Virus record (IMG/VR): IMGVR_UViG_3300042090_001260
Span: 1 to 38,989 of that record
Length of the DNA stretch: 38,989 bases
Source of the DNA: a virus
Direction: 5' to 3' (one strand)
Of the stretch, positions 1 through 38,989 are shown one piece after another. The notes below the pieces were generated by a model. That model had not been told where the DNA came from. It did no database searches and saw only the letters and a list, made by a program, of their open reading frames with translations. The stretch's first letter is position 1. Each line of letters begins with the position of its first letter. Position numbers and translations under genes: made by a program.

Positions 1-1
1 T

Positions 2-295
2 GAGACGATCCTGAAGTCCGCCCTGCGCACCGGCACCAACAACAACGACGTGAACCCCGTCAACTCCATGGGTCTCCTCAAGGAAGGGCAGTACAACCTG
101 TCCCGTCTGACATCCAACACCGCTTGGTGGATCCTCACTGACGCTCCGGAAGGACTCAAGTTGATGATGCGGCGTGGGTTGAAGCGCAGCATGGAAGGTG
201 ACTTCGAAACTGATACTATGCGGTATAAGAGCACGGAACGGTATGTGCCGGGCTTCACGGACCCACGATGCACATTCGGGACTCCCGGCTTGTAA
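2..295 (+). CDS. Major capsid protein, C-terminal part (cut by window start)
   Basis: The reading frame is open from base 2 to the TAA at 293-295, giving about 97 residues of a C-terminus. The stretch around residues 27-60 (WWILTDAPEGLK, then MMRRGLKRSMEGDFETD) and the end (ERYVPGFTDPRC, FGTPG) resemble the last strands of Mu gpT-like major head subunits, where a Trp-rich 'W-x-L' strand is followed by an R/E-rich segment and an aromatic-Gly tail. Position at the head of the virion gene block agrees. The assignment rests on pattern memory of a partial protein; another head protein is possible. A hairpin and a homing endonuclease gene follow immediately. Confidence 0.55.
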   Translation, partial: ETILKSALRTGTNNNDVNPVNSMGLLKEGQYNLSRLTSNTAWWILTDAPEGLKLMMRRGLKRSMEGDFETDTMRYKSTERYVPGFTDPRCTFGTPGL

Positions 296-308
296 TTTAA
301 GTTGTTGG

Positions 309-330
309 AAAATATAATGTTTTATATTTT
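309..330 (+). terminator. A/T-only hairpin after the capsid gene
   Basis: AAAATATAA (309-317) pairs perfectly with TTATATTTT (322-330) around a 4-base loop, and two more T follow. It lies 14 bases after the capsid stop codon. A stem made only of A-T pairs is weak, so it could be a partial terminator, an RNA-processing site or just a mark of the A/T-rich segment brought in with the endonuclease gene. Confidence 0.35.
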
Positions 331-434
331 TTGGCGACTCCACTGTGTAAAGTAAAAGAAAGAAAATGCTACTGGACATGGGGCTTAATGTATTGGGAAA
401 TACCTTCCATAATCAATTTGGGAGTGTTTTCGCC

Positions 435-1700
435 ATGCCATCTAAGCCCTGTGTCTTATGTGAAAAGTGGCTACCGATTTTTGCAAACAAAATGTGCGCT
501 GCCTGCTTTGTTGAGTGGTCGGCCGGTCGAAATATACCCATAGACCAGATGCCCGTTCATTGCGGCGCTGATGGCTGCATCGGATATGCCGTGAAGAAGG
601 GATTATGTGACAAACACTATCGCCGACTTCATGATCACGGTACGACTGAAAAGATAAAGCAGATTTCTGAAGAACGGCGCCATCCTGAGCAAAAAAATTG
701 GTACTATAAAAAGGCTCAGGGAAAACTTTGTGAACGGTGGCAAAATTTTTGGAATTTTGTTAATGATATCGGTGACAGACCATCGCCGAGGCATTGGCTT
801 GAAGCCAAAGACGCTAATCAGTTGCTTGGACCAGATAATTTCTATTGGCGTGAACCTCAACTTGAGCAGAAGCATTCCGCAAATACGATAGAGGGTCGCC
901 GTGAATATCAGCGTGCCGTTCGTGCCAAAGAACCAGATTATTGGGTCGGCTCGAATTTGAAGCGCTATTTTGGTCTCACTCGTGATGGATATGATGCCAT
1001 TCTTGCTGCTCAGGGCGGCGTCTGCGCGATCTGCAAAGGGAAGGAGACCTCACGCCGCAAGGATGGGTCATTCCAATTGTTTGCCGTCGACCACGATCAT
1101 GAGACTGGCGAGATCCGCGGACTTCTCTGCGTGAATTGCAACCAAATGCTCGGGCAGGCGCGTGATCGTCCTGAGATTCTTCTTGCTGGTGCCTGCTACC
1201 TGGAGCAGAAAAACTTCACTGGGTTGTTCATTCCGTCCAACGAAGTAAGAAAAAACGTCCCATTAATTCATCGGGCTGCACATCGTGGAAATTGTGCCGT
1301 AGATGGATGTGATGGCATCGCAAAGGCACACGGATATTGCCCAAAACACTATGGGCAATTTCTACGTGGAACCCAGATCGGTGTGGATAACCGTATCAAA
1401 AATATTGGACCATGCTCGATTCCAGGATGTGATCGATCCGCACAAAAGCGTGGATATTGTTCGATGCATTATCAGGAATTGCGGACTAAGAAGAAAATTT
1501 CTGGCACAAAAATATGTTCGATCGCTGGGTGCCAGGAAACTGTTGTTGGGCGTGGAATGTGCCGCACGCACCATGCTAGATGGATTCGCTATGGTGATGC
1601 CAATGCGCTCCACGATACGCAGGGGCGTCTGATTTCCGCGTCGCCGAATGCTGCTACACCTTCCGCCCCCATCCCCTCGCCTAGTCGGCAAAAGGAGTAA
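435..1700 (+). CDS. Free-standing homing endonuclease, endonuclease VII-type (HNH) with zinc-finger repeats
   Basis: The ATG at 435 (GGGAG 10 bases upstream) gives 421 residues; an in-frame ATG at 366 has no good ribosome site. Residues about 180-260 form a recombination endonuclease VII-like His-Me nuclease core: CAIC at 197, VDHDH at 218-222, then CVNC at 232. Around it are four C-x4-C-x(7-8)-C-x2-H units (near residues 43, 288, 327 and 357), which should bind zinc and probably DNA. Family knowledge: such genes sit beside essential phage genes and spread by cleaving alleles that lack them. The 5' two thirds is visibly richer in A/T than the neighbours, which suggests recent arrival. The Pro/Ser/Ala-rich tail returns to local composition. 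Cleavage activity is inferred. Confidence 0.85.
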   Translation: MPSKPCVLCEKWLPIFANKMCAACFVEWSAGRNIPIDQMPVHCGADGCIGYAVKKGLCDKHYRRLHDHGTTEKIKQISEERRHPEQKNWYYKKAQGKLCERWQNFWNFVNDIGDRPSPRHWLEAKDANQLLGPDNFYWREPQLEQKHSANTIEGRREYQRAVRAKEPDYWVGSNLKRYFGLTRDGYDAILAAQGGVCAICKGKETSRRKDGSFQLFAVDHDHETGEIRGLLCVNCNQMLGQARDRPEILLAGACYLEQKNFTGLFIPSNEVRKNVPLIHRAAHRGNCAVDGCDGIAKAHGYCPKHYGQFLRGTQIGVDNRIKNIGPCSIPGCDRSAQKRGYCSMHYQELRTKKKISGTKICSIAGCQETVVGRGMCRTHHARWIRYGDANALHDTQGRLISASPNAATPSAPIPSPSRQKE

Positions 1701-1705
1701 CCACC

Positions 1706-2113
1706 ATGGCTGTTTACCAATTGACCCTCGCTGCCGGCCAGACCGTTGCGACCACTCTTAACGGCCAAACGGTGCAGCGCCTGCCCGTGCACTATGAACT
1801 GTTCCAGGGCAACGGCATCTCGTGCCTGGTGAACTTCTCGGGGCAGGGCATCGGCTTTGGCACGATCACGCCGGCACAAGGAACGGTGACATTGCAGGTG
1901 TCGAACGACCCGAACGCCAACCCGAACGGACCGCTATCGGCGCAGGCGTTGGCGCGCTGGAACAACCATGATACGCTGTTCAGCCTGACGACGGACAAAA
2001 ACAGCTCGATCATCTATCCATGCAGCTTCTGCAGGCTGGTCGGCACCGTGACGTCGGGCACCGTGATCGCTTTCATCGGCGTGTCGGACAACTCGAACCA
2101 GATGGTCATCTGA
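1706..2113 (+). CDS. Conserved small virion protein, 135 aa
   Basis: The ATG has a clear AAAGGAG ribosome site overlapping the end of the endonuclease gene. The 135-residue product is predicted soluble and rich in Gly, Thr, Asn and Val, consistent with an all-beta fold (alternating segments such as TLQVSND and GTVIAFIGVSDN). No catalytic motif is visible. Position right after the capsid region suggests a head decoration or head-completion protein, but I do not recognise the family with certainty. A GC-rich hairpin with a run of six T follows the stop. Confidence 0.7.
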   Translation: MAVYQLTLAAGQTVATTLNGQTVQRLPVHYELFQGNGISCLVNFSGQGIGFGTITPAQGTVTLQVSNDPNANPNGPLSAQALARWNNHDTLFSLTTDKNSSIIYPCSFCRLVGTVTSGTVIAFIGVSDNSNQMVI

Positions 2114-2123
2114 CGAACTAAGG

Positions 2124-2149
2124 CTGCCGCCGTAGGGGCGCGGTTTTTT
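2124..2149 (+). terminator. Possible Rho-independent terminator
   Basis: A G/C-rich imperfect stem (CCGCC / GGCG-C-GG with one bulged base) is followed by TTTTTT at 2144-2149, just downstream of the stop at 2113. The T run leads directly into the AAGGAG ribosome site of the next gene, so partial rather than full termination is likely. Confidence 0.5.
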
Positions 2150-2163
2150 AAGGAGTACGTGTC

Positions 2164-2370
2164 ATGGCAATCGGTATCTCTGGCGACAGCGTCGTCGTTT
2201 CGGCGAACGGATATCCCTCGGAAGATTTGATGGCGATCGAACTTCGCGTCGTCAGCAATCTGATGCAAAGCCTGTTGGCCAATGGTCAGGCAGGCCAAGA
2301 CGAGTTGCGCATCTTGCGCAATGACCAGGCTTTCGAGCTTGGTCTTCCATCCCCGGTTCCGGGCAACTAG
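2164..2370 (+). CDS. Hypothetical protein, 68 aa
   Basis: Starts at ATG 2164 with AAGGAG 8 bases upstream. Residues 20-55 are rich in Leu, Glu, Gln and Arg (EDLMAIELRVVSNLM, then DELRILRNDQAFELG), suggesting a helical hairpin or short coiled coil. No family recognised. It lies between two virion genes in the same direction, so a small structural or assembly role is likely. After the stop there is only a weak inverted repeat (about 2369-2389). Confidence 0.65.
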   Translation: MAIGISGDSVVVSANGYPSEDLMAIELRVVSNLMQSLLANGQAGQDELRILRNDQAFELGLPSPVPGN

Positions 2371-2415
2371 ACCGGCGCTTCTCGGGTCTCATTTGACAAA
2401 GGAAGGTAAAGTAAC

Positions 2416-3036
2416 ATGCCCCAGATTTTCGCACTGACCCAAAATATCCCCAACACGTCGCTGGGCGATGGAACCTTCAATGGTGTGCTGGCCGGAAAAT
2501 CCGGCGAACTCGCCGTCGCCGAACTGCATGGCAAGTGGTATACGTCGGCCTACCGTGGTCGCCTCTTCGTCGGCGCCAACACCACGTCCGGTGTCACCAT
2601 CCCGATCGCCACCACAACCACCGCGACCTTTGCGCTCTACAACCCGCTGGGTTCGGGCGTAAACGTCGAGATGGTCTCCTGCGACGTCACGCCGTTGACG
2701 GTGACCTCGGTCGCCGCTTCCATCGGCCTCGGCATCGTCACCGGTCTGTTGGTCGCCCCGACCTCGCTGACCGCGATCACGCCTTATGCCAGCCTTCTCG
2801 GCGGTTCGGCGGCTCCGCAGGCGAAAATATATTCGTCGGCCGTTCTTGCCGCCGCCACCACGACCTATTATCCGATGTTCACCTTCACGGCGACTTCGGG
2901 CTTGGTCACCACTCTGCACCATGAATTCGACGGCAAGCTCGTCGTGCCGCCGGGCACGCTGGTTCACATCGTCGCGACGGCGGCGCAGACCCAGGCCAGC
3001 GCGAACTCCTTCGTATGGGCGGAATATCCTCTCTGA
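2416..3036 (+). CDS. Virion structural protein, 206 aa
   Basis: ATG 2416 is preceded by GGAAGGT. The protein is rich in Ala, Thr, Val and Gly, with beta-strand patterns throughout (FALYNPLGSG, VNVEMVSCDV, IVTGLLVAPTS) and a C-terminal half containing HHEFDGKLVVPPGTLVHIVA, a form typical of jelly-roll or Ig-like virion proteins. There is no signal peptide or membrane helix. I infer a head-surface or decoration protein from its place in the head block. A strong hairpin without a T tract follows at 3056-3081. Confidence 0.7.
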   Translation: MPQIFALTQNIPNTSLGDGTFNGVLAGKSGELAVAELHGKWYTSAYRGRLFVGANTTSGVTIPIATTTTATFALYNPLGSGVNVEMVSCDVTPLTVTSVAASIGLGIVTGLLVAPTSLTAITPYASLLGGSAAPQAKIYSSAVLAAATTTYYPMFTFTATSGLVTTLHHEFDGKLVVPPGTLVHIVATAAQTQASANSFVWAEYPL

Positions 3037-3055
3037 CGTCGGCTGGTTGAGGTTT

Positions 3056-3081
3056 CCCGGAGAGAAGCGATCCTCTCCGGG
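3056..3081 (+). other. Strong intergenic hairpin without T tract
   Basis: CCCGGAGAG (3056-3064) pairs perfectly over 9 bp with CTCTCCGGG (3073-3081) around an 8-base loop. It lies in the 74-base gap between two virion genes and is followed by TCTCC rather than a T run. It may be an mRNA-stability or processing element or a Rho-dependent pause; the function is not shown by the sequence. Confidence 0.55.
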
Positions 3082-3110
3082 TCTCCTGAACCTGTTGAAA
3101 TGGATCCGCC

Positions 3111-3425
3111 ATGCGTCCCGTCGTCTATACGGCCACCGCGACTGACGTGAGCAACGGCTACACGCAGACCGTTGTCGTCGACTATCTGCGGTCGAACGCC
3201 CTCTATGGACTACAGTATCTGACCAGCGGACGCACGCCGGGCACGGGAATGGTTCAATACACAATCGACGACGTGTTCAATCTGCCCTATGCAAGCCTGA
3301 ACTGGACGAATATCCTGATGATCTCTGGAGAAGCACTGCTGAATCAGGTGGCGCGCGGGTTTCGGGTGCAGGCGCCGGTCTTAGGCGACGTGTTCACGGT
3401 GGTGACGCAGGGGAACGTGCCGTAG
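3111..3425 (+). CDS. Hypothetical virion-region protein, 104 aa
   Basis: ATG 3111 opens a 104-residue protein. It is soluble and beta-rich, with TQTVVVDYLRSNALYGLQYL near residue 20 and an amphipathic stretch LNWTNILMISGEALL near residue 62. No membrane helix or catalytic motif is seen. Neighbours on both sides are virion genes and the next ATG follows after 10 bases, so it is probably part of the same late transcript. Family not recognised. Confidence 0.65.
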   Translation: MRPVVYTATATDVSNGYTQTVVVDYLRSNALYGLQYLTSGRTPGTGMVQYTIDDVFNLPYASLNWTNILMISGEALLNQVARGFRVQAPVLGDVFTVVTQGNVP

Positions 3426-3435
3426 GAGAGTAAAA

Positions 3436-4350
3436 ATGGTGTATGTCAAGGATTTTTCCTTTCCGAAAGAATTCGGCTTCCACGGCTCGGACAACACCAG
3501 CGACACCAGCCGCAAGGGCGGTCGCAACGATGATACCTATGTTGGAAAAGCCAAGGACGGTCCAGCAAATCGCGAATCAGCGAAACGTCATCGTTATGAC
3601 GATGGCGGATCGGTACAACCGGATGATCCATTTACAGGTGGTCCTCGGCCGGAAGGACCAATGCTAAATGGGAATTCTACTGGTATGATCAGTCCGACGG
3701 GATCCAATCAGATGCCGGCACGGGTGGCGCCGCATGGGGGCGGTCGCTACTATCCTTTGGCCGAAGGCGGTCATGTCGACCGGCAGCACTATGATGTCGG
3801 CGGATCAGTGATGCCAGCCGCACCAGGACCGACACCGGCCCGTGGTGTTCCTCGTCCCGTTCCAACGCAGCCGAGTACACCCGGCGCCGAACCGACGATC
3901 TCGATGCCGATGTCGATGGCCGGACGGATTGCGCAAGGACTGGTCGCCCAAGGTCAGAAGATGGGTGCTGCAGCCGGTTCTAGAGCCCAGGGCGTTCGTC
4001 CAATGGCGCCACCGATGAGCGCGGCGTCGATGGGCGGAATGGCTCCTGGCGGTGCTGGAGCGGGCGGTGGCATGGGTGCGCTGAGTTCGCCTATGGCTGC
4101 GGCTCCCGCTGCATCGCCAAGGACCGGAGTTCCGGCGATGAAAGAGGGCGGTCATCTGACGGCCAAACAGCGGCATGCGTTGCCAGCCGGGGATTTCGCA
4201 CTTCCTGGCGAGCGATATCCGATTGAGGACAAGGCGCATGCCCGGAATGCCTTGGCGCGCGTTTCGCAGAATGGATCTTCAGCCGAAAAGGATGAAGTCC
4301 GATCCAAGGTTCATCGCAAATACCCGGAGATCGGGAAAAGAAAGGACTAA
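3436..4350 (+). CDS. Low-complexity virion or scaffold-like protein with GG-x-V motifs, 304 aa
   Basis: ATG 3436 follows TAGGAGAG. The protein is Pro/Gly/Met/Ala-rich and probably disordered between residues 60 and 230. Four short motifs of the form x-x-G-G-x-hydrophobic occur: YDDGGSV (3595-3615), LAEGGHV (3757-3777), YDVGGSV (3790-3810) and MKEGGHL (4138-4158). The last about 60 residues form a recognisable helical module (FALPGERYPIEDKAHARNAL, then ALARVSQ and KVHRKYPEIGK), like the C-terminal domain found on phage protease or scaffold-type proteins (DUF6582-like). The N-terminus shares F-x-KEFGF-x-GS with the next gene product, so the two may be distant paralogs. Role inferred: internal assembly or scaffold protein. 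Confidence 0.65.
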   Translation: MVYVKDFSFPKEFGFHGSDNTSDTSRKGGRNDDTYVGKAKDGPANRESAKRHRYDDGGSVQPDDPFTGGPRPEGPMLNGNSTGMISPTGSNQMPARVAPHGGGRYYPLAEGGHVDRQHYDVGGSVMPAAPGPTPARGVPRPVPTQPSTPGAEPTISMPMSMAGRIAQGLVAQGQKMGAAAGSRAQGVRPMAPPMSAASMGGMAPGGAGAGGGMGALSSPMAAAPAASPRTGVPAMKEGGHLTAKQRHALPAGDFALPGERYPIEDKAHARNALARVSQNGSSAEKDEVRSKVHRKYPEIGKRKD

Positions 4351-4354
4351 GCAA

Positions 4355-5266
4355 ATGGCGATTCATCACCTTCGCGACGGCGAAAACTTCGGGGATAGTC
4401 CCGAGCATTTCAGCAAGGAATTCGGCTTCAGTGGATCGACGAAACCCGATTTCCCGATGTCGCGCAATCGCGGTCACAGCGAGAAATCGTTCGACGCGCA
4501 GCAACATGGCCGTAGCCGTGTGATTCCGGAGATTGAACATCAGGGCCCGCATCATATGAGCCATGCCGGTGCGCCGATGGGTGAAGCCTATGCCGAGGGC
4601 GGTCCGATCGAAGAGCACCATCCCGATGGCATGGTCGTCCATCATCATCCGGACGGCCATTCGAGCGAGCACCACCCGGATGGTACGGTGGTCCATCATC
4701 ATATGCACGGCGGCCATTCGGTTCACCATGCCAGCGGTCATGTCGAGCATCATCATCCAGACGGCATGATCAGCCATCACCACACCGATGGCCATGTGAC
4801 GCATCATCATCCCGACGGTCGCGTTGAGCACCATGACGCTCATGGTGGTCGTACCGTTCACCACCCCGATGGCCACGTTGAACATCATGATTCCAGTGAA
4901 TACGCACACGGCGGCCACATGATGGGGATGCATGCAGACGCCATGCAGGACAAGGCGATGATCAAGAAAGCATTCGCCGAACACGACAAGGATTTGCACG
5001 AAGGCGCCCATGAAGACCTGAAACTGGCCCGTGGCGGCAACGTGCCGAAGGGTCTGCGGGCGCACGGCATGCGGCCGGATCCGATGTCGGCAAACCCTGT
5101 GCGCGGTCCGATGGACTATGGCGTCAACTCGGGCGACGAACCACCGATGGCCGGCAGCGGTCAGGCGATCGGCCAGTTGCGTGAGGGTGGTCATGTTTCG
5201 AGCCGTCACGAGCGGCACGGTGAACGCGAAGAACACGAACCGAGGCGTCATCGTCGCGAGGATTGA
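4355..5266 (+). CDS. Histidine-repeat protein (HHPDG repeats), 303 aa
   Basis: ATG 4355 lies four bases after the preceding stop; a longer open frame from 4175 would overlap the previous gene by 176 bases and is less likely. Residues about 87-190 are tandem short units built on HHPDG, HHHPDG and HHTDG separated by V/M-x-x or G-H-V spacers, making this one of the most His-rich stretches one could expect in a phage. Such a segment should bind Zn, Ni or Cu and change charge with pH; that is inference. The N-terminus (SKEFGFSGS) matches the previous gene product. GG motifs recur: YAEGGPI, YAHGGHM, LARGGNV and LREGGHV. The C-terminus is Arg/Glu/His-charged. No known enzyme motif is seen. Confidence 0.7.
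   Translation: MAIHHLRDGENFGDSPEHFSKEFGFSGSTKPDFPMSRNRGHSEKSFDAQQHGRSRVIPEIEHQGPHHMSHAGAPMGEAYAEGGPIEEHHPDGMVVHHHPDGHSSEHHPDGTVVHHHMHGGHSVHHASGHVEHHHPDGMISHHHTDGHVTHHHPDGRVEHHDAHGGRTVHHPDGHVEHHDSSEYAHGGHMMGMHADAMQDKAMIKKAFAEHDKDLHEGAHEDLKLARGGNVPKGLRAHGMRPDPMSANPVRGPMDYGVNSGDEPPMAGSGQAIGQLREGGHVSSRHERHGEREEHEPRRHRRED
4613..4900 (+). repeat. Degenerate tandem repeat encoding HHPDG units
   Basis: The segment repeats a 9-33 base theme (CAT/CAC CAT/CAC CCG/CCA/CCC GAT/GAC GGC/GGT). Codons vary between copies while His, Pro, Asp and Gly are kept, so the repeat is conserved at protein rather than DNA level. At least seven H-H-x-D-G units are present. This argues for selection on the peptide rather than recent slippage. 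Confidence 0.85.
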
Positions 5267-5272
5267 TCGGCG

Positions 5273-5551
5273 ATGCAGATCGATGTCGTCAAGGCTCAAG
5301 CCGGAACGCTGGTCGATTGGATCATCCAGTGGCGGCGTTCCGTCGAGCCGGGCAGCGAAGATGTCGCGATGATGCTGCATAAGGCGGCTCGGCAGATGGC
5401 GGCGACGGCTGGATTTGACCTGGCGGAGGTGGACAGTGCCATACGAGAGTCAGGCTCAGTCGAGAGCGATGCATGCGGCGGCGGCGAGTCCGTCGGTGGC
5501 AAAGCGCATTGGAATCCCGCAGAACGTCGCGAAGAAGTTCGTCAAGGATAG
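5273..5551 (+). CDS. Small helical protein, 92 aa, overlapping the next gene
   Basis: ATG 5273 has GAGGA upstream. Residues 1-55 look like a real protein: LVDWIIQWRRSVEPG, then a helix MMLHKAARQMAATAGFDLAE. After about residue 55 the frame runs through the start of the next gene for 116 bases and becomes Gly/Glu/Ser-rich with little structure. The unusual overlap could mean the true product is translated to 5551, that a frameshift joins it to the 69-residue downstream frame, or that its tail is tolerated junk. No family recognised. Confidence 0.5.
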   Translation: MQIDVVKAQAGTLVDWIIQWRRSVEPGSEDVAMMLHKAARQMAATAGFDLAEVDSAIRESGSVESDACGGGESVGGKAHWNPAERREEVRQG

Positions 5552-5645
5552 CCACGGCCAAAAGGTTGATGATCTGCCGGAACATGTCGGTGACCGAACG
5601 AAGCATAAGGACGGTGGCGTTGTACGTCCGCCGTTTCGGTGGTAG
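5436..5645 (+). CDS. Small conserved phage protein (SQAQSRAMHAAA type), 69 aa
   Basis: GTG 5436 is chosen because GGAGG sits 6 bases upstream; a TTG or other start further up would lack this. The sequence has the familiar phage small-protein layout: SQAQSRAMHAAA, then IGIPQNVAKKFVKDSHG and DDLPEHV. Proteins of this type occur next to head or scaffold genes and are of unknown function. It ends with HKDGGVV, another copy of the GG-x-V motif found in neighbouring virion proteins. Its first 116 bases overlap the upstream gene in another frame. Confidence 0.7.
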   Translation: MPYESQAQSRAMHAAAASPSVAKRIGIPQNVAKKFVKDSHGQKVDDLPEHVGDRTKHKDGGVVRPPFRW

Positions 5646-5647
5646 TC

Positions 5648-6763
5648 ATGGCAACGACCAGCGGCACCGTGGCGACGCAACCATTTGATCAAAGGCGCGT
5701 GATAGATCATGCCATGCGAAGGGCTGGTCTAAGTCCCGAGCGCGTCACCGCCGAACAGTTGGCCTTCGCCACCGAAAATATCTTCAGCATCTGCGCCGAA
5801 TACTGCAACGCCGGATTCCCGTTGTGGACCCGCGAATTCATGCTGTTGGGCGCGCAGATCGGCTCGCCTGACGTTCCGACGCCATTTGGCACGGTCGATG
5901 TCATGCATACCTATTGGCGGACCATCAATCCGTATCGCGGCCCCGACGTGCTGTCGTCTGGCGCGACGGACCAGTTGCTGTTTGGCGGACAGCCGAATAC
6001 CGACGTCGTCATCGCCGGGCCAAATCCAGCCGTTGCCGTCGCCTATCAGTCGCCCACGGAAATCGACACGATCGGCGTGCTGTTGGGTGGTTCGTCATCG
6101 GTGACGGCGGCACTACAGGTCCAAACGGCGCCTGATGGGCAGACGTGGACGACGGTGCAGACGCTGCCGTCGGCAACCTACGTACCGCAGAACTGGACCT
6201 ATTTCGATCTAAATCCGACGATCAAGGCATCATTTGTCCAACTGGTGAATCCCGGTGCGTCATCCTGGACGCTGAACCAGTTGAACTTTGGTCTGTCGAA
6301 TGGCCAGGATATCGAGATCGGCCCGTTGAACATCGACCAGTATTACAATCAGCCGGATAAGCTGTTCCGCTCAGACCGCGCCACTTCGGCGTTCCTGGAT
6401 CGCCAAGTGAACGCGCCGGTGATAAAAATTTGGCCGACGATCAACAACAACGGATTTTACAACGGCACCATCTCGGCACTGGCCCGTCGTTACATCCAGG
6501 ATCCTGGGCTGCTGACGAATAACGTCGAAGTCCCGGCACGATGGCTTGAGGCGTTGCAGTGGCGACTGGCGACGACGCTGATCTGGGAATTGCCTGATCT
6601 TGACGAAGCTGCATCGAGCAACCCGTTCGGTCTGCAGGCTAAGCAGCAGCGGATTCAGGCGATCGAACAGAAGGCGACGAAGGCGGAACTATTGATGTGG
6701 TCCGAAGAAAGGTCGCACGGATCTGTCCAGATTGCGCCGTCGGTCGCTTGCTATACAAAATAG
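5648..6763 (+). CDS. Virion protein, probable head-tail connector with discoidin-like insert, 371 aa
   Basis: ATG 5648 lies two bases after the preceding stop; a GTG at 5639 is a less likely alternative. Residues 10-55 are helical (DHAMRRAGLSPERVTAEQL, then ENIFSICAEYCNAGFPLW), as in podovirus adaptor or gp4-like proteins. Residues about 135-225 read as a beta-sandwich like an F5/8C (discoidin) domain: IDTIGVLLGG, ALQVQTAPDGQTW, ASFVQLVNPG. The last about 80 residues return to helices (VPARWLEALQWRLATTLIW, then an A/E/K-rich end), again adaptor-like. I infer a ring-forming connector protein carrying an inserted carbohydrate- or protein-binding domain. Exact role uncertain. Confidence 0.65.
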   Translation: MATTSGTVATQPFDQRRVIDHAMRRAGLSPERVTAEQLAFATENIFSICAEYCNAGFPLWTREFMLLGAQIGSPDVPTPFGTVDVMHTYWRTINPYRGPDVLSSGATDQLLFGGQPNTDVVIAGPNPAVAVAYQSPTEIDTIGVLLGGSSSVTAALQVQTAPDGQTWTTVQTLPSATYVPQNWTYFDLNPTIKASFVQLVNPGASSWTLNQLNFGLSNGQDIEIGPLNIDQYYNQPDKLFRSDRATSAFLDRQVNAPVIKIWPTINNNGFYNGTISALARRYIQDPGLLTNNVEVPARWLEALQWRLATTLIWELPDLDEAASSNPFGLQAKQQRIQAIEQKATKAELLMWSEERSHGSVQIAPSVACYTK

Positions 6764-6772
6764 GAACTGGTC

Positions 6773-7672
6773 ATGAAGACGATTTTCGGAATTATTGCGG
6801 CGATGATGCTTTGGGCTGGTGCTGCTGCCGCGCAGACGCAGGTCTTGGCGATTGCTGGACCGACGCAGTATATGTACAGCACGGCGAATACGTCGACCAC
6901 GCAGCTTGGGGCCGGGGCGACATTCACCGGTACCATCGAGAGTGTCTTGAACGAGCCGGCGATTTCGATCGATCTGATATCGGATCAGCCTGGCACATTG
7001 ACGATTTTTCAATATGTCACGGCGTCGCCGTCTAGTTTGGTTAGCACGACGGTATTTCCAATTTTGGCTGGTGTTCCCTTCGAACGAAGCATCATCGCCA
7101 ACGGAAATTTCACCAATGCGACCTTCACCAACAATGGCGGCAGCGCGACGACGACGTTCAACCTGAATATCGCCTATGGATCGATCCAGATCGGCGCCGA
7201 CACGACGCTGATGGTCGGCGGCTATACATCGGAAACCTGCGTGACGCCGACGGTGACGGCGAGCAGCGCCTATACGGCCGGCAACGAGGTTGGTGGATTG
7301 ATTACCTTCGCCAACGCCGTCGGAAACATCCAGACTGGCATTTTGCAGGCGGTCCGACTGAATTTCAAAGATGCGCAAACGGCGGAGTTCGATGTAACGT
7401 TTTTTTCATCGAATCCGTCCGCCAGCACATGGACGGATAAATCGGCGCCAGCGATCAATGCGGCTGATGTTTTCAAGGTACAGCCAACCATCAAACTGAC
7501 TAATGCATCCAGCGTGCTTGGTACCCATACCAACTATGGACAGGACGGCATCGGCCGGACGATCAGTCTTGGATCGACATCATTCTATGCCGTGGTGACG
7601 ACGCCCGGTACGCCTACGTTCGCTTCGGCCAACGACATGCAACTGTGCGCTTCGATCTTGAGGGATAATTGA
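6773..7672 (+). CDS. Secreted-type beta-rich protein with Sec signal peptide, 299 aa
   Basis: ATG 6773 follows ATAGGAA. Residues 1-21 form a textbook signal peptide: Met-Lys-Thr, a hydrophobic core FGIIAAMMLWAG, and an AAAA-Q cleavage site. The mature part is Thr/Ser/Asn/Gly-rich beta protein with two Cys residues (in SETCVTP and MQLCASI) that could form a disulphide in the periplasm. No enzyme motif is seen. It is the first of three consecutive genes with signal peptides, between the connector and tail genes. Either these proteins act outside the cytoplasm, for example on the cell surface, or the N-terminus serves a virion role. Confidence 0.7.
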   Translation: MKTIFGIIAAMMLWAGAAAAQTQVLAIAGPTQYMYSTANTSTTQLGAGATFTGTIESVLNEPAISIDLISDQPGTLTIFQYVTASPSSLVSTTVFPILAGVPFERSIIANGNFTNATFTNNGGSATTTFNLNIAYGSIQIGADTTLMVGGYTSETCVTPTVTASSAYTAGNEVGGLITFANAVGNIQTGILQAVRLNFKDAQTAEFDVTFFSSNPSASTWTDKSAPAINAADVFKVQPTIKLTNASSVLGTHTNYGQDGIGRTISLGSTSFYAVVTTPGTPTFASANDMQLCASILRDN

Positions 7673-8985
7673 TGCGCTGGCTTCTCGCCGCACTTCTTTC
7701 GATCTGGTGCATTGGCGCGCAGGCTGGCGAAGTCGGGCCGCGGCGCGCGCTGCTGTCGAGTGCGCATCCGTCTTGGATATTGCCAAGCATCGCGACGACA
7801 CAAGGCGCGGCCGACCTCTATTTCCAGACACAGCAGTATTGGGTCAATGGACAGGGCTATGTGCCCTACACCAGCCAGATCTCGATCAGCCGGACGAGCG
7901 CCGAGACCTGTCAATGGGCGAACGGTCATCTAACCTATGCGCCCAACAACACGCCATGCATTACGGATCTTGGTTTGGCTGTGTGGGAGGGGAGGACGAA
8001 TCTGGAGCCGTCCTCCGGTGATCTGACTAACGCGACCTACTGGCAAATGATCAACGCGACGGCGGTTTCATCTTCTGTATTAGCACCGGACAATATCGGG
8101 ACGCTTCAATTGGTGACGGCAACCTTGTCCGGCGGCAATCGGGTGGCGACAACGGGCATCGGTCTTGCCGTTGTCAACGGCTCAACCTATACGGTGTCCT
8201 ATTACGTCAAGGCTGGATCGTCGCAATATGCTGGGATGGCCGTGACAAACACGACGGTGGCCGGTGCCATTTATAATTTGACGGGGGCCGGAAACGTTGT
8301 TTCCACGACGGGAGCAAACGCTGTCAGCGCGGCAATATCCCCTTGTATAAATGGTATATATCGGATCAGCCTGACCGTAACGGCGGCCAGCACGTCCCTT
8401 GGAATGGCGGTTGGTGTGTCCGATGGCAGTACCTATTCCGGTGCCGGCGTCCTACCATCGGCATCAAGCGGTACGATTTATGCCTCATTTGCCCAATTTG
8501 AACTCGGCGCCTTCCCCACCCCCTACATCCCCACGACAGCATCGACCGCCGCCCGCGCCTCCGATAACCTCACGACAGTCGCTGGAAGTGCGCTCGATAC
8601 GGCACTTCGGGCGACGCCGGGAAGTGTGTTCGTGCAGACGAATGGAATGCAATCATCGTCTGCGTTTAATACATTTATTTTCTTTTCTGGATTTTGGAAA
8701 TTTCGAGTTGGTTCTGATGTTAATCATGTTGATTTCAACAATAATTCTATTGATTTTAATTCTCTAGTCGGCAATGGAAATAGTTATGTAAATAGAGTAA
8801 AGTCTTCAATAATTTATAATGGAACAACAACTAAAATAATAGCATCAGGTGGATCAACATCTTCTGGATCTGAAAATAGATCAACAGCATCAGGAACAAT
8901 TGGCATCGGTAATATATTAAATGGTTACTTAGAGCGCATCGCCGTCGCCCCCAATCTCTATCAACTCTTCCCGACGAGTCCATGA
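7672..8985 (+). CDS. Fibre or receptor-binding-like protein with signal peptide, 437 aa
   Basis: The ATG at 7672 overlaps the previous stop (TGATG). Residues 1-19 are a signal peptide (MRWLLAALLSIWCIGAQA, then GE). Residues about 100-290 form a carbohydrate-binding-module-like beta sandwich: TNLEPSSGDLTNATYW, YTVSYYVKAGSS, and the signature end FELGAFPTPYIPTTAS with ARASDNL, a pattern common in phage fibre or head-fibre proteins. The last about 130 residues look like a lectin or laminin-G-like domain (FRVGSDVNHVDFNNNS). Bases about 8640-8930, which encode this part, are strikingly A/T-rich, suggesting a swapped receptor-binding end. Glycan binding is inferred. Confidence 0.7.
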   Translation: MRWLLAALLSIWCIGAQAGEVGPRRALLSSAHPSWILPSIATTQGAADLYFQTQQYWVNGQGYVPYTSQISISRTSAETCQWANGHLTYAPNNTPCITDLGLAVWEGRTNLEPSSGDLTNATYWQMINATAVSSSVLAPDNIGTLQLVTATLSGGNRVATTGIGLAVVNGSTYTVSYYVKAGSSQYAGMAVTNTTVAGAIYNLTGAGNVVSTTGANAVSAAISPCINGIYRISLTVTAASTSLGMAVGVSDGSTYSGAGVLPSASSGTIYASFAQFELGAFPTPYIPTTASTAARASDNLTTVAGSALDTALRATPGSVFVQTNGMQSSSAFNTFIFFSGFWKFRVGSDVNHVDFNNNSIDFNSLVGNGNSYVNRVKSSIIYNGTTTKIIASGGSTSSGSENRSTASGTIGIGNILNGYLERIAVAPNLYQLFPTSP

Positions 8986-9431
8986 TGAAGATACTCGCCA
9001 TCATCTTGTCGCTCATGGCAACGCCGGCTTCCGCCGCGCCGTTCGATTATCTGTTCGCTTTTCCATCGCAAGCCGCCGCCATCGCCGATCCCGTTGTCGG
9101 GCAATATTACATCACGCCGTCCGTCGGATCGCCTGCATGGCGCGGCGACATCTGCTTCCCGAACATCTTCGCTTGGGACAGCACCAAGGATGTGGTGAAC
9201 GGTGATGGATCGATCACGCACACGTCCTACGATTCCAACTGGCTGATGATCTGCAATTTCCCGACCCGGCAACCGGCGCTGGAAGCTGAGAGCACTACGC
9301 ATCTTATCGTCGATATCGCCCTCTCGGGACCTGCGTCGATGATCTATAGTTGGGTGCCGCCAGCCAGTCTGTCGACGGTGATGCTCCAGCCGATACCGCA
9401 GGGGCGGCTTTATCCATTTGGGAATCCGTGA
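8982..9431 (+). CDS. Hypothetical protein with signal peptide, 149 aa
   Basis: ATG 8982 (or the next codon, ATG 8985) overlaps the preceding stop. Residues 1-19 are a Sec signal peptide (MMKILAIILSLMATPASA, then AP). The mature 130 residues have three Trp (in SPAWRGD, FAWDS, NWLMICNF) and two Cys (in DICFPN and MICNF), consistent with a small exported beta protein stabilised by a disulphide. Family not recognised. It is the third exported-type protein in a row and is followed by an overlapping virion gene. Confidence 0.65.
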   Translation: MMKILAIILSLMATPASAAPFDYLFAFPSQAAAIADPVVGQYYITPSVGSPAWRGDICFPNIFAWDSTKDVVNGDGSITHTSYDSNWLMICNFPTRQPALEAESTTHLIVDIALSGPASMIYSWVPPASLSTVMLQPIPQGRLYPFGNP

Positions 9432-10003
9432 TGCCAGAATTTCTCGATACACGCGGAAGACCAAGCCTAGGAATTGGCATCTGTGGCCGTTGCTCACGTA
9501 AATTTCCCCTGGATGAATTGCATCCCGACCCCAACTCGCCTGGACTTCGCGTATGCATCGATGACCTGGATCAACTAGACCCATGGCGTCTCCCACCGCG
9601 CGACGCGGATAATCTCACGCTGGAATATCCGAGGCCAGACGTCGCCTTGGTGCCCGGATCGTCGCCTGTTTCGACCAACCAGATTCAACTCGTCGCATCG
9701 GCCGATGGCATCGGAGATCCGGTCGCGACGAATGATACGATGGCGCAGATCGCTTTCGATCAACCCGTCGCATCGTTGCAGCAGTCGAACGCGTGGTTGC
9801 CGAATACCGGCTACTACGTCGGCCAGCAAATCACGCCGATCAATCCGATCGGTACCGCCGCAGTGGCACTCGACATTTTCGTTTATACCTGCCTCTATTC
9901 CGGTACGTCCGGTGTCGTGGCTCCGATCTGGCCAACGGTGCCGGGACAGGTTATCCTGGATGGTCAGATTTTGTGGCAGAACGCTGGGGTATATATGGTA
10001 TGA
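9431..10003 (+). CDS. Tail-region protein with N-terminal zinc-ribbon-like motif, 190 aa
   Basis: ATG 9431 overlaps the previous stop (TGATG). Residues 15-55 contain GICGRCSRKFPLDEL, then DPNSPGLRVCIDDLDQLDPW, a Cys-x2-Cys ... Cys arrangement followed by YPRPD; this is a known conserved small-virion-protein layout in podovirus-type phages. The C-terminal half has a PNTGYYVGQQIT ... YTCLYSGTSG pattern like carbohydrate-binding or attachment modules at phage tail proteins. I infer a minor tail or adaptor-associated protein. The next gene starts inside its stop codon. Confidence 0.65.
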   Translation: MPEFLDTRGRPSLGIGICGRCSRKFPLDELHPDPNSPGLRVCIDDLDQLDPWRLPPRDADNLTLEYPRPDVALVPGSSPVSTNQIQLVASADGIGDPVATNDTMAQIAFDQPVASLQQSNAWLPNTGYYVGQQITPINPIGTAAVALDIFVYTCLYSGTSGVVAPIWPTVPGQVILDGQILWQNAGVYMV

Positions 10004-10452
10004 CGTCGCCGGTTTTCATATCGCTGCTGCCGACCGCGAGCACGCCATCGCCGACGGATCTATTTCTGATCGCGCAGGGGCCGACGGGCGCGACCAGAAG
10101 CATCAGCTTGAGCGCGCTGGCCGCAGCATTGAACACGTTCAGTAGCCAGACGTATAGCTTGCAAGTTCCGACGACCGGGTTCGTCATCACCATTGGGAAT
10201 ACGGTCAAGACGCTGATTTTGGCACCGACCGGAACGCTGGCGAGCGGGAAAGTGATTCTGCCAGCCGCCCCAGTCGATGGGCAAATCGCGGCGATCACGT
10301 CCACGCAGACGATCATCGCCTTGACCGTTGCGGCGAGTCCTGGGCAAGGAGTTGTCGGCGCTCCTACGACTTTAACGGTCAGCACGACGGGGCCTTATTG
10401 CTACGAATTTGAATATGTCGCGCCGAACGCTACATGGTATCGGAGGCAATAG
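10000..10452 (+). CDS. Minor tail protein-like, 150 aa
   Basis: ATG 10000 overlaps the upstream stop by four bases (ATGA). The N-terminus (ISLLPTASTPSPTDLFLIAQ, then GATRSISLSAL) has the layout often found at the start of phage fibre or attachment proteins. The rest is beta-rich, with a hydrophobic repeat-like segment (KVILPAAPVDGQIAAITS) and the end YEFEYVAPNATWYRR, typical of fibre shaft or cap modules. No signal peptide. I infer an attachment or stub protein of the tail. Confidence 0.6.
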   Translation: MTSPVFISLLPTASTPSPTDLFLIAQGPTGATRSISLSALAAALNTFSSQTYSLQVPTTGFVITIGNTVKTLILAPTGTLASGKVILPAAPVDGQIAAITSTQTIIALTVAASPGQGVVGAPTTLTVSTTGPYCYEFEYVAPNATWYRRQ

Positions 10453-10455
10453 CCG

Positions 10456-11115
10456 ATGGCGACGAATGTAACCTACAGTTCTATAATTGCTGATCTCCAA
10501 AATTACTTGGAGCGCGGGGCGTCGGCGACAACTGACCAGACCGTATTTAACCAACTACCGCGTTTACTTAATGCAGCCGAACGCAAGCTCGCTCAATACT
10601 TAAAAATCCTCGGCCAGATCGAGGTCTTCGTCGATCCCGTTGGACTGACCGCAGGGTCCAACGTCGTCACCAAGCCTGACCGCTGGCGCAAGACGGTTTC
10701 GATGAACTACGGCACCGGCGCATCGAAAAACAGCCGCAAGTCGCTCTATCCGCGCAGCCTGGAATATTGCCAAGCCTATTGGCCCGACGATTCGCAAGTG
10801 GCGCCTCCGACGTTCTACGCCGACTATGACCAATATCACTGGTTGATCGTTGAAACGCCGGATCAAACCTATCCGTTGCAGGCCCTCTGCTACATGCTGC
10901 CGGTGCTGCTCGACAGCGCCAACCAGCAGAATTTCTGGTCGATTCAGGCTCCGAATGCGCTGCTCTATGGTGCGTTGCTCGAAGCGACACCGTTCCTCAA
11001 GGACGACCCAAGACTTCCGCTTTGGCAGAACATGTGGCAAGCTGAATTGACGAGTCTGGCTGGACAGGATCTGCAAAAAGTCCTCGACCGATCGGCACAG
11101 CGGAGTTCCGCATAA
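10456..11115 (+). CDS. Head-tail adaptor protein (SU10-adaptor-like), 219 aa
   Basis: ATG 10456 lies three bases after the previous stop. The product is helical at its N-terminus (IIADLQNYLERGAS, then QLPRLLNAAERKLAQYLKIL), has a central strand-rich part with SLYPRSLEYCQAYWPD and PPTFYADYDQYHWLIVETPD, and ends with helices NALLYGALLEATPFLKDDPR and LWQNMWQAELTSL. This order matches the adaptor proteins of podovirus-type phages that form the 12-fold ring under the portal. Family knowledge places it between portal and nozzle; the nozzle-like gene lies one gene downstream. Confidence 0.75.
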   Translation: MATNVTYSSIIADLQNYLERGASATTDQTVFNQLPRLLNAAERKLAQYLKILGQIEVFVDPVGLTAGSNVVTKPDRWRKTVSMNYGTGASKNSRKSLYPRSLEYCQAYWPDDSQVAPPTFYADYDQYHWLIVETPDQTYPLQALCYMLPVLLDSANQQNFWSIQAPNALLYGALLEATPFLKDDPRLPLWQNMWQAELTSLAGQDLQKVLDRSAQRSSA

Positions 11116-12500
11116 TGGCGTTCACGAATATCTTCGGTGGCACCGCCGTCAAGCCGTCGCAGCCGTCCTACGAGGCGCTGACGATCTCGGCGAACATCAC
11201 CTTGTCGTGGCCGCTGGAATCGGCCGAGGGTGTTCCCTACGTCGCCTCGCAGATCGATGTGACTGCTACCACTGGCGGTTTGCAGATCGCCATGCCGAAT
11301 GCCATGCAGGGTGCGCTTGGACAGGTCGCGGTGATCACCAATGTCGGCAGCAACAGCGTCACCTTCACCGACAATACCGGCGTGCCCATCGTTACCATCG
11401 CCGCCTCTCAATCGTGGTTGCTGTCGCTCAGTTCGAACCTGACCATTGCCGGTACCTGGCGCGCGATCCAATTCGGCGCGACGACGAGCAATGCGCAGGC
11501 ATCGACACTCGCCGACAACGAAACAACCTTCGCCAATGGAACGGTGCTGAACGTCGGTGTTCCGACGAATCTCCTAACGGTAAACACCAATATCACCGTC
11601 GGTTACCGCGGCAGCATGAACGTTTGGAAAGGGACGGCTCCAGGTACGTTGCAGCTCGATACGGTTACGAACCTGGGCGCCGATTGGTATTGCTATTTTG
11701 CCAACAATTCGCTTTACACCGTGGTGATTACGACATCAGGAGGGAATACGATAAACGGCCAAGCCAGCCTGACGCTTTTCCCAGGCAATGGCACGATCGT
11801 CGTTTGCTCGGCATCCGGCTTCAACTCGACGCTAATTCCCGCGCCGCCAGTGCAGCCGATTTCGGCGTTCACTGCCATTGGCGATAGGGCGTCTGGGTCT
11901 GCTCCAGTTGCCATAACGACGACGGCAGCATCACCGACGGGCGCGTTGATTGTCGTTGGTGTCTCCGATTTCAGTACGGCGGGAGAATCCGGTGTCACGC
12001 TGGTCGATTCGGCCAGTAATACCTATACTCTGGTTGCTGAAGTGTCGCCGAACAATGTCGCTGCTGATGGATTCGTGAAGCTGTATTTCAGCTACAATTC
12101 CACGGCTCTTCCGTTGGGTGGTACCATCACCTACACCAATGCATCGCAGAACGCGTTTATCGTCATGGGGGCGGCTTACGCGACGGGAGTGTTGAAATCG
12201 AGCACTCCGCTCGATCAATTTGCTACCGCCTATGGAAGCAGCACGACGCCGTCTGTTACTTGTGCGGCGACCGTGGCGAATGAATTATTCGTCGGATTTG
12301 CATCTAACGGAAATTTCAGCGGATCATCGACTTTTGTTCAAGCGGCAGGATGGTCGACACCATTGACCAGTGCAGGAGAAGGCCTTGTCATTGGTGGAAA
12401 CTTGAAGAATTTCACAGCGACGACAGAGACTTATAATCCAACGATTGCCGTGTCACATGTGTGGGCAGCAATCATCGCCTCATTCAAGCCGGGATTCTAG
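11115..12500 (+). CDS. Tail fibre or surface virion protein, 461 aa
   Basis: ATG 11115 overlaps the preceding TAA. Residues about 18-125 follow a pattern seen at the N-terminus of many podovirus structural proteins: SYEALTISANITLSWPLE, then IDVTATTGGLQIAMPNA, TNVGSNSVTFTDN and TWRAIQFGA. The C-terminal half (from about residue 255) reads as an Ig-like or jelly-roll surface domain: GALIVVGVSDFS, VDSASNTYTLVAEVS, NELFVGFASNG. No enzyme motif. I infer a virion-attached protein whose N-terminal part binds the tail or head and whose C-terminal part faces outward. Confidence 0.65.
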   Translation: MAFTNIFGGTAVKPSQPSYEALTISANITLSWPLESAEGVPYVASQIDVTATTGGLQIAMPNAMQGALGQVAVITNVGSNSVTFTDNTGVPIVTIAASQSWLLSLSSNLTIAGTWRAIQFGATTSNAQASTLADNETTFANGTVLNVGVPTNLLTVNTNITVGYRGSMNVWKGTAPGTLQLDTVTNLGADWYCYFANNSLYTVVITTSGGNTINGQASLTLFPGNGTIVVCSASGFNSTLIPAPPVQPISAFTAIGDRASGSAPVAITTTAASPTGALIVVGVSDFSTAGESGVTLVDSASNTYTLVAEVSPNNVAADGFVKLYFSYNSTALPLGGTITYTNASQNAFIVMGAAYATGVLKSSTPLDQFATAYGSSTTPSVTCAATVANELFVGFASNGNFSGSSTFVQAAGWSTPLTSAGEGLVIGGNLKNFTATTETYNPTIAVSHVWAAIIASFKPGF

Positions 12501-12502
12501 CG

Positions 12503-14077
12503 ATGGTAGCCCAGCCGATTCCGCTCGATTTTCAAAGCGGCATTCAGCGCGACGGTACGACGCTCGATTCAAACCGCGCTGTCGATGCCCTATGGACGCG
12601 CTGGCGGCTCAACCGTCCGCGTAAAATGGGGGGAACCCAACGTGCCACCGATCAGATCAACGGGATTCCCCGTCAAGTTCATATGTATTATTCCGGCAAT
12701 GTTGTCTATACTCATGTCGGGTCAGCCAATGGTATTCAACAGATTATCCTCGATATATTTGGAACGGTGCAGTCTATAACGGACAGAACCCCATCCGGTT
12801 TCGTGCCGTCCGCTTCGAATGATTGGACGCTCGACGCTATCTACGACACGAATACAGGATTGATCCAATTATTGGCACACTGCACGTTGAACGCAGCATC
12901 GATTTCCAATGTTATCCAGACGACGCCCTATATCGGAAACCTGATTGCTGGAACGGCTCTCGTGGCATTCAGCGATCCCGGATCATATGCCGGTGGTGCG
13001 TGGACAAAACCGTCAGTTGCCGGCGGAATTGTCTGTGTGCAACCCTATGTCTTCGATTTCGACGCATATGGACTGATCCAATGGAGCAGTCCGAATTTCC
13101 CGTTGCAACTTGGCGTGACGGGCGGAACCAGCGGTGCTGGGCAGGCTCGCGAGTCGGCGCAGAAGATCGTCGCCGGGATGCCACTACGCGGTGGCGGCAC
13201 ACAGCAGCCGGCCGCCGTCTTCTGGAGCTTGTCCGAAGTGATCCAGGCGACCTTCGTCGGGTCATCGGCAGGATTTTTCGCCTTCTCCACCCTATCGTCA
13301 TCGTCATCGATTCTCTCGGGAAAATCGGTCATTGAATATGACGGCACTTATTATTGGGTAGGCCAAGGCCGATTTATGTTGTTCAACGGAACCGTACAGG
13401 AGTTGACCAATCAACAGAATGCCGACTGGTTTTTTGACAATCTGACTCCAGGCCAGGAGCAGAAAATCTACGCCTTCAAGGTGCCGCGATATGGCGAAAT
13501 CTGGTTCTGTGCACCGATGTTCGGCAATACGGAATGCAGCCATGCGGCAATCGTCAATTTGCGTGAGCAATGCTGGTATGACACGGCGCTTCCCGATGGC
13601 GGCCGATCCTGTGGTTTCTATGCGCAAGGGTTCAAATATCCGGTGATGGGCGGCGTCGTAAATGGCGCAAATGGATACAAGCTGTGGCTTCATGAGATTG
13701 GCACCGACGAAATCGATGGCTCTGCTGTAAATCCAATGCGGTCCTATTTCGAGACGCCATGGATCGGTGGACTGAAATCGCAGCAGCCGACCAACAATGG
13801 CATGTCGATTCAGCAGTTTGAACCAGATTTTATTCAGGCCGGCGACATGTCGGTCTATGTGATTGGCGAGGCAAATTCGCGAGCACCCGAATCGTCGGGA
13901 ACGCCGGTTCCATTGAAGACGATCCCGAATGTACCGCAGGAAGAGTTGGTGTCGTTCAAGGAAACGCACCGACTATCGCGGCTGCATGTCGAGAGCAACG
14001 TGATCGGCGGAACCTATGTTGCGGGCAAGAATTTCTTGCATGCCGATCCGACCGCTGATCCTCGGAAAACATCGTGA
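12503..14077 (+). CDS. Tail nozzle / packaged-DNA stabilisation-like protein, 524 aa
   Basis: ATG 12503 follows the previous stop by two bases. The protein is a long repetitive beta protein (for example MYYSGNVVYTHVGSANGIQQ, EYDGTYYWVGQGRFMLFNGT, YGEIWFCAPMFGN), the blade-like pattern of beta-propeller nozzle proteins such as P22 gp10 and SU10-type nozzles. Length (about 500) and its place one gene after the adaptor support this. The Thr/Pro/Glu-rich end finishes with HADPTADPRKTS. The next gene starts on an overlapping GTG. Family assignment is from overall pattern, not a unique motif. Confidence 0.65.
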   Translation: MVAQPIPLDFQSGIQRDGTTLDSNRAVDALWTRWRLNRPRKMGGTQRATDQINGIPRQVHMYYSGNVVYTHVGSANGIQQIILDIFGTVQSITDRTPSGFVPSASNDWTLDAIYDTNTGLIQLLAHCTLNAASISNVIQTTPYIGNLIAGTALVAFSDPGSYAGGAWTKPSVAGGIVCVQPYVFDFDAYGLIQWSSPNFPLQLGVTGGTSGAGQARESAQKIVAGMPLRGGGTQQPAAVFWSLSEVIQATFVGSSAGFFAFSTLSSSSSILSGKSVIEYDGTYYWVGQGRFMLFNGTVQELTNQQNADWFFDNLTPGQEQKIYAFKVPRYGEIWFCAPMFGNTECSHAAIVNLREQCWYDTALPDGGRSCGFYAQGFKYPVMGGVVNGANGYKLWLHEIGTDEIDGSAVNPMRSYFETPWIGGLKSQQPTNNGMSIQQFEPDFIQAGDMSVYVIGEANSRAPESSGTPVPLKTIPNVPQEELVSFKETHRLSRLHVESNVIGGTYVAGKNFLHADPTADPRKTS

Positions 14078-14313
14078 TAAATCCGACGACAGGGATGACA
14101 GCGAGACATTGGACGGCGCAGACGAGTTTGCTGATCTCGCGTTATGCCACGATCCCGATTCTCTATGACGACAGTGGATGGAAGGCTTGGGCGGCTTACG
14201 TGTGCTCGATTCCCGCATTGGCGGCTGTGAGTGTACCTCGACCGGAAATCTTCAAGGACTGGCGGGAATGGGCGATCTCGTTCAATGCGCAAACGCGGAA
14301 TCTCGGACTTTGA
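14074..14313 (+). CDS. Small tail-region protein, 79 aa
   Basis: GTG 14074 overlaps the preceding stop (GTGA). Three Trp are spread over 79 residues, with W-x-AQTSLLISRYATIPIL, SGWKAWAAYVCSIP and the end DWREWAISFNAQTRNLGL. Comparable short proteins follow the nozzle gene in related short-tailed phages, but their function is unknown to me. No membrane or signal segment is convincing. The next gene begins on a TTG inside its stop codon. Confidence 0.65.
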   Translation: MINPTTGMTARHWTAQTSLLISRYATIPILYDDSGWKAWAAYVCSIPALAAVSVPRPEIFKDWREWAISFNAQTRNLGL

Positions 14314-14906
14314 AAAATTTTCGATTGATTGGAACTGTCGATGTCGAACCGCTCTTGCACGCGGTCACCGAACATTCGGAACTGTGGGATAGTAATCGGG
14401 TGCGGACATGGCATCGGGCAAGCCCACACTATGGAAAACCCGACATCGTTCTGCGGTTTCAAGACTGGCATCCTGGTGAGGATTATTTCGATCGCGTGCT
14501 GACGACCTTGGGCTGTATCGAATATCCCGCCTACGCCGCGATTCCAGAAGCCAGGGCGGTCATTGAGACTATCGCTGCTATGGTTGGCGCCGTCGAAACT
14601 GGACGGCTCTACATCTCACGTACGCCGCCAGGTGCCCACACACCTGACCACGTCGATCGGATTATCCCAGCCGAGAAGCGGTTCCCGAACCGGCCAATCG
14701 TCTGCGAATATTATGACCGGTACCATGTGTCGTTGCAGTCGGCGTCGGGGCTACTGTTTCACAGCGGCAAGGAATCAATTTTTCCCGCAGTTGGCGAGGT
14801 TTGGTGGCACAACAATCTGTCGAAGCATTCGGTGGAGAACGGATCGTCTGTCGAATGGATTCAAATGGCTCTTGATTTTCGCATTGATCGCGCGACAGAC
14901 TGCTGA
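14310..14906 (+). CDS. Aspartyl/asparaginyl beta-hydroxylase-like Fe(II)/2-oxoglutarate oxygenase, 198 aa
   Basis: TTG 14310 is chosen because it overlaps the previous stop (TTGA), the coupling used throughout this genome; the frame is also open further upstream but overlaps the preceding gene. The cupin core is recognisable: SRTPPGAHTPDHVDR with H114-x-D116 as two iron ligands, then RYHVSLQSASGLLFHSGKE, the GEVWWHNNLSKHSVEN segment with H173 as third ligand, and a final ALDF strand. The family hydroxylates Asp/Asn or related residues using 2-oxoglutarate. The Arg usually found near the end to bind 2-oxoglutarate is not evident (SSVEWIQMALD), so co-substrate binding may differ. Substrate unknown; a virion protein is possible. 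Confidence 0.75.
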   Translation: MKNFRLIGTVDVEPLLHAVTEHSELWDSNRVRTWHRASPHYGKPDIVLRFQDWHPGEDYFDRVLTTLGCIEYPAYAAIPEARAVIETIAAMVGAVETGRLYISRTPPGAHTPDHVDRIIPAEKRFPNRPIVCEYYDRYHVSLQSASGLLFHSGKESIFPAVGEVWWHNNLSKHSVENGSSVEWIQMALDFRIDRATDC

Positions 14907-14943
14907 TATTCTTTAATTCTGCGTTGACCCCTTGTGTCGGTCG

Positions 14944-14960
14944 GCGGTTTGTTCAACCGC
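14944..14960 (+). other. Short hairpin upstream of the acetyltransferase gene
   Basis: GCGGTT (14944-14949) pairs with AACCGC (14955-14960) around a 5-base loop. It lies in the 78-base gap after the oxygenase gene and 24 bases before the next ATG. No T run follows, so it is not a standard terminator; it could affect translation of the acetyltransferase gene. Confidence 0.35.
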
Positions 14961-14984
14961 GTCGCACCAGCAGGGGTAGTGACA

Positions 14985-15503
14985 ATGCCGTCGACCAGTC
15001 TCCAAACCATCGAATCCCCAGAAGTAGACATCCGCTATGCGTGGGGTGAATCCTACGATGCATTTCGCCGCGAGGCGCAGCCGCTGATCGAACGGCATTG
15101 GAACGAAGTCGGCTCACATCGCGATATTCTGCGTTTGAACATCGACCATGACCGCTATCTGTTCCTCGAAAAATCAAAGATATTTCACCTTCTGACGGCA
15201 CGGGATCGTGGCCATTTGATCGGCTATTTCGGCGTCTCGGTGATTCCCTATCCTCGCGACAAGGATGCGCGCCTCGGCGTCGATGAGTTCATCTATGCGA
15301 TGCCAGAATATCGCAGACATTACGTCGGTCTGGAGATGGTCGAGCGCGGCGAAAAGTACCTCGGCGAGCTTGGATGCCACATTGTTGCGTTTCGCGAAAA
15401 GGTGCTTGGTCCGAATCATGGATATTTGAAACACCTTGGGTTCGAACCTCAGGAACTGGTCTGTACCAAGATTCTGAATCTGCCCCATGCCGGTGAGAAA
15501 TGA
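14985..15503 (+). CDS. GNAT-family N-acetyltransferase, 172 aa
   Basis: ATG 14985 has AGGGG 9 bases upstream; a GTG at 14934 would add 17 residues but lacks a ribosome site. The GNAT core is visible: the N-terminal helices with FRREAQPLIERHW, strand 4 (DRGHLIGYFGVSVIP), strand ARLGVDEFIYAMPEYR, the acetyl-CoA loop and helix RRHYVGLEMVERGEKYLGEL, and the last strands VAFREKVLGPNHGYLKHLGF. The R-x2-G/A signature is only partly kept (YRRHYVG). The family acetylates amines, including protein N-termini and Lys. The gene sits between tail and internal-protein genes, as acetyltransferase genes often do in marine and rhizobial podovirus-like phages. Substrate unknown. Confidence 0.8.
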   Translation: MPSTSLQTIESPEVDIRYAWGESYDAFRREAQPLIERHWNEVGSHRDILRLNIDHDRYLFLEKSKIFHLLTARDRGHLIGYFGVSVIPYPRDKDARLGVDEFIYAMPEYRRHYVGLEMVERGEKYLGELGCHIVAFREKVLGPNHGYLKHLGFEPQELVCTKILNLPHAGEK

Positions 15504-16609
15504 GACGACCATTCGAAGAGGTTGGCCCCGTCGATGCCTGTCCGAACGATCGCGTCTGGTGTTACGTTTTTTCCGGCGCTGCGGCCATCGCAACGGCGAT
15601 CGGCGCGACGGAGACTGGTGCGGCGCTGGCTGGGATCGCTGCGACAACCGCTGGTACCATCGGGGGGACGGCGCTGGCTAGCGCTGGTGCGGGGGCGCTC
15701 TATGGCGGCGTCACTGGTGGGAACGTCGGCCAGGACGCCCTATATGGCGGACTGGCTGGAGCAGCGCTCACAACTGGCGCGACAGCGTTAGGCTACACCG
15801 GTGCCGATATGGCGGGAGGTCTTGGCCTCGATGCCGCCGGTGCGGCAGGATCCGCTTCAGCGGATGCCATTGCGAGTTCGCTTGGAACCACAGTTGACGC
15901 CAATGGAATTATTGAGAGCGGACAGTTCGTTGGGATGTCGGCATCCGATCCGGAGGTCATCGCGGCGTCCAATGGTACTAGCGCTGCCAGCGCTTCGGGT
16001 CTGGAGAACGCCAGTGCCGCGCTGACGAACTCGGGACAGGGCGGCGGCGCCCTCGGACAGACGGCGGCAGCAGCGGCTGGAAAGGGAGGGATCAATAATA
16101 CAGCATTGGCTCTTGGTGCTTTGTCGGCACTCTCGTCTCTCAACAAGCCGAAAGCAACGCCGGTTCCTGGCCCGGCATCGACGGCAGCGACGCAGGGACC
16201 TCTCTTCAACGCACCACTGACCGGTACCGGCGTCATAAATCGCACGGCAGTAAATCCGTACGCCGGACAGCCGCCGAATTCTTGGTACACCTATGGCCAA
16301 GGGCCAGAGCAGAGTTTCTTCACGGGAAACCAGTTGACGTTTGCGAAAGGTGGACCTCTCACAAAGAGTTCGTATGTACAAGGTGACGGTGATGGTCAGC
16401 AGGACCAGATTCCCGCCTCACTTTCTGACGGAGAATTTGTCTTTGACGCAACAACTGTAAGTAGAGCCGGAAATGGTAGCAATAGAAAAGGTGCTCTTTG
16501 GTTAGAAAAACTTCGCCATGAACTGGCCAAGGATGCCGGTAGCACTCGTGTTGTTCAAAAGAATATTAAGAAAAGCCCGGCAGATTACATTCAGGAGATA
16601 GGTCGATGA
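15500..16609 (+). CDS. Gly/Ala-rich internal virion protein with glycine-zipper segment, 369 aa
   Basis: ATG 15500 overlaps the upstream stop (ATGA). Residues 25-130 are Gly/Ala-rich with small-xxx-small spacing (SGAAAIATAIGATETGAALA, then GIAATTAGTIGG), the kind of segment that inserts in or crosses membranes. The C-terminus holds a conserved podovirus motif: QIPASLSDGEFVFDATTVSR, then AGNGSNRKGALWLEKLRHEL. A FAKGGPL motif (16340-16360) is another copy of the GG-x-V/L theme. I infer an internal protein that leaves the head with the DNA and helps it through the envelope. The last about 170 bases are more A/T-rich than the rest. Confidence 0.7.
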   Translation: MRRPFEEVGPVDACPNDRVWCYVFSGAAAIATAIGATETGAALAGIAATTAGTIGGTALASAGAGALYGGVTGGNVGQDALYGGLAGAALTTGATALGYTGADMAGGLGLDAAGAAGSASADAIASSLGTTVDANGIIESGQFVGMSASDPEVIAASNGTSAASASGLENASAALTNSGQGGGALGQTAAAAAGKGGINNTALALGALSALSSLNKPKATPVPGPASTAATQGPLFNAPLTGTGVINRTAVNPYAGQPPNSWYTYGQGPEQSFFTGNQLTFAKGGPLTKSSYVQGDGDGQQDQIPASLSDGEFVFDATTVSRAGNGSNRKGALWLEKLRHELAKDAGSTRVVQKNIKKSPADYIQEIGR

Positions 16610-17937
16610 CGACGAGTTCATCAGGTCTGTCCTCGTTCCTGTCGAATGGAATCACCCCGCCGCAACCGACGGGGTCCGATACATCGACGAACTTCCCAGT
16701 CTGGTATCAGGACTACCTTTACAACATCGCCAATGCGGCAACGAATCTCTCGCAGACGCCCTATACAACCTACCCTGGACAGCAAGTCGCATCGCCATCG
16801 GCAGACACCACGGCATCGTGGACTGCGGCAGAGAACAATGTCGGCACATGGAAACCGGACGTCACGTCGGCACAGACGACGAGCCAGAGCGGCGCATCGC
16901 CTCTCTCTACGGAAATGGTAAATAATTATGCCGGAAACTACAACACTGGCGTGACGAGCGGTGGCGCTGGAATTACCGGTGCCCTGAACCAATCCGTATT
17001 GGGCGCAGCACCAAATTTTTCCAATCAGACGGGTGCGCAGACAACGCAGCAGGCGGCAAATTACACCGGTGCTTTGAACAATGCCGTTCAGGGAAATGTC
17101 GCCGGCTATGAGAATCCTTATAACAATCAGGTCGTCGGCGGCATTGAATCGGCGCTGAATACCAATCTGACGCAGAACGTCTTGCCGCAGATCCAAGATC
17201 GTTTCGTGCAGTCGGGTCAGACAGCGTCTCCGCAGCAAATGCAGGCTGAGAACAATGCCGTCTATCAGAATCAACAGGCGGTCGGACAAGCCATCGCTCC
17301 AGCACTCGAACAAGGATATAATACGGCTTTGGGTGCCGCGCAGACCGAAGGAAATCTTGGTTTCCAGACCGGTGCACAAACGGCCAATACCGGACTGAGC
17401 GCCGGAATGAGTACGGCCAATACCGGCTACGGAACCGCAGGAACAGGCGTCCAACTCGGCACCAGCACCGGATTGCAGAATCAGACAAATCAGCTGACGT
17501 CGGCCAGTCAATTGGGCCAGCTTGGCGCCCTGACATCGCAGCTGAATGCCTCGGACACGGGCCAATTGGCGGCGGCCGGTCAAGCGCAGGATACCAACAG
17601 CCAAGCGAACATCAACGCTGCGATGAACAATTTCTACAACCAGCAGCAATATCCGTACCAGAATTTGTCGTATCTTTCGAATATTCTACGCGGACAGCAG
17701 ATGCCAACAACATCACAGACCGCGAGCACGACATATGCCCCATCGTCCGCCTATACGAATTCGCCGCTGTCAAGTTTCATCGGCACGACGCTTGGTGGCA
17801 GTGCGCTTCTGAATGGCACGTCATTGAAGAAAGGCGGTCCCGTCAGAGATGCACCGAAGAAAAAAACTCTTGATCTCGTCATCATTGAGCCGATGGTCGG
17901 ACCGACGGTGCGCGGCGCTCTTTCAAGGGCGGCTTAG
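16606..17937 (+). CDS. Asn/Gln/Thr-rich internal virion protein, 443 aa
   Basis: ATG 16606 overlaps the previous stop. The protein is dominated by Asn, Gln, Thr, Ala and Gly. The segment YENPYNNQVVGGIESAL, then LPQIQDRFVQSGQTAS, and a long amphipathic stretch QAVGQAIAPALEQGYNTALG matches the internal or ejection proteins of podovirus-type phages. Residues 250-340 contain degenerate GLSAGMSTANTGYGTAGTG-type repeats. Near the C-terminus LKKGGPV (17824-17844) and a basic patch KKKT occur. No enzyme domain. The role in DNA ejection is inferred from neighbours and composition. Confidence 0.7.
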   Translation: MTTSSSGLSSFLSNGITPPQPTGSDTSTNFPVWYQDYLYNIANAATNLSQTPYTTYPGQQVASPSADTTASWTAAENNVGTWKPDVTSAQTTSQSGASPLSTEMVNNYAGNYNTGVTSGGAGITGALNQSVLGAAPNFSNQTGAQTTQQAANYTGALNNAVQGNVAGYENPYNNQVVGGIESALNTNLTQNVLPQIQDRFVQSGQTASPQQMQAENNAVYQNQQAVGQAIAPALEQGYNTALGAAQTEGNLGFQTGAQTANTGLSAGMSTANTGYGTAGTGVQLGTSTGLQNQTNQLTSASQLGQLGALTSQLNASDTGQLAAAGQAQDTNSQANINAAMNNFYNQQQYPYQNLSYLSNILRGQQMPTTSQTASTTYAPSSAYTNSPLSSFIGTTLGGSALLNGTSLKKGGPVRDAPKKKTLDLVIIEPMVGPTVRGALSRAA

Positions 17938-19212
17938 ATGGCCGGCGCCCTTTCGGCAGGCACCTATGACTATCCAGAACTCGACAGCGATACGGCTGAC
18001 GATGCTGGCGCGCCCGTTCGCGGTGGTCCTCTTGCCCAAGTTGCGGCGAATCCCGAAGCCGAGATGTACCAGTCGTTGGCCGGTCAAGGTTCGGTAAGCG
18101 ACCAGTTAAGTCCATTGCAGCGCGCCCAGGATGCCGCCAACAAAGTAAAACAGCAGCGCATCCAGGACGCCATCGCCAGCCTTCAGGCGGCACAGCAGGG
18201 GCAGACGACCAATCTCCCGCTGCTGGCTGCTGCTGGCGCGATGCTAGCGCCTCCTGGAGGTGCCGGGAATTTTGGCACATCGCTCGGTCGCGCGTTTCAG
18301 GCTGCGGCACCGGCTCTCCAACAGCAGCGCCAGCAACAGCAGGCCACGCAACAGCAGATCGCGAATCTCGGTATCACCAGTGCCGATGTCGATACGGCGG
18401 CGGCGAACCAGGCGATGCAGGATTTCTATAAGCGCGTGCAGATGGCGCAGACTGCGGCGAGCGGTGCGACGACGGCGCAGAACCAAGCGACCACGGCGGC
18501 GGAGACGGCCCGTCATAATGCAGCACTGGAAAGGAACGCCGCAGCCACAGCAGGAGCAACTGCTGGATATTATAAATATCTGGAGACGCCCGATGAAGAC
18601 GAGCCAGATCGTTACACGCCGGTGCTTGACCCCTCGACGAAGAAGCCGCTGATCGACGAGCAATCCGGTCTCGGACTCTATCAGCCATGGGCGGGAAACA
18701 AATCTCTTGGTCCGCCGGTGCCCTATGACCCGGCGACCGACACGACGCAGAAGAATCCGGCCGACGTGCAGCGCGTCAATTGGCTGATGCAGAATGGATT
18801 GGCACCAGACACCCAGACGGCATGGGCGATGGCGCACCAAGGGATCAACGACGCCGCGACGCGTGCCCGATTGGTTCAGGCGCAGATGAAGATCATTTCG
18901 TCGAACAATCCGAAACTGACGTCCGACCAGTTGAAGTCGCAGGCGCAGACTGACGTCGATTCGTTCTTCCCGCGAACTGGGGCGACTGGAGCCACGGCAC
19001 CGGCCCCGAAGACTGAAGCACCGGCGGCACCATCAAGTGGGTTCAATCTTCTCAGCCCGTCGACCTGGGGTGGCCACTCATCTGCGGCGTCAGCACCAGC
19101 ATCGACCGATGATCCAATCACTCGCGCCCGTGCGGCTATCGCTGCCGGCGCTCCTGCTGCTGCGGTTCGGAAACGCTTGGTCGATAATGGCATTGATCCG
19201 AGTGGCCTGTGA
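17938..19212 (+). CDS. Ala/Gln-rich internal virion protein, 424 aa
   Basis: ATG 17938 directly follows the upstream TAG. Residues 60-190 form Gln/Ala-rich helices (QRIQDAIASLQAAQQGQTT, ALQQQRQQQQATQQQIANLG), probably coiled coil. VRGGPL (18016-18033) near the N-terminus repeats the GG motif. The middle has a Pro/Asp-rich linker with repeated PVLDPSTKKPL-like text. The last 30 residues (ITRARAAIAAGAPAAAVRKR, then LVDNGIDPSGL) form a module that often ends phage internal proteins. I infer an ejected or core protein of the virion. Confidence 0.7.
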   Translation: MAGALSAGTYDYPELDSDTADDAGAPVRGGPLAQVAANPEAEMYQSLAGQGSVSDQLSPLQRAQDAANKVKQQRIQDAIASLQAAQQGQTTNLPLLAAAGAMLAPPGGAGNFGTSLGRAFQAAAPALQQQRQQQQATQQQIANLGITSADVDTAAANQAMQDFYKRVQMAQTAASGATTAQNQATTAAETARHNAALERNAAATAGATAGYYKYLETPDEDEPDRYTPVLDPSTKKPLIDEQSGLGLYQPWAGNKSLGPPVPYDPATDTTQKNPADVQRVNWLMQNGLAPDTQTAWAMAHQGINDAATRARLVQAQMKIISSNNPKLTSDQLKSQAQTDVDSFFPRTGATGATAPAPKTEAPAAPSSGFNLLSPSTWGGHSSAASAPASTDDPITRARAAIAAGAPAAAVRKRLVDNGIDPSGL

Positions 19213-22200
19213 TGGACGGCTCGTCTCTCAGTTTTGATGATCTAATCCCGCAGCAGAAGGCGGCGATTTCATTTGACGATTTGATCCCACAGCAGTCGAT
19301 GCCTGTCGTCGATGAATTCGGTCGTCCGATGGATACCGAAGCGGCACCGAAGCTGCAGCCGCATGCCCAGACCGAAATGGAGCCATGGAATCCATCACTC
19401 GGAGAGCGCGCCACCCAATGGGTGAAGAACGAGTTCGGCATCCCCGAGCGGCAGACGGCGCAGGAACAGAACGTACTAGCGGCGCAACAGGCAGGAATGG
19501 CTCCCGCAGAAGCGCGGCAGGCTGTCGGCGGCATGTCGGAAATTCCCCAACAGTTCGCAGGAAAGGCCGTTCATGTGGCGACGCTTGGTTTGGTCCCCGA
19601 TCCTTCTGGAGAAGCGGGAACAACGGCTGGCGTCGTCGGCGGTGCGTTTGGTCAAGTCGCTGGTTTGTTTGGTGCGCCCGTCGCCGCAGCGAGAGGAATG
19701 ACTTCGGCGGTTGGACTCGATTCCGTACTCGCGCCGGCTATGACCGACACCATCGTGACTGGCCTCGCCAAGGGCATCGGTCAAGAGTCGGCGACGATGG
19801 CGACCGCGATGGCGTTGCAACAAATCGGCGATTCGGTCGACTCTCCAGATGTTGCGACTGCCGCGAAGAAGGAAGCGCAGGCACTGAAATCCGGCGCGGA
19901 GATGGGTGCGACCTATGGCGTCGCGGGCCGATTGTTCCCTGGGGCTAATCCAGCCGAGTGGGCGGCCCGTGCTGCCGTTGCGCAGACCGGTACGAGTGCC
20001 ATGGAAGGAAAGTCGCCATGGGGTGATTTTTCCAACTGGGAGAACATGAGTGGACAGGAAAAGGCGCAGGCGGCATTCAATGCTGCGGCGAATATTCTGT
20101 TCACCAGGACCGGAACGCCGACGGCATTTGGCCGCAGTCGAATTCCAGGAGAACCAGAAGCGCCGACGGCGACAACCGCCCCGCAAGCGGTTCCTGCACC
20201 GGAAGTGATTCCGCCGAACGGATTCACGGGCGCGGCTGCGACACCGAGTCCAGATGCAGCACCTATGCGTGGCTGGCCTGCCAACATCGAAGATATTGCG
20301 GCGATGCTTATGCCGCCTGCTGCTGGTGAACCCGCGATTCCAGAAACCCCAGTCGCTTCGACGACGCCGGAACCTGCCGCCGATATCAATGCACAGATCA
20401 AGGCCATGCTTGATCGGAAGAATCCGAAGGACGCAGTATTTGTCGCGTCCGGCAATGAAGATGCTATTCCCGAAAAGTTGCCAAAGCGCGTGCAAGTGGT
20501 CCAGCGTGACGAAGGTACGCTCCTGACAACCAACCCGCTAAAGGCGCAGTCGTTCAGCGAAGCCCCGCAGATCACTGAACAGCATATGGCTGTTTTGCTG
20601 GGACTTCCGGAAGCCAAGCCGGATGCACAGGAGAGCGGGCAACAGGAAGTCGTACAAGGCCAGGATGCCGATGGAAATGTCATCGCCGAGGCCCTGACAT
20701 CGCCGCAAAAGGCACTGCAAACAACGGAAGCCGTGGAAGCGCAGACGCCGAAAGATGGCGCGGTGACGATCGTCACGCCGCAGGAAGCACAGGCCCGACG
20801 CGCTGATATGACCGCCGAGGAGCATGAAGGGGAAGTCAACACGGCGATCCAGACTTACATGGATCATCCTACCGAGGAAAATGCAGCGGCGGTCCGTGCC
20901 GCGGAGAATGCCCGCAATGAAGCCAAAGCAGCCGTTCTGCCCGTCGCCGCCGTTCCAGCCGGAGCGGTCCCTACAGTCCCAGTTCAGCCGGGAGGAGTGG
21001 GAACAGCACCGATGCCGGCAGTTCCACCGGGAAATACTGAGGCTGTTCCCGCTGCGCCGGATGAGAACGGGACGCGTGCCGTCAGTGCCGCTGCGCCCAC
21101 CGAACCTGCTGTTAAGCCTGCTTCGTCGCTTGCTGCCATAGTCGGTGCGACGCCGCGCTATGCGGCAACCATGATGGGAAAAGGTGCTGCCGGATTTTCT
21201 GGGGGCAGCGCAACTGGTCACGGAAATCTGGTGCTCGATACCGGTGTCATCCCGGCCTTCGATGCCGCTGTGGCAAAGCTGCCGCAGCAGCCGATCAGCA
21301 ATGACACGGTGCAGAATATCTACGACCAAGCGGACTCGGATAATGCGCAACCCATCGAATGGCGCGGTGTGATCGATCAAGACGGAAAACCCGTTGCCGT
21401 TGGGCGGACGCAGACTGGCGTGCCGATCGGTGCCGATGCAAAAGTTGTCTCAATGTTGCAGAAACACGGCTTGCAACTGCGTGCGACTGATCCAGCGAAA
21501 CCGCTCGCTGTCTTCACGGACGATGGATTGAGTCATGTCGGCGTGATGGCGCCGATCAAGGTTGACCCAGAAAAGGTTGCCGAAACGCAGAATTCATCCG
21601 CATCTCCGCTTGAGCGCGACGACGAGGGCACCGCACCGCCTCCCAACTCGATCCCGCAGCGCGTTGGGAATTCCACCGTCTATCGCGCCCCAGAAACTGC
21701 TGCTGCCCGTACCGTTGCCGAACGCACTTTGAATGGCCTCGTCACCAAGACCGTCGGCGCCAACCGATCGAAAGTCCAGGTCGTCGATCACATTGAAACT
21801 CCTGGTGGTTCGTCGGCGACTGGCATGGTTTCACCGGACGGTAAGACCATCTATCTGACGCTGCACGATATCGACAGGATGGCCGGCACGATCAACCACG
21901 AAGTCATCCACGTCATGCGGAAAGCCGGTCTGTTGAGCGGCAACCGATGGGCTGTCCTGGAAGCGGCGGCTCCGAAGTGGCGGCGCGATTTCAACATCGA
22001 TCAAGCCTATGCGTCCGATATCGAAAACTGGCGCGACGAAGGTCTTCCCGACGACAAGATCGACGATCTGCTGAACGAAGAGGCGGTGGCGACGGCATCG
22101 CGGAAGTTCGGGGATGGCACGCTGTCGCCGAAGCCGGCCGGATTCATGGCCGTCGTCCTGCGGTCGATTCGTGAATTCTTCGAAGGTCTGCGGAACCTTG

Positions 22201-25200
22201 TCAAAGGTCGCGGCTTCAAGACGGCGCGTGGTGCATTGAATGAAATCCACGATGGCGATTTGGCGAAAGATGGATCCGATATCGAGCGTCACGAACTCGG
22301 GGAAATTGAGGAACAACCGATTCCAGGCCGCGAGGAGTTACACAAGGGCGCCCGAGATTACGTTCTGTTCAAAGGGAAAGAGACCGGCCACGAGCACGGA
22401 ATTGCCATCGACCAGGATGGAAAGGTGGATCGGTTCACATCAAATCTGCCAAGCAAAATAACGATTTCAAAGGAAAATCCAGAACTTTGGAAGAGAATGA
22501 ACACGTCAGGAAACAACATTGATATTCACCATAATCACCCTAATGGAGCGCCACAGGTTAGTCTTAGCGACATTCGATCCGCTATGATGGATGGAGTAAA
22601 TTGGGTTGTTTCACATCAAAGACCAGGGGAATTTTCCGCCGTGCGAATGACTCCGGCTTTGCGCATGATGCCACGCCAGAGACGTGATACCGTAATTTCT
22701 GCATCATATGAAGGTGCGCTTAATGGCGTATATCGCGCCATGAGCCAGTTGGAGGACAAAGACCCAACTGGATATCGTGGATTTATGCAGAAAGGCGCGA
22801 TGGAAGAAATCGTAAATCGGGCACTCCAAAAAATTGGCGTAATTGAATATCTATCTTCTCATCGATGGGAACCCAAAAGTCTGAACGATGTTGACTTGGC
22901 GACAAAATTCGCCGTTAATTTGGCGCATCATGCCGCAAGAGAGTCCGCGTTTGATTATGGATTCCCCAAAATAGGAGTGATTGATGCCCTCATACAGCAT
23001 GGTGACGATTCCGGCCCTGTCAGCGCCGACGAAGGATTTTCAAGAATGTCTTCGGCACCTATTGAAGGAACCGAAGGACGACGCTGGAGTTCAGACCGCG
23101 ATCAAGGATATACGAATGGTTCTGCGGGTACGCGAGGGGAATCGACAGACGAAGGCGGCTTAGATTCCCTCGGCCTTCACGAAGATGACATTCGTGATGA
23201 ACAGGACCGTGCCGGTGCCAGCCGCCTAACCCGTATCCTCGACCATCTCGACAGCATGGGTCCTGGCCGTGGCCCGTTGAAACGCCCCGTACAGGCGATC
23301 GAGGCGGCTGCCGACGCCATCAAGAACAGCATGCCAGGTCGATGGGCTCGCCGTGCCATCTCTCCCGGTTCATTCGACGTGAACGCGAAAAACGCCGCCA
23401 TGGCTATCCGCCACATGTGGGGGCGGCTCTATGCTATGGAAGTGCAGATGGGGCATCAGTTGAACGCCGCATCGGATATGCTTGACCGCATGCCGGTCGC
23501 CGAATGGAATCGCATCGGCATCGCCTGGAGCCAAAGCCACTACGAAGACATCCCCACCGAGTTGCAGCCGTTCTTCCGCAAAGCCGACGAACTAACTGCT
23601 GAAGCGACGGCGCGCGTGCAATCGATTGGCGGACTGAAGGAGGCGCAGGAGCACTACGTCGGTCGTATCTGGCGTCCCCGAGGACAGCGTGCCGCCGTCA
23701 CCGACGATGAGGCGCGAAAGATCTATGCCAAGGTCGCCAGCAAACGTCCGCTGACCGGCAGCAAGTCGTTCCTCAAGAAACGCTACTACGATGAATATGA
23801 AGAGGCGATCAACGCTGGTCTAGAGCCGATCTACAATCCGCTGAAAACCCAGATGATCAAGATGCTGGAGATGAACCGATTCTTCGGCGGTTCTGTTTTG
23901 GTCAAGGCAGCGAAGAACAGCGGCATCGCGCAGTTTGTGAAGCGTGGTGACCCTGTGCCCGATGGCATGATGGAACTGCAAGGTCCGGAGTTTCAGCGCG
24001 AAGCCCATACCATTGAGAAGGAAGGCGAGAAAACCGTCATCCGGCCGGGTGCGTGGTTCGCTCCGGAGGGATGGGCGCGGGTGTATAATAATTTCGTGTC
24101 GAAAGGGTTATCAGCCACCATCCATGCCGAACCGGCGCAGATGCTGCGCGATGCTGCGAACTTGATGAATATGTTCCAGCTCGGGCTGTCGTTGTTTCAT
24201 CCGATGTTTACATCGATCGACGCGCAAGTCAGCCGAATCGCCATCGGTATTGATCAAGCGGTCCGCGGCGAATTTGGGAATGCGGCAAAGAACGTGTTGT
24301 TCGGTATCAGCCCGACCAATTGGGTGACGAATGTAAAAGATGGCGATCGGATGATCCAGTCGATCTTGGATCCACACCGGGCGTCGCCGGAACAGCAAAG
24401 ACTGGTACAAGCTTTCGAAGCAGCTGGCGGACGGATCTGGATGGAACGCGTGCTGCGACCATCCGATGAGGGACCAATTGCCCTGACGAATTTCAACAAG
24501 GATAACATCCCCGGACCGCCGGCTATTCGGAATACGTTGATCGCCGTCAAGGCAGCAGCCTATCTGCCCGTGTCGCTGGCCCGTGCGTGGAAACAAGCGG
24601 CGCAGAAATATCCAGACAGCATTGTCCGCCCAATTTTCAACGTGATCGCGCGGACCATGGAAACGACCTCGGCGCCGATCATGACCTGTCTGGTGCCGCG
24701 GCAAAAGCTTGGCGTGTTCTCGCGCATGGCATCGGATTGGATCGCATCGCATCCAGACGCATCGAATGTCGAATTTGTCGCCAAAATGCAGGATCTTTGG
24801 GAATCGGTCGACAACCGTCTTGGTCAGATGGTCTACGATAACCTGTTCTGGGACAAGACATTCAAGGATGTTTCGTTCATGACGGTGCGTTCCGTCGGTT
24901 GGAATATGGGGTCGATTCGCGAGCTGGGCGGCGGTTCATTCGAGAGTGGCCAGTATCTGCTCAACAAGGCGGCTGGACGTGATGTCGAGTGGCCCCATAG
25001 GTTGAGCTATATTATGGCATTGACGGCGATGACCACCGTCATGGGCGCCATAATGACCTACCTTTTCACGGGATCAGGCCCGAAACAATTCAAGGACTAC
25101 ATCTTCCCGCCGACCGGTGAAAAGCGGGTCATGAAGATGCCTGGCGGCAAGACCATGTCCGTCGATGAGCGAATCTCGCTGCCGACCTATATGAAGGACG

Positions 25201-25574
25201 TCTATGCATGGTCGATCCAGCCCGGTCAGACGGCGAAGAACAAGTTGCATCCCCTGCTCTCATCGATGGCTCAGATGTGGGACAATCACGATTATTATGG
25301 CGATCTGATTCGCAATGAGGATGATCCCTTGGTCACGCAGCTTTGGGACGTGATGAAATTTACCGGTGTCCAGTTCGAGCCATTTACATTCCGCAATACG
25401 GCGAAACTCTACAAGGAAAAGCCCGGAGTCCAGGCCAGCCTTGGCATGCTCGGGTTCCAACCGGCGCCTGGCTACATCGTGGCGCCGGAAGCCAATGCAG
25501 CATGGGAAGCGGCAAAGCACAAAGCCGAGGTCAAGAAGACTGAGAAACACAAAGCGGCGATGGGCGAAAACTAA
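19212..25574 (+). CDS. Giant internal virion protein with HExxH and RadC/JAMM-like motifs, 2120 aa
   Basis: ATG 19212 overlaps the previous stop; a GTG at 19209 would add one residue. Parts in order: tandem SFDDLIPQQ at residues 7-28; Gly/Ala-rich helices to about 290; a Pro/Ala/Glu-rich low-complexity region to about 640; a metallopeptidase-like segment with HEVIH at 896-900 and an EEAVATASR helix downstream; a RadC/JAMM-like motif HNHP-NGAPQ-VSLSD (1107-1120) in an A/T-richer stretch (about 22340-23010); a long helical conserved C-terminal half; a membrane-like segment LSYIMALTAMTTVMGAIMTY near 1930-1955; and a Lys-rich end. Proteins of this size after the internal genes are ejected with DNA in short-tailed phages. 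Peptidase activity at either site is inferred only. Confidence 0.75.
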   Translation: MDGSSLSFDDLIPQQKAAISFDDLIPQQSMPVVDEFGRPMDTEAAPKLQPHAQTEMEPWNPSLGERATQWVKNEFGIPERQTAQEQNVLAAQQAGMAPAEARQAVGGMSEIPQQFAGKAVHVATLGLVPDPSGEAGTTAGVVGGAFGQVAGLFGAPVAAARGMTSAVGLDSVLAPAMTDTIVTGLAKGIGQESATMATAMALQQIGDSVDSPDVATAAKKEAQALKSGAEMGATYGVAGRLFPGANPAEWAARAAVAQTGTSAMEGKSPWGDFSNWENMSGQEKAQAAFNAAANILFTRTGTPTAFGRSRIPGEPEAPTATTAPQAVPAPEVIPPNGFTGAAATPSPDAAPMRGWPANIEDIAAMLMPPAAGEPAIPETPVASTTPEPAADINAQIKAMLDRKNPKDAVFVASGNEDAIPEKLPKRVQVVQRDEGTLLTTNPLKAQSFSEAPQITEQHMAVLLGLPEAKPDAQESGQQEVVQGQDADGNVIAEALTSPQKALQTTEAVEAQTPKDGAVTIVTPQEAQARRADMTAEEHEGEVNTAIQTYMDHPTEENAAAVRAAENARNEAKAAVLPVAAVPAGAVPTVPVQPGGVGTAPMPAVPPGNTEAVPAAPDENGTRAVSAAAPTEPAVKPASSLAAIVGATPRYAATMMGKGAAGFSGGSATGHGNLVLDTGVIPAFDAAVAKLPQQPISNDTVQNIYDQADSDNAQPIEWRGVIDQDGKPVAVGRTQTGVPIGADAKVVSMLQKHGLQLRATDPAKPLAVFTDDGLSHVGVMAPIKVDPEKVAETQNSSASPLERDDEGTAPPPNSIPQRVGNSTVYRAPETAAARTVAERTLNGLVTKTVGANRSKVQVVDHIETPGGSSATGMVSPDGKTIYLTLHDIDRMAGTINHEVIHVMRKAGLLSGNRWAVLEAAAPKWRRDFNIDQAYASDIENWRDEGLPDDKIDDLLNEEAVATASRKFGDGTLSPKPAGFMAVVLRSIREFFEGLRNLVKGRGFKTARGALNEIHDGDLAKDGSDIERHELGEIEEQPIPGREELHKGARDYVLFKGKETGHEHGIAIDQDGKVDRFTSNLPSKITISKENPELWKRMNTSGNNIDIHHNHPNGAPQVSLSDIRSAMMDGVNWVVSHQRPGEFSAVRMTPALRMMPRQRRDTVISASYEGALNGVYRAMSQLEDKDPTGYRGFMQKGAMEEIVNRALQKIGVIEYLSSHRWEPKSLNDVDLATKFAVNLAHHAARESAFDYGFPKIGVIDALIQHGDDSGPVSADEGFSRMSSAPIEGTEGRRWSSDRDQGYTNGSAGTRGESTDEGGLDSLGLHEDDIRDEQDRAGASRLTRILDHLDSMGPGRGPLKRPVQAIEAAADAIKNSMPGRWARRAISPGSFDVNAKNAAMAIRHMWGRLYAMEVQMGHQLNAASDMLDRMPVAEWNRIGIAWSQSHYEDIPTELQPFFRKADELTAEATARVQSIGGLKEAQEHYVGRIWRPRGQRAAVTDDEARKIYAKVASKRPLTGSKSFLKKRYYDEYEEAINAGLEPIYNPLKTQMIKMLEMNRFFGGSVLVKAAKNSGIAQFVKRGDPVPDGMMELQGPEFQREAHTIEKEGEKTVIRPGAWFAPEGWARVYNNFVSKGLSATIHAEPAQMLRDAANLMNMFQLGLSLFHPMFTSIDAQVSRIAIGIDQAVRGEFGNAAKNVLFGISPTNWVTNVKDGDRMIQSILDPHRASPEQQRLVQAFEAAGGRIWMERVLRPSDEGPIALTNFNKDNIPGPPAIRNTLIAVKAAAYLPVSLARAWKQAAQKYPDSIVRPIFNVIARTMETTSAPIMTCLVPRQKLGVFSRMASDWIASHPDASNVEFVAKMQDLWESVDNRLGQMVYDNLFWDKTFKDVSFMTVRSVGWNMGSIRELGGGSFESGQYLLNKAAGRDVEWPHRLSYIMALTAMTTVMGAIMTYLFTGSGPKQFKDYIFPPTGEKRVMKMPGGKTMSVDERISLPTYMKDVYAWSIQPGQTAKNKLHPLLSSMAQMWDNHDYYGDLIRNEDDPLVTQLWDVMKFTGVQFEPFTFRNTAKLYKEKPGVQASLGMLGFQPAPGYIVAPEANAAWEAAKHKAEVKKTEKHKAAMGEN
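19230..19295 (+). repeat. Tandem SFDDLIPQQ peptide repeat at the giant protein N-terminus
   Basis: Two copies of the nine-codon unit SFDDLIPQQ start at 19230 and 19269, 39 bases apart. Codons differ (CTA ATC CCG against TTG ATC CCA), so the peptide rather than the DNA is kept. Short FDDLIP-type motifs are typical at the start of large phage ejection proteins and may serve docking in the virion. Confidence 0.8.
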
Positions 25575-25631
25575 GTCCATATGAGATCTTGGATCAGCAT
25601 TTGCGAACAATAACTATTCGAGGTGGCAAAA

Positions 25632-25970
25632 ATGACATGGGACCAACTGGCCGTCCTCGCCGAGATCGGGGGACTATTCATTGCCGGAACTTTCATCCTT
25701 ACCGTCTATATCAATAAGGTATTCCAAGAATTCGCACGTTCCGTCAATGAATCTCTGGAACGGAACCGCAAGGAAAGCGAAGACGGCCGTCGCGAGATCT
25801 ATAAATTGATCCGCGACAATATGGACGAGGTTCGAAAAAATTACGTTCACAAAGAAGTCATGGGTCCGACCATTGAACTGCTCAAGCAGACAGACGAGGA
25901 ACATTCGCAGCAAATCATCGAAATGCGCAACCTATTCGAACGCCGTTATGGCATGCGCAGTGGTGACTAA
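25632..25970 (+). CDS. Membrane-anchored coiled-coil protein of the lysis region, 112 aa
   Basis: ATG 25632 is preferred over GTG 25623 because GAGG lies 9 bases upstream. Residues about 6-28 form one membrane helix (LAEIGGLFIAGTFILTVYI), and residues 30-105 are charged heptad-like helix (SVNESLERNRKESEDGRREI, then IELLKQTDEEHSQQII). This layout fits an inner-membrane spanin-like or holin-associated protein beside the endolysin gene. No lipobox is present. It is the first gene after the giant protein; the 57-base gap before it holds no further gene that I can support. Confidence 0.65.
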   Translation: MTWDQLAVLAEIGGLFIAGTFILTVYINKVFQEFARSVNESLERNRKESEDGRREIYKLIRDNMDEVRKNYVHKEVMGPTIELLKQTDEEHSQQIIEMRNLFERRYGMRSGD

Positions 25971-26035
25971 TAGGTTTACGGCGCCGTAGTGATCGGATAT
26001 ATTGCTGTTTGGTTCTCCCTATCGTCAGGTGACGT

Positions 26036-26542
26036 GTGAGCCCTGAAGAATTGGTCTGGTCACAAGCCTATACGACATGCAACGAAGGTGGCTTTCGCCC
26101 CGTTGCCTATCTGGACTCGTTGGGCAATTGGACGGTCGGCATCGGCTGCAAAGGGCCTGATCCGTTCTGTAGCCCTGATCCCGTCATCGGGTCAAATACC
26201 GTGTGGACGTCCAACCAAGGGTCTCTCGAATTCAACCGTCGTCATGCGACCGCCTGTGCTGCTGCCGAGGCCGATCTTGGGCCGACATATTGGGCAGCAT
26301 TGGACGGGACGCGCCAAGCTGCCTTGGTCGATACTGCGTATCAGGAGGGCGGCGGAAACGCAGCCACGGGACTCGGTGGCCTCGCTGGCTATCATCTCAT
26401 GCTGGCGGCAATTCGCGTCGAGGACTGGGTCGGCGCAGGATCGCAGTGCATCCATAGCTTGGCTGATAGGCAGACGCCGGAACGCGTTGCACGAAATGCG
26501 ATGATTCTACAGACGGGGAATCGGCCGGAACTGAATTTTTGA
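26036..26542 (+). CDS. Endolysin, GH24 (T4-type) lysozyme, 168 aa
   Basis: GTG 26036 is the only start that keeps the catalytic region; the upstream ribosome site is weak (CAGGTG). The T4-lysozyme signature is clear: E17 in CNEGGFRPVAYLDSLG, D27, and T33 in NWTVGIG, with spacing close to the T4 Glu-8x-Asp-5x-Thr triad. The helical C-terminal half contains AALVDTAYQEGGGNA and a final RNAMILQTGNRPE. It hydrolyses peptidoglycan glycan strands at the end of infection. There is no signal peptide, so export needs a holin. A 16-codon frame (25989-26039) with GTG start overlaps this start but cannot be judged. Confidence 0.9.
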   Translation: MSPEELVWSQAYTTCNEGGFRPVAYLDSLGNWTVGIGCKGPDPFCSPDPVIGSNTVWTSNQGSLEFNRRHATACAAAEADLGPTYWAALDGTRQAALVDTAYQEGGGNAATGLGGLAGYHLMLAAIRVEDWVGAGSQCIHSLADRQTPERVARNAMILQTGNRPELNF

Positions 26543-26555
26543 TCTGGAGGAACCG

Positions 26556-26759
26556 ATGAATGAGTACGTAAAATACGTTGGCGGTGGACTGATTTTGGCA
26601 TCTCTCTATGGACTTGTCCTTCTCGGAAAGATCGATGCCACGGTCTACTATGGCATCGCTATGTCGGCACTTGCTGGCCTTGGCGTGCACGCCGCCGTTA
26701 CGACACCCTATTCGTCGTCGAAAGATGACGACGCAAACCCTCCTCCCGCCGGGCCGTAA
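26556..26759 (+). CDS. Small two-helix membrane protein, holin candidate, 67 aa
   Basis: ATG 26556 has a good GGAGG 7 bases upstream. Residues about 7-26 (VGGGLILASLYGLVLLG) and 28-48 (ATVYYGIAMSALAGLGVHAA) are hydrophobic helices joined by a short KID turn, and the C-terminus is charged and Pro-rich (SSSKDDDANPPP). Size, topology and position directly after the endolysin gene fit a class II holin. No holin family signature is seen, so the assignment is by context. Confidence 0.65.
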   Translation: MNEYVKYVGGGLILASLYGLVLLGKIDATVYYGIAMSALAGLGVHAAVTTPYSSSKDDDANPPPAGP

Positions 26760-26803
26760 GGATTGTCTTCGGTTCCGGCACAAACCCAAAAGGATTCATC
26801 GCC

Positions 26804-27088
26804 ATGGAAAATCTTGCGTCTCCCGTTACCGTCGCCGTCACATTCAAAGATGCGGCAGGAAATACCGTTGCGGCACCGGCCGGCGTCACTTTCGTCAGCA
26901 GTGCCACGGGCGTCGATACGCTGGCCTTTACTGACACGCAGAAGTCCGACGGCACCTACGATCTGGTGGTGTCGCCTGGTACTCCCGGTACGGATACCGT
27001 CACGGCATCCGGACTGACTGGCAGCCTTTCGGTTACCGTGACTGCGGCACCGGCGGTCAGCGTCGAATTCAACCCACCTTCGGTCTAA
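26804..27088 (+). CDS. Bacterial Ig-like domain protein, 94 aa
   Basis: ATG 26804 has AAGGA 9 bases upstream. The whole protein reads as one Ig-like (BIG-type) beta sandwich: VTVAVTFKDAAGNTVAAPAG, then ADGT-like KSDGTYDLVVSPGTPG and GLTGSLSVTVTAAP. There is no signal peptide. Such domains decorate phage heads and tails and bind weakly to cell-surface sugars. It is odd to find it alone in the lysis region; it may be a virion decoration protein expressed late. Confidence 0.65.
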   Translation: MENLASPVTVAVTFKDAAGNTVAAPAGVTFVSSATGVDTLAFTDTQKSDGTYDLVVSPGTPGTDTVTASGLTGSLSVTVTAAPAVSVEFNPPSV

Positions 27089-27091
27089 GCG

Positions 27092-27214
27092 ATGGTCGAT
27101 GCTGTCGCCAAGTTTTTGGCGTGGATCATCGGCGGCTCGGTTGCTGTCTGTGTCGTCCTTCTGGTTGCCGCCATCGTCTATATGGCGGTGACCAAGACCA
27201 ACCCGTTTCTGTAG
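27092..27214 (+). CDS. Single-helix membrane microprotein, 40 aa
   Basis: ATG 27092 starts three bases after the upstream stop, and the frame closes at TAG 27212-27214. Residues about 9-33 are one hydrophobic helix (LAWIIGGSVAVCVVLLVAAI), followed by VTKTNPFL. There is a clear gene behind it with its own ribosome site. In the lysis region this may be a small holin, antiholin or other lysis regulator. No family is recognised because of its size. Confidence 0.55.
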   Translation: MVDAVAKFLAWIIGGSVAVCVVLLVAAIVYMAVTKTNPFL

Positions 27215-27224
27215 GAGAACCGCC

Positions 27225-27668
27225 GTGAAATTTCTGAAGATCATCGCATCGTTCGCTTTTCTCTTTCTCGTGGCAGCATGCACGTCGACCACAACGACGA
27301 CGAATGGTGTCACCACCACGACATCGACTCCCGTCGTCACGCTTGCCCAAGCGCAGGCCGAAGCACCGATTCTGCTGGCCAACCTCAAAACGATCATCGC
27401 GACCTACGAATCGAGCGCATCCGTTGATCCGACGGTGAAGACAAATATCGACTTGGCGATGTCCAGCCTGACGGTTGCCGTGAACAGCTTCGTCAGCATG
27501 GGGCCGACGGTGAACTATGTGACGGCTGGCAATGCAATCTTGACTGCGGCGAACACCATCGTCGGATTGGTTCCTGGCATCGACGCAAACACCAAAGCGA
27601 TCATTCAGGGATCTATTTCGGTGTTCGAACTGGTGCTGCCGCTCCTGTCGCAACCCGCAGGCTCGTGA
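27225..27668 (+). CDS. Lipoprotein, 147 aa
   Basis: GTG 27225 follows TAGGAG. The N-terminus KFLKIIASFAFLFLVAAC is a lipoprotein signal with a V-A-A-C lipobox (Cys19). The mature start is very Thr-rich (TSTTTTTNGVTTTTSTPVV), a flexible linker, and the rest is helical (QAQAEAPILLANLKTIIATY, LDMAMSSL-like). The residue after Cys is Thr, so outer-membrane placement is expected. It could be the outer partner of a spanin-like pair with the 25632 product, though the two are not adjacent. Function otherwise unknown. Confidence 0.65.
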   Translation: MKFLKIIASFAFLFLVAACTSTTTTTNGVTTTTSTPVVTLAQAQAEAPILLANLKTIIATYESSASVDPTVKTNIDLAMSSLTVAVNSFVSMGPTVNYVTAGNAILTAANTIVGLVPGIDANTKAIIQGSISVFELVLPLLSQPAGS

Positions 27669-27672
27669 GACT

Positions 27673-27990
27673 ATGCGCGCCGTCATCATTCTCGCTGCAG
27701 CGTTATCTTTGACCGGATGCGCTGCTGGTGCGGCTGCGGGCGGCGCAGCGGGTGGTGGGCTGGCGACGGCGCTCACCATCAACACGGACGCCGATACGGC
27801 GCTGAAGATAGTCAAACCGGTCAATACGGTGCTGTGTGTCGTGCGGCCCTTTAACCCAAAGAGCGCCGAAGCCAAAGCCGCAGTCGATGCCTTCTGCGCG
27901 CACCTTCCCGATTCGACGCTTGGATTGTTGCCGCAGATGCTGGCGATCATCGAAGCGGTCGATGCCGCCCATGATACAGGATCGCCGTGA
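27673..27990 (+). CDS. Small lipoprotein with glycine-zipper, 105 aa
   Basis: ATG 27673 starts four bases after the preceding gene. The signal MRAVIILAAALSLTGC has an L-T-G-C lipobox (Cys16). Immediately after it is an Ala/Gly-rich zipper (AAGAAAGGAAGGGLATAL), which can pack in membranes, then a Pro/Asn/Ala region and a helical end (LGLLPQMLAIIEAVDAA). Two more Cys (CVVRPF and FCAHL) may form a disulphide. Two adjacent lipoprotein genes in a phage lysis region suggest a role at the outer membrane. Confidence 0.65.
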   Translation: MRAVIILAAALSLTGCAAGAAAGGAAGGGLATALTINTDADTALKIVKPVNTVLCVVRPFNPKSAEAKAAVDAFCAHLPDSTLGLLPQMLAIIEAVDAAHDTGSP

Positions 27991-28112
27991 TGGAAGACGA
28001 GGGGGAGCGACTAGGAATTGTCTGGTATTCCATCGTCGGCGCGGGAATCCTCTCGCTCTATCTTTTTGCTTTCGCGGTCATCTGGGTTTCGATTCATTCG
28101 GTGTCTTCGTGA
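27990..28112 (+). CDS. Single-helix membrane microprotein, 40 aa
   Basis: ATG 27990 overlaps the previous stop (TGATG), and the frame ends in a TGA that overlaps the next start (GTGA), a tight coupling that supports a real gene. The N-terminus is acidic (EDEGERLG) and residues about 10-33 form one hydrophobic helix (IVWYSIVGAGILSLYLFAFA). No family recognised. It is a candidate lysis regulator or helper of the lipase encoded next. Confidence 0.55.
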   Translation: MEDEGERLGIVWYSIVGAGILSLYLFAFAVIWVSIHSVSS

Positions 28113-28720
28113 CTCCCGCCAGTAAATTTGCGCGTCTTGTCGCCTACGCCTATACGCTTTCGGTCTACGATTTCGGATCAAAGGACGGTGCGGCGCGGGC
28201 GCATATCGAGACGATTGATGGACTTAAAACGGTTGCCGTTCCGGGAACCAATGACTTCGCCTGTTGGCTGGCCGATCTGGATATTTTGACCGCCAACACG
28301 CCGCTCGGGACGATCCATCAGGGGTTTCATCTGGCGGCACAGACCATCGCTGGGCAAGTGATCGGTGAGACACCTGACGTTCTGACAGGGCATAGCGAAG
28401 GCGCCGATCTGGCGTTGCATTTCGCTGGAGATTGCTGCCTCGCTGGCCATCCGCCGAAACTTGTCTGGGCGTTTGAGCCGGCGCATCTCTGCATCGACGA
28501 CACGCTTGCGGGAATTTTTAAGCACTATGGCGTCGATGTCAAAATCACACGGCACGGCGGAGACATCGTCCCCATCGTGCCGCGTAAGATCCATCCGTGG
28601 CGCCATCCACTTGTTTCTCCAGTGATTCCGTTTGGTGTCCCGACTCCGGTGATTGGCGGATTGGAAGACCACTATCTGGATGATCGGTTCATCGCTGACC
28701 TTGACGGATCCGGACTGTAG
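28109..28720 (+). CDS. Class 3 lipase-like alpha/beta hydrolase, 203 aa
   Basis: GTG 28109 overlaps the preceding stop. The fold signature is clear: VAVPGTNDFACWLADLDI at the front, a GHSEG nucleophile elbow with Ser96, the acid in RHGGDIVPIVP (Asp152) and His188 in LEDHYLDD, in the order and spacing of fungal-type (class 3) lipases. No signal peptide, so it acts in the cytoplasm, at the inner membrane, or only after lysis, or leaves with the virion. Likely substrates are membrane lipids or esters; that is family knowledge. It closes the late operon, next to lipoprotein and membrane microgenes. Confidence 0.75.
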   Translation: MTPASKFARLVAYAYTLSVYDFGSKDGAARAHIETIDGLKTVAVPGTNDFACWLADLDILTANTPLGTIHQGFHLAAQTIAGQVIGETPDVLTGHSEGADLALHFAGDCCLAGHPPKLVWAFEPAHLCIDDTLAGIFKHYGVDVKITRHGGDIVPIVPRKIHPWRHPLVSPVIPFGVPTPVIGGLEDHYLDDRFIADLDGSGL

Positions 28721-28990
28721 TCACGCTTCTGACGCCGGTGGAATCGGAGCGAACTCCCGAACGCAGAAATTATCCCGTAGCACTGGAGGCCATCCGGCTT
28801 GAAGCGCCAGTCCCTGTCCGCCGAGTCGCGTCTGGATCGGAATGAAGGTCGCCACAGGAGGATTGAGGTGGCATGCGCCTTGATCCTGGCCGCTCTCAAA
28901 ATGACTGTTGGCACAGGTCTCGCAGCGATTCGGACGTTTGGCTGTGATCTTGGCATCGTGTTCGATGATCAGGGTAGATTTGTTGCTCAT
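28721..28990 (-). CDS. Small Cys-rich (zinc-ribbon-like) early protein, 89 aa
   Basis: The ATG at 28990 has AAAGGAG 9 bases upstream on this strand. The N-terminus is Lys/Ser-rich. Residues 20-45 hold RCETCANSHFESGQDQGACH, then LNPPV: C-x2-C followed by a further Cys and a Pro-Pro, a layout frequent in small phage proteins of unknown function. A third Cys occurs at NFCVREF. It is the last gene of the - strand block. Its stop codon touches the stop of the lipase gene on the other strand. Confidence 0.7.
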   Translation of the reverse strand: MSNKSTLIIEHDAKITAKRPNRCETCANSHFESGQDQGACHLNPPVATFIPIQTRLGGQGLALQAGWPPVLRDNFCVREFAPIPPASEA

Positions 28991-29004
28991 GCGGGAGTGC
29001 TCCT

Positions 29005-29091
29005 TTATTTGGTGGCGTTTGATCCTAATTTTTTCGCACGGCGATCAGTCAGTTTGTCAATGTTGGACGACATGGCATCGGGCCGCATCAT
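29005..29091 (-). CDS. 28-aa microprotein repeating the C-terminus of the MazG-like protein
   Basis: ATG 29091 overlaps the upstream gene's TGA (ATGA) and the frame ends with TAA 16 bases before the next gene's start. The peptide contains DAMSSNIDKLTDRRAKK, which matches DIMGSNIDKLTERRVAK at the end of the MazG-like protein encoded at 32929-33249 (12 of 17 residues identical). Most of the base differences are in third codon positions (ATT/ATC, AAA/AAG, ACT/ACC), so both copies appear to have been kept under selection. It may be a stand-alone tail domain or a partner of MazG. Very short, so moderate confidence. Confidence 0.5.
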   Translation of the reverse strand: MMRPDAMSSNIDKLTDRRAKKLGSNATK

Positions 29092-29528
29092 CCCTCCTTC
29101 GGCGCCGGCAGCAGCCGCTGCGCGCTGTCAATCAGCCGCGATCCGTCGGACAGTAGCATCTGGCCAAGAAACACTTCCTCGAAGCTGAGAATCCCGCACT
29201 CGACGGCAACGACTTGCCCTTTGGTCCAGTCGCGCAGCACCGAATTGACGGCGATCAGCCCTTGTTTGAGTGCGGCTGCCTCATATTCCTGCCGCGTCTT
29301 CCGGCTTCGGTAGGTGTGCGGATGCTCTTTGAGATACATCGCTGCCCAGCCCTTGGCTGATGCCCGAAGTTCGATCGGCCGCCCGCGATGTACAAAGGCG
29401 AGCAGGACCGACGATTCGCCGAAGTCGTCCATGAAGCCAACGCGCTCGCAGCCGAGGCGACGCAGGAGCTTCGTGATTTCTTCGCGCGCTGCGGCCCCGC
29501 TGGTGGCGGATTCATAGGGAACGGTCAT
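29088..29528 (-). CDS. Hypothetical early protein, 146 aa
   Basis: ATG 29528 overlaps the stop of the upstream microgene (TGATG). The protein is mixed alpha/beta: AAAREEITKLLRRLGCERVG, then SSVLLAFVHRGRPIELRASA and GWAAMYLKEHPHTYRSRKTR. The C-terminal half is Leu-rich (FEEVFLGQMLLSDGS). No catalytic motif is seen. A similar compact protein is known from other phages as a hypothetical; I do not recall its function. Translation is probably coupled to the membrane microgene upstream. Confidence 0.65.
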   Translation of the reverse strand: MTVPYESATSGAAAREEITKLLRRLGCERVGFMDDFGESSVLLAFVHRGRPIELRASAKGWAAMYLKEHPHTYRSRKTRQEYEAAALKQGLIAVNSVLRDWTKGQVVAVECGILSFEEVFLGQMLLSDGSRLIDSAQRLLPAPKEG

Positions 29529-29656
29529 CACCAGTACTTCACGACAAAGTGAATGACTGCATAGGCAGTCCCGGCCATCAGCCCGAACCAGACGAGCCCA
29601 GCAATGCCTATGAGGCCACGCCGGACGATTATCTGCATTCGCTGTTCAAGGTACAT
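29528..29656 (-). CDS. Small membrane protein, 42 aa
   Basis: ATG 29656 has a strong GGAGGG 7 bases upstream, and its stop overlaps the next start. Positive residues (QRMQIIVRRG) precede one hydrophobic helix (LIGIAGLVWFGLMAGTAYAV), ending HFVVKYW; the positive-inside rule puts the N-terminus in the cytoplasm. Family not recognised. One of several membrane microproteins in this early block. Confidence 0.6.
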   Translation of the reverse strand: MYLEQRMQIIVRRGLIGIAGLVWFGLMAGTAYAVIHFVVKYW

Positions 29657-29659
29657 GGC

Positions 29660-30151
29660 TTATCCCTCCGTCCGGTCCAAGCGTTCGATCTCGGCGACAA
29701 TTAGCGCGGCGGCGCGGATGAGGTCACGACGTCGGTCTTTGGGTTTCCACCATTTCCAATGCCACCGCCAACCACGCGGCACTCGACGCGACGTTCCATC
29801 CTCATCAAACCGAAGAATCGAATCATCACGCCCGGATGCATGAAGCGCGTAACATCCCGCCGCTGCGGCAAGTTCCCCGTCGTTGTGCAGATCGTCATGT
29901 GACTCCGACCAGCCCTCTTCCTCGACCTGCCGGCGGCGCTCGGCCGCGATCTCTTCAATGACGGCAGACCCCTGACCGATCGCCAGCACGTATTCCAGCA
30001 TGGCGCGGGCCTGGTTGCAGTCCAGAAGGTTTGTCCCGGTCGGCATCGGATATGCCGGATTTCGCACAAATGAAATTCCGCCATCGGGATTGAAGGTTTC
30101 CGGCAATCTCCAGCCAAGGAAACGGTTCACTGCTTCGTCAATGTCGCTCAT
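29660..30151 (-). CDS. Conserved phage protein, 163 aa
   Basis: ATG 30151 overlaps the stop of the upstream gene (ATGA); a GTG at 30160 would extend it by three residues. The C-terminal domain contains IAAERRRQVEEEGWSESHDD, then GELAAAAGCYALHA, and the Trp-rich RGWRWHWKWWKP followed by RRRDLIRAAALIVAEIERLD, a pattern well known from phage and prophage proteins of unknown function (often near nucleotide-metabolism genes). The N-terminal 60 residues form a separate domain (FLGWRLPETFNPDGG, QARAMLEYVLAIGQG), suggesting a fusion of two small phage modules. Confidence 0.65.
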   Translation of the reverse strand: MSDIDEAVNRFLGWRLPETFNPDGGISFVRNPAYPMPTGTNLLDCNQARAMLEYVLAIGQGSAVIEEIAAERRRQVEEEGWSESHDDLHNDGELAAAAGCYALHASGRDDSILRFDEDGTSRRVPRGWRWHWKWWKPKDRRRDLIRAAALIVAEIERLDRTEG

Positions 30152-31182
30152 CTCGTCCACCTTACCGGCTGTTGATCATCGGTGATGCGGTGCTTGCCTC
30201 GGGCGAGGGGTAGCCCATTATGTTCGATGCCATCGAGGAGGCGGCCGGCGATTTTCTTACCTGGGCGATGCAGGCTTACCCCTGGTCCACCGTGCTCTTC
30301 CCTGGTTCCCCATGCGATAGTTCCGTCTGGCCATGCGACGGACGGCGCATCGTTTCCGCGCGCTTCGTCGAGATAAGGGGTGCCCCAATGCGGCGCCCAT
30401 TCACCCCATTGCTTGAACAGGTATGGTATATTGGCTGCCTCGCTGAAATCCCGCGCGTTTCTATGCCAATCAGGATGCGACGGCCTGGCGTGCTGGCCGC
30501 TTTCTCCGCCGCTGATCAGCCAGGACAGGAATTCCCAGCCCGACCAATCGACCGGTCCGAGCGCGGGCTCATAGCTGACAAAAGTGTGCCAACCGGCGGC
30601 TGCGATCCGTTCCATGTGCGGCCGGCGTTCATCGGCGCACTCTTGATCCTCGACCGTGCCGCCGATGATGATGTTTGGATGCCAGCGGCCATCAGTGAAT
30701 GTGTCAATCGGGACGCCGAACAGCTTTGGGTGTTTCGAACGTATCGGCCCCGAGGCGTGGAGAACACGCTCATAGAGGGCTTTCCCATCAAGCAGGTAGG
30801 TCGCCGCCGTCTCCAGTCGTTTGGACAGCACGTAATAGGTATGGTGAGGCGTCAACGCCATCACCGCAAACAGTCGATCGATGACTTCGAAGGGCACCTT
30901 CTTATGAAAGATGTCGCCCATGCTGGTCAGAAACCACCGGGCCGGCTTCTTGACCTTGAGTGGCGCCAACATGTCGGGTTCCGAGATGTGGACATCGCCG
31001 GTCCATTTTCCCAGGTTGCCGTGGCGCGTGGCGAGGCCGACATATTTCTCGATGCCCATGGCCTCCAGCCGGGCGGCCAACAATGCGGCGTAGCAGAAGG
31101 CGCAGGCCGGCGAGATGGGATCGCACCCGACGACCGGCGTCCAAGTGTGGTCCGTCCATTCGATCTTGCTGTTCTCGCCCAT
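30148..31182 (-). CDS. Phage Gp37/Gp68 family protein (DUF5131), 344 aa
   Basis: ATG 31182 is chosen because the conserved N-terminus (KIEWTDHTWTPVVGC) starts there. Cys20, Cys27 and Cys30 make a C-x6-C-x2-C cluster (GCDPISPACAFCYA), reminiscent of radical-SAM iron-sulphur sites. Further conserved family segments are FLTSMGDIFH, TYYVLSKRLE, IIIGGTVEDQE and LISGGESG near residues 100-260. The family is widespread in phages, and its reaction is unproven; a radical-SAM-like DNA or RNA modification is an inference. It lies in the middle of the small-gene block and its stop overlaps the next start. Confidence 0.85.
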   Translation of the reverse strand: MGENSKIEWTDHTWTPVVGCDPISPACAFCYAALLAARLEAMGIEKYVGLATRHGNLGKWTGDVHISEPDMLAPLKVKKPARWFLTSMGDIFHKKVPFEVIDRLFAVMALTPHHTYYVLSKRLETAATYLLDGKALYERVLHASGPIRSKHPKLFGVPIDTFTDGRWHPNIIIGGTVEDQECADERRPHMERIAAAGWHTFVSYEPALGPVDWSGWEFLSWLISGGESGQHARPSHPDWHRNARDFSEAANIPYLFKQWGEWAPHWGTPYLDEARGNDAPSVAWPDGTIAWGTREEHGGPGVSLHRPGKKIAGRLLDGIEHNGLPLARGKHRITDDQQPVRWTR

Positions 31183-31184
31183 CC

Positions 31185-31394
31185 TCAAATGTCCTTCTGC
31201 TGCGCCGGCTCGCATCGCCAACCCTTGCTTGCCAAAAGCCTGTACCGATCGTGCTCGTTGAGCCATTCGATGACCGCATACTGACCTGGAGGCCCCTGGC
31301 ATTGCCCAAGGGTGATTCCCTCTCGCAGAACCGCCTCTTCCTCGCATTGGTGAGGACTGGAGATCAGGCAGACCCAAAAGACAATGCGGATCAT
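31185..31394 (-). CDS. Small exported-type protein, 69 aa
   Basis: ATG 31394 overlaps the upstream gene's TGA and has AAAGGAC 10 bases upstream. The first about 14 residues (MIRIVFWVCLISSP) could be a short signal sequence, followed by HQCEEEAVLREG, LGQCQGPPGQYAVIEWLNEH and a final GWRCEP. The Cys pattern and the QYAVIEWLNEH segment are characteristic of a small protein common in phages of Alphaproteobacteria (function unknown). This supports the host inference. Confidence 0.65.
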   Translation of the reverse strand: MIRIVFWVCLISSPHQCEEEAVLREGITLGQCQGPPGQYAVIEWLNEHDRYRLLASKGWRCEPAQQKDI

Positions 31395-31615
31395 TCAGGG
31401 GTGTCCTTTCGGTAGGGAGAGGCGGCCTGGAGCGCCTGATATCCTTTGGCCCACGGCACGGTCCGTTCCATCTCCTCGGTTTGGTGATATGGCATCAGCA
31501 CCCCGACATCATCGAGGAGGGAAAGAATCGCGTCGGTGCGATCGTCAGCATTGACGCCGCCGCAACGCCGCATGATCGCCTTCCGCAGTTCTTCTCGGTT
31601 CCGAGGTGGGGTCAT
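31391..31615 (-). CDS. Hypothetical early protein, 74 aa
   Basis: ATG 31615 overlaps the upstream stop (ATGA). The protein is short, soluble and helical (NREELRKAIMRRCGGVNADD, then AILSLLDDVGVLM), followed by a Trp/Tyr-rich tail. It has one or two Cys but no paired metal motif. No family recognised. Tight overlap on both sides points to translational coupling in one operon. Confidence 0.6.
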   Translation of the reverse strand: MTPPRNREELRKAIMRRCGGVNADDRTDAILSLLDDVGVLMPYHQTEEMERTVPWAKGYQALQAASPYRKDTPE

Positions 31616-31848
31616 GGATGTTCTCGTAGGACGGCATCGAAACCATTTTCCTCGTCTCCCTCCAGTTCCACTCTATGGGTGATTCGGCCGACCCGAATGC
31701 TCGTTGTGCAGTCATGCCATTCGCCATCGGATTGAGACATGTCGCGATATGCTTTGAGGGCAACGTCTGCAGCGGCGAGCGCTTCGGTTTCGGTGTCAAA
31801 GACATCGAAGAGATTGTCACCAGCGTCGTACATGAAGTACTTATTCAT
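31612..31848 (-). CDS. Hypothetical early protein, 78 aa
   Basis: ATG 31848 opens a compact acidic protein with FMYDAGDNLFDVFDTETEAL, then AADVALKAYRDMS and the ending VGRITHRVELEGDE. The W-HDCTTSIRVGRITHRVE segment resembles a known small phage protein family of unknown function. There is no metal or membrane motif. The stop overlaps the next gene's start. Confidence 0.65.
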   Translation of the reverse strand: MNKYFMYDAGDNLFDVFDTETEALAAADVALKAYRDMSQSDGEWHDCTTSIRVGRITHRVELEGDEENGFDAVLREHP

Positions 31849-31857
31849 GGCTGTGCC

Positions 31858-32073
31858 TCAATTATGAAAATGAAACTTGGCGTTCAGCGCCTCGATATGC
31901 GGCAAAAGCCGGGCGGCGAAACGCTGCGTGGCCTCATTCTCCGGGTCATATCGGGCCTCCCCGCTGATGGTCACGAACAACGCGGAAAGATGGCGCACGG
32001 CGTTGTCGTCAACGACAGCACGCTCTTCCAATAGTTCGATCGTCGCTTTAATATGCTCGGAAAACTCGCTCAT
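31858..32073 (-). CDS. Hypothetical early protein, 71 aa
   Basis: ATG 32073 overlaps the upstream stop. The product is an all-helical acidic protein: SEHIKATIELLEERAVV, then RHLSALFVTISGEARYD, and ATQRFAARLLPHIEALNA. Amphipathic spacing suggests a helical bundle or dimer. No family recognised. Confidence 0.6.
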   Translation of the reverse strand: MSEFSEHIKATIELLEERAVVDDNAVRHLSALFVTISGEARYDPENEATQRFAARLLPHIEALNAKFHFHN

Positions 32074-32459
32074 GGCTGTGCCTCCTCATTTTTAAGCGCG
32101 GTGAAGATGGCGATCAGGATGGCGAGACATGCACCTTCTGGGCAACGCATGGTCGAAATCCCATCATACGGGAGGTCATCAAAACCCGCGTAGAGGGAGA
32201 ACTTCGCGCCCCGAGATCCGCAAAGCTCCAAAGTGGAGTCGTTGCCCGGCAACTTCTCCTCAAGCAGATCCAGGGCCGCGTCGATGGATGCGGTCAACGG
32301 TTTGGCGGGAACACGATTATAGTCCGCGTCACCAAATCCAATTCTTGGGTCTCTTTCAAAGCGTGCGACACCCAAAGCGTTCTCAATCAAAACATCCAGG
32401 TTTTCGTCCGGCCCCGTCGCCCCCTGCAGTCTTGCCAGGATCTCGGTATAGAGGCTCAT
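32070..32459 (-). CDS. Hypothetical early protein, 129 aa
   Basis: ATG 32459 is preferred over a longer frame from 32558, because it overlaps the upstream stop and has AAGGA upstream on this strand. Features: SLYTEILARLQGATGPDENL, then LDVLIENALGVA, and KPLTASIDAALDLLEEKLPG, all helical, followed by strands (STLELCGSRGAKFSLYAG) and a C-terminal hydrophobic helix CLAILIAIFTAL. The first half resembles a small phage protein family known from many alphaproteobacterial phages. Function unknown. Confidence 0.65.
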   Translation of the reverse strand: MSLYTEILARLQGATGPDENLDVLIENALGVARFERDPRIGFGDADYNRVPAKPLTASIDAALDLLEEKLPGNDSTLELCGSRGAKFSLYAGFDDLPYDGISTMRCPEGACLAILIAIFTALKNEEAQP

Positions 32460-32899
32460 GGCTGGGCATCCTTCTTCCCGGTGCCATTGCATGCCGGGCA
32501 TCGCCCGAATAAGTTGGTCATGCGTGGCGACCCATCTTTGTTGTGGCAGTGGGGGCAATCGATCACATCAATCGGACCCGTATCGCGAAGGCCGGCATTG
32601 GTGAGGACGACGTGATCGCCGCCGCATGTCTGGCAGACGGGATCGGCGGCCGCTCCAAACGGGTCTCCAAAACCTGCACCAAACTGGCCGATGCCAACCA
32701 TCTGGTTCTGCATGGCACCCAGCGTAGGGGCACCGATCGAACGACGCTCCGCAGTCTTCGCCGCCTCGTAGGCTTCGATGGCGCGGCGTACCAATTCGTG
32801 TGTCCAGCGCTCTTGGCTGCGCGCCGGTTCCGAAAACATGTCGTCTCGCGCCTGGTCGGCAGCCCGGAACGCCGCTTCCAGTGCTTTCTCGTCAACCAT
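32456..32899 (-). CDS. DnaJ-type zinc-ribbon protein, 147 aa
   Basis: ATG 32899 has GGAG 6 bases upstream. The N-terminal half is helical (ALEAAFRAADQARDDMFS, then RRAIEAYEAAKTAER). The C-terminal half has CQTCGGDH, then CPHCHNK and CPACNGTGKK: C-x2-C-G-type pairs as in the central zinc domain of DnaJ, though with three pairs rather than four. It may be a chaperone-like or nucleic-acid-binding early protein. The J domain (HPD) is absent. Confidence 0.7.
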   Translation of the reverse strand: MVDEKALEAAFRAADQARDDMFSEPARSQERWTHELVRRAIEAYEAAKTAERRSIGAPTLGAMQNQMVGIGQFGAGFGDPFGAAADPVCQTCGGDHVVLTNAGLRDTGPIDVIDCPHCHNKDGSPRMTNLFGRCPACNGTGKKDAQP

Positions 32900-32928
32900 T
32901 TTCTATCTCCCAAATCCAACAGCGCTGC

Positions 32929-33249
32929 TCATGATGCCCGTCCTTTCGCTACCCGACGCTCGGTCAGCTTGTCGATGTTGGATCCCATGATATCGGTTGG
33001 CTCGACCCCATAAGCCCGGCATATTCGCGCCCAATAATAGAGCACGTCACCAAGTTCGAGTTTCAATTTACCAACGTCGACCTCTCCGTTTCGGATATGT
33101 TTTTTGATATGCTCGACGGTCTCGCCGGATTCTCCCGCCAAGCCAAGCCCCATGATGGCAAGGTCGCGGATCTCAATCGGTGCCGGCGTCTCGTTCCAAA
33201 ACATCTCGGTCCATTGAGCATAGGCGTTGATATCTGTGCGGGGATTCAT
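32929..33249 (-). CDS. MazG-like nucleotide pyrophosphohydrolase, 106 aa
   Basis: ATG 33249 overlaps the upstream stop. The MazG/dUTPase-like helical core is visible: LGLAGESGETVEHIKKHIRN with the E-x2-E pair, then KLKLELGDVLYYWARICRAY with E-x2-D, four acidic residues that hold Mg. The family removes pyrophosphate from nucleoside triphosphates or lowers (p)ppGpp-linked signals during infection. The C-terminal GSNIDKLTERR is repeated as a separate 28-residue gene at 29005-29091. Confidence 0.8.
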   Translation of the reverse strand: MNPRTDINAYAQWTEMFWNETPAPIEIRDLAIMGLGLAGESGETVEHIKKHIRNGEVDVGKLKLELGDVLYYWARICRAYGVEPTDIMGSNIDKLTERRVAKGRAS

Positions 33250-33728
33250 GTCTTTTCCTTCTTCAAAACAGTTCGTTTCGCGCGCATCTGCGATCTAGCC
33301 GAGCGGTCGCACCAGGAATTCACGGCGCTTCGACTGTCGGCATTGCCACGATGGGCCTTGACGTGTCGAAGATCCAAGGCGAATCCGTGAGCAGTGATCG
33401 TCTCGGCGATGTGATCCTTGCAAATTTTCACAAATTCGTTCCGCAGCGCCCGCTTGGCTTTTCCGTTGATACAGTCCATCGCTACCATGCAGTCGGATTG
33501 CAACACCACGCGATCATCGCCCGTCAGTTTCAGCCGCTTGGCCGCGACGTGTAGCGCATTGGCAATCGCCGCGATCTCGGCACCCAAGGCGCTATTGCAC
33601 AGCACCGCCGACTTGATCTGACCAGCCAGTCGGATCGTATGCTCTGGCTCTGGCCGATATTTGATCCACGCCGACCAGCCAGCCGCGAGCGTGCGATGAT
33701 CGAAACTAGCGTCCGTGAAAATCGTCAC
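33246..33728 (-). CDS. Ribonuclease H-like protein, 160 aa
   Basis: GTG 33728 has GAAGGA 6 bases upstream; a TTG two codons upstream lies too close to that site. The catalytic set of RNase HI is visible: Asp6 in FTDASFD, Glu51 in LGAEIAAI, Asp79 in LQSDC, a VKAHRG loop with His126, and Asp141 in WCDRSAR. The enzyme cuts RNA in RNA/DNA hybrids and may remove primers in replication. Its start overlaps the upstream 58-codon gene's end region. The Lys-rich tail may bind nucleic acid. Confidence 0.85.
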   Translation of the reverse strand: MTIFTDASFDHRTLAAGWSAWIKYRPEPEHTIRLAGQIKSAVLCNSALGAEIAAIANALHVAAKRLKLTGDDRVVLQSDCMVAMDCINGKAKRALRNEFVKICKDHIAETITAHGFALDLRHVKAHRGNADSRSAVNSWCDRSARSQMRAKRTVLKKEKT

Positions 33729-33730
33729 AA

Positions 33731-33907
33731 TCAATCCTTCGCTCCGATCGCTTCGAGCCAGTCTTCCTGGGCCTCGGAGACCTTGATATCGTCGCCGTAA
33801 CGTTCACGCCGATCAATCATATCGTCGATGAATTTCAATTCCTTCGGCGTGAGCGTCGCGGCTTCCTGGGCCTTGATGAGAAGCCAGTCTAGGCGGCGGA
33901 GGTCCAT
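33731..33907 (-). CDS. Short helical protein, 58 aa
   Basis: ATG 33907 overlaps the upstream TAA, with GGGAG about 10 bases upstream; the TGA at 33731-33733 ends it just before the RNase H start. The sequence DLRRLDWLLIKAQEAATLTP, then KFIDDMIDRRERYGDD and EAQEDWLEAIG, is helical and Trp-containing, a pattern shared with a common small phage protein next to RNase H genes. Function unknown. Short length is the only doubt. Confidence 0.65.
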   Translation of the reverse strand: MDLRRLDWLLIKAQEAATLTPKELKFIDDMIDRRERYGDDIKVSEAQEDWLEAIGAKD

Positions 33908-34173
33908 TATGTTGGACTCCCGGCGAGGCCGCAGAAGCCGCGGCCAGATGGTCGATGATCGATTCTATCTAGTGATGAATATGTTTCTCCAGGAACAAGA
34001 AACCGATTGAGGGCGACATTGAATGCTCGAATCTCCTGTCGCCACGCCATACAATCGTTTGCAATGCAGCGGCATGGAATGGGGTTGAGCGCATGCGGCT
34101 CATCCTCGTAGAATTCGCCGTATCGGGAGAACGGGCACCACTTCGTCTTGGCTTCTTCTTCGGTAAGCATCAT
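33907..34173 (-). CDS. Small Cys-rich phage protein, 88 aa
   Basis: ATG 34173 (or 34170) overlaps the upstream stop and follows GGAG. The protein has KWCPFSRYGEF, then CRCIANDCMAWRQEIRAFNV and a Gly/Phe/Cys-containing end GRGFCGLAG. The CP ... CIA-x2-C-MAW layout is a known small phage family of unknown function, probably metal-binding. It belongs to a chain of overlapping early genes. Confidence 0.7.
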   Translation of the reverse strand: MMLTEEEAKTKWCPFSRYGEFYEDEPHALNPIPCRCIANDCMAWRQEIRAFNVALNRFLVPGETYSSLDRIDHRPSGRGFCGLAGSPT

Positions 34174-34499
34174 TTTTCTCCGTCGATTTTGGCCGATAGG
34201 ATCGACCACGATCCATCGATCAGATCGGCCAATCCGCGCAATGTTTCCGCCGTTTTTTGCAGATCCTTCTTGCAGTCACGGATGAGGTTCAGTTGGCTCC
34301 AAAAGTCCGACACGGGAATTTCCGAGCCGCATTTCAGGATGCCACGACCGTCGAGATGTGCCTTCACGAATGATCCCCATGCGGCATTGCTGGCATAGGA
34401 AAAGCCGCAGACCCTGGCGAGTTCATCTGGGCTGATCTGAACCAGATAATCCGAATTGTAGCCGGTGCAGCCGTTCTCAGTCATGCCGATGATTTTCAT
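34170..34499 (-). CDS. Hypothetical early protein, 109 aa
   Basis: ATG 34499 overlaps the upstream TGA. The N-terminus (MKIIGMTENGCTGYNSDYLV) is strand-like and the rest helical: DELARVCGFSYASNAAWGSF, then FWSQLNLIRDCKKDLQ and ETLRGLADLIDGSW. No catalytic motif. A similar MKxIGMT start occurs in early proteins of other phages; function unknown. Confidence 0.6.
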   Translation of the reverse strand: MKIIGMTENGCTGYNSDYLVQISPDELARVCGFSYASNAAWGSFVKAHLDGRGILKCGSEIPVSDFWSQLNLIRDCKKDLQKTAETLRGLADLIDGSWSILSAKIDGEK

Positions 34500-35044
34500 C
34501 AGAATGGCTCCTCTTCCGCAGCATCGTCGTCCGTTGGCTGTTCATAGGTAAGCCTTGCGGTCCGATATTCGTATGGGTCTGATTGTTTCCGACACACTTC
34601 CTCGGTGGCCGGCGTGATCGAAAAGATCGCCGGTCCGCCGTATAAATGTGTCTCCCTTGGCTCGGCATCGCCAGTCGCGAATACATCGATTCGCGCCAGT
34701 TTCGAGCCAAACCGTTCGACCTCGGACAGCAACCCATAGTGGCAGCGATGTCCCATGACTTCGAGAAACACCCATTCTCCAGTCCTCTCCTGCACGGCAG
34801 AAGGTGCCTCGATTTTTTCATCCATCAGAACAGTCTCCCTTGTCCAACAATCGGTTTCGTAGCATCCCCCGTCCGACGTCTCCATCACTTTCACCGGTCG
34901 ATGTTCCCGGCAATACCACTTGCCGAGTTTCCCTTGCGCCGTCTGGATCCCATATCCGAACGGTGCATTCGGGTTGTGGCATCGTTCGCACCGATGAATC
35001 AGCACGTGCGCGCCAGCCGGTGACATGACAAGGCGTACAGTCAT
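34499..35044 (-). CDS. Cys-rich early protein, 181 aa
   Basis: ATG 35044 overlaps the upstream microgene stop. The N-terminal part has HRCERCHNPNAPFGYG, then KWYCREH, a C-x2-C ... C-x2-H zinc-finger-like layout. The middle and end are beta-rich (WVFLEVMGHRCHYGLL, RIDVFATGDAEPRE) and finish with an acidic tail (TDDDAAEEEPF). Two different halves suggest a zinc-ribbon plus a small beta domain. No family recognised; nucleic-acid binding is possible. Confidence 0.6.
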   Translation of the reverse strand: MTVRLVMSPAGAHVLIHRCERCHNPNAPFGYGIQTAQGKLGKWYCREHRPVKVMETSDGGCYETDCWTRETVLMDEKIEAPSAVQERTGEWVFLEVMGHRCHYGLLSEVERFGSKLARIDVFATGDAEPRETHLYGGPAIFSITPATEEVCRKQSDPYEYRTARLTYEQPTDDDAAEEEPF

Positions 35045-35109
35045 ATCAAAACTGCCGCAGCTACGACGCCAACCAGTACCAGACCAACGATAAATCCCCA
35101 CTGGCGCAT
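35041..35109 (-). CDS. Membrane micropeptide, 22 aa
   Basis: ATG 35109 overlaps the upstream stop (TGATG) and its TGA overlaps the next gene's ATG. The peptide after MRQWG is one uninterrupted hydrophobic helix (FIVGLVLVGVVAAAVLI). The overlap on both sides favours translation, but 22 codons are too few to prove a gene by sequence alone. It may only couple translation of the flanking genes. Confidence 0.4.
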   Translation of the reverse strand: MRQWGFIVGLVLVGVVAAAVLI

Positions 35110-35339
35110 CACATCAACACCGCGCAGAAGGAGTTCATCTCGGAAATATAGCGGTCACTGATCGCGTCATGATCATCGGCCCGCGAGTGCAGCGATAGCG
35201 CTTCGTCGATCTTGCCAGCGGCATGGGCCTTAGCCGCAGCGCATCGCAGGTCGGCCGAGACTTCGCGACGCACGCGAATCGCACCCATGCGCCAGCCGCG
35301 CTCATAGGGGATGGTGGTTCGACGTTCGGAAGTGGTCAT
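35109..35339 (-). CDS. Hypothetical early protein, 76 aa
   Basis: ATG 35339 follows GGAG and overlaps the upstream stop (ATGA); a longer frame to 35435 would run through the upstream membrane gene. The protein is basic at the start (TTSERRTTIPYERGWRMGAI) and helical after (ADLRCAAAKAHAAGKIDEAL, then HSRADDHDAISDRY). Arg and His content suggests nucleic-acid contact. No family recognised. Confidence 0.6.
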   Translation of the reverse strand: MTTSERRTTIPYERGWRMGAIRVRREVSADLRCAAAKAHAAGKIDEALSLHSRADDHDAISDRYISEMNSFCAVLM

Positions 35340-35482
35340 CGTTTTTCTCCAGCCAAAGTAAAATTCACGGCGGCGCAGAGGATCAGAATCATCGCGGCGC
35401 CGAATAGTTCTATCTTGATCGCCACCAAAGCACATACCATGCAGACAATGCCGATGATCGCGTTGCCGAATTTAGCGATCAT
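35336..35482 (-). CDS. Two-helix membrane protein, 48 aa
   Basis: ATG 35482 overlaps the upstream stop and the TGA overlaps the next start (both ATGA). Two hydrophobic segments (GNAIIGIVCMVCALVAI and LFGAAMILILCAAVNFTLA) are separated by a charged KIE turn, a holin-like hairpin topology. As it is expressed with early genes it may instead alter the inner membrane during takeover. No family recognised. Confidence 0.55.
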   Translation of the reverse strand: MIAKFGNAIIGIVCMVCALVAIKIELFGAAMILILCAAVNFTLAGEKR

Positions 35483-35871
35483 CGGCGCGTCCACTCGGCG
35501 TGAAATTCGGCACGCATCTCTGCGCGGAATTCCGCACGCGATTCCATAGCGGCGTATTCGCGTTCATCCATTTCTTCGCTGGCCGCGCCGATCAGTTCGT
35601 CCTCATGCTCGGCGATCCATGCATCGACGGCGCTGATCAGTGCAAGGTCGAGCGGAAGTGACGGTTTCCGCCAGATGCTGTTCTCCATGATTTCGAAGCC
35701 GTGCAGTTCGATTTCCGGATCTTCGGGAGGATCGCCGCCACTGGCATAGGTCGGACCGGTTGATGGGCGTCCTGGCGTAAATCCGACAGTCAGCAAGACT
35801 TCGACTTCATGGTCGTCGGTGTGCTCACCGAATGGAACGCAAATCGTTGTCGCGTGGGTGAATGTGATCAT
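35479..35871 (-). CDS. Conserved early protein with RAEF/RAEM tail, 130 aa
   Basis: The ATG at 35871 is preceded by a perfect AGGAGGT Shine-Dalgarno (35876-35882 on this strand), the best in the window, so high expression is expected. The N-terminal part is beta (EVEVLLTVGFTPGRPSTGPT, then YASGGDPPEDPEIELHG), followed by an acidic helix (DAWIAEHEDELIGAASEEMD) and a short-period tail SRAEFRAEMRAEFHAEW in which a four-residue RAE-x unit repeats. A related beta domain with VGFTPGRP and YASGG is common in phage early proteins of unknown function. Confidence 0.7.
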   Translation of the reverse strand: MITFTHATTICVPFGEHTDDHEVEVLLTVGFTPGRPSTGPTYASGGDPPEDPEIELHGFEIMENSIWRKPSLPLDLALISAVDAWIAEHEDELIGAASEEMDEREYAAMESRAEFRAEMRAEFHAEWTRR

Positions 35872-35880
35872 GGGGACCTC

Positions 35881-36336
35881 CTAAAACACGTCCTCGTCGT
35901 TCTCGCCCGACGCAGACGACTGTTCGCCCATCGGTACCGGTGCTTGACGATTCCGCAATCCCGGCAGCAACGGCGCTGGCAACGGCGTCGGATCTGGTTC
36001 CGATTCGTCGGGCGCATGATCTTCGACCGACTCAAGTTCTGCCGGCGTCAATGCCGCAACAGGAAAACTCGTCTGGTCAACGACGGCAGCGTCACCGGTC
36101 GAATCATCCGACTGTTCCTCTGCATCGTCTTGCCCTCGCGTCGACCCGCGCAGATCGATCTTCGTCAGGTCGGCACGAATCGCCCGTGGTTTCAGTCCGA
36201 TCTTGCCACCGGCCGCGACGATCTCGTCCTGAAACGAAAGCATGTCGCGCAACCATGCCGCCACGTTGGCATTCATTTCGACGACCTTGCCGTTGTACGT
36301 CTCGATCTGGTCCGCCAGATCACGAATTGCCGACAT
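35881..36336 (-). CDS. Acidic early protein with helical N-terminus, 151 aa
   Basis: ATG 36336 has GAGGAG 8 bases upstream. Residues 1-45 are helical with heptad-like spacing (AIRDLADQIETYNGKVVEMN, then WLRDMLSFQDEIVAAGG). The middle holds KPRAIRADLTKIDLRG; from residue 68 the chain is Asp/Glu/Pro-rich and probably unfolded. It stands next to the RDF-like gene and may be its partner or a single-strand-DNA tail protein, but no family is recognised. Confidence 0.6.
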   Translation of the reverse strand: MSAIRDLADQIETYNGKVVEMNANVAAWLRDMLSFQDEIVAAGGKIGLKPRAIRADLTKIDLRGSTRGQDDAEEQSDDSTGDAAVVDQTSFPVAALTPAELESVEDHAPDESEPDPTPLPAPLLPGLRNRQAPVPMGEQSSASGENDEDVF

Positions 36337-36338
36337 TG

Positions 36339-37430
36339 TTAAATCTCCTCGTCTTCGAATGACGCCTCATCATCATGTGTCGGCGCCCCATCACCGTCTT
36401 CTGTCGCGGTCCTTTCGACAACGGTTTTCGTCACTTCGCCGGTTTCATGGTCAAGCGTCTCGACCGTCGGTGCCGATGCGCCCGTTAGATCCGCCGCTGT
36501 CACGCGATGCCGCTGTGGTGGCGTCACGACGGGTTTCCCAGATGCCTGTTCCGGGTAGAATTCATCGACGACGTCGTCGCCCTCATCGCCAGGCAGTAGC
36601 ACATCGGACGGTGCCGGCAGCAGCCGACGGGCCTCGTCTTCGATCTGCTGCATGCTGATACGGTGCTGGGCACGGCCAAGGGCGATCTGATGGCTGACCT
36701 GCTGCAGATCTTCGATGTTTCCGGCATAGGTCAGTCCGGTGACATAGACGGTCGTCTGCTTGCCTTCGACTTCAACTTGCTTCGGGTAAATCTCGAAGCG
36801 CAACGGGATATTCGCCAGGATACCGCCGGTGATCGACCGCAGGTAGGACATCTGGCTCAGTATGCTGGTGATGCTGTTCCAAGAGGTTGATCGGAACTTC
36901 CATACGCCGCCGAGCCCAGAGACGCCATCGATGATCACCGAAAGCACGCCATTCGGTTTGCATCGGCCAGATCCCGTGTAGCCCTGTTCCAGCCGTTCGC
37001 ATGTGCATGGAACCTGTTTTTTCCCGTCCTTCGGTTCCTTGTGATTGATCAGACGCATGGCCGTCTCGCCGTCGCCAGCGCAGAACAGGTTGCGGCCGGC
37101 GTAGCACGCATAGCGCGTCGGGAAATTCAGGCTGATATCGTCGTACAGAAGTCGCACTGGGATGCTCTTCGGCTCGTCGCCGAGGATGGCGTGAATGGCC
37201 TCATCACGAAGAAAGTTTCCATCTTCGCCACGCTCAAGTGTTGTGACAATGAAATGGTTAAGTTTCTGCGGAGGTTGAAAGTCTTTGCCGTTTTGAGATG
37301 TCTTCATGACTCCCTTGCGACCAGCTTTAATCTTGCCGCGTTCCGGCAAAGCGGGAATGAGTCCCTTGATACTGATCGATCGTTCACACGGAGGAATGAT
37401 CTGTTGCGTTGTATTCTGTTGTTCTGTCAT
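36339..37430 (-). CDS. Gp3-like recombination directionality factor family protein, 363 aa
   Basis: ATG 37430 overlaps the upstream stop and follows AAGGAAG. The first 300 residues match the layout of Gp3-like phage proteins: SIKGLIPALPERGKIKAGRK, a FQPPQKLNHFIVTT strand, IPVRLLYDDISLNFP, a cluster CYAGRNLFCAGDGETAMR with CTCERLEQG and GRCKPNG (probable zinc site), GVSGLGGVWKFRSTSWNSIT and GILANIPLRFEI. The C-terminus is acidic and disordered. The name comes from phiC31 gp3, but most members lack an integrase nearby and probably act in replication or recombination as DNA-binding proteins. No integrase is seen in this window. Confidence 0.7.
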   Translation of the reverse strand: MTEQQNTTQQIIPPCERSISIKGLIPALPERGKIKAGRKGVMKTSQNGKDFQPPQKLNHFIVTTLERGEDGNFLRDEAIHAILGDEPKSIPVRLLYDDISLNFPTRYACYAGRNLFCAGDGETAMRLINHKEPKDGKKQVPCTCERLEQGYTGSGRCKPNGVLSVIIDGVSGLGGVWKFRSTSWNSITSILSQMSYLRSITGGILANIPLRFEIYPKQVEVEGKQTTVYVTGLTYAGNIEDLQQVSHQIALGRAQHRISMQQIEDEARRLLPAPSDVLLPGDEGDDVVDEFYPEQASGKPVVTPPQRHRVTAADLTGASAPTVETLDHETGEVTKTVVERTATEDGDGAPTHDDEASFEDEEI

Positions 37431-37714
37431 TTGTCATCTTCCTTCAGTGCCCAATCGACGAGACATTCGACGGTATCCGTGATCGGATAATTGACGAGAT
37501 CGGCATTCTCGCGGATGTAGGCGATGGCGTCATCTGGCAACATGCGCAGCGCGGTGATGGCGGCTTGGGCGATGCGAGTCGATTCCTTGATGCCTCGGGG
37601 CGTCGCCGTTTCCCATCGCGGCTTCGGCGTCTGCGTTTGGTCGCATGGGTGTGGCGCCCATAACGGATCTTCGATGATGGCGCGGGCGACCTGTTCGACG
37701 AGGCTGTTCATCAT
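37427..37714 (-). CDS. Hypothetical early protein, 95 aa
   Basis: ATG 37714 (or the next codon) overlaps the upstream TGA. The protein is helical at both ends (NSLVEQVARAIIEDPLW, then IAQAAITALRMLPDDAIAYI) with a Pro/Trp-rich middle (PHPCDQTQTPKPRWETATP). The ALRxLPDDAIxYI part recalls small phage proteins co-located with recombination genes. Function unknown. Confidence 0.6.
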   Translation of the reverse strand: MMNSLVEQVARAIIEDPLWAPHPCDQTQTPKPRWETATPRGIKESTRIAQAAITALRMLPDDAIAYIRENADLVNYPITDTVECLVDWALKEDDK

Positions 37715-37983
37715 CTACGATCCTTGAATTGTGCCACATATTCCAGTGACCCATCGACAGGGTTCCTATTGATGTGTGTCACATTTTTTGGCGAAATGTC
37801 GTTGACGTCCGACTTCAACCCGCCAAGTCGCTTGGTATCCTTCGTCGGCTTACCGCACAGCCACGGCCCATCATGGCCAGTGTAGATGTGCTCTTCGACA
37901 AATCCGCAGCAGCGCGTATGGGTGATAGTGTCGCCGATGCGCAGATATTTTTCGATCAGTTCGGCATGTGTGATATCCATCAT
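37711..37983 (-). CDS. Hypothetical early protein, 90 aa
   Basis: ATG 37983 (or 37980) overlaps the upstream stop (ATGA). The protein contains DITHAELIEKYLRIGDTITH, then TRCCGFVEEHIYTGHDGPWL and CGKPTKDTKRLGGLK, with three Cys and several His that may bind metal. The start resembles a short helix plus an SH3-like beta barrel. No family recognised. Confidence 0.6.
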   Translation of the reverse strand: MMDITHAELIEKYLRIGDTITHTRCCGFVEEHIYTGHDGPWLCGKPTKDTKRLGGLKSDVNDISPKNVTHINRNPVDGSLEYVAQFKDRR

Positions 37984-38165
37984 CGCGACGCCATCAGCGG
38001 CACGTCCGGCAACCCGAGCCGACTCGGCACCGCTGCCCATGCGTAACCAGGATCCAGATGCAAGATCTTCTCCTGCGGGAATTCTTCGATCATTTTCCGA
38101 TCCGCTTCGGTTTCCGGAGGGGATCTACCGTAGGATTTCTTGGAAAAATCGAATGTCTTATTCAT
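37980..38165 (-). CDS. Hypothetical early protein, 61 aa
   Basis: ATG 38165 has GGAGGAG 7 bases upstream and starts inside the end of the exonuclease gene. The protein is short and charged: FDFSKKSYGRSPPETEADRK, then MIEEFPQEKILHLDPGYAW. It has no metal or membrane motif. The stop overlaps the next start. Function unknown. Confidence 0.6.
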   Translation of the reverse strand: MNKTFDFSKKSYGRSPPETEADRKMIEEFPQEKILHLDPGYAWAAVPSRLGLPDVPLMASR

Positions 38166-38989
38166 CGTCGAACTCCTCCCGCTTCAAAGCCCAGCTAGGC
38201 AGTCCTAGCTGCACTACATCGCTGTCAGCATAGCCTGGCCATATTCCCGTCTCCAGACAGTCGGCGAAGATCGCACGGGCTCGCCTGATTTTCTTGCGCG
38301 CGTAAGCCATCGCCGCTTCGTCGGGCTGCGCGATCACCACGGGATAGGGCGGCGTCTTCTCCTGGAATGCCAACAGAAATGAGTTCTCGGCATCCATCGT
38401 CTCCTGGCATGCCTCTTCGTAATGCACGGCCTGCAACGCATAGCCATAGTTCAGAAGAGCCTTCTGAAGCGCGTCGCGGGAGCAGGATTCTGCCGTCTTA
38501 TAGTCTAGGACGATCGGCATATAATCCGGCAACCAGTCGGCACGCGCCCGACAGTTGACGCCGAATTCTTGGTCGCGCCAGAACATCGAGACTTCAGCCT
38601 TCCCGGATGCGTAAACCTTGCCAAGAATCAGGTGCGCCAGAACGACGCGTGTCATCTCGTGCGCGGCATCCCAGACGTCGCGCTTGACCGGCGTCTTTCC
38701 GTCGGCGATCACCGATGCGGTCGCTTCCTTGCCTTCCTTGGTGGTTCCGTTATGGCCAGTCGGTAGTGGACCATACCGATGCACTTGACCGAGCAGGATG
38801 GCGTGCGCAAGATCGCCGAACGTCAACGATTTTGTCTTGCTCGCCTCGTCGGGATGGTCGACTTCCCATTTGAAGATCGATGGGCAGCTTGAGAGAATTT
38901 TCTTCTCGCCGCTGGTCGATAGGCATGGCCACGTTCGGTGATAGATCTCGGCCGGAAGATCGTAGACGACGGACGGATAGACGGGGACG
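38158..38989 (-). CDS. PD-(D/E)XK exonuclease of RecE/Exo VIII type (start cut off by window end)
   Basis: The frame is open from the window end (base 38988) to the TAA at 38158-38160, about 276 residues. The N-terminal family signature is visible: YDLPAEIYHRTWPCLSTSG, then LSSCPSIFKWE and SLTFGDLAHAILLGQ, where the His in DLAHAIL belongs to the active site. The catalytic core follows: VNCRARADWLPDY, then IVLDYKTAES (Asp ... D-Y-K), and the helix YGYALQAVHYEEA. The family degrades one strand of double-stranded DNA for homologous recombination. A single-strand annealing partner would be expected near, and may lie upstream of the window. Confidence 0.8.
   Translation of the reverse strand, partial: VPVYPSVVYDLPAEIYHRTWPCLSTSGEKKILSSCPSIFKWEVDHPDEASKTKSLTFGDLAHAILLGQVHRYGPLPTGHNGTTKEGKEATASVIADGKTPVKRDVWDAAHEMTRVVLAHLILGKVYASGKAEVSMFWRDQEFGVNCRARADWLPDYMPIVLDYKTAESCSRDALQKALLNYGYALQAVHYEEACQETMDAENSFLLAFQEKTPPYPVVIAQPDEAAMAYARKKIRRARAIFADCLETGIWPGYADSDVVQLGLPSWALKREEFDDE

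Follow-up and report, generated by a model that had tools for sequence, protein, structure and literature searches.

One gene of the window, by which we mean the whole 38,989-nucleotide stretch of viral DNA analysed here, encodes a protein whose centre is built from ten exact nine-residue units rich in histidine, and this repeat looks like a structured meander of the TCP10/G-box kind, not like an unstructured metal tag, as judged from profile matches and predicted models. The gene keeps its place inside the head gene block, and we see about an even chance that the product is an accessory protein, expressed late and either structural or involved in assembly, through which podovirus-like phages present a binding surface or cross-linker responsive to metal and pH; the podovirus-like character of the group and the membership in a late operon are part of that same estimate. 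The coordinates of the gene, its parts and its neighbours are collected in Table 1.

Table 1. Position of the histidine-clad repeat protein, its parts and the neighbouring genes in the window.
Feature	Position	Strand	Extent or content	Basis or remark
Major capsid protein, C-terminal end	50..295	+		Cut by the left end of the window
Upstream neighbour	3436..4350	+	FGFxGS N-terminal tag; C-terminal DUF6582/phrog_16160 domain	DUF6582 match under the Pfam cut-off
His-clad repeat protein	4355..5266 (stop included)	+	303 aa	Translation and homologs
N-terminal tag	4355..4438	+	Residues 1-28 (MAIHHLRDGENF..EHFSKEFGFSGS)	Homolog alignment
Repeat sheet (predicted)	4607..4888	+	Residues 85-178; ten 9-residue units and a final half unit	
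Helix module (predicted)	4940..5035	+	Residues 196-227, around DKAMIKKAFAEHDKDLHEGAHEDLKLARGG	AF2 and L033 match
C-terminal Pro/Gly-rich tail	5045..5200	+	Residues 231-282	Homolog alignment
Small ORF after the His gene	5273..5551	+	92 aa	Similar ORF in L002 (QAGT...)
F5/8 type C domain protein	5639..6763	+		Conserved downstream neighbour

An AAAGGA-like ribosome site lies immediately 5' of the start codon, and a longer start at 4175 was rejected, since the homologs begin at the equivalent of 4355. An antisense ORF (4091-5380, minus strand, 429 aa) was likewise discarded as a true gene: relatives keep the plus frame, and the ORF is explained as a by-product of the histidine codons CAT and CAC, which read ATG and GTG on the opposite strand.

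The preliminary description had noted tandem histidine repeats in this protein; they are real, and their register is stricter than first noted. Residues 85-174 split without remainder into ten back-to-back units (IEEHHPDGM, VVHHHPDGH, SSEHHPDGT, VVHHHMHGG, HSVHHASGH, VEHHHPDGM, ISHHHTDGH, VTHHHPDGR, VEHHDAHGG and RTVHHPDGH), followed by VEHHD. With the unit positions named a to i, d is histidine in all ten units, e in nine of them, and h is always the turn glycine. HHPDG occurs exactly six times and HHTDG once, and the pattern HH.[DH]G is found eight times as against a maximum of four across 5000 residue shuffles of the protein. The histidine content, which had been called rare, is indeed unusual: 55 of the 303 residues (18.2%) are histidine, the mean of the 19 other predicted genes in the window being 1.6%, and the densest 100-residue stretch (residues 86-185) holds 35 of them.

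The near-identical strains L013 (7767-8654) and L016 (7767-8750) are set apart by an in-frame duplication of 96 nt (32 aa) within the His-rich linker, whose length is thus still in flux. Such an event is what a low-complexity histidine tract driven by slippage, without specific fold or function, would be expected to display, and we rate this explanation of the repeat as very improbable. Identical residues in different units share the same codon in 45% of cases, compared with 47% +/- 2.5% after shuffling of synonymous codons, and identity between units at codon positions 1, 2 and 3 is 0.56, 0.68 and 0.39, the third being least alike. Synonymous codons are therefore randomised between the units, which argues that the units are old as DNA and are maintained at the level of the protein, as the preliminary description had read from the codon variation. 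We rejected a slippage artefact on the exact nine-residue register, these randomised codons and the conservation of histidine; His and Gly are conserved even in distant relatives, and the fold matches described below agree with one another.

Homologs were found on 13 IMG/VR contigs, counting the window and the strain pair L013/L016. A single-sequence scan gave one relative, a DNA pattern for HHPDGxVxHH three further genomes and a profile more, an anchor on the C-terminal tail added one homolog (L116), and the downstream F5/8 gene, used as an anchor blind to histidine, added two (L027 and L038). The search for the repeat in phage proteins next to capsid genes that had been proposed was thus productive in environmental contigs, whereas no homolog was present among 50,697 named phages. 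Profile and pattern scans of 84,980 prokaryote genomes revealed no homolog either; none of the eight exact-pattern matches there had a run of repeats, and the readable ones were isolated matches. In PHROGs the protein of the window had no match, and the best value among the homologs was an E of 0.19, for one homolog.

In the alignment of 12 homologs, the repeat glycines are conserved to 98%, the repeat histidines to 77% and the flanking histidines to 48%, so that histidine is the second most conserved repeat residue after glycine and the candidate metal ligands are retained. Loss of the histidines among relatives, which had been named as evidence against a role for them, is not what the alignment displays. 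The longest runs with 8-10-residue spacing comprise 4 to 11 units across the homologs. The C-terminal tail follows the family consensus PPRNP...MPGGQMxYGVxPSxEPDMAG...MRRGG and is rich in proline, and it has Pro, Arg and Asn residues that vary hardly or not at all; L017 is an example of a homolog with the full tail, and the copy in the window is reduced.

Wherever a contig is long enough, the gene order is kept, running from the major capsid protein (MCP) to the DUF6582-type protein, the His protein, the small ORF and the F5/8-C protein, which bears out the earlier placement of the gene among head genes. The search motif did not pick up a DUF6582 signature in some of the homolog-bearing genomes, and in L002 and L018 a reverse-strand ORF is interposed within the conserved order. 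The N-terminal tag is kept in the His homologs and common to the upstream neighbour; in most relatives the motif FGFxGS is found in both the DUF6582/phrog_16160 protein and the His protein, and it may, judging from the shared motif, be a common docking signal of these neighbours. The 92-aa ORF that follows had no family match. Directly after the capsid gene, positions 366-1700 encode an Endonuclease VII-type HNH protein with zinc-finger-like repeats, similar ORFs lying at the equivalent place in L002, L017 and L033. Farther along the window, positions 14178-14906 encode an aspartyl/asparaginyl beta-hydroxylase-like protein whose 21.5 bits fall slightly short of the Pfam cut-off, and a GNAT acetyltransferase comes next (14934-15503). 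The gene at 19209-25574 codes for one protein of 2121 aa in which neither Pfam nor PHROGs gave a confident domain. We also noted a Lipase_3-like protein (27836-28720; under the cut-off), a DUF5131 protein (30148-31377) and a Gp3-like protein resembling recombination directionality factors (36339-37430).

A homolog lacking the histidine repeats, the other finding that had been named as adverse, was encountered once. L033 has the same neighbours, with a 131-aa protein without repeats in the place of the His gene, and this protein matches the family profile at the helix module (hhalign E 3e-8, 57 columns) and L012 by BLASTP (2e-7). Its DUF6582 neighbour still matches, yet it lacks FGFxGS, as does the 131-aa protein, so that this single case is without both sheet and N-terminal tag. 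Since the L033 homolog retains only the helix module, the repeat sheet is an accessory module and not essential. The nearest named MCPs are those of Caulobacter phages. In Caulobacter phages RW and KcrB, and in MW202545, the MCP shares 71-73% identity with that of L002 and nothing downstream of it corresponds to the His protein, which argues that this head type can do without the function of that protein. A protein that is restricted to phages, accessory, variable in length (4-11 units) and missing from some related genomes could also act inside the cell during infection without being packaged, by metal sequestration, as a chaperone or assembly aid, or by binding a host protein; given that the gene sits inside the head gene block and that the tag is common to the neighbouring DUF6582 protein, we think such an intracellular role unlikely.

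The first indication of the fold came from Pfam, where the protein of the window matched PF07202 (Tcp10_C) with 49.2 bits (E 4e-13; gathering cut-off 36 bits). Seven of the 12 homologs matched this family at E<=1, L014 reaching 26.4 bits, under the cut-off. After all histidines had been masked as X, most of the score was gone and a weak match remained (15.8 bits, E 0.011), so that part of the signal is due to the PDG framework; short PDG repeats can arise by convergence. When a profile of ten homologs was run against PDB sequences with hmmsearch, CPAP/Sas-4 G-box chains were the only matches up to E 1, with values from 4e-5 to 0.7 (4bxq, 4.1e-5; 4bxp, 1.4e-4; 4ld1, 2.5e-4; 4mpz, 5e-3).

In the AF2 model of the window protein, one strand is predicted per nine residues over 85-178, with pLDDT mostly 80-89, followed by a helix at 196-214; the pTM is 0.32 and most of the chain outside the sheet is of low confidence. 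All 11 Foldseek matches of this model in the PDB with E<=1e-3 were TCP10/G-box structures, 4bxr_A superposing with an rmsd of 1.5 A over 94 columns. MORN-repeat structures matched weakly, and a search of BFVD gave no match at E<=1e-3. The model of homolog L014 has a similar strand pattern and its top 11 matches were again TCP10/G-box, with a poor global superposition (rmsd 8-11 A), perhaps caused by a low-confidence break of the sheet at residues 120-128. The AF2 prediction may reflect recall of CPAP. Taken as predictions, these results strongly support a TCP10/G-box-like, free-standing antiparallel beta-meander of 11 strands at residues 85-178.

The TCP domain of CPAP, a centriole protein of animals, is a free-standing, single-layer antiparallel sheet with type I turns that are often PDG, both of its sides are hydrated and solvent-exposed without a hydrophobic core, and a proline-rich ligand (STIL) is bound along its edge via aromatic residues (PMC3776556). 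Sharing this predicted fold, the phage protein might be a receptor for proline-rich motifs in which imidazoles replace the aromatic residues that grip STIL and metal is incidental, the ligand being either the PPRNP...MPGG tail that the family conserves, with its near-invariant residues, or a head protein. We regard this receptor, together with its suggested ligand, as improbable, because the exchange of histidine for aromatic residues is hypothetical and the tail of the window protein lacks much of PPRNP...MPGG though its sheet is among the longest.

We now return to the metal- and pH-responsive surface. The odd length of the unit means that, by hairpin geometry, equal positions of successive strands alternate between the two faces, and because of this alternation an 18-residue period would dominate; the self-similarity of the repeat indeed peaks at lag 18 (0.46), ahead of lag 27 (0.34) and lag 9 (0.33). 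On the inferred faces the histidines are split 14 to 15, and HxH dyads pointing to one face occur in five of the ten units. In designed amyloids, Zn is bound by peptides whose beta-strands carry histidine at alternate positions (PMC10008563), and it is the presence of histidine on both faces together with this analogy that makes us prefer an accessory protein of the head with a surface or cross-linker that responds to metal or pH. In one designed-amyloid structure, adjacent layers are too distant to share a Zn site and a second sheet is required (PMC10008563); by analogy, a metal might join two histidine sheets.

The mechanism we propose begins with the FGFxGS tag, which probably docks the His protein and the DUF6582 protein to a shared partner, for which the head is the simplest candidate. 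The central part of the protein would form a single-layer meander with one strand per nine-residue unit and turns at PDG or xG, in which cross-strand neighbours lie on the same face and the histidines of each unit are shared between both faces. Divalent transition metals should bind to such a two-sided lattice, whose charge should shift near pH 6-6.5. The sheet would thereby serve as a responsive surface or cross-linker, its partner being DNA, another head protein or the proline-rich tail found in its own family. Head docking, the response to metal or protons and the partner are what we infer here. A bolder version, in which a natural single-chain, two-faced histidine lattice in or on phage heads assembles, cross-links or opens with metal or pH, appears rather unlikely to us.

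The preliminary description had suggested that the protein loads metal into the virion or binds metal-dependent host surfaces. The very high histidine content and the 77% conservation of the repeat histidines would suit a virion-borne carrier that takes metal into the cell or a binder of metal-dependent receptors, and metal in phage tail proteins is an idea already discussed; the "Ferrojan horse" idea reportedly concerns iron in phage tails. With the gene lying between capsid and adaptor genes and not among tail fibres, the virion location putative and the sheet lost in L033, we consider this role doubtful.

If the fold holds, the protein offers a natural scaffold on which metal binding, pH response and catalysis on a His-covered beta-sheet can be studied, and in an environmental phage group without PHROGs annotation it draws attention to an accessory component not yet described. 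Our literature search found no paper on TCP10-like sheets in phages and nothing pertinent on His-rich phage virion proteins. Among known systems, Hpn, the His-rich Ni-binding protein of Helicobacter pylori, is similar in its very high histidine content, and we claim no kinship in sequence or fold. MORN repeats are likewise open arrays of beta-hairpins with glycine turns, but their fold match is weaker than that of TCP10 and the phage protein has no Pfam MORN match. Designed Zn-binding catalytic amyloids (IHIHIQI etc.) also carry alternating histidines on beta-strands and are, like the phage lattice, Zn-capable in principle (PMC10008563); they are stacked peptides, whereas the phage protein is natural and a single chain folded, by prediction, as a hairpin meander with putative metal binding, so that a two-faced lattice, if true, would be their natural counterpart. 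The closest likeness is to the TCP10/G-box of CPAP/Sas-4 (PF07202; 4bxp, 4bxr, 4ld1, 4mpz), with which the phage protein shares the sequence profile, the PDG turns, one strand per unit and, by prediction, a free-standing meander, a single antiparallel layer with no hydrophobic core. In the phage protein, unlike CPAP/Sas-4, about half of the strand positions are histidine, the units are exactly nine residues long and the flanking domains are others, and there was no sign of a centriole-type partner. The authors of the TCP10 domain paper considered the free-standing meander, to their knowledge, unique among natural proteins (PMC3776556). An architecture like that of CPAP is apparently present in a phage head operon as well; the fold itself is already known, and what is new is its His-clad phage version.
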